From: Craspedostauros australis
Taxonomy: Eukaryota > Bacillariophyta > Bacillariophyceae > Mastogloiales > Achnanthaceae
NCBI GenBank assembly: GCA_026770025.1
Contig: JAMXDE010000066.1
Location: forward strand, 206,102-270,101
DNA length: 64,000 nucleotides
Reading direction: 5' to 3'
Each line of letters opens with the position of its first letter. Position 1 is the first letter of the stretch. Made by a program: the position numbers and the translations under genes. This document shows, piece by piece, positions 1 to 64,000 of this stretch. Under the pieces are notes generated by a model. That model was not told the origin of the DNA. It did no database searches and saw nothing but the letters and a program-made list of their open reading frames with translations.

Positions 1-262
1 ACAGGACAGCCCCAAGAACCGCAGCCTGAGAGATCGCAACAGACATGACAAAGAGAAGGAGGACGACAACGATGGTGGAAAGCCCACAGCACACCTGAGA
101 TGCCAGTACATGTATGCACACATGTCTGCATTTTCCAAAGTGATGTGCCTGTGGGTGTCATCAAAATGAGCAGCTGTCCCAGACAAACCGAGTGTCAAAC
201 ATACCATCTGCAACACGTCGTATGCGACATTTTTTCGATACTGGGACCAGCGGAGCAGAATA

Positions 263-532
263 TTGACAAATGGAGCTTCAACTATGTTGAATGCACAGGC
301 AGCTGTCTCCTTCGACGATATCGATCGCACAATCATTGATGGGTCTGCCCCAGGAGAAGCATACCATCAGAGTTGTGAACAGTTGAAGCAAACAATTTGG
401 AGTGATTTTGGCAGTCTATGTTATTCTGCATTTGTATCCATATCATGTCTCTCTTCTTGTCTTGTTTACCAGTCTATTGTATACATATCTATAAGCATCA
501 AGAATCAAGTTGGTTTGATGGTTCAAGGTTGA
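263..532 (+). CDS. Short conserved ORF of unknown function
   Basis: An 89-aa frame starts MTNGASTMLNAQAAVSFDD. Its first 55 or so residues recur at 60888-61070 with only a few substitutions (for example A to V at residue 14). Most nucleotide differences between the copies here leave the frame open, while flanking DNA has indels. That is mild evidence that this was once coding, possibly a fragment of a larger protein. The distal part, rich in Ser, Cys and Val, is not conserved. I do not recognise the family. It may be a chance frame in a repeated unit. Confidence 0.25.
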   Translation: MTNGASTMLNAQAAVSFDDIDRTIIDGSAPGEAYHQSCEQLKQTIWSDFGSLCYSAFVSISCLSSCLVYQSIVYISISIKNQVGLMVQG

Positions 533-559
533 TCTACTACAAACCTTGATACTGTTGCT

Positions 560-1450
560 GCTGTTACTGGTACCGTTACTGTCGCTGCTGTTGCTTTGCT
601 GCCATCGCTTCGCCGGCATCGTTATTGCCGCCATTGCTTCACCGCTTTTGCGTTCACAGCCATTGCTTCGCTGCCGTTGCTATCGCAGCCATTGCTTCAC
701 CGCCATTGCTCCATCGCCATTGCTTCGCCGCCATTGCTTCGCCGCCATTGCTTCACTGCCATTGCTTTGCCGCCATTGCTTCGCCGCTATTGCGTTCCCC
801 GCCATTGCTTCGCCGCCATTGCGTTCACCGCCATTGCTTTGCCGCCATTGCTTCACCGCCATCGCTCCATCGCCATTGCTTCGCCGCCATTGCTTCGCCG
901 CTATTGCGTTCACTGCCATTGCTTTTGCCACGGTTGCTTTCGCCGCCATTGCTTCACCGCCATCGCTCCATCGCCATTGCTTCGCCGCCATCGCTCCATC
1001 GCCATTACTTTGCCGCCATTGCTTCGCCGCTATTGCGTTTCCCGCCATTGCTTCGCCGCCATTGCGTTCACTGCCATCGCTCCATCGCCATTGCTTCGCC
1101 GCCATTGCTTCACCGCCATCGCTCCATCGCCATTGCTTCGCCGCCATTGCGTTCATCGCCATTACTTTGCCGCCATTGCTTCGCCGCTATTGCGTTCACT
1201 GCCATCGCTCCATCGCCATTGCTTCGCCGCCATTGCTTCACCGCCATCGCTCCATCGCCATTGCTTCGCCGCCATTGCTTCACCGCCATCGCTCCATCAC
1301 CATTGCTTCGCCGCCATTGCTTCGCCGCTATTGCGTTCACTGCCATTGCTTTTGCCACGGTTGCTTTCGCCGCCACTGTCGCTGCTTTCGCTGGCGTTGC
1401 TTTCACTGTTGTTGCTATCGCCGCCTTGCTGCCGTCGCTGTTGTTGTGGT
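560..1450. repeat. GCCATTGCTTC-type minisatellite
   Basis: About 0.9 kb of degenerate tandem repeat is built from blocks such as CGCCATTGCTTCGC and CATCGCTCCATCGC, in 9- and 12-bp steps. Because unit lengths are multiples of three, several long frames stay open on both strands. They give His/Cys/Leu/Ala-rich and Ala/Lys/Gln/Trp-rich low-complexity peptides, which I treat as artefacts. A related but diverged array sits at the same place in the second copy of the unit (61195-62480). Confidence 0.85.
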
Positions 1451-1657
1451 CGTGACGACGATGAACGTGGCCACTCCATTTGATGAAGTGGCGAATTGTG
1501 TGCGGATGGGACTGCCCCTCTTTGTCTGCGGGTCGCAAACCGCTGGCGCTGCGTTTGGCCTCAACTCACAGGGAGCAACGGTAATAATGGCAATTACCAT
1601 AGGTCGAAAAATAGCTGAAGTGAAACATGTATGCCACAACGACTTGGAGTGACAAGC

Positions 1658-2455
1658 TGTTGGCAAGTTCCGGACCTCGGAAGCCTACGATCGTGGATAG
1701 TCATTCTGTTTGATATTTCATTACTTGAGCACTCCGATCCTCTTGATGTCTCTGTTCTCTTGCCCGATGCTCTTGGCGTATCTGTCTGTTTCGTAGATTG
1801 GGTCTCCGACTACGAGTCAGTGCACAAGATGCTCTCTCGCTGCTATTCGTATTCTCTCTCTCTCTCTCTCTCAATGTTGTGTGTTCATGCTACACGATAC
1901 TCTGTGTTCAAAGTGTACTCCGCATTCGACACTTTGTTCATTCACTACTGGCTTGCCACTCCATGAGTGCTTGCCACTTGAACTCCTCCTCGTGTATCCA
2001 CAATCTTGATGCCCTTCAGTCATCGAATCTTCATTTTCTGCTTCTGACATGGAGACAGATGTCGACGTGGTGACATGATGACATCCTGTCGACTTCAGCT
2101 GTCGTCTTCCTGTTCCTCCAGATGTCACGTTCCATCGATGATGTCGATGGCTTGATGAGGATGTTGTCATTTGAGGTTTTGTTGGGAAGTACATCGAGGC
2201 TCGCTCGATACCATACGTCTCCATTGATGGATGGACAGACGATATTCCAATTCTCTCAGAAATCGTTGATTGCAAATTTCCTCCAGAAATTCTCCTCATG
2301 TTTCTGTGTTCCATTTCCACTGTGATTTTGCCAAATTACAGCATATTATCGACACAAATGTAGTTGTACCGTCCATACATGTATAAGAGAATAGCAGGTG
2401 AACGATGCACATATACACGTACATCTCGACATATACTCACATGTACATCTCGACA
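1658..2455 (-). repeat. copia 3' LTR
   Basis: It matches 8728-9536 over its length, starting TGTTGGCAAGTTCCGGACC and ending CATCTCGACA on the plus strand. A small (TCTC)n tract sits near 1854-1873. The gag-pol stop codon lies only about 20 bp from the inner edge. The same LTR is found a third time at 62658-63487. Confidence 0.9.
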
Positions 2456-2463
2456 CCCTTCCT
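2456..2463 (-). other. Polypurine tract of the copia element
   Basis: On the minus strand AGGAAGGG directly precedes the TGTCGAG start of the 3' LTR. This is the expected place and composition for the plus-strand primer of an LTR retrotransposon. It lies just downstream of the gag-pol stop codon (2476-2478). Confidence 0.55.
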
Positions 2464-2475
2464 GTGTGCATTCGG

Positions 2476-5400
2476 TCATTCGAATGTTCTCGATGTGTCA
2501 AGGTACGACTTCTCATGTTCACGTTGTAAGTCGGCCTTGATGTTCTTGGTGAATCCGTCGCTTGTGTTCTGCTCGGATTTGACAAAAATGATTTCGATGG
2601 TTTTGTTGATTACCATGTTCCTCACATAGTGATGGCGCACGTCGATGTGCCGCGATCGTTGGGATGTTGATGGGTTCTTGGCGATGAAGATCGCTCCAAT
2701 GTTGTCCACGCGGACCTTGATCGGTGTCTCCACTGGGACGCCCACACTTTCGAGTAGCTGCACGACGAAGAAGATCTCCTTTGCCGCTTCGGAAAGGGCA
2801 ACGTATTCTGCTTCGGATGAGCTGAGTGTGACGGCCTTCTGTGCCTTGGATCGCCAAAGGATTGGTACCTTGCACAGGTATAGGATGAATCCCCCTACGC
2901 TGATTCTCGTGTTCTTGTCTCCTGCATATTCGCTATCGCAGAAGAGCTCCATGTCCCAGCCGTCGTCATCTGGACGCGTTGGATGGATCTTCAATCCATA
3001 GTCCTTTGTATCGATCACATACTTGATGATCCAATACATCTCCTTCATTGCGGCCTTGGTGGGCCCGATCAATACCTTGGAGAGTTCCCTCACAGGGTTC
3101 GCGATATCTGGTCGCGAGTGCTTGAGGAAGAGTAGCATACCGACGCCTCGGCGGTATTCGGCATGTTCTTTCGGTCCAACCTTCTGTAGTCCGTTATCTT
3201 CGGATGGTTGTACGATGATTTGACCCGGGGTTCCCGGTGTCGCGTAGCGTTGCATCTTCTCAACCTTGGTTCCGAACTCTTCGATGAGATGTCGGATGAG
3301 ATGTGGTTGACGCAACGTTGCTCTGGTCTTGTCATGGTTCAGTTCGATGTTGCAGCTGAGGTAATCTCCGAGTCCACGCTCGATTGTTACCTTGAACTTG
3401 CTGCCTTGGATGTCCTTCAGGAAGGTCTCCAATGCCTTGGAGTCTCCGCAGCAGAAGCAATCGTCCACGTAGATGGCCACGATCATGCTTCCTTCGTTCG
3501 TCTTCCTGTAGAACAGGCACGGGTCTGCTGCGCTCTGTTCGAAGTTGATGTTCTTGAGAGTCGACACCAATATCTTGAACCACTGCCTGGCGCTCTGCAC
3601 AAGTCCGTAGATTGGCTTGTGTAGGGTCAGGGTTTCGTCTGGTTGATGATCCATCCCGTTGGGACAGTTCATGTAGATCTCCTCGTCGAGGTCTCCATGT
3701 AGGAATGCCGTTACGACATCGACGAGTGCGCAGTCCATCTTCTTGATTAGCATGATCACCATCATGACCCGATAGGTCACGTCATGGATGACGGGTGAGT
3801 AATGCTCTTGGAAGTCTACTCCTGCAACTTGTGAATAGCCACATGCAACGAGCCGCGCTCGATGTGTGCCGTCACGCTTCAGCTTGAAGACCCATTTGCA
3901 TTTGCAGCATCTGCAGCCGCGTGGAATGGCGTCTCGTTTGATCTTGCTGTATACCTTGCGTGTATCCATGGAGTCGAACTCCTTGTTGATGGCTGCTCGA
4001 TATCCCTTTTGATGGATGGGATCTGGGTGATTGAAAGCTCCATCGAATGTCGTTGGTTCGATATGCTTCTCTGGTTCCTTGTTCTCGTCCTGCATCGACA
4101 GCCCGATGTCGATCGCTGGTGCGTCGGTGATGATTGCGTTCATTCCGTATAGTCCTGTTGTGCTATGGTGAGTGATCTCGATTTCTCCTTCATCCACGAT
4201 TTCTTCGTCATCTGTAGTTTCGTTGTTGGACTCGTCGGTTATCTCATCGCTCAGTTTGTCACTATCGTCATTAGATGATGACTTGCTCTCATAGCCTTCC
4301 TCCTTTCGACCTCGTTCGTTGAAGTCTGCGAGCTCACGCAGAGCTCTAGGAATACACTTCCCTGTAGTTGACTTAGGATTAGCTTCTCCCTTCCTGCCTC
4401 GTGCTTCATGACGTCGGATTCTCTCCTTTCTATCTATGTCATGCTTGCTTGGCTTGGTTGGTGGAGGTCTGGATGGTGTGTCATGTGTAGACCTCGCTGG
4501 TGTGTTCGGAGGAGTAACGCCTGTGTCATCGTCGGCTTCGTTGCCGGATGGTACGATCTTGTCATCCTCATGATTGGATTCACTCCGATCTTCCTTGTCG
4601 TCATTGATTAGTTGAGTTACTACTCCATCGTCCTCATCATGCTCATCATTGCTGTCTGATAGGATGTGATACCTGTTGCTGTCAGCGAAAGATACTCTCT
4701 TTGCTTCTGATATTCGACGCATTGCCGTCTTCGGCATTGCTCCCTTCCGTCCAATGGTTGTGAAGCCGTCTGCGTCCGTTGTTCCTGTTTCATTGGATGT
4801 GTTCGGTGCTGGTGCCCAGCCACGGAACTGTCCGTATGATTGGTTGAGCCACTTGATATCGCGAGAGCAGATCAGTGATTTGATCGATGGTCTGTACATG
4901 TTGTAGACCCCTGATGCATGTTGGCGTGCATATCCGATGAACACCATCTCTTCTCCTCTATTCTTGAGCTTGGCGGTGATCCCGCCATAGGTGGTCTTCA
5001 CAACACCCACCTCTCCGAAAGTGCGGAGTGCATCCGCGTATGGTGGATCGCTTCCGAAGAATTGGCGGTATGGTGACTCCTTCTGGTTCTTCGCTACGGT
5101 GATGTTGGCGATGGCGGTGTCAGTGCTCGCAGCTGCTGCCCACAGGCCATGTCTATACTCTTCGTCGAGTTGTGCTCCGTTGAGCATGGAGCGGATCTTG
5201 GTATAGAGGTACGCGAACTTGCGTTCCACTCTGCCGTTCTGTTGCGGCGTGTTCAATGCCGTGAATTCGATTTTCACGTTGAGTCCTGCATCGATGAGAA
5301 TATCCTCCGTGGACTTGTTCTCTCCGCTGTTGTCACCTCGGAAGATGATTTGTTGATCACCAGTCTGTGATTTGATCGTTTGGACGAATCGTTTGATGTA

Positions 5401-8400
5401 CCCTGGTTGATCACTCTTGTTCTTGAGAAAGAAACTCCAGCAGTGATCCGTGCAGTTGTCCACGATCAGGGTCCAGTAGCGTTTATCTCCGAAGCTTATG
5501 TGTTTAGTGTAACTAATGTCAATGAAAAGCCGTTCGCCGCGGCGAGTTGCTCTTGGAATTGTTGCCTTTGGAATGTTCTTTACTCTTGCATTCGCGACCG
5601 CGCAGTCGCGACATACCGGCATCTCGCCGATAATCTTCCATCCGTATTGGGCGGCTGTCCGCTTCATGGTTTCGAGTGGCGCGTGGCCGAGCATTCGATG
5701 CAAGTTCACTGCGCTGATCTCCTTGGATGGATTCTTGATGATGGCTGTGCAAGCCTTATCGTCGTCTGTTGGCATGATGGGATGCATTTGCACTCCCGTG
5801 ATGAATCCGTTCGATGTGGGGAAGACTCGATCGAACACGATCTTCATTCCGGATCCGTTGATGATGTCCATCAGAATGCCGTTGTTACCAAGCTGGTAAC
5901 CGTTGTACAGAGCCTTGTTTGGTGAGAAAAGGTTCACCGCCATTTTCGGTGTGTACTTCACGTCATCGAGCCGGATGATGTGGCCAGTGTTGTCTCGTTG
6001 CTTGACCTTCAAGCGAATGGATCCCATTTTGGGAGAATCCAGCTTCGTGCTGTCTCCCACTTGGACGAAGGACTTGATGTGCCGCACGTTGAAGAGAGCA
6101 GCGTCCGAATTGACGATGTGACACGAAGCTCCACTGTTGGCGAGCCAGGTGTCCTTGTTGACCTTGTCTTTGTGTTTGGTACTCAGCTCGTGGAGCTGCT
6201 CCACGGCTGCCGCAGCTATCTCGTCGTCGAAGCTGCCGTCATCGTCGTCTTCGTGAACTCCATCTTCGTTGTATGGATTATGATGTTCCTCGTCGTCCAT
6301 GTTGTCAGGTAGTTGTGCGTCGTCCGATGGAATCGTATTGTTCCGATGTGATCCTGTGGCTGGATCGTATGGGTTGACGCGTGGTCGCTCGCGCAGGAGT
6401 ACACGCATGCACCCTCCAAGGATGTAATGGAGATCCGTCTCTGGAATCGTCTCTGTGTCATCCGCTTCCAATATGCGGTTGATGACGACCGAATTGGCGA
6501 GAATCTCTTCGATGGATCTGAAGTTCTCCGATAGGATGGATCCCATCATGTTCACCCATATTGGTCTGAGCACTCCTTGTGCGACTCCTGGGTACATCTT
6601 CACTCCTGCTTCCATTACGGTATCGAAGATGAGTTGCTTTTGGATTATCAATGCTGTCTCTGTTGCATATGGGACGGTATCATGACGATGGAGGTAGTTG
6701 GAGTCGTTGTGATCCTCGATTGGTGGGAAGTCGATGTTCCCTGGGTAGACGACACGCTCGTTTGGGTTGAAGCTGTCGTCTGGATGATCTTCTGTTTCAT
6801 CACTGTCGTCTTCGTCGAAGATACCCGATCTGTTGTTCCCCGCCGCCGGAGGAGCCGGCGCCGCGCCGCTGTTCGTTTCGTCTCGGCCTCTGTCATTCTT
6901 GTTGGGTTCGTCGTCATCTTCTTCACTCATGGCCTCCTCGATGTCGCTATCGATGGCCTCGTTGCCCATCTCAGCTCTGTCGCTGTATGGACCGATCAGG
7001 TCGTTTGCGTTGAAGCAGCATTCGTAGCTCACTTCGCGTCTTGGATCCACCTCGCGGATGATGGGCTCTTTACTGAGCCACTCCGGGACAATTTCATCGT
7101 CCACCACTTCGTTGTCACTCCCGACGCACTCGAAGTTATCGAAGAAGGAGTCTTCGATGTAGTCGTCGGACACCAACATGCAGAGCGGCATGTCCTTTGC
7201 TAAGAGTACCATCTCGTGCCCGCTCTTGTCGTGTCCTTCCGTTGCCGTGTTGGCTTGTTCGTTGGTCTTCTTGTTCTTGTTGAGCTTCTTCTTTCGGCAC
7301 TCCGCCTCGCGATGTCCGAAGATGCCACAGTAGTTGCACTTCCCGTTGAAGCTGCTTCCCTTGTTGCGGTTGTTGTTACGCTTTCCGTTCATCTTGTTGT
7401 TGTTGTTGTTGTTTTTCTTGTTGTTCGATTTCTTGCGTTCTGGGCAATCGGTGGATCTGTGACCATACACACCACAGTTGTGGCAGGTGCCCTTGAAGTT
7501 ACCAGTGCTTGTGAAGCCGGCGTCATTGCTCTTCGTATTGCTGTCTTGGAAATCGTCGATGTATACCTTTCCGCCTTGATGCGTGGTATGTGCTTCACGG
7601 AGTACTCCTCTGATTGTGTTGATGGTGACCACTGTCGGATTGAACGTGAGTTGGTGGTTGCAACTCACGACGTGTGTTCTGTATTCCACGCTCACCGTAC
7701 TGAGGATTTGCATGATCATTTCCTCGTCCGTGATCGTGTATCCGACATCGTGGAGACGGGAGCACAGTATCTCGAGTCGCGTGATGTATACGTCGGGGTC
7801 TGAGTCTTTCTTCATCTTTTCGTTGTTGAATTGACGCTTGAGTTTGATCTTCGTCACCGCATCGGATGGCCGGAACTTCTCCGCGAGAACGTTCCACGCT
7901 GCGTGTGGATTCCCATCAGGGTAATCGTCGGAGATGCATTGATTGATGTATTGGATGGCCTGCTTGCCCTTTCCCTTCTCTGTGTCCATCATGAGGATCA
8001 GATCGCTGAAGCAGTTGCCTGCCAGCTCGTAGGTTTCCTCCATTGCCTCCTTGATTTCGTCGGTGGCTGCTGCGATCTCACTCACTGTTGGAATCTTTGT
8101 CTTGCCCAACATCACGTCTCTCGTCTTCTGTGTACGAGCGTATGCTTTTGCTTGGGACTCCCATGCGCTATAATCCTCTTGTTCACCGCTGAACATCGGC
8201 GCTTTGATGCGCCACTTGTTCGTGTTGGCTGATGTCGCCATTTTGTCTTGTCGTTTCGTCGTTGGTGCGCTCGTGCCCTTGATTTCCGTCTGTTTCTGTG
8301 TTGCCGATTCCTCGATTTTCGCCTGTTGTTGCGCGGAGACATTTTTCGTCACAAATTCTCCTCCAGATGGTGTCTCACTTTTCACACCCTGTTTGGCTGT

Positions 8401-8418
8401 GCGAATGCTCTTCGTCAC
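2476..8418 (-). CDS. gag-pol: copia Gag-Pol polyprotein
   Basis: This 1980-aa ORF encodes the whole retrotransposon polyprotein. In order: a Gag region; two CCHC zinc knuckles at residues 311-324 and 361-374; a long acidic linker; and a protease-like WLANSGASCH motif near 758-767. Then comes integrase, with its HHCC zinc site (HRMLGH and CRDC) followed by D967, D1029 and E1065 (D35E spacing). After a second acidic linker comes reverse transcriptase, with D1567 and YVDD at 1650-1653. RNase H follows, with D1828 and SSSEAEY, and a final IDVRHHYVR block. The frame is open throughout. Odd point: the protease active-site motif normally reads D-S/T-G, but residue 761 is Asn (codon AAC), which should disable processing unless this copy is complemented. 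Gag and Pol are in one frame, as in most copia elements. Confidence 0.95.
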   Translation of the reverse strand: MTKSIRTAKQGVKSETPSGGEFVTKNVSAQQQAKIEESATQKQTEIKGTSAPTTKRQDKMATSANTNKWRIKAPMFSGEQEDYSAWESQAKAYARTQKTRDVMLGKTKIPTVSEIAAATDEIKEAMEETYELAGNCFSDLILMMDTEKGKGKQAIQYINQCISDDYPDGNPHAAWNVLAEKFRPSDAVTKIKLKRQFNNEKMKKDSDPDVYITRLEILCSRLHDVGYTITDEEMIMQILSTVSVEYRTHVVSCNHQLTFNPTVVTINTIRGVLREAHTTHQGGKVYIDDFQDSNTKSNDAGFTSTGNFKGTCHNCGVYGHRSTDCPERKKSNNKKNNNNNNKMNGKRNNNRNKGSSFNGKCNYCGIFGHREAECRKKKLNKNKKTNEQANTATEGHDKSGHEMVLLAKDMPLCMLVSDDYIEDSFFDNFECVGSDNEVVDDEIVPEWLSKEPIIREVDPRREVSYECCFNANDLIGPYSDRAEMGNEAIDSDIEEAMSEEDDDEPNKNDRGRDETNSGAAPAPPAAGNNRSGIFDEDDSDETEDHPDDSFNPNERVVYPGNIDFPPIEDHNDSNYLHRHDTVPYATETALIIQKQLIFDTVMEAGVKMYPGVAQGVLRPIWVNMMGSILSENFRSIEEILANSVVINRILEADDTETIPETDLHYILGGCMRVLLRERPRVNPYDPATGSHRNNTIPSDDAQLPDNMDDEEHHNPYNEDGVHEDDDDGSFDDEIAAAAVEQLHELSTKHKDKVNKDTWLANSGASCHIVNSDAALFNVRHIKSFVQVGDSTKLDSPKMGSIRLKVKQRDNTGHIIRLDDVKYTPKMAVNLFSPNKALYNGYQLGNNGILMDIINGSGMKIVFDRVFPTSNGFITGVQMHPIMPTDDDKACTAIIKNPSKEISAVNLHRMLGHAPLETMKRTAAQYGWKIIGEMPVCRDCAVANARVKNIPKATIPRATRRGERLFIDISYTKHISFGDKRYWTLIVDNCTDHCWSFFLKNKSDQPGYIKRFVQTIKSQTGDQQIIFRGDNSGENKSTEDILIDAGLNVKIEFTALNTPQQNGRVERKFAYLYTKIRSMLNGAQLDEEYRHGLWAAAASTDTAIANITVAKNQKESPYRQFFGSDPPYADALRTFGEVGVVKTTYGGITAKLKNRGEEMVFIGYARQHASGVYNMYRPSIKSLICSRDIKWLNQSYGQFRGWAPAPNTSNETGTTDADGFTTIGRKGAMPKTAMRRISEAKRVSFADSNRYHILSDSNDEHDEDDGVVTQLINDDKEDRSESNHEDDKIVPSGNEADDDTGVTPPNTPARSTHDTPSRPPPTKPSKHDIDRKERIRRHEARGRKGEANPKSTTGKCIPRALRELADFNERGRKEEGYESKSSSNDDSDKLSDEITDESNNETTDDEEIVDEGEIEITHHSTTGLYGMNAIITDAPAIDIGLSMQDENKEPEKHIEPTTFDGAFNHPDPIHQKGYRAAINKEFDSMDTRKVYSKIKRDAIPRGCRCCKCKWVFKLKRDGTHRARLVACGYSQVAGVDFQEHYSPVIHDVTYRVMMVIMLIKKMDCALVDVVTAFLHGDLDEEIYMNCPNGMDHQPDETLTLHKPIYGLVQSARQWFKILVSTLKNINFEQSAADPCLFYRKTNEGSMIVAIYVDDCFCCGDSKALETFLKDIQGSKFKVTIERGLGDYLSCNIELNHDKTRATLRQPHLIRHLIEEFGTKVEKMQRYATPGTPGQIIVQPSEDNGLQKVGPKEHAEYRRGVGMLLFLKHSRPDIANPVRELSKVLIGPTKAAMKEMYWIIKYVIDTKDYGLKIHPTRPDDDGWDMELFCDSEYAGDKNTRISVGGFILYLCKVPILWRSKAQKAVTLSSSEAEYVALSEAAKEIFFVVQLLESVGVPVETPIKVRVDNIGAIFIAKNPSTSQRSRHIDVRHHYVRNMVINKTIEIIFVKSEQNTSDGFTKNIKADLQREHEKSYLDTSRTFE

Positions 8419-8727
8419 ACCAGTCTCCTCTTGCTTGATCGCCTTGAGAATGCTCTTCTCCTCGCGGTGTAGTCTTGTAGACTGTTCCTCTTCGGTCTCG
8501 TTGATTGTGCTTGCCTCTGTGCCTGATAGGACAGTAGCCTCAGCTACTTCCTTCTCTTGTCGTGATCAAGTCTCACTCGCACCTTCTTCTTGCTTGATAG
8601 CCAGATTGGACAGAGGGATGTCTTTCAATTCCTCTTCCTCGCTCATTCAGCCTGCTGCTTTTGAATGATGTTGTCTTCCTCGCACGATCCGATCCGCGGG
8701 CTCTCCCTGATCTATTGTTTATAAACA
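8419..8727 (-). other. copia untranslated leader
   Basis: About 310 bp lie between the end of the 5' LTR and the first ATG of gag-pol. Directly inside the LTR the element reads TGTTTATAAACAATAGATC, not the usual TGG start of a primer-binding site complementary to a tRNA 3' end. The priming site is therefore either non-standard or mutated. Confidence 0.5.
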
Positions 8728-9536
8728 TGTTGGCAAGTTCCGGACCTCGGAAGCCTACAATCGTGGAAGACAGTGTTGGTTGATAGTCATTCTGTTTGCT
8801 ATTTCATTACTTGAGCACTCCAATCCTCTCGGTGTATGCTCGTTCTCTTGCCCGATGCTCTTGGCACATCTGTCTGTTTTGTAGATTGGGTCTCCGACTA
8901 CGAGTTGGTACATGAGATGCTCTCTTGCTGCTATTCGTATTCTCTCTCTCTCAATATTGTGTGTTCATGCTACACGATACTCTGTGTTCAAAGTGTACTC
9001 CGCATTCGACACTCTGTTCATTCAGTACTGGTTCCTACTCCATGAGTACTTACCATTTGAAGTTCATCTCCCGTATCCATGATCCTGATGCCCATCGGTC
9101 ATTCGGATCTTCGCCTCCTGCTCTGACTTGGAGACAGATGTTGACGTGGTGACATGATGACATCCTGTCGACATCAGTAGGCATCCTTCTGCTCTCCAGA
9201 TGTCATGTTCCATTGGTGATGCGATGGTCTGTCACATGATGTCATCATCTCAGGTTTAGTTGGGAGGTACCTCAAGATTTGCTTGGTACCATACATTTCT
9301 ATTGATGGATGGATGGATGGACAATGTTCTTGATACTCTCAAAAATCGTTGATTGCAAATTTCCTCTCGAAACTGCTCATTTTCGTGTGTTCCATTTGTG
9401 CTGTGATTTGGCAAAATCATAGCATATTATTGACACGAATGTAGTTGTACCGTCCAAGTGCGTATGAGAGAATAGCAGGTGAACGATGCACATTTACACG
9501 TACATCTTGACACATACACGTATGTACATCTCGATA
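8728..9536 (-). repeat. copia 5' LTR
   Basis: It is homologous to 1658-2455, with scattered substitutions and indels, for example an added stretch near 8758-8770. Its outer end on the plus strand is CTCGATA where the other LTR has CTCGACA. The terminal CA has therefore decayed to TA. Confidence 0.88.
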
Positions 9537-9543
9537 GAGAGCA

Positions 9544-10567
9544 TTGGGAGACTCCAAAACAGAATCAAAACCACCACCACTACCAACACCGTCGAACGCA
9601 ATCGCAAGAGTGTCCATGAGCGGAACTTGCCAACAGGCATGCTTACAGAACAATCAAGCAAGACGCTATGACTGGAACAACAGAACCAGAATCGGATTGG
9701 ACATTGTGGGGCATAGTGCATTGGATGACCTAGCAAAACAAGCAACGCAAACAAAGCTTCTCTCTCTGTATGGGCTTTCTCCATGCATGTGCCTTGTTAT
9801 GTGGAACCATGCTTGTGGTGGTCCAAAATGCCATCCCAAGCACTTGATTTGGACCTTGTACTTCTTGCGGCACTATGATTGCGTTTTTGCACTGTGGAAA
9901 ACTTGTCTGCAGATCCCAAACCTCTAATGAAGTGGACTTGACTTCATATGGATGAAATTCAGAAGGGATACAAAGGTGTAGGAAGCGGAACACAATAGCA
10001 GATTGATACATCTCCTATTCTCACTTTCACAATGTCAACTCACATCGTATTTTTGATTGCTTATACTGTTGGCAACCCATAATACAGATTTAGTGGGATA
10101 ATTTTGTTAAGAATGACAAGCATCAAAGGTGCAAAGTCACAGTGGACGTGACTTACTTTCATGTTTGGGAATCTCATCCTTTTTCAAAGAAATGGTACAG
10201 CCACATATACAAGGGAGCTAGTCTGCGGTAGAAGATGGAGATTTGCATCCAAACTGGTGACATTGTTTGGTGCTATGGTCTGTTCTCTTGTGGTTGATGG
10301 CCTGACCCAAAGATCTTCAGCTGCTCGCTGGCGGGGAAACTTGCTTGTGAAATGGTGGAAGCAGATGGAGGGTACAGCAGTCCCTGGGTACGCAAGCCAA
10401 AGAACTACAATACCAACGCAGACAGGGATGGCAAGACACATGAAAGAGCAAGACACGAAACCATCAATCGTCTCTTCAAGAAATCGAAGATCTTCTATGA
10501 ATCATTTCGACAAAATATGCAGCTGCACAAGACAGTATTGAAGGCAGTTGCCATAGCTGTCTATTGA
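9544..10567 (+). pseudogene. Harbinger/IS5-like transposase relic (copy C)
   Basis: The plus strand encodes a broken relative of the transposases at 17909-18918 and 27123-28228. The N-terminal part ends in PKCHPKHLIWTLYFLRHYD, matching PKHLLWTCAFLRLY of copy A. A frameshift near 9925 separates the MKWTWLHMDE block (matching RKWVWIMLD). The second exon follows an acceptor ATACAG|ATT at about 10092, at the position where A and B also have an intron. This exon carries VTVDV, the KKWYSHIYKG block, GDIVW and RARHETINRLFK. Three in-frame stops interrupt it: one right after the acceptor, one after ASLR and one after FSCG. Catalytic surroundings are partly lost (VTVDVTY instead of VTVDGTD). It is clearly non-functional. 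Confidence 0.8.
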
Positions 10568-11370
10568 TCAGGGCTTCTTCCAGCCTTGCCAAGTCAGGTA
10601 ATAGAGAAAGAGACAGACTAAGTGATTAGAGCAGACCAGAGAAATTGGTTGTATGCATGTGAACAAAGTGTTGTGCAGAAGACCCGTGTTGCCTGTCATT
10701 GGAACGATTTTGGGTTTGCACAGTTGTCAATTCGAATGAATCCCATTGCGTCTTCGTTCTAAGACCAAAGGGAAAATATATGTTACCATAGCTCCCAGTT
10801 TTTGAGTTGGACAAGCAATCCACGCAGAGTTGCACGGTACGTTTCTCGTCGTGAATTCCTGTGGTGATGATTCCTCCGCCAGATTTCGGAATTGTCCTGT
10901 GAGGGCTCTCAATTCCTACTTCCGACGAAGAACAAGGAATCACCAACATGTCACGATCATCGACTGGATGGACTCGTTTTTAACCAATCATAGCGCGCGA
11001 CGTGGACAATGCGAATCGAAAGCAGCCTTCGACAGATGTCAACGGCACAAGTGTCGCGCGCGTGCGCGGAGCGCAAAAAATTCTTGTGCGGTCAAACGTT
11101 GCTCAGGCAGAGTGACAAATTTGAGTGTGCGAGATGCGTGTTGCCCCCAACGATGAATTCAGTAGTGGATGCTGGTTGTGCTTTCAATCACTTCCATGGA
11201 ACGATCTCTGATCATGGCAATTGGCAGTTGCAACACAGATTCTACAGGAGCTGCTTTTGTGGTTAGATTGTTGTTGCCGTTATTTTCGTTATTGTCGTTG
11301 TTGCCATTGTTGCCATTGTTGTTGTCATTGCTGTTGGCATTGTTGTCATTGCTGTTGTCATTGTTGTCAT
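10568..11370. other. No gene recognised
   Basis: This is the remaining 3' side of the dead Harbinger copy and the approach to the microsatellite. Short frames exist on the minus strand at 10626-10949, but nothing has a recognisable domain. From about 11270 the sequence grades into imperfect TTG/TCATTG repeats. Confidence 0.5.
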
Positions 11371-12072
<702 letters not shown>

Positions 12073-13165
12073 TAGCATCATAGCTCGTCGTGTGTTGGTG
12101 TGATAGAGGTTGGCGAACTTGGGGAGATTGCACCTGACACAACAGGACGACGAGCTGGGCTCTCTCCCACCAAGATCCCAATCGCCGCTGGTATTCGCTG
12201 CCAAATACAAGGTCTGTCCCTCTTTCGAAAAGATGTTGTGGGTCGTCGAGAAGAAATGATTGGTCGCTGAAAATTCAAACAGTTTCGTGGAGAACACCTC
12301 GCACCGAAGTTGTGTCAGAAATCAGAAGTTTAGGACCAAAATTTGAAGATGTCAGTTCTTTGTTCTAGTCCAAAACGTAAAATACGTTGAGAACAAGAAA
12401 ATGACACTTGTTTGGAAACAGGGAAGCACACGAAACTTCGTTCGATTCGGAAGAATCAAGTGATTGACACCGAAACTTGAAGCCAAGCGCAAAGCAGATG
12501 AACAACAGCCAGAAGCCAACGATGGCCATGAACAGCAGCAGAAGAGAGAACAAAGCAGTGTGAAAGTCAAGCTGGGCATCAAGATCTGGATTACCCACCA
12601 ACCCACAACTCTGGATTTTGACAACTGATCCACAGTCCAGACGAAGCAGAAGCCTCAGTATGCATGCTGCCACTTCACAATCCTCAACATTTCTTCGCAC
12701 CTAACCGCCTCACCATCGCGAAATGTGAGCGTGTCGATGATGGACACGACTGGAAATCAACCTGAAGCACGACTGGCGATTGCTAACTCCATGTGCCCCT
12801 TGACGTCCGCATGCCAAACGTTCCTAGTCGTAGACTAATGCGAAAAATATAAACTTTTTAAATATAAGGACCAGGAGTCTATTAATCCACTCATATACCC
12901 TCTACAACATAATAGGATGATTTTAGTCCTCAAATTAAAAATCGGCACGATTATACTATCGTATCCTGAATGGGGTCCTATGTTCTTGTGATTGTGCAGA
13001 TGGAACACAAGATACAGACGGATGGAGCATGGAGCATGGCTGTGTGGATGGTGGTTGATGTGTCTGCGTTGTTTGGCATCACGGAAATTGCGCGAAATCG
13101 TGGAAATCGATGACCCATCCGACTTTTGTTCGTCATTGACATCATCATCCACGATTGAATCCTTG
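12073..13165. other. No gene recognised
   Basis: About 1.1 kb lies between the microsatellite and the left end of Harbinger A. Open frames such as 12365-12700 and 12835-13257 on the minus strand have no recognisable domain, and the second runs into the Harbinger terminal repeat. Confidence 0.45.
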
Positions 13166-13196
13166 GGAACCGCGGTAAAGACCATATAATGGTCGG
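13166..13196 (+). repeat. Left terminal inverted repeat of Harbinger A
   Basis: It begins GGAACCGCGG, contains GACCATATAATGGTC, and pairs with 23261-23291 in inverted orientation with a single mismatch. CTTG precedes it. Confidence 0.7.
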
Positions 13197-13272
13197 ATTT
13201 TGCTTTGCTCACGCTTGAGGCGTGTTGTACGGTTTTGGGATCTGTCGAGTCAAGCACTAATGGGATTACTAG

Positions 13273-16200
13273 TGCCTCAAAGAGCCGGACCCAAATGTTT
13301 GGCGATGTTTGGCGATGTTTGGCGATAATTGGCTACAGATTTTGGACCCGTTTTTCCCAAACTCAGACTTAAACTTATAGACACTCAATCGAATATCTCT
13401 TTGCATCTACCTAAACTTAAGACTCAGGGCTATCCAGGCAAGCAATAGCATTATCTTGTTGTTACTACTATCTAGTCGATCTTTTTGTGTTTGTTGACGC
13501 CCTTGGTGTGGTTTTGCCTTCGGACGACGGACGGACCGGGTGTTGTTTGGCGATGTTTGGCTACAAGTAGAATTCTACAGGAGTCCGGTAGGATCTGGCC
13601 TCTTTTTTCGAGAAATTCGACTCGCCATCTTTGAAGTCTCCGGACTTAGCGGTCTTTGGCCCAATCTGCACAATAGATATCATTTCAGAATCCTCTCTCC
13701 GAGTTGGTCACAACCATATGGTCTATATTGTGTTTGAGTGCGATGGCATGGTGGTATACTTGCGTTTAGTGCTCCCATGGAGGTCGGAACGATATTTGAC
13801 CACTCGGATCCACTCTCGGAAGCATGTCTGAAAATTAATTTCCGTTGTTCGCGTCATCATGACGTCATGAGGAGGACGTAGCAACACACCTGCGACCATG
13901 GCAACAGCAACAGATGCAACAGCAACAACAGGTGCAGCACCAGCTTTTCTCTGCCCCAACCGACATCGCCCTCCTCTCTATCTACTCTCCACTGAACATC
14001 GCACCATGAAGATCCGTCCTGGAAGCCACGTATCGAGTCCCTGCGGACCTCTTGTGACCTCTGCAAACAGCAAGGGCAAGGTCCGAAGCGTCCTGTACGG
14101 TGTCGTCCTTAAGTCCCTCCCCAAGAATCACTGGGTTGTGCACTGGCGTTCCATCAATGCAGTGTGTCAACATGCAGGGACCAAGCTCACCCTCCTGGAC
14201 AAGACGCGAGTCGATTTGGACAGCAGCTGTGTCGAGGAGCTCATCCGCACGCAGAGTGTTGGGAAAGGATCAGCTGATCTAGACAAATTGTACAAGACTT
14301 CGCGATACCACAAGCTCTGTCACACCACATCAACGTTCAGTGACACATCTTACTCGCAACGCTCCAATGTCTCATCCCTTCCTAACAGCGCATCAGCCAG
14401 CCATGGCGCAGACATGGACGTCTCCAACCGAAACACGGATGGATCTGCGCCAGGAATCTCGATTTGCGGCGACGATGATGCAACAGGTGACCTGCATTCA
14501 ACGTTTGACCCAAGCACAGGCGATTTGCTTGCGGGTGATGAATTCGACTACATCATGCTACGTGAACAAGAGCCAGCAGGATACTCACACATGGAGGAGA
14601 AGAATGAATTGATGAATACTACAGTCACAGTTGGCAAGCAGAAGCATGCAGTGTCATGGACAGTAGTTGATGACGATTCTATTCAACACCGCAACGACGA
14701 GCCTCAAACCAAGCTTGGTGTGGCAGGTTTTGACTTCGGCAAAAAATGTTTGCGAGATGACACCAATCGCGACCGGATTAACCTGCTGGGACTGGTGCAA
14801 CATCTGTGGCCAGGCGACTGGAAGCGACAAATCGACGCTCTCAACAGGCGAATCATCGCAGGCGTAATTGATGTTGGCGGGAGGCGCAACCAAGACCCTG
14901 TGTCGGAGCGCGAACTGTGGGTGTTTTTTGGGATCATGCTTGTTGGCAAGCTGGATTCCACCACAAAGCTCTGGGGCGACCGGATGAGTGAAGGCTTCTG
15001 TGACGTAAGAGATCTCACAAAGCACATGCCTTTCCACCGATTCAAGCACATCCGCGAACACTTCATTCCTTACCTGTTCTCTGACCCGGCCAGGCAACAC
15101 AGCGACAAGTGGTGGCAAATTCAACCTGGGGTGGAGTTATTCAACAAACGTCGTTGTGACACGATCATTCCGGGTCAGGTAAAAGTCATGGACGAAAGCA
15201 TGACTGCGTATAAGCCTCGTCTGACGCCCACTGGAAACCTTCCACATCTGACGCACATTCCGCGCAAGCCGGAACCACTTGGGGTGGAGTTTAAAACCAT
15301 TGCTGATGGCGAAACCGGTATCATGCTTCATTTGGAGATTCAACGCGGAAAGCGAGAGATGGACAAGGCCGATCACGTGAGAGATTGTGGGAAAGCAACT
15401 GTTGCCTGTTCTCTGCGCATGGCTCTGGCAACGCATGACATTGGGCGAAACAACATCCACATCGACACGTCAGAGTTTTCCTTCCCAAGAAGCATTTTCA
15501 TTGGAGATTCGTGGTTCGCCTCTGTGCAGACGTGCTCGGAGATCGCTGTGAAGGCAAATTCAGGATTCATTGGAATCATCAAAACCTCGTCCGCCGGCTT
15601 CCCACTCAAGTTCCTCCAAGAAAAGATGAGCGACTGGCCCTCCGGAACACAGCTGCTTCTGAAACGCAACCGCGACGATGGGGATGTTGATCGTGATGAT
15701 ACCGCAACAGAAATATACGCCCTGGGATACAAGTACTCGCGCAATTCAGTGATTCCATTTGTGTTCTCCTCTGGATCAGGACATTTGGGGGCATTCACAC
15801 CCTACATCGCAAGATGGATCGACGACGAACGCAGGCATCGAACGAAGGAGGTTCCACGACCCGAGGTGGCGAGTAAGTATTTTGGTGCATGCAATGCCGT
15901 GGACACGCACAATCATGTTCGCCAAGATGTGTTGGGACTCGAGAGGATCTGGGTGACAAAGGACGGGTATTTCCGCCTGGTGACAACTTTGTTCGCCCTC
16001 ACTGTCGTGGATACAATGAAGGCATACACATATCATCTCGGTTCTCGCCACAGGCACAAACAGGTTACGCTGCGAACCTTCATCAACATGCTCGCGCAGG
16101 ACATGATCTGCAACAACGAACATGACACGCCACGGTGTCTGGAAACCACATCTATTCTACCACAAGGGCACGCTTGCAATAACGTGGACGACGGGACGAA

Positions 16201-17043
16201 TAAATCCAACGAGCCAAACGACAGCGCGACCAACAACAACAGCCAACCACAACAGCAACAGAAACAATCATCACACCGAAGCGGCCATCACCACCTGGTG
16301 AAATCACAGAAAAAACTGCCAAATGTGTACAAGGATCGGAAAGGGCGCTTGAGACGAGGACAGAGATCTGCTCGAGGACGATGTATCGTCTGCAACAAGC
16401 TGGTTGTCTTCGTCTGCGAACATTGTCCATCAGCTGCGCCTGGGACGCCCGTGTGGTGCTGCCCAGCAGTCCCAAAAAAAAGTGACACCCGCACATGCTT
16501 CCACACACATGCCACGAGCAACGAGGGAAATTCACACTAATCAATAAATACACTTACATACAGTATAATCTGTGTGCGTGTGGAGAGGGCATCAATTGAT
16601 TGATTTGACTGTGCTGTTGTCTCTCGCCAAGGGTGTTGGCGATTCTTCGTGAACGAAATTGTGAGGAGGGGAAGCGAAGATGATGTGTGTGACGAGTCCA
16701 AACGTGTCTGTGGTGCCCAAACACGTCTCGAATGCCTGAAAGCATTCATGAATGAAAAGGGTGCTTGACAGATCACATCAGTGCTCACCGAGCAAGAGAG
16801 CAACGGCCACCAAACTTTAGGATTGTATATATAAACTATATACTATGCTACAATAGAAATACGAGTACAGGAACACGCACAAGAGCTAAGTCCGGAGAGT
16901 TTAACTTTGGTTGATGCTGTTTTTGGCCTTTTTTTGTTCGGGACTTAAGTAGAAAATGTACTACATTCTACAGAGCAGTTTCTGTGATCCAAACATCGCC
17001 AAACATCGCCAATTTGTTTGGCTACAGCCGGCTCTTTGAGGCA
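13273..17043 (+). mobile_element. piggyBac-type DNA transposon, complete
   Basis: A perfect 16-bp inverted repeat TGCCTCAAAGAGCCGG starts at 13273 and ends at 17043. CTAG flanks it on both sides (13269-13272 and 17044-17047). Inside each end is a tandem of the 10-mer TTTGGCGATG (three units from 13298, and inverted copies at about 16993-17015). The 3,771-bp element carries one transposase gene on the plus strand and lies about 100 bp inside the left end of Harbinger A, so it inserted later. Standard piggyBac duplicates TTAA. CTAG is a different 4-bp palindrome and may be a variant target. Confidence 0.82.
13898..16540 (+). CDS. piggyBac-type transposase (DDE_Tnp_1_7 family)
   Basis: This 880-aa intact ORF performs cut-and-paste transposition of the surrounding element. 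The catalytic core shows the piggyBac landmarks KVMDESMTAY (D432), IFIGDSWFAS (D537) and NAVDTHNHVRQD (D669), plus the RKPEPLGVEFK block between the first two. The C-terminal tail (about 820-870) is cysteine-rich (CIVCNK, CEHC, WCCPA, CFHTH). This matches the zinc-binding cross-brace that piggyBac transposases use to bind the terminal repeats. The ATG at 13898 is the first in frame; a second possible start is the Met of MKIRPGS. The length exceeds the roughly 600 aa of the insect type because of a longer N-terminal region. All key residues are present, so activity is possible. Confidence 0.93.
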   Translation: MATATDATATTGAAPAFLCPNRHRPPLYLLSTEHRTMKIRPGSHVSSPCGPLVTSANSKGKVRSVLYGVVLKSLPKNHWVVHWRSINAVCQHAGTKLTLLDKTRVDLDSSCVEELIRTQSVGKGSADLDKLYKTSRYHKLCHTTSTFSDTSYSQRSNVSSLPNSASASHGADMDVSNRNTDGSAPGISICGDDDATGDLHSTFDPSTGDLLAGDEFDYIMLREQEPAGYSHMEEKNELMNTTVTVGKQKHAVSWTVVDDDSIQHRNDEPQTKLGVAGFDFGKKCLRDDTNRDRINLLGLVQHLWPGDWKRQIDALNRRIIAGVIDVGGRRNQDPVSERELWVFFGIMLVGKLDSTTKLWGDRMSEGFCDVRDLTKHMPFHRFKHIREHFIPYLFSDPARQHSDKWWQIQPGVELFNKRRCDTIIPGQVKVMDESMTAYKPRLTPTGNLPHLTHIPRKPEPLGVEFKTIADGETGIMLHLEIQRGKREMDKADHVRDCGKATVACSLRMALATHDIGRNNIHIDTSEFSFPRSIFIGDSWFASVQTCSEIAVKANSGFIGIIKTSSAGFPLKFLQEKMSDWPSGTQLLLKRNRDDGDVDRDDTATEIYALGYKYSRNSVIPFVFSSGSGHLGAFTPYIARWIDDERRHRTKEVPRPEVASKYFGACNAVDTHNHVRQDVLGLERIWVTKDGYFRLVTTLFALTVVDTMKAYTYHLGSRHRHKQVTLRTFINMLAQDMICNNEHDTPRCLETTSILPQGHACNNVDDGTNKSNEPNDSATNNNSQPQQQQKQSSHRSGHHHLVKSQKKLPNVYKDRKGRLRRGQRSARGRCIVCNKLVVFVCEHCPSAAPGTPVWCCPAVPKKSDTRTCFHTHATSNEGNSH

Positions 17044-17908
17044 CTAGAGCACGCCTTTCCCGTGTCAACATGACGTTGCGCTTATTTACGTACGTGTTCG
17101 ACATGTCCTGCACTGTGTGCCAATGCCAATGACGTCCGCTTCGCGCTCGTTCCACCCCTGTCGTGTCTGTTCCAAGACATGCCAATTTCCAGACCCACGA
17201 CATCGCAGCGCTGTGTTCTTGCCAATATGGCAGTCCCGTACGACAGCCTCGCTTTCCGCACAAATCTTGATTCGCAACAGCCGTTTGCGTTCTTCCGCTT
17301 CCTGCTCGTGGGGCTCCTGTTCACACCACGTTTGATTCAGGCGAAGGGCTCCCAACAATATGCACCATACCTCGTGCTCCAGAGACTCATTGGCTTTGAT
17401 TCGCCAACTGCAGAACTCAACCACGAGAAAAGGTCACATTCTCTTTGTTCGTGCCTGCCTCAGCGTCGCATGACTCCCCAATGTTCCTCGCGATGTTGAC
17501 CGCATTCTTTGCTGATGACCCATGGCGCTGGCACGCCAACCGTTGTGGGCAGTAGTGGTGACCACGAACCCGTCCCTCCGCTCTACGTCGTTGTGGTTGG
17601 GTGGCCAACATGCCTTTCTGATGTTGCCCTTCATTTGTCCATGACGTAAACCGGGACTCTCTTGGGCAAGCGTTGGTGTCTCCTCGTCTCCTTCGTCCTC
17701 CTGGACTGGCTATTCAGTGCGTCCCACAAGCAACCACAACAAGGTAGTCCTTCAAACCTCCAACAGCAAAACATAGCACTAAATTGACTACCCCGTTATC
17801 AGGACACCCTAACGAAACTCACTCAAACAGGCAAGGGGGGCATGTGGGATGAACCTTTTGTGCTTGCTAAAGTTGGGCTATTTGTTACTACTAAGTGGGA
17901 CGGGCTAA

Positions 17909-18918
17909 TTAGTGTGTCTGCTGTTCATCTGCTTGGGCGATGGCACGTTCGCGTGCTTCTTGCATCGCGACAACCACGTCAAACGAGGGGAAACCGTTGC
18001 TCAATTCAATTTGGGTGAGGATGGCAACCGCGTTGAATGCAAGGCGATGCTTGTCGACGTGGTGCCGCCACTTCAGGTGCATGCATTGCCAGTGCTTGAT
18101 TCGCCTGTTGACCGTTTCGTGGCGGCACCGCATGATGCCATCCGCGCGAAAAGTTGGGGGAAACACACAAGGGTCCCCACGGTATCCGGCATCTGCGACG
18201 ACGACTTCGTGTTGCACTAATTTCGGCTTCAGGCCCAGGCGGAAGATCGAAAGATCGTTCAACAGGCCACACGGGAAAGGCCCATTCGCCCAAACAATCT
18301 CGCCAGTAGAAATCGCAACAGCCAACTCGTAACGCAAACCGGCAGCGCGAAATTTGAACGAGTACCACTTCTTGTCAAACGGTTTCGGTTCGGTGATTCG
18401 CATGTCGGTCCCGTCAACAGTGACAAGAGCTTTTGCGTTGTGACTTGCGCCAACGAAACGACGGTTCCAGACGATCTGTCAATTGGAGCGGTACCAGGAA
18501 AAAGAACATGTGTGAGTGAATGGAGTGAAAATAATTTAGTGTCGTAGTTCGGGTGTGCGAATTTATTAGTACTTACAATGCGGTCCTTAACGGTTTCAAC
18601 GGCTGCCATCATCAGCCACATCCACTTGCGAAGTGTCTTCGCGGAACACTTGCACACTGCAGCGAGCGCAGTCTCAGACACGTACAGACGAAGAAACGCG
18701 CACGTCCAAAGGAGATGTTTGGGTTTGGCCCCGCGCGGGAGAGCTCGAGCGCCTACGAGCTCGTTCCACAAGATGTGCACGATGTCAGGATGCGTTCCGA
18801 ACACAGACGCGAACTGTCGCAACGATTCCACGGAAAGATCGTTCGCAAGCATGCCCCTTGGGCGAGACCCAATCAGTCCGAACCCCAAAACAGCGAAAGT
18901 TCCGCGTGGGAGTAACAT
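17909..18918 (-). CDS. Harbinger/IS5-like transposase A, two exons
   Basis: Exon 1 is 18918-18577 and exon 2 is 18475-17909. The intron 18476-18576 starts GTAAGT and ends CAG, and joining keeps the frame (KDRI to IVWNRRF). The 302-aa product has a helix-turn-helix-like N-terminal half (PKHLLWTCAFLRLY, LRKWMWLMMAAV). The DDE nuclease half has D135 (VTVDGTD), D209 (VVVADAGYRGD) and E234 (RHETVNRR), and the family block IVWANGPFPCGLLNDLSIFRLGL. The chosen start gives MLLPRGTF; an upstream ATG at 19065 would add 49 hydrophobic residues and looks less likely. It is transcribed away from the accessory gene at 21154-23092, inside the terminal repeats at 13166 and 23291. Intact, so potentially active. 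Confidence 0.9.
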
Positions 18919-19569
18919 GGTTTGTGTTCTTGCGAATTTGTGAGCTCTTTGTTCCTCTTCAAATATCAAAATGAGGCGAAAACCAACAATGTCAAAAAGT
19001 AGCCGTTGTAATAGTAGAAATAGCGCGCAAGCAAACTGCAACTTGGTAAGAGGAGGAAACAGCATTTCTCCGTGAACTCTGCGTGACTCCTGGTAGGCCA
19101 GTTGTTGTCTCCTTTTGCCGTTGGGGAGCTGCTCTCATGATGCGCTACCCAGGGCGCAAGACAGCAGAGAACGCAATAAACGCGTACTATTGTCCCACGA
19201 CGCCGCTGTCAAGGCGCTTCATCATGTCCAAGATGCCAGCAACGACAGAATTCAACGGACCAATACGTCAGATTCTATTCTTCGTCGCTGAATATTGTTA
19301 TGATCCCTGCGTCTTCATGACAGCGTGGGGGCTGTCATGGACGAACGAGTGCGCTGTGCCCTTTGTACGCGTTTGCAAGCAAGGCACGCTGCGGAGGGCG
19401 GAGAAACGATGTTTCGAGCAGGAGTCATCCTCTGTGAAGTCTCATCCTTGCCAACACAGTACTGCATTCTACTACTACTCCATTCCCGAGTGGACTTCCA
19501 CACAGTCAGAAGATAATTGATCACCAGTCATGATTACGCTAAACCGAACCTCGCAACGCATTTGAAATC

Positions 19570-19935
19570 CTGCCCGATGTCGGGACTAGGTCGTGTTCAC
19601 GTCGCACTCATGTCGCGTTTACGTTGCGTCCACATGCGTCCGTGTGGAGTTCGCGTCGTGCTCTCGTCGTGTTCATGTCGCGTTTACGTTGGGTGCATGT
19701 CGCGTGCAACTCACGTTGACGTTGCGTGCATGTTGCGTTGGCGATGCGCCCAGGTCGTGTTCACGTTGCGTCCATGTTGCGTCGACGATGCGTCCATGTC
19801 GCGTTCACGATGCGTGCATGTTGCGCTCACGTTGCTTTCGTGTTGCGCTCGCGCCGTGTTCACGCCGTGTTCGCGTCGCGTTCGCGTTGCGCTCGCGCCA
19901 TGTTCACGTCGCGCTCGTGTGACGTCGATCGCACG
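19570..19935. repeat. Degenerate CGTGTTCACGTTGCG tandem array
   Basis: The sequence is built of variants of CATGTTGCGTTC, ACGTCGCGCTCGTG and similar blocks with a step near 12 bp. Several frames stay open through it, giving Arg/Val/His/Cys-rich peptides that are best read as repeat artefacts. Confidence 0.7.
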
Positions 19936-20269
19936 TCGTTACCACTCCCTTTTGGTGTCCATCTCTGCAAGATCAACATGTCACATACGACACTATAACT
20001 TATAGGAATTTGTCGCAATGCACTACGTTCCTAGTATTCAAAACATGCAGAGTACAACTCTCATGCTAATTGTGATTGTAAATGCTGTAACCAATCAACA
20101 GCAACCAAATATTCTGAATGGTATCGACGGTATGCTGTTATCCATCGAAGCTTATTGTAGTTTATGCACTATTTCGCTGTTTACAACACAACTTGACTCG
20201 ATAACGTAGCATAGTACAGATTGAGTGCTTGTCACAGCGACAAATCTGCGGTAATTGGATGCTCATTTG

Positions 20270-20470
20270 GTGCTCATTTCGTGTCGATGTGTTCTCTGTG
20301 ACTGTCCTGTGCCGTGTCTCCGGACGTCCTGGCTCGTGTCTGGTGCGATTCTGTGCCGTGTCTGAGGACGTCCTGGCTCGTTTCTATCACGATTCTATGT
20401 TACGCCCACGAAGATCCTGGTTCGTATCTGCGGTTATTCCATGTCGTGTCGGTGTCTATTCCGATGCTTG
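20270..20470. repeat. About 55-bp degenerate direct repeats
   Basis: Blocks resembling GATTCTGTGCCGTGTC followed by GACGTCCTGGCTCG recur about three times at roughly 55-bp spacing, with increasing divergence to the right. Confidence 0.6.
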
Positions 20471-21153
20471 ACGTTTAGAGGCACATGGTGCAGCGCACGC
20501 GAGTCAAACATCGGTGCTCCAACGGCTCCCCAGATACCAGCTCCCCACGTCGTGCGCCATGAAGCACATGGTGAAAAGTCAACGAGGAAGACAAGTGGCC
20601 GGCGAATACGCCGGGCGAGTGTCGCACACGACAGAAGAACCATGTGCCTCCACAATCGTCGACTCACCGGAGCCATCCTTTTGCGTACGTTGAGCGTTGA
20701 GTCTAGACTAACGGTAGGTATACACTTATATGCCTAGGGATATAGTATAAGATGCTAATAGTAACATATATATATAGTAGATGCATACATTCATTCTAAG
20801 TACAGCTAGAGCAAGCCATACTGAACGTGGGATCGACCAGGCAAACAGCATGCGTTGAAAACTAAATGGGCAGAGTAGAGCTCTACACCACACGTGTTTT
20901 GTACAGTGTTTCTCCTGCCGATGTTTCGCGTTGACTGTTACCACGCTGCGACACGTTGATTGATGGCTCCCTCATCCTCTCAAGCACGGATGCTGCACAT
21001 CACAAGCCGCATGTTGATCACGCGCGGCAACCTCTACTCTGCGGAATGCAACGAAGTCAAGATGCAGTCTCATCTCATAATCGCCTTAGATTCAACATTG
21101 ACAGACGTGTACTTGTTGCTGATCCGCCATTCAACAGTAAGTGCCACTGCAAC

Positions 21154-23092
21154 ATGCCAAGAAAAGCTACTACGGAGAAACATGACAGTCCCGATGGGGT
21201 CGCATGGAACGAGTCGCTGTACCCGCAGATCCGCGCACTCAGGGCACAGCTCGAGAGCGGTGCCATCCCCATGGATAAGCCCGCAAGACTCGTTTGGAGC
21301 GAGAACGGCGACTTGGCGTTCTTGTCGAAGCGCAACTTTGCTCGCAACCTGCGCAATTTGCGCAAATCCGTGCAAAGAAGTCGCGCCAAGAAGCAAGCCA
21401 AAGCTGGTACGTCACTGCGTGTTTGTGAACCAGACACATCATTTCCGAATGAACAAATTTGCAACCGTTACTAACCCGTTATCCAGTGCGAATGGACACC
21501 AAAAAATCTCCGAACGTTTCTGATCTTGTCGCTAATGCTGCACAATACAAACAACAATTCGACAACACCATCGCAAAAGTATCAACCCAGAAACCCGAAG
21601 ACGCGAAGCAAACGATGGACACATTCTCTCGTTTGGCGTACGCCTCCCCACCAACCGGCGAAACCGAAGTTGGGACAACTGCCCGTCCGTCCGCCCCACC
21701 AATCCATGCGCACGTCGCGGCACCTGTCCCCACCCATCTGCCACCTGTCCCCACCAATCCGCCACCAACCCCCAGACCTGCATACGACGCGGCGAGCATG
21801 ATGACTGTTGCTCCTCCTGAGCCCTCGTCTGTTCCTGTGGCTTCTCCTGCTGCTGTTCGTCCTGCCTCTGCTACCAGCATGCTCGTGAACAATGCCGTAT
21901 CTGGGACACCCTTCCAAGAGGGTCTGAGTCGTGCGCAATCCATTTCTGATTGGATGAACAAGAACACCCTGGTCTTCTTACCTGCTGTGCGTCACGTGTA
22001 CTCTCCCCAAGGCCATGGCGAGGTGCTTGAAGTTACTTTCGAGTTGCCAGGTGGGACTTGCTATGGTGACGTCAAAGCGTCAATCAAGGAGCAAGGACGC
22101 GTTTTGGAGGTGGGGTTGAAGCAGAACCACGAACTCGGATCCACTGCAGCTACGGACAAGGAGCTGCTTGACTGCCTGAACGAGAAGCTGCCTACACACT
22201 TCAACATGCGCTCTTTTCAGGGACAACGCGAGCGGGGCGAGTCGTACGCGCTTGCTGTCCGCAGGATGTGTCGCGGACATCCCCAACCGTACCGCATTCA
22301 CAGGGAGATTCTCCCCATCCAAGTGAGTGATCGTTTTGAGATGACCACTGATCATGCAATGCACGGCGTCGACTTCCTCAATCCGGCCGTCAATCTCAAT
22401 GACCGTGACAGCGAGGTGGAGGCTGATGCGCCTCTCTTGATTGTTCGGTTGGTACCGGTGTACTCCGCGAATCCAGTGGTGCACAGCGCCACCAACTTGG
22501 CACGCTACGGGCGCAAGGCGGAGAATAGAACAACTAAGCATCCCGCGGGCATTACAATGGATGGGGATGATTACTCCTCGCTTGGGGAGGACGAAGTCAC
22601 ATTTGTTCCGTCCTCTGCTGCTCCTCCCCCGTTTCCACAAGGCCGCCGAGGAACCGGATCCGGAGAATGTTTCGAGGTAAGCCCCATCGATGCCACACTC
22701 GCCTCTTGCGCATGACATCAACTTGCACACTCACACCTGCTTTCTTTTTGTTTCCGATTGGCCAGTCTGCTCCTGCGCCATCTCGTGTGTCCGTGAACAG
22801 GATGACAGTCGCTCGTCGCGCGCGCCGTTCTGCTTCTCGCAAACGTGCTCCCCGTGCCATGGCATGCCGTTCCAGCCCAGCAGCTGTTCCTTCTGTCCCC
22901 GTCTCGGTCGTGATGCCGCCTCCTGTCCCCTCCTGCGCCCGCGCACCGCGCATCGCTAAAACGAAGCGTAGAAAGCGTGAGGCTGTGTTGATCGACCTCC
23001 ACATGGACAGCGATAGCGACAGCGATTTCGAAGTCACACCAGCACCTGCGAACTTGAAAAAAGGCGATGACAACAGCACAGAGACCGAGTGA
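21154..23092 (+). CDS. Harbinger A accessory protein, three exons, unknown family
   Basis: Exons are 21154-21406, 21487-22676 and 22766-23092. Introns 21407-21486 (phase 1) and 22677-22765 (phase 0) have GT-AG ends and the joined frame is open for 589 aa. Visible parts: a basic N-terminal segment with KRNFARNLRNLRK (residues 60-71); a Pro/Thr/Val-rich linker; a central domain starting DWMNKNTLVF with FELPGGTC (LPGGTC at 271-276) and ending APLLIVRLVP; and a basic stretch (RRARRSASRKR) before an acidic DSDSDSDFE end. The gene at 32496-34803 is homologous throughout and has the same two intron positions. The central VxFxLPGGT..DV pattern loosely recalls Hsp20/CS beta-sandwich domains (inference). 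A DNA-binding partner of the transposase, comparable to the Myb-like second protein of plant PIF/Harbinger, is the natural hypothesis. Confidence 0.85.
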
Positions 23093-23260
23093 GACTATCC
23101 CGACCACCCCTCAACACACGAACAAGAATAACACTATTAACGAATAACTCTAATCACCATGATCACACTAGGACGATTTGTTGTCTACGGTAGTACCTTC
23201 TAGATAGTCTAATTTGTTGCAACGGATTACTTGGACTACTATTGGAGTCCCATCGGCAAA

Positions 23261-23291
23261 CCGACCAATATATGGTCTTTACCGCGGTTCC
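23261..23291 (-). repeat. Right terminal inverted repeat of Harbinger A
   Basis: It is the inverted match of 13166-13196, ends GGTTCC, and is followed by CTTG. It lies about 170 bp past the stop codon of the accessory gene. Confidence 0.7.
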
Positions 23292-23405
23292 CTTGGTGTA
23301 GCGCGGCCATCCAAGCCCGCCTATTATCAGTGTCCAGCTGATGTGCAGTTTAGCGGAAGCCCCAGGACGGGTGTTGCTACGAGCTGCGCCAAACCGTAAA
23401 CTGTT
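23292..23405. other. Spacer with a CGGAAGCCCCAG motif
   Basis: The 12-mer CGGAAGCCCCAG at 23354-23365 is identical to the terminal sequence of the element at 25001-25655. It is preceded by GTTTAG, which matches the inverted CTAAAC at 25013-25018. It may be a stray end of another copy. The CCAAACCGTAAACTG next to the 23406 element also has an inverted match beyond its right end (about 24920-24942). Confidence 0.4.
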
Positions 23406-24917
23406 CACGATAACACTAGTTGTGGAGTTTTACTCGTGATGAGTCGTGATAAAGTAGACTAAAATAGAGCACATCCAACACCATCCAAATTACTGCTTAT
23501 GATGTTATATCTCGACACCATATAGGTTAAAATTAAAAATATACAGTGCATTCGGAAGCTTGGCTATCGTTTATTCTGAATATCGAAGTTGAATTTGTAT
23601 GAACTTTATTTTTAATGTCCTTTTGGCTTGCTGTCTGTCAGGTGGTGGATTCCAAAAATTCTCGATGGCACCATGGTGCCCTACCTTCATCACCCATGAT
23701 CATCATTATCATCCCTGACATTTTCACAATCTGCGCACCACACTGGCTCCGGATACCCCCCATCTATCCACTCCATGAAGGACAGAAAAATCTGGGCGCA
23801 TTGGATATCCCAAAGGCTCCCTGCACTGAAACGCAGAATTTTCGAACACCCGATTCCGACGCGGATGCCATTCGTATTTGGATCTGTATCTCGTCGATAC
23901 GATCCTTGCAGGTCCTCCACATGCCCCTCATGCGTTCCCACATTCTCTGGCGACACACTGATGTGTTCAGAATGGGTGGGGCGCTCATACCTCCAAAGGT
24001 ACACCTCCATGTGATGACGCCACCATGCTGTCTTTCCGACACCCCAAAAAAACCATTTCGTGTGCATCCCAGGCTGCAGCCTCTTCCAGACCTTTGATTT
24101 GTCCGGCGCTTCATGAACCGATCCCTGAGTTGATTCCGAACACATCTTGTATGGGTGGCTTGGCGATTTGGGTGACTTGTGAACGGCACCCATCACCAGC
24201 GAAGTCACGTGATGTGTCCGCCGCCACCCACCAAAAAACTCTTGCCCTCCACTTGTTTCTTGCGGAGGGCACCTTCCAGGCCACCCCCGACCCTCAAACT
24301 TCGTGTGCATCTTCATCGCATCCTCTTGGATGCGTCTTGTCCATCAATAGTTGTTGGAATGGCCTGTGCATTCCAGGCAGAGACCATATCCAACGAGCAG
24401 ATTTTGCTCGGAATCGTGTCGCTTGCGCGTGGGCCTGCCACGGCCCCAAATAAACCAGGATGGCATCCCCCTCTCGCTCATCCACCAAAATTTACATGGC
24501 GGTTCCGCCTATGCGCTCAGATCTTGCACTGAACCGCTGCTTGTCGCAGTGACGATGATGCCGTTCGACGGCGCTTGAGGAGTTTTGTTGTGTTTCTCCA
24601 TTGTCGTGTTGTTGTGTTGTGTTCGGTGTTCTCAAACAGTTTTTGCTGTTGAGGCCATGGAGAAAACCCACAATTCTACCGAATGTGCCCATCAATGAGA
24701 ACACTTTGCGAGTCCCGAATTTCGCCTCCACTCACACGATGTCTCTTCCTCTGTTGTGACTCGTTTCGCATGACGTGGAATCCTTCCCCTGTGACGTAGA
24801 AGACGGATCAGCGAGAGTAAACACGAAATAGCTCTAAATATGCAATCGCCGTTTCTCCCAAAAGCAAGCAAACCAGTGGCAACAAGGGGCCAAAACTCTA
24901 CAACTAGCGTTATCGTG
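23406..24917. mobile_element. 1.5-kb TIR element, copy 1 (probably non-autonomous)
   Basis: The left end CACGATAACACTAGTTGTGG pairs with the inverted right end CACGATAACGCTAGTTGTAG. The interior is homologous along its length to 49290-50794, including a block ending GATACCCCCCATCTATCC and the ATGATCATCATCATC-like block. The longest frame (23690-24316, minus, 208 aa) has a partly matching frame in the second copy (MEVY, then HSE.IS, HEGHVE). Both copies have stops and shifts, and no known transposase motif is visible. It is either a decayed autonomous element or a non-autonomous family. Confidence 0.75.
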
Positions 24918-25000
24918 ACCCAGTTTATGGTTTGGTGCAGGTCGTATTGTGGGAGTTGGAGATCATGGTGTTTGTGTGGTGTTCTGTGGGAAGTGCGTGA

Positions 25001-25655
25001 CTGGGGCTTCCGCTAAACTAACGGACATGGTGGCGCGGACGTGTTGTTAACGGACTGACGAACAATGATAGTCGTGAGTGCGATTGTATTAGTCTTGGTT
25101 GCCATGTCCTTCCGACATTGTCGTCGCCACTTGCGACTCGTATCTGTGCGATGTCAAAAAATGCCCTATTCAGGGCACCTATTCAAAACGTGCCTTAAAT
25201 AGGGCATCTTTTCTCCCTCATCCACACGTCGGTGTTCGCAGCCAATTGGACGACAGAAAGAGCAACAGCAAATCTAGTGCAACAACGTGACGACAGAGGA
25301 TTATCAAAGTCATGTCACGCCAAGATGACGATAAGTACTAATGTTCTGATTCGTCATTCAGAGACGTCCACATTGTTCCCCGTTGATGGTTTTGTGGAAT
25401 GTGCCCATCTTGGCTGGGCTATTGTGAAACAAAACGTGCCCTAAATAGGGCATCTTTTCAAAACGTGCCATAAATAGGGCATCTTTTTTTCGCTTTAGGC
25501 TAGAGACAGTTCAATCACGGATTGATAAAACCATAAAATCCAAGTACGACATTCAAAGCAGGACTAAGAATTTCGCATTCACGACTAACATTGTCCGTTA
25601 ACCAAATAGTGATGCTGTTCGTTAGTCCGATAGTCCGTTTCACCGGAAGCCCCAG
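25001..25655. mobile_element. Short TIR element (MITE-like), 655 bp
   Basis: It begins CTGGGGCTTCCG and ends CGGAAGCCCCAG. The inverted similarity reaches further in: AACGGAC, CTGACGAAC and TAGTCGTGAGTGCG on the left have inverted counterparts at 25580-25640. The interior repeats a block AAACGTGCC..AAATAGGGCATCTTTT at about 25186-25213, 25431-25456 and 25458-25486. There is no coding capacity. I could not identify a target duplication. Confidence 0.65.
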
Positions 25656-25941
25656 GCAGTTGGACGCACACCCAGCGATCCAACACAGTTTGGCACACGC
25701 ACGAACTATCGAATGACTCAATGGACTCAAGAACATCGAGTTCGATCGCACACGTATTCCTTCTTCGTGTTTCTTTCGTGTTGTTTGTGTGTGTGTGTTT
25801 TGTGGTGGATGTCGAGAAGGATCCGCACCAACCAGTTCTTCCACGACAAACCAGAGTGCGATCATGGAACAGAGAAACAGAACGTGCGAACAAGACAACA
25901 ACAACCTTGCTATTCCTTGCAGCAGCTTGGTCTCATACCAT
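25656..25941. other. Unique DNA left of the Harbinger B nest, possible host promoter
   Basis: Closing up the nest joins this sequence (ending CTCATACCAT-CAG) to TCAGCATCTTCATC at 51283, about 90 bp upstream of the ankyrin-BTB start codon. It may therefore be the original upstream region of that gene. It contains a short GT-rich tract (about 25786-25806). No gene is recognised. Confidence 0.4.
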
Positions 25942-26400
25942 CAGGGAGCAGGGAGCAGGGGAAATAGTCGTCGCTCAAAAAAAAAGGCTGTTTTTATGCA
26001 CTTGTTCACGAGCATTTCCCCGCATCAGACTGATACGACCAATGCTGTCTTCAAGTAGCCCCCGCTGGGGTAGTATCAATCGAGACACGGTGCTACACCC
26101 AACAACTCACTTCTGCGCGGCGCACAGGTGTCGTGTCGTTGTTTTTTGCCACCTTCGCGTGTCCGCGCTCTTCTGCTTTCCTTTCTTGCGTCTTTCCTCA
26201 TGTCGCGACAATGTTGTCCTTTTCGATTTCGTTCCTTGTTCCGTGCTGTGTGTTCCCACACATCCACCACAGAGAACATGGCACCGCACCACAGCACACA
26301 AAACAAATCGCAAAACAACTCGACGCAATCCAACACCACATCGCACAACATGACAGAGCATCCCACAGCATCGCACAGCATCCCACAATGCTGTGCCACA

Positions 26401-26600
26401 TCACACAACCTCACACAACCTCACACACCATCGCACACCATCGCACACCGTCGCACACCATCGCACACCATCCCACACCATCGCACACCGTCGCACACCA
26501 TCCCACACCGTCGCACACCGTCGCACACCATCGCACACCGTCGCACACCATCCCACACCGTCGCACACCATCGCACACCATCCCACACCGTCGCACACGA
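26401..26600. repeat. 10-bp tandem repeat TCGCACACC(A/G)
   Basis: About 20 units of a decamer alternate between TCGCACACCA, TCGCACACCG and TCCCACACCA. Because 10 is not a multiple of 3, all three plus-strand frames read a related Ser-His-Thr-Pro-type repeat and remain open. None is a credible gene. Confidence 0.92.
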
Positions 26601-27122
26601 GGCAACGCAACTGCACACACCATCACTCAGCATCACTCAGCATCACAGCATCACACAACACCGCGCGCTGTTACACGTCGACACAGCACGTTTGCACTGT
26701 CGACGTATTGTTCATGAACGGAGTTGGCACCTGCCCCCTCTGTTTTCTGACCGACCAACTTCGGCACATGTGTGTGCCTGCCTTGCCTTGCTTGCATGGT
26801 GTTGTTATCACATCGCTTGCTTGTCCATCCAATCTCCTTTAGATTGAACTCGTTTGGACCTGGGGTTGCATGGTGCCTGTGTGGTTGGCTCTCTCCTCTT
26901 GCCAGTCTGTATGTTGCCTTCGTTTTAGCTTCGATGTGGGTGTGGATCTCATGCGGTTTCGCGTTCCATTCCGGACATTGTTGATGCTGACAACAACTCC
27001 ACGTTCATGCACATGAACACAATGCACGACTGCACAGTCATGTTGACCGCATCGCAGAGCGATGTACTAGATCAGAGAGTAGTTCGGTGTGTTAGTCAGT
27101 GTTCTACATCAGTTATCGCTAG

Positions 27123-28228
27123 TTAGGTAGTCCTACTGTCGTTTGGGTCGGCCTCCATTACGCGATCCAGGTGCTCGCCGAGTGCCTCGCGCAATCTCAT
27201 CCGAGCCAGCTTTCGTTCCACCACCGGAAAGGGATCGAACAGTGGAGAACCACCCACAAGCTCAATTTGCGTAATGGTGGCAACCGCATTAAAGGCAAGA
27301 ATGTGTTTGTCGGTGTCATGTCGCCACGCATTTCTCATACATGCCCAGTGCTTCAGCCGTCGGTTAACAGTCTCATGTCTTGCACGCAGAATCTTGTCAG
27401 TGACGTACTTGGGAGGCAAAACGCGTTCATCCCCAATGTATCCTTTGTCGGCGACAACAACTTCGCCGTCCATCAGCTTGTTTTTTAAACCGAAACGGAA
27501 GATGCTGAGATCGTTCCACATGCCACAAGGAAAGGGTCCATTGGTCCAGACGATCTCTCCACCAACAATCGAGAGGGCGACCTCATACCGGACACCTGGA
27601 CCCTTGAACTTCTGTGAAAACCATCCCTCTGTGAACGGTTGCGGTTCTTCGATGCGAATGTCGACTCCGTCAACAGTGACAAGCGCTTTGTCGTCTTCGG
27701 ACACTCCACGAAAACGATTGGGCCAGTGAATCTGCAGTATTTATGCGTGACATGTTAGTGCTTTGTTGGAGAAGTGAATGGAACACGAAAGAACCAATGT
27801 TGATCAATTTGCGGACTTACCACGTCCTGCTTTACTCGGCTCACTAAGTCCAGCATGATCCAGACCCATTTGCGGAGTGTGGTGCGATTTGTGCCCAACC
27901 ACACAGACAGAATGGCCTCTGTGGAGTACTGCTTCAGAAACGCCGCTGTCCAAAGAATGTGCTTCGCCTGCATGTCATGCCGACATAGCCCAGCTTGTCC
28001 GATTTCATTCCACAACGTGTGTAGAACCGTTCCTGTTGTGCCAAAAAAGGAAAGAAAAATTCGTTGATTATCTGCTGTGTTACCGAGTCGCTTGATCTCT
28101 TCCATGCTGAGGGAAACGTCAATGATGGACCAACCCAGCCAGTCGAAGGTCCCGGGGGTGAGCGCGTACAGGGGTAATCCGTCCGACATGTTTCGGCAGG
28201 CGCTTTTTCGGTTTTGTGACAGTTGCAT
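27123..28228 (-). CDS. Harbinger/IS5-like transposase B, copy 1, two exons
   Basis: Exon 1 is 28228-27821 and exon 2 is 27731-27123. The intron 27732-27820 begins GTAAGT and ends CAG, and joins KQDV to IHWPNRFRG in frame. The 338-aa product carries KHILWTAAFLKQY and LRKWVWIMLDLV in its N-terminal half. The nuclease residues are D of VTVDGVD, D of VVVADKGYIGDE and E of RARHETVNRRLKHW, and the block IVWTNGPFPCGMWNDLSIFRFGLK is present. The intron sits exactly where transposase A has one. An internal Met (MSDGLPLY) is an alternative start. All catalytic residues are present and the ends of the element are intact, so this copy could be active. Confidence 0.92.
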
Positions 28229-30106
28229 AATCCCAACCCAACTCGAGCCTGGTTTGAGATGATTTACTTTTTATCTTGTGTCGGTGTCAGCGTCGACAAG
28301 CCACTGCGCGCTGTCGTGCTGACACCAATACCAGACAGCCGCCACCTCCGCGGTGGGTGCCGTTTGTTCCTACAAACGTGAATCATTTGCTGTTCTTCGT
28401 GTCAACACATGAAGCGTGTGCACCCGTCGCCATCTTGCGCTGCATGACGAACACAACGACCTCCACATCGCAATCAAACGTGAAACAATAATGAGAGGGA
28501 GCCATCATGTAGTGCCTATTCACACTATCATTTTATCATGAAGCCACAACATTGGACATGGTGGATGCTCCTTACACAGCTTCCTGTCTCTCGCAGGCGT
28601 ACAACATATTGGATTCAGAGCACATACATGTAGTAGTGCACTTGTGATTGTAATTTGCTGATAGAGCTAGTTGTTCCCGCAATGTGCCTTGTCTTTGCGG
28701 GATCGAAAGCAAAACTGCGTTGTTACGAACAGTGCCACAAATGCAAGACTCCATCGCTGCTTCACACTACCAATTGTCTTATCCTTTGGAATCCTCTGCT
28801 TTGACATGGCGAGCCAGGGAAACGTCATTCATGACGGAGACAGGCCAATTTGCTTTCGTCACCAGCATTTGTGGTGTGGCATGATGGCTCTCCGCGCGAC
28901 AGGGTTGATGTCACAAAACAGACCATCGGCAGCGGCACTTAATCACCATGTTTGTTCTGTACGACATGGATTGCCCAGCTCTGTGATGACACGTATACAC
29001 AACATGTCCCTCCTTGGCGACGAAAGATGTACAGTCTCGGTCGTTTCTCCCCAATCTCACTCGTGTTTCCCTGCCATGGCGTCACATTGCGTTCGCTCAT
29101 GCAACTACGATGCCAATGATGGCACTTGACACTGGACGCAGCTGTCATTCCGTGGTACTTCGTGTTGTTGTTCCTATCCAGCAAAGATATCACTTGAAGT
29201 TGCACGGCGGACAATATGCTGTTACTTTTGGGTGATACGCGGAAAAAGCTCTACCTTGTCGACGGAGTTCCCTGCATGGTGAGGGACTGCACCGATGTTG
29301 GTGTCATCGCAGCGAGGGGCGGGGAAACTCACGTCACGATTGACACCGACGCTCTCTGACATCTGCAATGTTCCATGATGTCAAACAACTACGTCCACGG
29401 GCGTGCCACTCCATCCTCACGGATCTCATTGACATGATCTGACGCGGGTCATGCGGTAGGGCACAGCACCTTGCGTAGCATTGCCAAATTTGTGATGACG
29501 CGTGCTGTATCCAAGCATTCCAAGATGGATTATTCGCGGGGAACAGAAAGGTGCAGTAGTACTGATGCATGCACATTAAACACCTGCTGTGGTCGTGTCT
29601 TGCATGCACCTGTACATCCCAACGACGACGCGTTATTGCATTCCATGCCATTGGCGGAACAAGGTCATTTCTCCTTCCAGTGCTATCGCAAACGCACCAA
29701 CCACCCCGCGATTCAGGATGACGATGCACAAAGTTCTCCATCGAGGGTGCTGTCTGTCTCTGGCTCACACTTGATGCCGGACGCGTGTTGGTGGGTGCGG
29801 GGGACACGCACTCTCGCCTTCCACGATTGCCTTCGCGACGCACCATTCTCCACGATGACGTCGTCTTGCATTATTCCACCTGCGCAGAGGCACGTCGTGC
29901 ACAACATCAAAAACGTCGAACGCATCCCCCCATGCGCAAATGCATGCGCGTGCGGATGCTTGCACTGCAGATGAACCATGCATGGGCTGCAAACGCACGA
30001 AGAGTGCACTGTATTCGCGTAGCAACATGTACTGTGAAACCATGTGCACTTTCCATACACTGTCCGTGTACACAGATCGACGTCGCATGCGCATGCACTG
30101 CACTTC

Positions 30107-30560
30107 ACGCACTTTTCGTGCACATGCACTGCACTGCACTGTACCGCACTTTTTGTGCACATGCACTGCACTGCACTGCACTGTGCTGCACATGCACTTC
30201 ACATGCACTGCACTGCACTGCACTGTACCGCACTTTTCGTGCACATGCACTGCACTGCACTGCACTGTGCTGCACATGCACTTCACATGCACTGCACTGT
30301 ACTGTACTGTACTGCACTGCACATGCACTTTCCGCGCACATGCACTTCACTTCACATGCACATGCACTTTCCGCGCACATGCACTTCACATGCAGATGCA
30401 CACGCACTTTTCATGCACACGCACTTTTCATGCACATGCACTTCCCTGCACATGCACTTCCCTGCACATGCACTTCCCTGCACATGCACTTCCCTGCACA
30501 TGCACTTCCCTGCGCATGCACTTCCCTGCGCATGCACTTCCCTGCGCATGCATTTTCCCT
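30107..30560. repeat. ATGCAC-rich tandem arrays
   Basis: Runs of CACTGCACTG (step 5) and ACATGCACTT alternate. They end with about eight units of a 16-mer ACATGCACTTCCCTGC (30435-30550). Several frames remain open on both strands because of the periodicity. Confidence 0.85.
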
Positions 30561-30895
30561 GCAGCTCATCAATACGTGGGATGCCAGATTAGCGTATGTC
30601 GTGAGCATGTCGCAGTCATGTCCAAGCGATATCGCAGACGACATTTAGCAAAAATAGCATTTCTCTGTTATACTTGGTTTGCACGGTTTACCACTGAGCA
30701 ATAGCAACAAATGGCAAAGCCTACAAGGCAGAAGAGGCGCACAACTGTGCGTGGAATCGGTGTGCCCATGCAGGCTCTACAGTCGCCATCGCTTCGTTGA
30801 CCAAGGTGCAAGTCAGCCACGGATGATTAGCGTTGCAATGGTGTGGAGAAATGTCACCGGGTTGTCGTAGCCATGTCCGTTGTATGTCTGGGGAA

Positions 30896-30985
30896 ATCAG
30901 CGGATGGGAAAATGCTGACATGCAAATCAGCGGATGGGAAAATACTGACATGCAAATCCGCGGATGGGAAATTGCCAACACGAAA
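30896..30985. repeat. 30-bp direct repeat, three units
   Basis: Three consecutive units start ATCAGCGGATGGGAAAAT; the third is diverged (ATCCGCGG). Confidence 0.85.
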
Positions 30986-31152
30986 ATGTGCAAATCTGTG
31001 GAGTTGCGAAACCTGGGAAGCGCATGCGTAAGAACGCTGATGTGCAGTCGCTGAAATGTGCATGTGCCGGTCCAGTTGATGAAGCCGACATGCGAAGCAA
31101 AGGTTGACATGCAACAGCTGACATGCGTATGTGCGCATTCTGAAGTGCAGAC

Positions 31153-31222
31153 GATGACACGCATACGATGACACGCATACGATGACACGCATACGATGAC
31201 ACGCATACGTTGACACGCATAC
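31153..31222. repeat. 14-bp tandem repeat, five units
   Basis: The unit is GATGACACGCATAC; the fifth copy has GTTG in place of GATG. Confidence 0.9.
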
Positions 31223-32495
31223 GATGCTGTGTCGGTGCGCAAATGCAGTTGTCGTAATGCTGACACGCATCCTCCAACATGCAGGGTAGCGACATGATGA
31301 CGCTCATGTGTACATGTTGACATGCATATCCTGGTGTGCCGCAAGGGCAACTCCGAACATGAACAAAAACACCTCACGAACGAGGACAACGCGCCAACAC
31401 AAACGACAGGCGACGCGGATGATGCATCCAACCGTGTGCAAACCACAAATTGTGCGCGTCTTGTAATTTCGTGGTCGCAGCACTGACAACACAAAGAAAA
31501 AATGGCGTGCGTTGTTCAGTGGCGGAAAGTGCCATCACAGAAAGTGTCCATTACGACTCGCACACCAACGTCACAATTTACCACCAGTCGTGCAAACAGG
31601 AATGTCTTTGCGCGACCACGCCAGTTGGCATCCCTCCATCAGTGAACAAACACAACCGCATGGTCGTGGTCGCACTGATGTCTTCGTCCTGCAATGATAC
31701 TGGTTGTGTGCAAAAGCGAAAAAATGGAGTTGGATCCGACTGTCGGAACCGCGTGGAGCATGTGCGGGTGCCGCGGCTCCAAGTGCGTGTCAACCTTGCG
31801 TTCCCCGTGTGGTGCACACGTCATGTGATCAAACGTTTCTTGCGCACGAAGAAGGGATAGCGTGGTGTCTGTCGACCTGTTGACATGACATGGATGACGT
31901 GCGTATGGTTCAACTACAACTGACGTGGAATGCTGTATATCACATCCTACATGTCACGTGGCGGAAACCAACCAATGATGTAACACTATGGGACGTCAAC
32001 ACACGTCGTGCGAGAGCGAGGATCTAAACTGCTAGGCTGCTGCAAAAGATGCGATGAATCTATTCATATCGTAGGCCCCACGATGACATCACTTGTGGCA
32101 GTGACACCGATTGTTCTATAGAATAGGTGTTGTCAACATTCACTACGGAGTTGAAGCCGCCTGCATGCGACGATCTTTGCACAGTGACATGGCCATCCAC
32201 TGATCTGTACACCACCGAAGAGTCAGGTGCCAGCAGCCATGGAGTCAACAAACGAGTACTAACACACACTGACATGTGATGTGTCACACTGTACTGTGGG
32301 TGTAGAATCCTACTGCTACATGAATTCGTTCACCCTGTGCGATGCTGTAACTCAATCTGTCCCATGTACATCAACGTAGTAATCTAGCAGGCCGACGAGC
32401 TGTTGTGTTGCATGAGTGGATGCATGGATGCTGACGGTGGAATGTACTCACAAAATAGCAAGGCCTCCCTCAACTACATTCATCAAACTGCTAGC

Positions 32496-34803
32496 ATGGC
32501 TAAATCCTGGAAGCGCACCGCACCCGAGGTAGTGGAGCTGAAACGAAAGATAGAGTGTGGTGAAATCCTACAATCCTACTCTGCGAACTTCGTCTACGAC
32601 AAGTACCCTGAACTGCACGTGTTCAGCCGCGCAAACTTCGCTCGCAACTACAGGAACTTGTGGATTACGCACATGGAGGAGGTCGCGTTGGCAGGTACGT
32701 AGTGGTGAGTAAATTGATTGGTTGTGCACGTATGATGTGCGCACAATGGACATTTCTCACTCACACGTCTGCACAGAAGCCACAAAGCCGAAGAACACAC
32801 CGGATGTAAAACAGTACATCAAAAACAAAGAGTACCTTCAATCCGAAGTCGGTTGGGCCGTCTCCCTTCCTCCCTCTCACTTTCTCAAAACCGCATCCCA
32901 AAACAACGTCACCTCTCCCTCCACCCAATCAACGGCATCAACTGGGCCAACCGAACACCCCACCACTCCAACACGAATGAAAAAAGCAAACAAAAAGACA
33001 GCCAAGAGTGAACAGGTAAGTACACTGGTGAACAGAGAGAGTGAAGAATCCTGTACGGAAGAAATGTCTGAACCCGGAGAACCTGTTCCGGTCACTCCTG
33101 CGCGAATCAAGGAGAGGAAAGTTTTGACAACCGCGTCCTGGCTTGAGCGCAACAAAACTGTGGGACTGATTGGTCATCGTCATGAGTACTTGCACGAGAA
33201 CCATCGTGTCCTGGGTATTGATTTCGTTCTCCCTGGTGGCACATGTGCGGATGATGTTGAATGCATCATTGTCAACGGCACTCAACTCCACATCAAGGTG
33301 GAGGCCAATGCAGCACTCACCAATACAACATTGCACCAAGACCGTGAACTGCTTTCCTTGTTCAACCACGACCCAAAAAACAAAAAAGCCCCCGATGCCA
33401 CCGGATTCTACCTTCAACAGGAACGCAAACTCGCCTACAAGCGCGCGACAAAGTGTGTCTGGAATTCGGATGAGCCCCAAACTCGTGTGCACCGTGAAGA
33501 CTTGCCATGTGTTGTCGCGGGGATGCTTGACAACAACCCCACCGGCGTTTTTCTCCACATCAACTTCATCGAACCTCTTGTCCCTCTTAACTCATCCACG
33601 ATCAAAAAACAAGAAAGCGCGCGCGTGCCCATGCTACTTGTCCGTATGGTGGAGGCGCTCCCAGACAGAACACTTCCCCTCAAACCGACCAACAGAGCCT
33701 CGCGCACTAATCCCACCACGAAGGCGCTTCGCACCTCCCCACCCAAACAACACGACAAACCCAAGCTTGAAAAATTGTGCGCGCTTCTTGACTCCGGCAG
33801 CTTGTCTGAAGATGACTGCAAGTATGACTTTGTGCCAGCACCAGTCCGCAGCAGAAGCGAGGTAAGTGCTGCGCCCTTGGAACAAACACGAACTGCAATT
33901 GATTAATTAACACTTACTCACACCTCTCTTTTTCCGTTTTGACCGTTGTCCACACATGCGCCTTGTTGCCTTCTGTGCGCACAGCCAGAGATTATCTATC
34001 TGTTGAGCAGCGACAGCGACACTGACCCGATCGTTGCTGACAAGAACGAAGCGAAAGCCAAGCGTCCTGATTGCGTCCTGTCGTACGCACGGAGCAAAGT
34101 GAAGGTGGAACGGGTTGCCAGACCAGAGATCGTCCGCAGCCACCACAATGACCCGCACCAACACGCTGCAAGCATGCGCAGTGTGTTCACCACTCGCTCC
34201 TACAGCGAGGATGCAGCCACCACCAAACACAAAAACACTCACAAAAACAAAGCACACCGCAAAACAACAACACCAACCAACACCAGCAACCACCACATTG
34301 GGACCGCCTCTCACCATGGCAGTCCCGGCCTAAGGAGCAACACACCCAAATGGCACTATGGGTGTGTGGCTCCCACGAAAAAGCGCAAGGACCCTCCCTC
34401 CGAGGCGTCGCCATCCTCCATGGCAGCTTCCATCACAGCATGCGCCAGCAACCAATCCAGCCCGAAGAAACAATTCGACAGTGGGGTCAACATGCCCACA
34501 CTGACAGATACTGCGGGCAAGGCAGGAGAAGCTGCCTTGGCAAGAGCAGTGGCAGCCAGCAACAGCACAGCATTCGGTGGTGGGGCCAACACACCCCCAC
34601 CACCAGATGCATGCAGCACTGCACCACCGAGCACAACATTCGAGGTCCCAGATGTGCTGCCACTGCCAGAAGCAACAGCCTTGGCAACCTTGGCAGCAGC
34701 AGCAGGCAACACACCACACAGCACCAGCACAGGAATCAAGGGCGGGGCCGATGCGCCCCCACTGCCAGGTGCAACAGAACCAAACACCGGCGACGACTAC
34801 TAG
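32496..34803 (+). CDS. Harbinger B accessory protein, copy 1, three exons
   Basis: Exons are 32496-32694, 32777-33861 and 33985-34803. Introns 32695-32776 (phase 1) and 33862-33984 (phase 0) have GT-AG ends, and the joined frame codes for 700 aa. It aligns with the protein at 21154-23092. Shared parts are RANFARNYRNLW (residues 45-56), a low-complexity Thr/Ser/Pro linker, SWLERNKTVGLIG leading to FVLPGGTC (LPGGTC at 218-223), PMLLVRMVE, LSEDDCKYDFVPAP, and the post-intron LLSSDSDTD. Its C-terminal 200 residues are a low-complexity Ala/Thr/Pro/Asn tail absent from A. The ATG giving MAKSWKRT is preferred because it matches A's start region; an upstream in-frame ATG exists at 32403. It is encoded divergently from the transposase in the same element. 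Function unknown; a transposition partner is inferred. Confidence 0.86.
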
Positions 34804-34810
34804 AGGAACA

Positions 34811-35152
34811 GAGCCAGCAAACAGCAACATCGGACAGCACCAATTATGAAATGAGTGAGCAGCAACAGAGCCAGCAAACAGCAACATCGGACAGCACCAA
34901 TCATGAAATGAGTGAGCAGCAACACAGCCAGCAAACAGCAACATCGGACAGCACCAAATATGAAATGAGTGAGCAGCAACAGAGCCAGAAAACAGCAACA
35001 TCGGACAGCACCAATCATGAAATGAGTGAGCAGCAACAGAGCCAGCAAACAGCAACATCGGACAGTACCAAATATGAAATGAGTGAGCAGCAACAGAGCC
35101 AGCAAACAGCAACATCGGACAGCACCAATCATGAAAAGAAAGCGGAATCGCC
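34811..35152 (+). repeat. 57-bp (19-codon) tandem repeat, six units
   Basis: Six units with a step of 57 bp begin GAGCCAGCAAACAGCAACAT. They start right after the accessory-gene stop. In another frame (open from 34350 to 35264) they encode six copies of a 19-residue Ser/Gln/Thr-rich repeat followed by a basic tail. The repeat length is a multiple of three and substitutions fall as H/Y, N/K and Q/H changes without stops. The frame may therefore be used through alternative splicing or a shift from the accessory gene. Confidence 0.85.
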
Positions 35153-36069
35153 ACAAACAGTCCAACCCACAAGCCAACAGAAACAAATACGAGACAACCC
35201 CCACAAAGACAGAAACAAAAAAGCGGAAGAGATGAAACCAACGTCGCAAGACATAATGAAATAACCAACCACCCCATGCAACACAACATCGCAACTGTGC
35301 TGCGCTGAAATCAATAGTAACATGTTCGTCGTCGGGAGTACAAGCCCATCAAACTGAACTAGTGAAAGTGCGGTCAAAATCATGACCCCAGCATCGGCTG
35401 GGGAAAGTCCAATGACGTGTGTTGGTGCAGATGGCAACCAATAGTATGGTATCCCATGTCGTTGCTAATCAAAACTCAGTACATGGTGCCAGTTGTCGCA
35501 GCAACTAATCCGTGACAAGCGCAATGGGATTCGTTTGTAGTCCTGGGAAATTTAGGAAAACAATAACAGGAAATGCTGACATTTTCCCTACATCCGGGAA
35601 AATGTCGTCTATTTCCCCTGCTCCCAGGGGAAATAGTCGTCGCTCAAAAAAAAAGGCTGTTTTTATGCACTTGTTCACGAGCATTTCCCCGCATCAGACT
35701 GATACGACCAATGCTGTCTTCAAGTAGCCCCCGCTGGGGTAGTATCAATCGAGACACGGTGCTACACCCAACAACTCACTTCTGCGCGGCGCACAGGTGT
35801 CGTGTCGTTGTTTTTTGCCACCTTCGCGTGTCCGCGCTCTTCTGCTTTCCTTTCTTGCGTCTTTCCTCATGTCGCGACAATGTTGTCCTTTTCGATTTCG
35901 TTCCTTGTTCCGTGCTGTGTGTTCCCACACATCCACCACAGAGAACATGGCACCGCACCACAGCACACAAAACAAATCGCAAAACAACTCGACGCAATCC
36001 AACACCACATCGCACAACATGACAGAGCATCCCACAGCATCGCACAGCATCCCACAATGCTGTGCCACA

Positions 36070-36269
36070 TCACACAACCTCACACAACCTCACACACCAT
36101 CGCACACCATCGCACACCGTCGCACACCATCGCACACCATCCCACACCATCGCACACCGTCGCACACCATCCCACACCGTCGCACACCGTCGCACACCAT
36201 CGCACACCGTCGCACACCATCCCACACCGTCGCACACCATCGCACACCATCCCACACCGTCGCACACGA
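36070..36269. repeat. 10-bp tandem repeat TCGCACACC(A/G), copy 2
   Basis: It is the counterpart of 26401-26600 in the second Harbinger B copy, with no length change. Confidence 0.92.
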
Positions 36270-36791
36270 GGCAACGCAACTGCACACACCATCACTCAGC
36301 ATCACTCAGCATCACAGCATCACACAACACCGCGCGCTGTTACACGTCGACACAGCACGTTTGCACTGTCGACGTATTGTTCATGAACGGAGTTGGCACC
36401 TGCCCCCTCTGTTTTCTGACCGACCAACTTCGGCACATGTGTGTGCCTGCCTTGCCTTGCTTGCATGGTGTTGTTATCACATCGCTTGCTTGTCCATCCA
36501 ATCTCCTTTAGATTGAACTCGTTTGGACCTGGGGTTGCATGGTGCCTGTGTGGTTGGCTCTCTCCTCTTGCCAGTCTGTATGTTGCCTTCGTTTTAGCTT
36601 CGATGTGGGTGTGGATCTCATGCGGTTTCGCGTTCCATTCCGGACATTGTTGATGCTGACAACAACTCCACGTTCATGCACATGAACACAATGCACGACT
36701 GCACAGTCATGTTGACCGCATCGCAGAGCGATGTACTAGATCAGAGAGTAGTTCGGTGTGTTAGTCAGTGTTCTACATCAGTTATCGCTAG

Positions 36792-37897
36792 TTAGGTAGT
36801 CCTACTGTCGTTTGGGTCGGCCTCCATTACGCGATCCAGGTGCTCGCCGAGTGCCTCGCGCAATCTCATCCGAGCCAGCTTTCGTTCCACCACCGGAAAG
36901 GGATCGAACAGTGGAGAACCACCCACAAGCTCAATTTGCGTAATGGTGGCAACCGCATTAAAGGCAAGAATGTGTTTGTCGGTGTCATGTCGCCACGCAT
37001 TTCTCATACATGCCCAGTGCTTCAGCCGTCGGTTAACAGTCTCATGTCTTGCACGCAGAATCTTGTCAGTGACGTACTTGGGAGGCAAAACGCGTTCATC
37101 CCCAATGTATCCTTTGTCGGCGACAACAACTTCGCCGTCCATCAGCTTGTTTTTTAAACCGAAACGGAAGATGCTGAGATCGTTCCACATGCCACAAGGA
37201 AAGGGTCCATTGGTCCAGACGATCTCTCCACCAACAATCGAGAGGGCGACCTCATACCGGACACCTGGACCCTTGAACTTCTGTGAAAACCATCCCTCTG
37301 TGAACGGTTGCGGTTCTTCGATGCGAATGTCGACTCCGTCAACAGTGACAAGCGCTTTGTCGTCTTCGGACACTCCACGAAAACGATTGGGCCAGTGAAT
37401 CTGCAGTATTTATGCGTGACATGTTAGTGCTTTGTTGGAGAAGTGAATGGAACACGAAAGAACCAATGTTGATCAATTTGCGGACTTACCACGTCCTGCT
37501 TTACTCGGCTCACTAAGTCCAGCATGATCCAGACCCATTTGCGGAGTGTGGTGCGATTTGTGCCCAACCACACAGACAGAATGGCCTCTGTGGAGTACTG
37601 CTTCAGAAACGCCGCTGTCCAAAGAATGTGCTTCGCCTGCATGTCATGCCGACATAGCCCAGCTTGTCCGATTTCATTCCACAACGTGTGTAGAACCGTT
37701 CCTGTTGTGCCAAAAAAGGAAAGAAAAATTCGTTGATTATCTGCTGTGTTACCGAGTCGCTTGATCTCTTCCATGCTGAGGGAAACGTCAATGATGGACC
37801 AACCCAGCCAGTCGAAGGTCCCGGGGGTGAGCGCGTACAGGGGTAATCCGTCCGACATGTTTCGGCAGGCGCTTTTTCGGTTTTGTGACAGTTGCAT
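36792..37897 (-). CDS. Harbinger/IS5-like transposase B, copy 2, two exons
   Basis: Exon 1 is 37897-37490 and exon 2 is 37400-36792; the intron is 37401-37489. The predicted 338-aa protein is identical to that of 27123-28228 as far as I can compare. The three acidic catalytic residues (VTVDGVD, VVVADKGY, RHETVNRR) are kept. The gene is intact even though the right part of this element copy is interrupted by another transposon. Confidence 0.92.
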
Positions 37898-40800
37898 AAT
37901 CCCAACCCAACTCGAGCCTGGTTTGAGATGATTTACTTTTTATCTTGTGTCGGTGTCAGCGTCGACAAGCCACTGCGCGCTGTCGTGCTGACACCAATAC
38001 CAGACAGCCGCCACCTCCGCGGTGGGTGCCGTTTGTTCCTACAAACGTGAATCATTTGCTGTTCTTCGTGTCAACACATGAAGCGTGTGCACCCGTCGCC
38101 ATCTTGCGCTGCATGACGAACACAACGACCTCCACATCGCAATCAAACGTGAAACAATAATGAGAGGGAGCCATCATGTAGTGCCTATTCACACTATCAT
38201 TTTATCATGAAGCCACAACATTGGACATGGTGGATGCTCCTTACACAGCTTCCTGTCTCTCGCAGGCGTACAACATATTGGATTCAGAGCACATACATGT
38301 AGTAGTGCACTTGTGATTGTAATTTGCTGATAGAGCTAGTTGTTCCCGCAATGTGCCTTGTCTTTGCGGGATCGAAAGCAAAACTGCGTTGTTACGAACA
38401 GTGCCACAAATGCAAGACTCCATCGCTGCTTCACACTACCAATTGTCTTATCCTTTGGAATCCTCTGCTTTGACATGGCGAGCCAGGGAAACGTCATTCA
38501 TGACGGAGACAGGCCAATTTGCTTTCGTCACCAGCATTTGTGGTGTGGCATGATGGCTCTCCGCGCGACAGGGTTGATGTCACAAAACAGACCATCGGCA
38601 GCGGCACTTAATCACCATGTTTGTTCTGTACGACATGGATTGCCCAGCTCTGTGATGACACGTATACACAACATGTCCCTCCTTGGCGACGAAAGATGTA
38701 CAGTCTCGGTCGTTTCTCCCCAATCTCACTCGTGTTTCCCTGCCATGGCGTCACATTGCGTTCGCTCATGCAACTACGATGCCAATGATGGCACTTGACA
38801 CTGGACGCAGCTGTCATTCCGTGGTACTTCGTGTTGTTGTTCCTATCCAGCAAAGATATCACTTGAAGTTGCACGGCGGACAATATGCTGTTACTTTTGG
38901 GTGATACGCGGAAAAAGCTCTACCTTGTCGACGGAGTTCCCTGCATGGTGAGGGACTGCACCGATGTTGGTGTCATCGCAGCGAGGGGCGGGGAAACTCA
39001 CGTCACGATTGACACCGACGCTCTCTGACATCTGCAATGTTCCATGATGTCAAACAACTACGTCCACGGGCGTGCCACTCCATCCTCACGGATCTCATTG
39101 ACATGATCTGACGCGGGTCATGCGGTAGGGCACAGCACCTTGCGTAGCATTGCCAAATTTGTGATGACGCGTGCTGTATCCAAGCATTCCAAGATGGATT
39201 ATTCGCGGGGAACAGAAAGGTGCAGTAGTACTGATGCATGCACATTAAACACCTGCTGTGGTCGTGTCTTGCATGCACCTGTACATCCCAACGACGACGC
39301 GTTATTGCATTCCATGCCATTGGCGGAACAAGGTCATTTCTCCTTCCAGTGCTATCGCAAACGCACCAACCACCCCGCGATTCAGGATGACGATGCACAA
39401 AGTTCTCCATCGAGGGTGCTGTCTGTCTCTGGCTCACACTTGATGCCGGACGCGTGTTGGTGGGTGCGGGGGACACGCACTCTCGCCTTCCACGATTGCC
39501 TTCGCGACGCACCATTCTCCACGATGACGTCGTCTTGCATTATTCCACCTGCGCAGAGGCACGTCGTGCACAACATCAAAAACGTCGAACGCATCCCCCC
39601 ATGCGCAAATGCATGCGCGTGCGGATGCTTGCACTGCAGATGAACCATGCATGGGCTGCAAACGCACGAAGAGTGCACTGTATTCGCGTAGCAACATGTA
39701 CTGTGAAACCATGTGCACTTTCCATACACTGTCCGTGTACACAGATCGACGTCGCATGCGCATGCACTGCACTTCACGCACTTTTCGTGCACATGCACTG
39801 CACTGCACTGTACCGCACTTTTTGTGCACATGCACTGCACTGCACTGCACTGTGCTGCACATGCACTTCACATGCACTGCACTGCACTGCACTGTACCGC
39901 ACTTTTCGTGCACATGCACTGCACTGCACTGCACTGTGCTGCACATGCACTTCACATGCACTGCACTGTACTGTACTGTACTGCACTGCACATGCACTTT
40001 CCGCGCACATGCACTTCACTTCACATGCACATGCACTTTCCGCGCACATGCACTTCACATGCAGATGCACACGCACTTTTCATGCACACGCACTTTTCAT
40101 GCACATGCACTTCCCTGCACATGCACTTCCCTGCACATGCACTTCCCTGCACATGCACTTCCCTGCACATGCACTTCCCTGCGCATGCACTTCCCTGCGC
40201 ATGCACTTCCCTGCGCATGCATTTTCCCTGCAGCTCATCAATACGTGGGATGCCAGATTAGCGTATGTCGTGAGCATGTCGCAGTCATGTCCAAGCGATA
40301 TCGCAGACGACATTTAGCAAAAATAGCATTTCTCTGTTATACTTGGTTTGCACGGTTTACCACTGAGCAATAGCAACAAATGGCAAAGCCTACAAGGCAG
40401 AAGAGGCGCACAACTGTGCGTGGAATCGGTGTGCCCATGCAGGCTCTACAGTCGCCATCGCTTCGTTGACCAAGGTGCAAGTCAGCCACGGATGATTAGC
40501 GTTGCAATGGTGTGGAGAAATGTCACCGGGTTGTCGTAGCCATGTCCGTTGTATGTCTGGGGAAATCAGCGGATGGGAAAATGCTGACATGCAAATCAGC
40601 GGATGGGAAAATACTGACATGCAAATCCGCGGATGGGAAATTGCCAACACGAAAATGTGCAAATCTGTGGAGTTGCGAAACCTGGGAAGCGCATGCGTAA
40701 GAACGCTGATGTGCAGTCGCTGAAATGTGCATGTGCCGGTCCAGTTGATGAAGCCGACATGCGAAGCAAAGGTTGACATGCAACAGCTGACATGCGTATG

Positions 40801-42164
40801 TGCGCATTCTGAAGTGCAGACGATGACACGCATACGATGACACGCATACGATGACACGCATACGATGACACGCATACGTTGACACGCATACGATGCTGTG
40901 TCGGTGCGCAAATGCAGTTGTCGTAATGCTGACACGCATCCTCCAACATGCAGGGTAGCGACATGATGACGCTCATGTGTACATGTTGACATGCATATCC
41001 TGGTGTGCCGCAAGGGCAACTCCGAACATGAACAAAAACACCTCACGAACGAGGACAACGCGCCAACACAAACGACAGGCGACGCGGATGATGCATCCAA
41101 CCGTGTGCAAACCACAAATTGTGCGCGTCTTGTAATTTCGTGGTCGCAGCACTGACAACACAAAGAAAAAATGGCGTGCGTTGTTCAGTGGCGGAAAGTG
41201 CCATCACAGAAAGTGTCCATTACGACTCGCACACCAACGTCACAATTTACCACCAGTCGTGCAAACAGGAATGTCTTTGCGCGACCACGCCAGTTGGCAT
41301 CCCTCCATCAGTGAACAAACACAACCGCATGGTCGTGGTCGCACTGATGTCTTCGTCCTGCAATGATACTGGTTGTGTGCAAAAGCGAAAAAATGGAGTT
41401 GGATCCGACTGTCGGAACCGCGTGGAGCATGTGCGGGTGCCGCGGCTCCAAGTGCGTGTCAACCTTGCGTTCCCCGTGTGGTGCACACGTCATGTGATCA
41501 AACGTTTCTTGCGCACGAAGAAGGGATAGCGTGGTGTCTGTCGACCTGTTGACATGACATGGATGACGTGCGTATGGTTCAACTACAACTGACGTGGAAT
41601 GCTGTATATCACATCCTACATGTCACGTGGCGGAAACCAACCAATGATGTAACACTATGGGACGTCAACACACGTCGTGCGAGAGCGAGGATCTAAACTG
41701 CTAGGCTGCTGCAAAAGATGCGATGAATCTATTCATATCGTAGGCCCCACGATGACATCACTTGTGGCAGTGACACCGATTGTTCTATAGAATAGGTGTT
41801 GTCAACATTCACTACGGAGTTGAAGCCGCCTGCATGCGACGATCTTTGCACAGTGACATGGCCATCCACTGATCTGTACACCACCGAAGAGTCAGGTGCC
41901 AGCAGCCATGGAGTCAACAAACGAGTACTAACACACACTGACATGTGATGTGTCACACTGTACTGTGGGTGTAGAATCCTACTGCTACATGAATTCGTTC
42001 ACCCTGTGCGATGCTGTAACTCAATCTGTCCCATGTACATCAACGTAGTAATCTAGCAGGCCGACGAGCTGTTGTGTTGCATGAGTGGATGCATGGATGC
42101 TGACGGTGGAATGTACTCACAAAATAGCAAGGCCTCCCTCAACTACATTCATCAAACTGCTAGC
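37898..42164. other. Divergent spacer of Harbinger B, copy 2
   Basis: It repeats 28229-32495 including all tandem arrays: ATGCAC-rich 39776-40229, 30-bp units 40565-40654, 14-bp units 40822-40891. No supported gene. Confidence 0.6.
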
Positions 42165-44472
42165 ATGGCTAAATCCTGGAAGCGCACCGCACCCGAGGTA
42201 GTGGAGCTGAAACGAAAGATAGAGTGTGGTGAAATCCTACAATCCTACTCTGCGAACTTCGTCTACGACAAGTACCCTGAACTGCACGTGTTCAGCCGCG
42301 CAAACTTCGCTCGCAACTACAGGAACTTGTGGATTACGCACATGGAGGAGGTCGCGTTGGCAGGTACGTAGTGGTGAGTAAATTGATTGGTTGTGCACGT
42401 ATGATGTGCGCACAATGGACATTTCTCACTCACACGTCTGCACAGAAGCCACAAAGCCGAAGAACACACCGGATGTAAAACAGTACATCAAAAACAAAGA
42501 GTACCTTCAATCCGAAGTCGGTTGGGCCGTCTCCCTTCCTCCCTCTCACTTTCTCAAAACCGCATCCCAAAACAACGTCACCTCTCCCTCCACCCAATCA
42601 ACGGCATCAACTGGGCCAACCGAACACCCCACCACTCCAACACGAATGAAAAAAGCAAACAAAAAGACAGCCAAGAGTGAACAGGTAAGTACACTGGTGA
42701 ACAGAGAGAGTGAAGAATCCTGTACGGAAGAAATGTCTGAACCCGGAGAACCTGTTCCGGTCACTCCTGCGCGAATCAAGGAGAGGAAAGTTTTGACAAC
42801 CGCGTCCTGGCTTGAGCGCAACAAAACTGTGGGACTGATTGGTCATCGTCATGAGTACTTGCACGAGAACCATTGTGTCCTGGGTATTGATTTCGTTCTC
42901 CCTGGTGGCACATGTGCGGATGATGTTGAATGCATCATTGTCAACGGCACTCAACTCCACATCAAGGTGGAGGCCAATGCAGCACTCACCAATACAACAT
43001 TGCACCAAGACCGTGAACTGCTTTCCTTGTTCAACCACGACCCAAAAAACAAAAAAGCCCCCGATGCCACCGGATTCTACCTTCAACAGGAACGCAAACT
43101 CGCCTACAAGCGCGCGACAAAGTGTGTCTGGAATTCGGATGAGCCCCAAACTCGTGTGCACCGTGAAGACTTGCCATGTGTTGTCGCGGGGATGCTTGAC
43201 AACAACCCCACCGGCGTTTTTCTCCACATCAACTTCATCGAACCTCTTGTCCCTCTTAACTCATCCACGATCAAAAAACAAGAAAGCGCGCGCGTGCCCA
43301 TGCTACTTGTCCGTATGGTGGAGGCGCTCCCAGACAGAACACTTCCCCTCAAACCGACCAACAGAGCCTCGCGCACTAATCCCACCACGAAGGCGCTTCG
43401 CACCTCCCCACCCAAACAACACGACAAACCCAAGCTTGAAAAATTGTGCGCGCTTCTTGACTCCGGCAGCTTGTCTGAAGATGACTGCAAGTATGACTTT
43501 GTGCCAGCACCAGTCCGCAGCAGAAGCGAGGTAAGTGCTGCGCCCTTGGAACAAACACGAACTGCAATTGATTAATTAACACTTACTCACACCTCTCTTT
43601 TTCCGTTTTGACCGTTGTCCACACATGCGCCTTGTTGCCTTCTGTGCGCACAGCCAGAGATTATCTATCTGTTGAGCAGCGACAGCGACACTGACCCGAT
43701 CGTTGCTGACAAGAACGAAGCGAAAGCCAAGCGTCCTGATTGCGTCCTGTCGTACGCACGGAGCAAAGTGAAGGTGGAACGGGTTGCCAGACCAGAGATC
43801 GTCCGCAGCCACCACAATGACCCGCACCAACACGCTGCAAGCATGCGCAGTGTGTTCACCACTCGCTCCTACAGCGAGGATGCAGCCACCACCAAACACA
43901 AAAACACTCACAAAAACAAAGCACACCGCAAAACAACAACACCAACCAACACCAGCAACCACCACATTGGGACCGCCTCTCACCATGGCAGTCCCGGCCT
44001 AAGGAGCAACACACCCAAATGGCACTATGGGTGTGTGGCTCCCACGAAAAAGCGCAAGGACCCTCCCTCCGAGGCGTCGCCATCCTCCATGGCAGCTTCC
44101 ATCACAGCATGCGCCAGCAACCAATCCAGCCCAAAGAAACAATTCGACAGTGGGGTCAACATGCCCACACTGACAGATACTGCGGGCAAGGCAGGAGAAG
44201 CTGCCTTGGCAAGAGCAGTGGCAGCCAGCAACAGCACAGCATTCGGTGGTGGGGCCAACACACCCCCACCACCAGATGCATGCAGCACTGCACCACCGAG
44301 CACAACATTCGAGGTCCCAGATGTGCTGCCACTGCCAGAAGCAACAGCCTTGGCAACCTTGGCAGCAGCAGCAGGCAACACACCACACAGCACCAGCACA
44401 GGAATCAAGGGCGGGGCCGATGCGCCCCCACTGCCAGGTGCAACAGAACCAAACACCGGCGACGACTACTAG
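42165..44472 (+). CDS. Harbinger B accessory protein, copy 2, three exons
   Basis: Exons are 42165-42363, 42446-43530 and 43654-44472, with the same splice sites as copy 1. The 700-aa product differs from that of 32496-34803 by Arg to Cys a few residues before FVLPGGTC (codon CGT to TGT, base 42874). A G to A change at 44133 is silent in this frame but changes Glu to Lys in the overlapping frame. Everything said of the copy-1 protein (NFARN motif, LPGGTC domain, acidic S/D patch after intron 2) applies. The near identity shows how recent the duplication is. Confidence 0.86.
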
Positions 44473-44479
44473 AGGAACA

Positions 44480-44821
44480 GAGCCAGCAAACAGCAACATC
44501 GGACAGCACCAATTATGAAATGAGTGAGCAGCAACAGAGCCAGCAAACAGCAACATCGGACAGCACCAATCATGAAATGAGTGAGCAGCAACACAGCCAG
44601 CAAACAGCAACATCGGACAGCACCAAATATGAAATGAGTGAGCAGCAACAGAGCCAGAAAACAGCAACATCGGACAGCACCAATCATGAAATGAGTGAGC
44701 AGCAACAGAGCCAGCAAACAGCAACATCGGACAGTACCAAATATGAAATGAGTGAGCAGCAACAGAGCCAGCAAACAGCAACATCGGACAGCACCAATCA
44801 TGAAAAGAAAGCGGAATCGCC
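44480..44821 (+). repeat. 57-bp tandem repeat, six units, copy 2
   Basis: It is the counterpart of 34811-35152, with unit number and order unchanged. The alternative frame encoding the 19-residue repeats is open here too (44019-44933). Confidence 0.85.
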
Positions 44822-45137
44822 ACAAACAGTCCAACCCACAAGCCAACAGAAACAAATACGAGACAACCCCCACAAAGACAGAAACAAAAAAGCGGAAGAG
44901 ATGAAACCAACGTCGCAAGACATAATGAAATAACCAACCACCCCATGCAACACAACATCGCAACTGTGCTGCGCTGAAATCAATAGTAACATGTTCGTCG
45001 TCGGGAGTACAAGCCCATCAAACTGAACTAGTGAAAGTGCGGTCAAAATCATGACCCCAGCATCGGCTGGGGAAAGTCCAATGACGTGTGTTGGTGCAGA
45101 TGGCAACCAATAGTATGGTATCCCATGTCGTTGCTAA

Positions 45138-45199
45138 GACCCCCCCGAGTGAGTCGACCTGCAGTCCGGAATAAGGCATGTCAACTTTTTATGGATATA
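45138..45199 (+). repeat. Left 62-bp TIR
   Basis: It starts GACCCCCCCGAGTGAGTCGA and ends TTTTTATGGATATA. It pairs with 51058-51119 in inverted orientation with a single difference at its sixth base. Confidence 0.92.
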
Positions 45200-45675
45200 C
45201 AACAAAACGACCACATATTCAAAATCTTTACCATCGCGTTATAAAGTAAAAATAAAGTCCAGGTGGTTAAAGAGTATATTTTAAGTTTTATGGACCATTC
45301 ATTGATTTGTGGTCCCACGAGTCTAAGTCAACGATACGGCGCCTTGATTTTGGAATGTTCTATGATGTTCTGTGCGAAATCCCGGAGGTGTCTATTCACG
45401 CTAGTGTTTCGGGTGTGTCATCCCAACTCGGTCGTTTGGAACGCGTTAATCCCGCGTTAGCACTGGTAACAACAATCGGCGTTTTGAGCCTCCACAAACT
45501 GAACACATCACAAAGATGACAACACATCACACAGTCATCATCTGCCCACAAAATCCATCGTCACGTTTTGGCGCCGATTCAGTGTCTGCTCAGGTCATGT
45601 TATGTGTAGTCGTAGTATTGTTCTGCACGCACGGCCATTGTACAAACGGTATGAGTAGTGCTGCTGTTACCAGCT

Positions 45676-48600
45676 ATGGAAGTTGTCGTTGTTGCACCCT
45701 TGTGTGCCTGTCACTGCATCATCTTGTCGGGTCACTTTCCCCCAACCTCGTGCATGCCATCCACCCAACCACACCAACATCTCTACTCCACCGTCACCAA
45801 CATCATGCTCCTCTCCTCCGCCGCCAAAGCCCTTTCCAAGGATGGAAACCCCTCGCCAAGTAAGAAACCTCGTTCCGCTCGACTTGCGTCTGCTCCTCCT
45901 TTCGACTCCAAGGGGAATCTGCTTCCTGTCACGGAGCAGTTGTTGCCTGACAAGCCATCTACTGTGTTGCGCAAGCCGATCACCATCAAGCAAGTTGTTG
46001 GTGTGAAGCCCATGCAGGCAGCTGACAGCGGCCTTGTCCCAAACGATGCGGATGCACATGCTCATGAGCTCCACGTCTACGTACACATCGTAGACGATAA
46101 GGGAGGCATCATCGACGACTCACATGTTGAGGTGCATTCGGAGGGACGAGGTGTCAGTAATGCAACAGTGGTTAACGTTACCGTGAACGTGCCGCCTCCT
46201 GACGCGCCTCTCACCAACCCACCCAGCCCTGGCAGATCTCCCCTGCGCCCTCGGCCGGTTGCATTGGAGGCTGATTGCGATGGTGACAGTGACGAGGACT
46301 ACGTGGACGGACGCAATCGCAGGAAGACGCGAACCAACAAGAAGCGCAAGGACGGTCGCTCGAAGTCAGGCAAAAAACATGCAGAGGAGTGGCGCCACGA
46401 TGCAGTAGTTGCTGTCATGGATGCGCTTAACTCTAACAGCGACCCTGACGTTTTGAAGCTGATGCCAAAGAAAGGATTCGTTCTTGGGAGCGCATACGAC
46501 AGGCAAACTTGGAGTAAAACTAAACAGGTGTGGGTCATGGTTGCCTGTGCACTCTGGCATGTTCTCCTCCCTGGAGAGGAGGTACCCACTTGCCAGATGG
46601 AGCAGGTTGTGCCGTTTGTCCGCGCTCACGTGGACTTGCCACCAGTAGCACTGGGACCTAACTTCTACACCATTTGCCTTCGTGGTAACGAAACACTGGC
46701 CACCGCTGCGAGAGCCGTTCTCGCGGCGTCTGCGTCACCGTCAAACTGCTCCGCTCTCCTGTCGAACCACTTGGAGGGATTGTCCGAGGAACAGCGGGGA
46801 CGTGTCAAACCGAAACGCAAATTCATGACGCGCAGCCAACTCACTACATTGCGGTGCTACTACGGCATGTTGTGCGAAGGGGAGATGCTGCCGGACAGAG
46901 TTCTTCAGTATCGAGTGAGTGCATGCGCTCTTTCTGGCGTCGTCTCCTTTCTCATCACCACGACAACGTACAAACCTGGCTTGTGTCACACGGTGCGGTG
47001 GGCTGGGTTGGAGTTTGAGAATGTCCCTGTGTTCGATCGTGGCGGAACTACGATCACAGAATTATTCGGCATGTATTCGGGCACGACCAATAACCCCGTC
47101 GGAATGCCTGCGTTCACTGACATCACCAACATACTCACACGCAAGAGCAAGATCAAGACAGGGTTATCTTCTTTCGACAGTCATTTTTGGATGGCGATGG
47201 AGACACTGAACCGCGCAGTCTCCCGCATCGCCGTCCTTTTGAAGACTAAGTATCCTGCATCAAACGTTGAAAACGACCCCGATGACATCGTTGCACAGCA
47301 CATCCGCGAAACAGAATCCCTCTTGCATGCGCTCGAATTACTTGTGATCTTTGTGAAATGGGAATTCACTGCGTCGCACATGCAGCTTCTGTGTGATGAC
47401 CCGATGCATTCGGCCGCGTTCGCCCTCACCACCGAAAAAGACAAGAAGAAGAGGAAGCCATCCGCCACATCAACCAACCAACGCAAACCACGCACCAACA
47501 AGCACAAGTGCAAGAAGAAGAAGACCACTGTCACAATTGTCACTCCGCCGGCCACAAATGACATTCCTGTAACTGCCGCAAATGACCAACCGTGTAAAGT
47601 ATGCAACCGTTGTGGATCAGCAATGCGATTTGTGGATGATCGTTTTGTCCCATTCGTCGAAATGCTTAAGGACAACGAACTCACGGAACACAAAGACGAA
47701 TTGCAAACAATGCTTGACGCCGCACCAGGGTTCGCAAACGAAATTATCAATTATATGGCTCACAAAGTGCGTGCAAAAGTTCAATTCAGACAGATCGACT
47801 TTTATCAATCCCAGATCAACAATAAGCCTGAAAGAGCCTATGTGGTACTCGACCATAAGCAAAAAATTCTACCGACAGGCCAAGGCGAAGCCCAACAAGA
47901 ATATTGGGGGAAGAAGGGAATGTCACTGCTTGGGGCGATGGTCATCACGTGTCGCAATGACATTTTTACTTATCGGTTCATTGACATTGTGGTCGATGGA
48001 AGACCGACGCAAGACACACTTCAAGTTGGTGGACTGCTTGACATTGTGCAAAAAAAGGTCAAAGACATTCTCCCATCCGTGACTGAAATCATCCTACAGA
48101 GCGATAACGCGTGTTGTTTCGCCAGTCACGAGCACATCGCGCTCATCACGTCCAAACTGAACAAGAACCTCAGGCGACGAAACGCGGCCAAAATCATCGC
48201 GTGGATCTACACAGAGGCCCAAACCGGTAAGAGCATGCTGGACACCCACTTCGCGTACATCACCCGTGTACTGCGAAAATACGTGCAAAGTGGACATGAC
48301 ATCAAGACCCCGTTCCAAGTCTTCGAGGCACTGCAAGCCGGCAGCATCGCGGGGACAACAACAGTACTAGTGGACGCGTCGGACCTTGAAGGCAACATCA
48401 CCACGCTGCCTGGTGCACCAAAACGGCGATTCCGCGCAAGTGGACAACAGGTACGTCAGACTCACGAGGTGAAATACGACGATGACCAGGCACGACTGGT
48501 GGCCGCATCTGGCATCACGGAAGACGTCGTGGTGAAAAGTGCCGAATGGGAAGGGTGGACCATCAACGAGTTGGGCGTCACCGAGGAAGAATCGTACACG

Positions 48601-49275
48601 TCCGAGAAGCTGCCGATCACGTCCGAATCATCCAGGAAGACGGACAAGACGCGAAAATTCGGTCGCACAGCGGCGGAGAGCAAGGCGCTGGCGTTCGGCA
48701 AGGCCATCGCAGACGGACAACGACACCTGCCATCCGATCACACCACGGCACTACAAGACCAGACCGCGGAAACCGAACACCCACCACTCGCAGTACAAGG
48801 CTGGGCGAGCAAAACAACGCGCAAACCAGCGAAACTACCAGACTACATCGCGGACAAATTGAAGGACATCTGTGAAGCGTCCGCGAAGGATCCGAAAAAC
48901 AGACCATCCGAACACGAAGCACACGAACAATTGATGAGCGACGAAAAAACAAAAACTGACTGGTACGTACAACTGCACGCAAATCCCATGCGCGTAAAAG
49001 CGTCGCTGTTTGCAGCGTACAACGCCAAACAACGCAAAGAAAAGAAGGAGGCCGCTCTCATCAAGGCAGAAGCCAACACAACAAGCAAAGCAACAGCAAC
49101 ATCCAGAATTGTGGCGACCAACAATGAATCAGCTGGAACAGAGAAGGAACGAATCGAAGAGGAGTTGCAGAGAGAGGAAGAGGAATGGGAGAATCAGAGG
49201 TGGTGTGATGCTCACACAGTGAAGGTGAATGCAGAAAGTGAGGCTGTGTTGGACGCCGAGACGAAAATTTTGTGA
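45676..49275 (+). CDS. Large transposase with TEAQTGKS signature (Sola-like, tentative)
   Basis: The frame opened by ATG 45676 gives 1199 aa; ATG 45805 (MLLSSAAKALSK) is a plausible alternative. The N-terminal 250 residues are low-complexity and basic (RRKTRTNKKRKDGRSKSGKK). A middle region around CYYGMLCEGEM and VGMPAFTDITNIL is conserved in the relative at 56.5-60.5 kb. Then come a lysine-rich segment, a zinc-like CKVCNRCG motif, IINYMAHKVRAKVQF and ILPTGQGEAQ. The probable catalytic core follows: VDGRPTQDTLQ (D774), ILQSDNACCF (D810) and WIYTEAQTGKSMLDTHF (E847, D856), numbered from 45676. The D810-E847 gap fits an RNase H-like DDE enzyme (inference). The C terminus is charged and coiled. 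It ends 15 bp before a nested TIR element, which may supply the 3' end. Intact. Confidence 0.8.
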   Translation: MEVVVVAPLCACHCIILSGHFPPTSCMPSTQPHQHLYSTVTNIMLLSSAAKALSKDGNPSPSKKPRSARLASAPPFDSKGNLLPVTEQLLPDKPSTVLRKPITIKQVVGVKPMQAADSGLVPNDADAHAHELHVYVHIVDDKGGIIDDSHVEVHSEGRGVSNATVVNVTVNVPPPDAPLTNPPSPGRSPLRPRPVALEADCDGDSDEDYVDGRNRRKTRTNKKRKDGRSKSGKKHAEEWRHDAVVAVMDALNSNSDPDVLKLMPKKGFVLGSAYDRQTWSKTKQVWVMVACALWHVLLPGEEVPTCQMEQVVPFVRAHVDLPPVALGPNFYTICLRGNETLATAARAVLAASASPSNCSALLSNHLEGLSEEQRGRVKPKRKFMTRSQLTTLRCYYGMLCEGEMLPDRVLQYRVSACALSGVVSFLITTTTYKPGLCHTVRWAGLEFENVPVFDRGGTTITELFGMYSGTTNNPVGMPAFTDITNILTRKSKIKTGLSSFDSHFWMAMETLNRAVSRIAVLLKTKYPASNVENDPDDIVAQHIRETESLLHALELLVIFVKWEFTASHMQLLCDDPMHSAAFALTTEKDKKKRKPSATSTNQRKPRTNKHKCKKKKTTVTIVTPPATNDIPVTAANDQPCKVCNRCGSAMRFVDDRFVPFVEMLKDNELTEHKDELQTMLDAAPGFANEIINYMAHKVRAKVQFRQIDFYQSQINNKPERAYVVLDHKQKILPTGQGEAQQEYWGKKGMSLLGAMVITCRNDIFTYRFIDIVVDGRPTQDTLQVGGLLDIVQKKVKDILPSVTEIILQSDNACCFASHEHIALITSKLNKNLRRRNAAKIIAWIYTEAQTGKSMLDTHFAYITRVLRKYVQSGHDIKTPFQVFEALQAGSIAGTTTVLVDASDLEGNITTLPGAPKRRFRASGQQVRQTHEVKYDDDQARLVAASGITEDVVVKSAEWEGWTINELGVTEEESYTSEKLPITSESSRKTDKTRKFGRTAAESKALAFGKAIADGQRHLPSDHTTALQDQTAETEHPPLAVQGWASKTTRKPAKLPDYIADKLKDICEASAKDPKNRPSEHEAHEQLMSDEKTKTDWYVQLHANPMRVKASLFAAYNAKQRKEKKEAALIKAEANTTSKATATSRIVATNNESAGTEKERIEEELQREEEEWENQRWCDAHTVKVNAESEAVLDAETKIL

Positions 49276-49289
49276 TGGAGGTGCTTCGC

Positions 49290-50794
49290 CGCGATAACAC
49301 GAGTTGTGGAGTTTTGTGGGTGATGGGTCGTGATACGTAGGCTAATCTAGAGAGCATCCAAAAACCATCCAAACATCTGCTTATCATGCTATATCTCAAT
49401 GATACAATGTTTACAATTAAATCTAATCATTTCATGCATACACCTGACTATCTTTGAATCAGAATATCGAAGTTAAATTGAAATAGAAGTTATTTTTTGT
49501 CATGTTGGCCACCACACAGTTGTGCGGTGGAATCGACAAATTCTGGATGGCAACATGCTGCTCTTGCCTCAGCCCCCATGATCATCATCCTCATCCTGAT
49601 ATTTCAGTAAATTGCGCACCACAATGACTTGGTATACCCCCCATCTATCCAATCCATGAAGCTTGGCCACAGATACCCACATCTAATGGGCCAAAGTGTC
49701 CACACACTGGAAAAGAGCGATTTCGAAAAGCCGTTTTCAATGCGGACACAGTACGGATATGGATCCATACCTCATCCATATGACCCTTTCAGCCCCTCCA
49801 CATGACCCTCGTGCATTTCCACACTCTCTGACGACATGCTGATGCATTCAGAATGGTTTGGGCGTGGATGGTACCGATGGTACACCTCCATTTGGCAATG
49901 CCAATTGTTTTTTTGCCGCCCCACCAAGAGCAACAATTCCTTGGATAATCTTGACCGCAGCCTCTCCCAGACAATATCCACGGCGCATACTTCGTGACGA
50001 GCATCTTGAGCCGATGTCGTACGTATTCTCAATGGGTGGTTTGGCGATTGGACGACCTGTTGATAGCGCCGATCACAGCCAAATGCACGCGATGGACGCG
50101 CCGCCACCCCCCAAAAACCTTCTGCTCTCCACCTTTTCGTCCGCGCGGACACCTTCGCGGGAGTCTCCGAGCCTCAAACTTCACGGGAACCTTGTAAATT
50201 GCCTCCTGTGTGTGTCTTGCAAATCCACAGGCGCTGGTGTGGCTTGTGTATTGCATACACAGGTCTCATCCAATGAGCCGATCTGCCACCAAAATGTGTC
50301 CTTCGTTCGAGGGGCTGCCGCCGCCCCAAATCAGCCTCTATCGCAGCCCCCTCTCGCCCACCCACCAAAGGTTGCATCGCGGTGACGGCGATGTGCGTGG
50401 ATGTTGCATTGGACGGCTGGTTGGTGCGGCGCTGCGGATGCCGTTGGACGGCCATTGTGACGTTTTTTTTGGTGTTCCACCATTGTCATCTTGTTGTGTC
50501 GAGTTTGGCGCTCTCAGCCAGTCGGGCATCTTGGGGGCTGAGGTAAATGTCAAACATTGAAACGAACGTACGAAAAATGCATGACACAAAACACTTCGAG
50601 AGTACCAACGCAACTCGACCGCTCTGTCGGGACGAAACGCAGCTGATGATGATTCACATCGTCCTGTGATTGGTGTTTCATGACGTAGTGTCAAGTGTTG
50701 TGACGTCGATAACAGATTAGACAAACATTGAGTAGAATGAATGTAAATGCGCTATGGCCGCTTCTCCCAAAACAGTACAACTAGCGCTATCGTG
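49290..50794. mobile_element. 1.5-kb TIR element, copy 2, nested in the 45138-51119 transposon
   Basis: The left end CGCGATAACACGAGTTGTGG pairs with the inverted right end CACGATAGCGCTAGTTGTAC, and the interior is homologous to 23406-24917. It lies between the transposase stop codon and the right TIR of its host transposon, so it inserted into that element or is shared by the family. No intact gene; a minus-strand frame at 49772-50152 matches part of the frame in copy 1. Confidence 0.72.
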
Positions 50795-51057
50795 GGCGGG
50801 TGTTGGATGGTCTGATCGGAACACCTCAAAAAGAGACTAAACAATTCAAAATGGGAACAACCTCGATGAAACAAAGAACAGCGAAGGGTTACATTGGATC
50901 GATCTAGTCATTTATCTATGGCTGAAACGTAGAAGAGGTCAAAAAATGACAACGTTGATGGGTCCATAAAACTTAAAATATAAACTATAGCAATATGGAC
51001 TTTATTTTTTCGTCATACCGTGATGGTTAGTATTCTTAATTTGTGGGTGGTTATCCA

Positions 51058-51119
51058 TATATCCATAAAAAGTTGACATGCCTTATTCCGGACTGCAGGT
51101 CGACTCACTCGGGAGGGTC
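51058..51119 (-). repeat. Right 62-bp TIR
   Basis: It is the inverted counterpart of 45138-45199 and is followed by the CTAA duplication and the last 156 bp of Harbinger B copy 2. Confidence 0.92.
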
Positions 51120-51370
51120 CTAATCAAAACTCAGTACATGGTGCCAGTTGTCGCAGCAACTAATCCGTGACAAGCGCAATGGGATTCGTTTGTAGTCCTG
51201 GGAAATTTAGGAAAACAATAACAGGAAATGCTGACATTTTCCCTACATCCGGGAAAATGTCGTCTATTTCCCCTGCTCCCAGTCAGCATCTTCATCATAA
51301 GACCGTGAACACATTGAGCAATCATCCAGCAATTGTTTGTCTACCAACAGCTCAACAACCAACGACCAAC

Positions 51371-52732
51371 ATGCCGAATGTCTCAGACGATCAACTCCTT
51401 CATGCTGCCAAGGCAGGTGATCTGTCGGTGTTGAAGAAATGGAAGGAGCAGAACGAAGGACGTGATGTCAACAAGGTCAAAGGCTGCAATGGCTACACTC
51501 CCCTTCATTGGGCATGCATCTACGGCCACCTGGAGTGTGTCAAGTACCTCATCGAATCAACCAACGCCGATGTCAACTGCACAAGCAACGATGGCGACAC
51601 TCCACTTCATCGAGCATGCTACAACGACAAGTCTGAATGCGTCGAGTACCTCATCGAATCAACCAAGGTCAATATCGACATCCAAAACAACAACAACGAA
51701 ACACCCGTCGAATTAATCAAAGCGTACAATCAGGTCAAGATGATGACATCAATCATGAAGCGTCTCGGCCATCTCAGTCGTCGCAACTTGCAACTGCAGA
51801 CACAGCTGCAAACAGAGACGCAGGTGCGCAAGCAAAGCCACACAAACACCATCACAACACCAACCAAGCACGACAATCCTAAAATCCACACAACAACCAA
51901 CATCAGCATCGGCCAAGATCGTCGCAGCGCTGTTCGTTCTGAGGCCAAGGCAGACACCACCTTCCTGTGCGGACAAGGCAACGAACAACAGCCAATCAAA
52001 GCAAACTCCGGAGTCCTCATGGTCACTGTTCCGTCCATTCAGACATTGATCGACTCAGGAATCCAACATCAGCATGTCGATGACGGCATTGATGACGGCA
52101 CTGATTCTGCCACTGCCCTCACCCGCAGGCTCATCCCTCTTCCCAACCATCAACCCAAACATGTCCAACGTGTCCTCGAATGCATCTACACAGGTGAGAT
52201 ATCCTTCGATCACAGCACTCCGGACAACGATACTGATACCCGCGATGGCGCTCATGACGATGATGATGGCGCTGACCAGCCAACTCCCACCCTCGATGGA
52301 CAGGACGATCTACAACAGCTGATCCTTGTGGCCAACGAGTTCGGCTTCTGGCGACTCAAGCTTGTTCTTGAAGCAGAGTTGGCCCGCGCTCATCTCACAG
52401 AGGACACCATGGTAGATGCGTTGATATTCGCTGATCAACACAACTGCGTGGTGTTGAAGGATGCAGCAACGAGGATGGCAGCTCGAAACATGCAGACTTT
52501 ACTCGCTCGTGAAGATTTCAGCAAGTTATGTCAACATCCTCGACTGATTGAAGGCATCCATGTCATCTGCAGTGGGAGAGCGGCAAGCAATGAAGTTGAT
52601 GACAAGTACAGTGCCATGTCCATGATGGATTTGTACAAGGTCATGGATGAAAGCGAGGGTACAGCACAAGTGGATTCATACATGGATCGTGCAACGTTGA
52701 TGAACCTCGTGCGGTCCGTCGCACCTGGCTGA
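51371..52732 (+). CDS. Ankyrin-repeat and BTB/POZ-BACK domain protein
   Basis: This intact 453-aa ORF begins MPNVSDDQLLHAAKAGDL. Residues about 1-115 form three to four ankyrin repeats (GYTPLHWACIYGHLECVKYLI, GDTPLHRACYNDKSECVEYLI). A Gln/Thr-rich basic linker follows. Then comes a BTB-like region starting ADTTFLCGQGNEQQPIKANSGVL, with HVQRVLECIYTGEI and an inserted acidic loop, and a BACK-like C-terminal part (VDALIFADQHNCVVLKDAATRMAARNMQTLL). Such proteins usually serve as adaptors for cullin-3 ubiquitin ligases (family knowledge). The frame is open upstream to about 51167 within Harbinger B's right end. ATG 51371 is preferred because the domain starts there and an AC-rich leader precedes it. 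It is the only confident non-TE gene here. A 25-kb nest of TEs now sits about 90 bp upstream of its start. Confidence 0.88.
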   Translation: MPNVSDDQLLHAAKAGDLSVLKKWKEQNEGRDVNKVKGCNGYTPLHWACIYGHLECVKYLIESTNADVNCTSNDGDTPLHRACYNDKSECVEYLIESTKVNIDIQNNNNETPVELIKAYNQVKMMTSIMKRLGHLSRRNLQLQTQLQTETQVRKQSHTNTITTPTKHDNPKIHTTTNISIGQDRRSAVRSEAKADTTFLCGQGNEQQPIKANSGVLMVTVPSIQTLIDSGIQHQHVDDGIDDGTDSATALTRRLIPLPNHQPKHVQRVLECIYTGEISFDHSTPDNDTDTRDGAHDDDDGADQPTPTLDGQDDLQQLILVANEFGFWRLKLVLEAELARAHLTEDTMVDALIFADQHNCVVLKDAATRMAARNMQTLLAREDFSKLCQHPRLIEGIHVICSGRAASNEVDDKYSAMSMMDLYKVMDESEGTAQVDSYMDRATLMNLVRSVAPG

Positions 52733-52840
52733 GGCCGATGGCGCTGCCGCTGGAGAAGAGGAGTGAATCACAACAACAGTAGACAGAAGTGAGCGCGAAA
52801 TGAAGAAGAGGAAATGGATAGGCTGTAATCAGAGAAGTAA

Positions 52841-53924
52841 CTACTTCACCATATTTCGCAAGATAGCTATCAGTGATACATCCAATGGAGCGCCCGGCAC
52901 GTCTTGGATCTCGCCTTTGGTGACTCGCGCAGCGTGATGTTCTACGCACGACCGTATCGTTCGCAGCACAGCCTGACTGGCTGGACAGCAAGGCATGCTC
53001 TTTGGCCAATACATTGCTGATGATCATGCCGCTGCGTTGCAGATGATCCTGGTGAGTGAACAGCACGTTGGTGTACCATACAGCATCATTGGGCAGTGTG
53101 GCATGACGACGATGGTCTGGCCACCACTGTTGTCGCCGAGATCGTCGTCGCCAATCAAATGCTTTCCGCGTTCGTTGGTTTCAATGATGTGGGAGGAATT
53201 GTGCGGAAGGAATTGTGTGGAAGGAGTTGTGTGGAAAAGGAAGGTGGTATCCGCTGGCGTCATGCATGGATCGTCGTACTCCACTGCAACTGGACGGCGC
53301 AGGATGAATGTATCGCGACTGTTGGCTTGTTGGTGTTGCTTCCGCCATGTTTGGATGGTATCACGCAAGGCACAAGCGCACGCCAGCTGCCACACGGGCC
53401 CCAATGCAGCCGGCAAGGATGGCGAGCCATGGGAAAAGTTGCTGATGTCTTGGCAGATGATTTCTCCGACTTGTGGATCCGATGACACAGTGCCTCCATC
53501 TCATCGTTTGCAGTTGTGGCTGCGATGCATCGCTTTGAGCTTCAGCATGAGCGGGCGTTGGTGGTAATGGTGCACGTAGTGGTGGCGTAATAGAAGGAGT
53601 ATCTCCGAACAGCTGGTGCTCCAGGCCCCGAAGAAGCTGCTGCATCCGGTCTCATGAATGCACTCGTCCAGCAGGCATTGAATCTCAGCTGCCGACGGCA
53701 CATCCAGCGTGGGCGCTGCTGCTGATCATGTGATTGTTTACCTATGCAATTGCCTTGATATCTTCCTTTCTGATGTCGCTGATTGATGCGATACGTTTGC
53801 AGTCGCTTCTCATCACCACTTCCCATTCGTCATCATCAACATCATCTCCATCTCCGTCTCTTGCCATGGTCGCCTTCATCCATCCTTTTCGGTATGCGAC
53901 GTTGTGCGTGGCTGCTTGTTTCAC
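52841..53924 (-). CDS. Probable multi-exon gene of unknown function
   Basis: The clearest coding part is 53488-53077. It reads SSDPQVGEIICQDISNFSHG, then LPAALGPVWQLACACALRDTIQTWRK, with ordinary amino-acid composition. A 60-bp GT-AG intron (53017-53076) would join MMLY to AMYWPKSMPCCPASQAVL and continue to a stop at 52841-52843. Upstream frames EWEVVMRSDCKRIASISDIRK (53924-53742) and EIQCLLDECIHETGCSSFFGAW (about 53690-53610) look like further exons, but I could not join them in frame. It is convergent with the ankyrin-BTB gene, with stops about 110 bp apart. I do not recognise the family. Exon boundaries apart from the 60-bp intron are guesses. Confidence 0.4.
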
Positions 53925-54069
53925 CCATGCATTGCTTTACTGGTCATGTATGCGTACGACTATGACACATTGGCTGACACCTCCATCAATGCATGTAGTT
54001 CTACACAAGTACAACCATGATCTCTTACGGCCCCATTCAGCGAAGTACAGTATTTTTCTGCGGATTTGA

Positions 54070-56531
54070 GATACTGAAACGTGATATTATTAGAACATGA
54101 TTTTTCGTGTTGTACATTAGGGTTAGATAAATCTAGCTAGCTTCTACGACACAAATACCTGGCTGGATTGTCTTCACCGCGGACGAAAATGATGACGTTG
54201 TTGACGGTCGATATCAGACGGCGATGACACCCAACAGGGTGGATGGTGACGTTGTGGCAGATTCGATGTTGCGTTGATTTCTCGCGTTGTTGGTGATTTG
54301 GCTCGGTTTGGTGTTTCCTCCTTTGGGCGTGTCGTGTCAAACAGCACAGCGTCGGCGGCATCCCTGCGCATCAGCTGCAACAGCAACACTTGCGAATACC
54401 ACACAGCACAGTATTATAGAATATAATGTAATGGAGCACAATGACTTATTCTGTGGTGTGCAAAACATTGTACTATTTAATGCGATGCTTAGTTTGTCAA
54501 TACAAAGTCCTGCGCAACCTGCGTTGCTCCCCTTGAACATGGGACGTCATGTTCATCTGCTGAGCTGATGGCACGATGCGGAAAGAGACTGGTGGCAGCA
54601 GCGTCGTTTCCTTTGTTGTTTCTCGTGTTGTGTTTTGTGTCGTTGTCGGTTGATTTTGACCTTTCCTGTTGTGGCAGCCATCATTGTGCAAATGGCAACA
54701 CGATTTTGACAGGAAGAAGGAACCAAATGACCACATTTTTTCCAATTCCATGCGTCCGTTTGCACGATCTGGCGTCAGAGCACGTTTTAGAGAATCCGAG
54801 CCTGGTGGTGAGACAGACGTTGAATTTGTCATGTTGAGGGATCGAGCAGAGACACACAACACGAGAATGGGCTCCACTGCCGAACAATTCCGCCGAGTGC
54901 TGGCGCAAATCAGTTGCATTTTTTTTTCGTGCCTACTTTTGCATGGGAGGTAAAGTCAGGGGCGGACAACTGCTAGCCGCAACAGCTTTTTGGCCGCCGC
55001 GATCACATCGGGTGGTCCCCTGGACCTTTCTTGCATCTGTTGATCTGTGGGGTGGGCGCGTTGAATGTGACAGTTTTGCTCGAGTGTTGCAATCCTTGCC
55101 TTCCACACGGAATACAATCAGTGAGAGGGATAGGCTGAGGATCGTCGCGAGCTGCCAGCTTGAGAATGGAGCCAAAATAGTAGAGTGGAGTACAGTGGAG
55201 CAGAGGCGATTATCACCGTACAATAGTGCAGTACTATAAGAATACAATAGCTTCAAGCAATTTGTGTGCGATAGCGAATACTGTCATCGTCCCTGCGTTC
55301 CATGACTGATTGTCTGCGTCGTGGTTGATCGGCAGAGAGCAGATGAGCAATGGTTGCGGTGTGTGTTGTGTTCACCACTTCGGAAAAATCTCTGTATTTG
55401 TGGTCACGTGAAGGAAGTACAACTGTCATTCTTGCATCACACATGTCACAGCGACCGCTTGTGAACAACGCAACAGCAACCATGGACACTTATCACATAT
55501 CAGAAACAACTTCGGTTCGCCTGCATACATGATCCAACATTGTCGTCGTTGCCTCTGTCGTTGTGGTGTGCTTGTTCTGTTCCTCACTTTGTGATCGCAT
55601 TCATGAATGAGCCATGTCGTATCGATGGCGTCGGGTCTGTCTATTGGCAACAAACGACATTCATCACTAAATGGTGGGCATGCAAAGCGCAACCATCAGA
55701 CAAGGCACAAGAACACAAACGCGCACGGCGGAGGGAGGAACGGGCTGCGCAAATCAACATAAACGCACGCACCACAACAAACAACGAAGATCACAACAAC
55801 AACGATGCTGAAAAGGTAGTCGACATGCCTCCACGAATATCTCAGCTGCACATCAGGCAACACATCGGCTGCCACCATCATGGAATCCTCCACTGAGGAA
55901 GCAGCACGCGAAGGTGGCCGAGCCCAGGATCTTCTTCTCGTTTGTTTGGAGGCATGGATCCAAGCTTTGCGTATTGCGAAGGTCGCAAGCGGATGCCAAA
56001 CATCATCATGCTGTCGTCGACGTCTGCGCCGATTATCCATCATGAAGTTGATTCGACAATGTTTACGATGAGTCGCTGCTTGCGCGCCCAGAGAGTATCA
56101 GCGTAGTGTCGGAAGCAAGGCAAGAAGAGCGTACCTCTCTTGAATGCTATGGGCAGCGCCACCGCAATATCTGTTATGCGCGGATGTGAATGTGGATACA
56201 ACCGACTGTCTTTGCGATGGCGGAGGTGACGTGGTATGCCATGAAGACGCTCGTGATTCGTACCTGTTTCCTGTTCCCTGTTCCAGCAGTGCGCACATGA
56301 AGAATGGAGTGTTGTAGAGAGATCTGACGACGACCATGTCGCACGACGAGTTCACGAGTATGGAGCTGCGAGTATAGTGCGAAGATAGTATGGTGCGATT
56401 ATAGTATGGATATGATACGAGAAGGGAGCAACTACGATGCGAGTAGAGCACACCACCAGAGTACATCGGGAGTACGTTTAGAAGCAGAATGCGATAGTCG
56501 AATGGTACATTCCTTGTTTCGGGACATTATT
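54070..56531. other. No confident gene
   Basis: This 2.4-kb stretch has several short frames with gene-like composition but no recognised domain: 54174-54404 and 54497-54919 on the minus strand, and 55540-55896 on the plus strand. The last ends in a charged Arg/Glu/Asn-rich segment. They could be exons of unrecognised host genes. No terminal repeats or tandem arrays were noticed. Confidence 0.4.
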
Positions 56532-59500
56532 CTATTCTGTGGAGGACTCGGCGTTCTTCTCGCCACTTCTCAGAAACGATTTGAAGAAGGAGGCTTGGAT
56601 CGACACTCTCTGCTCCCAATCATATTTCATTACCCTTTCCATCAACCATTCAAACACAGCATACGACGTGATCCTGTCGGTCCTGTCTTTGCTTTCTTGG
56701 ATTACCTCGCACGCAGCTTTTCGGACCTTTTCAGATAGCTGTGGTGTCTTCTTCTTCTTTGTGGGCGACATCATCCTGATTTTTTGTTCGGATGCCCACA
56801 ATGGTTTGGATTCCGAAGAGGACGACGCATTGGGATGTGTCACGGTTGATTTGGCAGGTGGCTTCGATGACAATTTCACAGTTGGCGATGCTGATCCAGA
56901 TGATGCCGCCGATGATGACGCCAATGATGACGATAAATTTGCAGTTGCTTTCCTGGATGCTGTCTTCGTGGATGATTTCGTACTCGCCTTTTTGGTGTAT
57001 GTGATTGCCCAACCCGATTCGACAAAGTCAGGAGCCTCGACCTTCTGCTCAACTGTGACGGTGTTGGCTTCGTCGCCAGGGCGTGGCTGTGAGATGAAAT
57101 CGAAGACCCAATTTGTGACGAGATCGCGGAGAACGGCACTTTTTGGAGTATCAGGCTTGCCGCGAGCGCGTGACGTGCGTGTTGTGTATGTTGGCGGAGA
57201 CTTGGCTTCGCCTGGCGTCTTCACAAGGCAGGCTCGCATCTCTTTGATTTCGTCGCTTCGAAGTGTATTTGCAGATCTTGGATGTCGTAGCTGTCCAGCT
57301 TTTCTTGATCGATGATCTCTGGCTCGGTGACACCAGAGGATGCTGTGAGTACAGCGCTGTCATCGCGAAAGTCCACCTGATGCACATCTCGGCAGGGAAT
57401 CTCTTCTGTTCGAAATGGCTTGTTTTCGAGTCCATCGGATTGCATGACAGTGGTGCCCTTCAACTTGCCGGCATGTGCAAGCACGGTGATCGTCCCCTTG
57501 ATTTGTGCTTTACGAGGTTGGTGAAGATACCTTTCTCTGTCAACCCCTTTGCGCCCTTTGTGCGGTTGATGGCTCGTCTCAGAACGTTGCCCACGATACC
57601 AAAGTGGCCATCCACTGGACTCTTGCCGGTCTGAGCTTCTGTGAACAGCCACTGTGTGATTTTGGGTAGTTTTTGATGGTGGCGTTGATCCGCGGTTCTT
57701 GATGGCTTGGTCCTCACTTTTTCGCTTCGCGACCAAAAACGCGTTTGGATTTGATGCGTCTGTGTTTTGCTCTCTGCGCCATTCTCTTTGCTCGCGCTTT
57801 CTGTTCCGGAGTTTTCGCGACAGACTTCCTTCCCACAGCCCTCTTCACCTTCCGTTCACATTTGGCCTTGATTGGGCGTTTCGTACTCTTTTTGACCTTG
57901 GTGATGATGCCAACAGTTGTCCTCTTCGTCGCCTTGGTACTGCAAGCTGCACTCGCAGATGTGGCTATTGCAGTAGCAGCAGCGTCATCAGGTGTACTCG
58001 TGAATGTGGCAGTTGTGACAGCGTCGATGCTATTGACAGCGGTTTTGGACTTGGATTTGAGCTTGACAGCGGCAATGGGATGCTTCTTATCATACCCCTT
58101 CATGTCGAATGTGACCCCATGCTCATTTCTGTTGAGACCATGGATCAATCGGATTGCCGATGGGCTTGCAAAGCAGCTGGCATTGTCACTCTGAAAAATG
58201 ACCTCCTCGAGACCATTGTGTAGTTTGGGTAGAATGTCTCTGAGGAGAAGCTTCAGTGCACCAGCAACCTGTAGAGTGTCTTGTGTAGAGCGCCCCTCGA
58301 TGAGAAGGTCAATGAATCGATGTTCAAATCTTCCATCTGTGAAGACGACTGTCATCACACCCAGAAGTGACATTCCTGATTTTCCAAAGAATTCACTTTG
58401 GGTCTCTTCGTTTGCGGTGGGGAGGAGCTTGCACTTGTGGTCAATCGTGGCGACACATGCATGTGGGTGGGTCATCAAGTATTGGTTGTTCGCTCACTTT
58501 GCTTGAACTGCACCATCGCCCTGATCCGATGAGCCATGTAGATTTTCATCTGGTTGCTGCAGAAGTCGACTGCGTGTGGCATTGTTTTCCACTCCTCCAA
58601 AACGTCGTCATCTGTAATCCATTGCCTAGCAGCTTCGACAGCTGTCTTGGCACGGATTGGAAAGAATGTCATGGCAGCAGCGCATTTCTTGCAGACGTGC
58701 TTCGATGGCTGCCGATCACATTCGGTGAGAGCAATGTTGCAGAGTGGAGATGGTCATCATCACACCTCAATTTGCATATGGGAGTTGGTATACTCCCATC
58801 TCACAAAGGTGAAAGTAGCGTCGGCATCATTCACCAGCATCGCAACTTCGGCACGCAGATCTGTGGTCGCGTCGATGTCAGGGGAGTAATTCCAAGATCC
58901 TCTTCCATCATGAGTTTGAATTCAGTAATGACGTTCGACATGTCCATGTAGTAGGAGGACAAGGCGGCCGCTTTGTGTGAAGTGCCACATCTTGTCAGCA
59001 GCTGGAGGAGGTCGCGGAAGGTGGGAAAGCCGACTGCATTGTCATTGTCCATTGATGTAGTCGCGGAACAGTTCCCTTGAAGGAGTACTGTCGCGAACAA
59101 AGATTGGCAAATTATCGTAGACAATGCCATCGAGCATCACAGTACGCGATCTTCCGCCCTTGTAGTGCCCAATGGTTGTGATGTACGAGATGGCGTTCTT
59201 GAGGGAGTCTTCGGGTGGACGGTAAGGCCGCTCTATTTTTGGAATTGACTTCCCAGATAGAAGGGTGCCCGCCAAATCCTTGAATCGGCCGTGCGTGTCT
59301 TGGCGCATGGCAATTCGAGTGTTGACAACCTTGGCTTGTTCTTCTGCTGGTAGGGCATGATGGTGCACTTGCAGGATGCGCTCACATTCTGTGGCAACCA
59401 CATGTGCATGCCAGCATCGCACGTGCAGCTTTAGAGAAGTCGTCATTTCCAAAGAAGGCCAACGTGACAGACAGTCTCCTCTAAACCTGTGAGAGAGAGA

Positions 59501-60512
59501 GCCTTGTTGTGCCGGACATACTTGATGACATCACACAGTTGGGGTGGAGCCATCGTGTTGGGGGCAGCTGCATTCCAAAAGATAGAAACATGTTCTTCCC
59601 ATGCTCGTTCCATGGAGTCCCAATGATATCTGTTGGACTTGGTTGAAATCCTCTGGGTATCCGCCCTTTGGGAAGTTCCTCAGTAGCGCCTGGATCCCTG
59701 CCTGTCATCCTGAAGAGGGATAGCAGCTTCTGTTTTGCAGACATATCCTTCGTCCATGGTGGCCCATCCAGGGGCTGAGGCTTCGTTGTTGATGATAGTG
59801 TCACCCATCATTGTATCACCATCGCGATTGTTGTCAATGCTGGTTGGGACTGGAGCAGACATGACAAACACTGCGATTTGCTTGGACATGCGGACGAGGT
59901 GCTGTTTCGGAGTGGTTTTGATTGCCACCCATCTGGGGCAAAGCCCACCTGCCCAGCTCCTTCATGGTTTGCTCCACATTGTGGCAGAACGAGAGTCTTG
60001 CATATGCCGGATTGCAGCAACCGCAGAACACGATACCACAACCTTGACATTCCAAGTTTGCCAAGCAGGTGATTGGGCATGCCGTGTGCGATTGGTGGCA
60101 TTGGAGAGGTACCGTATGGAGCAGGTGCTGGCAACCATAGGTGGCATGGGTGTAGTTTGGGATGCCAACAAAGGCAGAATGCAGTTTGCATCATACCCAA
60201 CAGTTGGCATCGCAGCGTTGTAGTGCCCACCTCCTGTGGGATAGTTGTAGTTGGCATGCGTTGGAGGGGATGCAGGGGTTTGGACCATAGAGAATGGTTC
60301 GGGTAGTTGGCGAGGGTGGGGATGGTACAAAGCGCTGCCACTGGTGCAATCATCCTAGATTGGTCCTGAGACACCGATGGTACGAAGGGGAGAGCATAAG
60401 GGTTGAGCCCCTGGCGAGGAGAGTGGACATCGCGACCTTCAAGAGGATCGGTGAACCTTTGGTGAAGGCTGGTGGGCGTTGGGGGGAGAGTTTTTGGGCG
60501 TGGGTGGCTCAT
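56532..60512 (-). pseudogene. Second TEAQTGKS-family transposase, frameshifted
   Basis: Blocks on the minus strand follow, in order, those of the transposase at 45676-49275. They are: a CWHAHVV and YKGGRSRTVMLDGIVYDNLPIF block (59452-59042); VGFPTFRDLLQLLTRC (59020-58831); IYMAHRIRAMVQFKQ (58672-58475); ATIDHKCKLLPT, EGRSTQDTLQV and IFQSDNASCFAS (58478-57714); WLFTEAQTGKSPVDGHF (57717-57460); then GTITVLAHAGKLKGTTV and a C-terminal SWAIT-like and VRKAACEVIQES region (57239-56532). A Lys-rich insertion precedes TEAQ. At least five single-base shifts separate the blocks, including one at an A5 run near 57722, one near 58487 and one near 59050. The N-terminal part (59481-60512) is Pro-rich and also shifted. 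No terminal repeats were found. Confidence 0.72.
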
Positions 60513-60634
60513 GATCCGAAGGTGGTGTCAGGGCAAACGAAGGAGGGTGATGGGTGGTTTGATATAGACAATCGAAGATACTGTTGGAATTGGTGCTGCT
60601 GAGTGTTTCGGACATGTGACGAGGAACAGGACAG

Positions 60635-62657
60635 CCCCAAGAACCGCAGCCTGAGAGATCACAACAGACACGACGAAGAGAAGGAGGAGGACAATGATGG
60701 TGGAAAGCCCACAGCACACCTGAGAGGCCAGTACTTGTATGCAACACATGTGCTGCATTTTCCAAAGTGATGTGCCTGTGGGTGTCATCAAAATGAGCAG
60801 CTGTCCCAGAAAAACCGAGCTGTCATAACATACCATCTGCAACATGTCGCCTGCGACATTTTTCGATATGACCAGTGGAGCAGAATATTGACAAATGGAG
60901 CTTCAACTATGTTGAATGCACAGGCAGTTGTCTCCTTTGACGATATAGATCGCACAATCATTGATGGGTCTGCCCCAGGAGAGGCATACCATCAGAGTTG
61001 TGAACAGTTGAAGCAAACAATTTGGAGTGGTTTTGGCAGTCTGTTATATTCTACAGTTGTATCCCTCTGATCTCTTTTATCTTTCTTTCTGGTCTTGTCC
61101 ATCTCACCAGTCTATTTTATACATATCTACAAGCATCAAGAAACAAAAGAATACACTTTGGTTTGATGTTGCAATGTGGATCTACTACGAACCTTCCTAT
61201 CGCTGCCGCTTTCGTTGCCCATCGCCTTGCCATTGCTGTCGCTTTCATCGGTGCTGTTGCCCATCGCCTTTGCCATGCTTTCATTGCTTTTGTTGGTGCT
61301 GTCGCCCATTGCCTTGCCATTGCTGTTGCTTTCATCGCTTTCGCCGTGCTGTTGCCCATCGCCTTGCCATTGCTGTCGCTTTCATCGCTTTCGTTGCCCA
61401 TCGCTTTCGTGGCCCATCGCCTTGCTGTGCTTTCATCACTTTTGTTGGTGCTGTCGCCATCGCCTTGCCATTGTTGTCGCTTTCATCGCTTTCGTTGCCC
61501 ATCGCCTTGCCATTGCTGTCGCTTTCATCGCTTTCATCGGTGCTGTTGCCCATCGCCTTGCCATGCTTTCATTGCTTTTGTTGGTGCTGTCACCCATCGC
61601 CTTGCATTGCTGTCGCTTTTCATTGCTTTCATTGCCCATTGCCTTGCCATTGCTTTCATCACTTTGCCGGTGCTGTCGCCATCGCCTTGCCATTGCTGTC
61701 GCTTCATTGCCCATCGCCTTGCCGTCGCTTCCATCGCTTTCGCCGGCGCTGTCGACCATCGCCTTGCCATCGCTGTCGCTTCATCGCTTTCATTGCCCAT
61801 CGCCTTGCTGTCGCTTTCATCGCTCGCCGTGCTGTGCCATCGACTTGCCATTGCTGTCGCTTCACGCTTTTGTTGGTGCCGTCGCCATCGCCTTGCATTG
61901 CTGTACGCTTTCATCGATTTCATGTCACGCCTGCCATTGCTGTGCTTCATCGCTTTTGCCGGTGCTGTCGCCCCACATGCCATGCTGTCGCTTCATCGCT
62001 TTTGTGGTGCTGTTCCCTCCCTTGCCGTGTTTCATTGTTTTTGGTGCTGTTGCCCATCGCCTTGCATTGCTGTTGCTTTCATCACTTTCACATTGAGTCC
62101 TCCATCCCTTGCATCGCTTTCATTGCCCATCACCCTTGCCATTGCCGTCGCTTTCGTTCGGCTGCTGCTCTCGCTTCGCCTTGCCGTCGCTTCATCACTT
62201 TTCTGTCACTTCCATCGCTTGCTGGTGGCTATCTGTGTCACTGCTGTCCTCCACACTGCTGTTGCTTTCATGCGGCTTTCGTCGGTGCGGTCGCTCATCC
62301 CTGCATTGCTGTCGCGTTCGTTGCCCATCGTCTTGCTGCCGTTGCGTCGCCCTCGCCCTTTGCTGCCATCGCTTTCATTCCTCGTCGCTGCGTCTCGCCT
62401 TGCTGTTGCTTTTCGTCGCCCATCGCCTTGCTGTGGCTATCTCTGTCGCTGTTTGTCGTTGCCGTCGCGACCCTCCATTTGATGAAGCGCGATAATATGT
62501 GTGGCAGATAGCACTGCCCCTCCTGTCTGCGGGTCAAAGCCGCTGTCGCTGCGTTTTTTGGACTCAACTCACAGGAGAAACGGGAATATGACAATTACCA
62601 TAGTTCGCAAAATAGCTGAAGTAAACACGTATGCCACATCGACTTGGAGTGACAAGC
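60635..62657. repeat. Repeated unit flanking the copia element, copy 2
   Basis: It is homologous to 1-1657: the same opening block, the same conserved short ORF (60888-61070), a related minisatellite, and the same 17 bp before the LTR. It contains many small indels relative to copy 1. Its left border touches the transposase relic. Confidence 0.78.
61195..62480. repeat. CCATCGCCTTGCCATTGCTG-type minisatellite
   Basis: It is a longer, diverged counterpart of 560-1450, built of GCCCATCGCCTTGCCATTGC, GTCGCTTTCATCGCTTTC and similar blocks. The long open frames across it are low-complexity artefacts. Confidence 0.85.
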
Positions 62658-63487
62658 TGTTGGCAAGTTCCGTACCTCGAAGGCTGACGATCTGTGGATA
62701 GTCATTCCTGTTTGATATTTCAATTACGTGATCACTCCGCTCCCTATTCGCTGTTCTCTTGCCGATGCTCTGGCAGTATCTGTCTGTTCGTAGATTGGGG
62801 TCTCCCGACTACGAGTCAGTGTCACAAGCATGCTCTCTCGCTGCTATCGTATTCTCTCTCTCTCTCTCTCATGTTTTGTGTTCATGCTACACAATCTCTG
62901 TGGTTCAAGTGTGTACTCACACATTCGACACTTATTCGTTCATTCACATACTGGCTTGCCACTCCATGAGTGCTTGCCTACTTGAACTCCTCCTCGTGTG
63001 ATCCACAATCTTGATGCCCTTTGGTTATAATCATTAAATCATGCGACTCTTCAGCTTCTGCTTCTGACATGGGCACTAGATTGTCGACTTGGTTACATGT
63101 GACATCCTGTCGACGTCAGCTGTCGTCTTCCTGTTTCTCAGATTTCACGTTCCATCGCTTATGTCGGATGCTTGATGAGGATATTGTCATATTAGGTTTT
63201 TGTTTGTAAAGTACAGTCTCGAGGCTCGCTCGATACCATACGTTTCCTTGATGGATGGACGGACGATATTTCAATTCTCGCAGTAAATCATTGATTGCAT
63301 TTTCTCCAGAAATTCTCCTCATGTTTCTGTGGTTCCTTTTCCACTTTGGTTTTGCCAATTTAACACATATTATCAACACTAATGTAGTTGTACCGTCCAT
63401 ACATGTATAAGAGAATATTGCAGGTGAACGCATGCACATATAGCACGTACATTCTCGACATCTATCACCACTGTACGATCTCCGACA
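62658..63487 (-). repeat. Third copia LTR (3' LTR of copy 2)
   Basis: It begins TGTTGGCAAGTTCCG and ends CTCCGACA on the plus strand, matching 1658-2455 with numerous one- to three-base insertions and deletions. Confidence 0.85.
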
Positions 63488-64000
63488 CCCTTCCTTTGTG
63501 CATTCCGGTCATTTCGAATGTTCTCTTGATGTAAAAGGTACGACTTCTCGTGTTCACGTTGTAAGTCGGCTGATGTTCTTGGTGAATCTGCGCTATGTGT
63601 TCTGCTCGATTTAACGAAATGATTTCGATGGTTTTGTTGATTACCATGTTCCTCGCGTAGTGATGGCGCACGTCGATGTGCCGCTTCGTTGGATTTTGAT
63701 GGGTTCTTGCGATGACGATTGCTCCAATGTTGTCCATGCGGACCTTGATCGGCGTCTTCACTGGGACGGGCACCACACTTTCGATAGCGCATGACGAAGA
63801 GATATCCTTTGCTGCTTCGGAAGGTCAACGTAGTCTGCTTCGATAGCTGAGTGTGTGGGCCTTCTGTGCCTTGGATCGCCAAAGGATGGGCACTGCACAG
63901 GTATAGGATGAAATCCCTCCCCTACGCTGATTCTCGTGTTCTTGTCTTCCTGCATATTTATTCGCTATCGCAAAGAGCTCCATGTCCCAGCCGTCGTCGT
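63488..64000 (-). pseudogene. 3' end of a second copia gag-pol, frameshifted, cut by the window edge
   Basis: The minus strand encodes the RNase H end and C terminus of the polyprotein at 2476-8418 (SVGE, PIKVRMDNIGAI, HIDVRHHYARNMVINKTIEII). It is spread over two or three frames because of single-base indels. The element continues beyond position 64000. Confidence 0.85.

Follow-up and report, generated by a model that had tools for sequence, protein, structure and literature searches.

A protein with predicted helix-turn-helix and alpha-crystallin-like domains is the candidate helper of two-gene IS5/Harbinger-related transposons in the diatom Craspedostauros australis

It has long been asked why PIF/Harbinger-type transposons require two proteins. 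According to the relevant part of one study (PMC2836001), neither ORF1 nor the transposase is dispensable, ORF1 binds the terminal inverted repeats (TIRs) as well as the transposase and brings the latter to the nucleus, and a mutation in its Myb-like fold stops excision. The PHIS elements were divided by target by Han et al. 2015 (PMC4482050), whose section on target types distinguishes TWA (PIF/Harbinger), AT (ISL2EU), ANT (Pangu), CWG (NuwaI), and C|TNA|G (NuwaII); as described there, NuwaI has TIRs starting with GGG, occurs in animals only, and carries a Myb/SANT second ORF, and the second ORF of Pangu has no known motif. Two algal papers mention Harbinger elements, and their text on these elements contains no second protein (PMC5963040, PMC2806351). 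A literature search on Harbinger elements with Hsp20-like or crystallin domains and on transposon-encoded alpha-crystallins found no such second protein described, though it did turn up work on the Arabidopsis MBD7 complex; subscription papers and Repbase lay largely outside its scope, and a record may exist there.

The window analyzed here is a stretch of 64,000 nucleotides from C. australis (contig JAMXDE010000066.1), in which two transposons, A and B, were directly observed as divergent gene pairs between TIRs. The genome gave 61 PF00504 matches, and the light-harvesting protein in locus L080 fits a diatom. Element A spans 13164 to 23298, with TIR GGGAACCGCGGTAAAGACCATATA and a 2-bp target site duplication (TSD), TT, in a C|NN|G target, as seen in alignment with a copy elsewhere in the genome (L034, 99.6% identical). 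Element B1 occupies 25951 to 35625 (TIR GGGAGCAGGGGAAATAGWCGWC, target C|W|G), and B2, a head-to-tail copy of B1 with 2 differences in 9510 compared positions, extends from about 35625 to 51280, split by another element at 45138 to 51120. The initial annotation had given smaller extents for these elements; it had rightly placed the two partner genes in separate elements with distinct terminal repeats, of which A starts with GGGAACCGCGGTAAAGACC and B with GGGAGCAGGGGAAATAG. Likewise, each partner gene proved to be divergent from an IS5/Harbinger-type transposase, as had been proposed, since DDE_Tnp_4 (PF13359) scored above cut-off in the transposases of both A and B, on the opposite (minus) strand. 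The transposase of A (17909 to 19134, minus strand) comprises two overlapping open frames, with a PF13359 E value of 1.9e-7 for 17909 to 18478, and that of B1 (27123 to 28270, minus strand) comprises the frames 27123 to 27740 and 27755 to 28270, with an E value of 9.1e-7 for the former.

Several further features lie in or near these elements. A piggyBac-like element (DDE_Tnp_1_7; 13273 to 17043, ORF 13871 to 16540) is inserted in the left arm of A and has perfect ends, TGCCTCAAAGAGCCGG, and a CTAG duplication, evident from its flanks and from the unoccupied site of L034; the usual piggyBac target duplication is TTAA. The 6-kb element in B2 (45138 to 51120) has 167-bp inverted repeats (82%) and a TAA duplication, and a Pfam search with its 1205-aa ORF (45658 to 49275) gave no match. 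At the B1/B2 junction (35600 to 35640), the copies are arranged head to tail with the outermost TIR bases of B2 merged with the right end of B1, which would reflect either recent insertion into the B1 end or tandem copying at it. Ankyrin repeats and BTB/BACK domains are encoded in a single open frame (51167 to 52732) that overlaps the right end of B2, and the window also contains a Copia-type retroelement whose 1980-aa polyprotein is encoded in a single frame (2476 to 8418) and a long GTT-rich microsatellite (11136 to 12300).

Partner gene A (21154 to 23092, plus strand) has three exons (21154 to 21406, 21487 to 22676, and 22766 to 23092) and encodes 589 aa; partner gene B (32496 to 34803, plus strand; exons 32496 to 32694, 32777 to 33861, and 33985 to 34803) encodes 700 aa, and partner gene B2 (42165 to 44472, plus strand) differs from it by one residue. 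The A and B proteins are 25% identical over 423 columns (E value of 2e-24). A direct check upheld the shared motifs and equivalent introns noted before: NFARN occupies residues 61 to 65 in A and 47 to 51 in B, LPGGTC residues 271 to 276 and 218 to 223, and the V-R block residues 400 to 405 (PLLIVR) and 351 to 356 (PMLLVR), and the introns of both genes are GT-AG, of phase 1 and then phase 0, and in equivalent places. The acidic S/D-rich end also attributed to both proteins holds for A (residues 555 to 566, close to the C terminus) but not for B, in which the run lies at residues 431 to 440 of 700 and thus is not terminal.

When up to 2 mismatches were allowed, the A TIR was found at 29 genome sites and the B TIR at 37, with 0 sites for the reversed-pattern control in both cases. 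Both ends were read in 11 A copies (the copy in the window, L034, and 9 others in the genome), and in each a direct duplication of 2 bp is preceded by C and followed by G; taken alone, this C|NN|G is consistent with a duplication of either 2 bp or 4 bp. A CWG-type duplication is absent from these 11 and present in all 10 insertions with B ends (8 genome copies, L035, and the B1-B2 composite), where C|W|G allows a duplication of 1 bp or, as CWG, of 3 bp. Eight of these 10 had no partner or transposase match among the matches listed, and B TIR pairs lying 4.4 to 4.6 kb apart without gene matches look like nonautonomous copies. Of six further elements examined, four yielded a TIR pair: L077 has the TIR GGGAAG and a 2-bp AT duplication, L072 and L074 have GGGAGG and the duplication CTG, and the two ends of the L071 element do not agree (CTG versus CAG); the stretches read for L075 and L076 contained no TIR pair. 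Both window TIRs start with GGG (GGGAACC in A and GGGAGCA in B). The TWA duplication of PIF/Harbinger elements in the narrow sense was seen in 0 of the 21 A and B insertions read (NN for A, W or CWG for B), so that neither element should be filed in that group. Element B thus has NuwaI-like termini outside animals, and the C|NN|G target of element A is absent from the PHIS target types in the corresponding section of PMC4482050. The occurrence of C|W|G and C|NN|G in related elements bears on the evolution of target-site length.

Partner loci were collected genome-wide with four queries (the B, A, L029, and L030 partners) and transposases with two, and overlapping or duplicate matches were merged before pairs were counted; all counts are lower bounds. 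Among the matches listed, at least 150 of 182 partner loci had a divergent transposase within 15 kb (by partner type, at least 59 of 70 for A/B, 58 of 68 for L029, and 33 of 44 for L030), and at least 151 of 167 transposases had a divergent partner beside them, whereas random placement yielded a mean of 4.2 pairs and a maximum of 11 in 1000 runs. The pairing therefore far exceeds the two elements A and B. We also picked by hand, from 150 PF13359 matches, 72 further loci that were not in the first transposase-query list; 6 of the 72 had a partner of the L029 or L030 type within 15 kb. Wide in the genome and infrequent at these further loci, the pairing is thus a property of a set of related transposases. 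Were the partners instead a host gene family captured by or clustered near transposons, the 32 of 182 partner loci with no transposase found nearby among the matches listed, some of which hold long frames of 458 to 919 aa, would be easily accommodated; we consider this highly improbable in view of the single orientation of the 150 pairs, their excess over random placement, and the location of the partner-transposase pair inside TIRs wherever ends were read. Partner-like genes that have long frames but lack a transposase within 15 kb among the matches listed lie at C58:350186-351133, C20:1147883-1148875, and C40:117342-118439, and might be decayed elements, loci with missed transposases, or possibly domesticated copies. 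A separate Harbinger-like group (L001 to L008) has a transposase of 433 to 444 aa in one frame (four loci examined) and a different divergent second ORF, which was incomplete in the stretch examined and had no Pfam match above the cut-off.

The family extends beyond two elements and beyond the NFARN and LPGGTC motifs by which it was first described. Five elements (L029 to L033) were defined as the surroundings of low-identity transposases; a large divergent ORF is present in four of them, and in the fifth case the partner sits immediately outside the stretch examined. When compared by hhalign with the alignment of the A/B central region, the L029 partner aligned over 134 columns (E value of 9.2e-5, probability 59), a profile match that supports its membership in the family. 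The L030 to L032 partners gave a nonsignificant E value of 0.084, and their gene order, layout, and length suggest kinship with the A/B family. Among 66 pattern matches scanned in viral contigs, 0 relatives were confirmed.

All nine partner pairs compared had dN/dS values of 0.10 to 0.23, and the partner protein, its central domain included, is under purifying selection. Together with the genome-wide pairing, this substantiates the original proposal that the family is the second protein of IS5/Harbinger-type transposons. Partner and transposase distances were correlated across 13 elements (Mantel r of 0.937, P of 1e-4), and the well-supported clades of the two trees agree. At synonymous sites, the transposases were in two comparisons far more alike than the partners, with dS values of 0.16 versus 1.65 (near saturation) for A versus L076 (transposase comparison, 17909 to 19134 versus L088) and 0.12 versus 0.85 for L074 versus L075 (L086 versus L087), suggesting that transposase segments were exchanged between element lineages.

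Exon 1 of B (32496 to 32694, plus strand) is predicted to encode a helix-turn-helix (HTH) domain with helices at residues 10 to 20, 30 to 36, 38 to 42, and 45 to 65 (AlphaFold pLDDT of 92.6, pTM of 0.75), and NFARN would lie within the last of these; by alignment and from the model of its B homologue, exon 1 of A (21154 to 21406, plus strand) is likewise predicted to encode an HTH domain with NFARN. The putative DNA binding through the NFARN segment, as put forward in the initial annotation, agrees with the predicted fold. Structure searches returned weak matches to HTH DNA-binding domains, the best being the ARR1 GARP domain, which we take to be Myb-like; the VIA list contained nine chains, too few for its lack of Myb/SANT/MADF entries to be informative. 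No Pfam Myb/SANT match was obtained for A, B, or the 13 N-terminal domains that were scanned, and a genome search for Myb_DNA-bind_4 gave no match, nor did its controls, so that this search is uninformative. The earlier description of the fold as unrelated to Myb/SANT is compatible with the Pfam results, and the weak structural matches speak for a possible Myb-like domain. The partner might accordingly be a strongly diverged Myb/SANT ORF1 like those of NuwaI and PIF/Harbinger, with the central domain a lineage-specific, functionally minor extension. We regard this as rather unlikely, since no Myb/SANT model was matched by any of the 13 domains and since the central domain evolves under purifying selection and can be recognized in a more diverged subfamily (E value of 9.2e-5 by hhalign), which argues against a minor add-on.

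The central domain of B (residues 184 to 371; 33127 to 33690, plus strand) was suspected to be Hsp20/CS-like, and structure prediction favored this: the model (AlphaFold pLDDT of 61, pTM of 0.54) is a predicted beta-sandwich with a two-helix insert, matched by Foldseek and VIA to alpha-crystallin (ACD)/CS domains. The corresponding domain of A (21939 to 22496, plus strand) was delimited by alignment, its fold being assigned by homology to B. Pfam and PDB profile searches found no HSP20/CS profile in the central domain, hhalign gave only partial alignment, and PDB and Pfam sequence searches that used B or either of the two domain alignments as query returned nothing usable. In addition, a host Hsp20 profile (five of six loci taken from 10 PF00011 matches, one near-duplicate being dropped) aligned globally with the central domain no better than with shuffles. 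We are moderately sure of the ACD/CS fold.

In the tail of B, an acidic S/D run preceded by hydrophobic residues (IIYLLSSDSD; 33991 to 34020, plus strand) was picked up by a pattern test; stretches of this type, presumably of the SUMO-interacting-motif-like class, also occur in the tail of A (VLIDLHMDSDSD, 22985 to 23020) and in L012 (VIDLLSDDS). The pattern, which was fixed after the first tails (A, B, L012, L023, and L076) had been viewed, matched 13 of the 14 A/B-subclade tails, a set that includes several near copies; L027 is the exception, and L011 and L035, which are the same copy, were left out for want of a V-R block that the script could recognize. No match was seen in the four tails of the L071 to L075 group or in the four distant partners. 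Such tails in the A/B subclade would suit an anti-silencing or regulatory passenger outside the transpososome, an ACD protein that draws in host chromatin factors so that the element stays expressed, and in Arabidopsis the ACD proteins IDM2/ROS5 and IDM3/LIL act against silencing in a complex that also contains HDP1 and HDP2, both derived from Harbinger, as described in parts of two papers (PMC5462541, PMC5758694). We consider this explanation improbable, as the HTH domain, the divergent pairing (151 of 167 transposases, among the matches listed), and the correlated divergence fit a core role in transposition at least as well.

We think it reasonably probable that A and B are two-gene PHIS-type (IS5/Harbinger-related) transposons whose second gene encodes an ORF1-type helper, made up of HTH, ACD/CS, and acidic tail parts and needed along with the transposase. 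From its anatomy, the partner protein would fit the ORF1 job as follows. The N-terminal HTH, with NFARN in its last helix, would recognize repeats in the terminal or subterminal regions; the central domain, two-helix insert included, would dimerize or oligomerize and hold the transposase, which would thereby be brought to the element ends while the ends are bridged; and the acidic tail, with its SUMO-interacting-motif-like stretch in the A/B subclade, would contact nuclear host factors. For the partner protein we thus infer DNA binding, transposase binding, oligomerization, and a requirement in transposition. More speculatively, the whole transposon clade may have recruited a small-heat-shock-type oligomerization domain, fused to an HTH as an end-binding scaffold, whose cage joins the ends and doses the transposase, with IDM an independent second use of the same affinity; we offer this as a tentative idea. 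The helper reading predicts the duties of any ORF1, namely, to bind the ends, to bind the transposase, and to multimerize. A yeast excision assay was reportedly made for mPing and suits the helper-protein question.

Among known systems, the two-gene PIF/Harbinger elements (Ping/Pong and Harbinger3_DR) resemble A and B in having an IS5-like DDE transposase, a separate second protein with a DNA-binding domain (here a predicted one), short TIRs, and TIR copies without gene matches; A and B differ in their non-TWA TSD and in an ORF1 whose central domain is predicted to be Hsp20/CS-like and in which no Myb/SANT signature was detected. In the relevant parts of PMC4482050, NuwaI shares with element B the C|W|G target, the GGG start of the TIR, and two ORFs, but is found in animals only and has a Myb/SANT second ORF, and element A has C|NN|G instead; NuwaII shares the outer C and G of its target C|TNA|G but not the core TNA, and Pangu shares a second ORF without known motif but not the target core ANT. 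Hsp16.5, Hsp20.1, p23, and Sgt1 (ACD/CS) share the beta-sandwich predicted for the partner, whose LPGG aligned with the PG turn of Hsp20, whereas the two-helix insert of about 50 residues, the HTH fusion, the encoding by a transposon, and the absence of a Pfam HSP20 signature set the partner apart. The HTH-alpha-crystallin helper, its fold moderately sure and its function inferred, is a new form of two-protein transposon, far wider than two elements, and a lineage whose second protein has apparently been rebuilt on a chaperone-type beta-sandwich, with about 150 pairings in one genome, is a natural comparison for the two-protein question. The Arabidopsis IDM/MBD7 complex (IDM2, IDM3, HDP1, and HDP2) similarly combines alpha-crystallin and Harbinger-derived proteins, but in the parts of the papers concerned (PMC5462541, PMC5758694) its ACD proteins are separate host proteins with an anti-silencing role; we take it as a parallel and not as evidence of kinship, and the partner family would be an element-encoded counterpart to the puzzling alpha-crystallin beside Harbinger-derived proteins in that complex.
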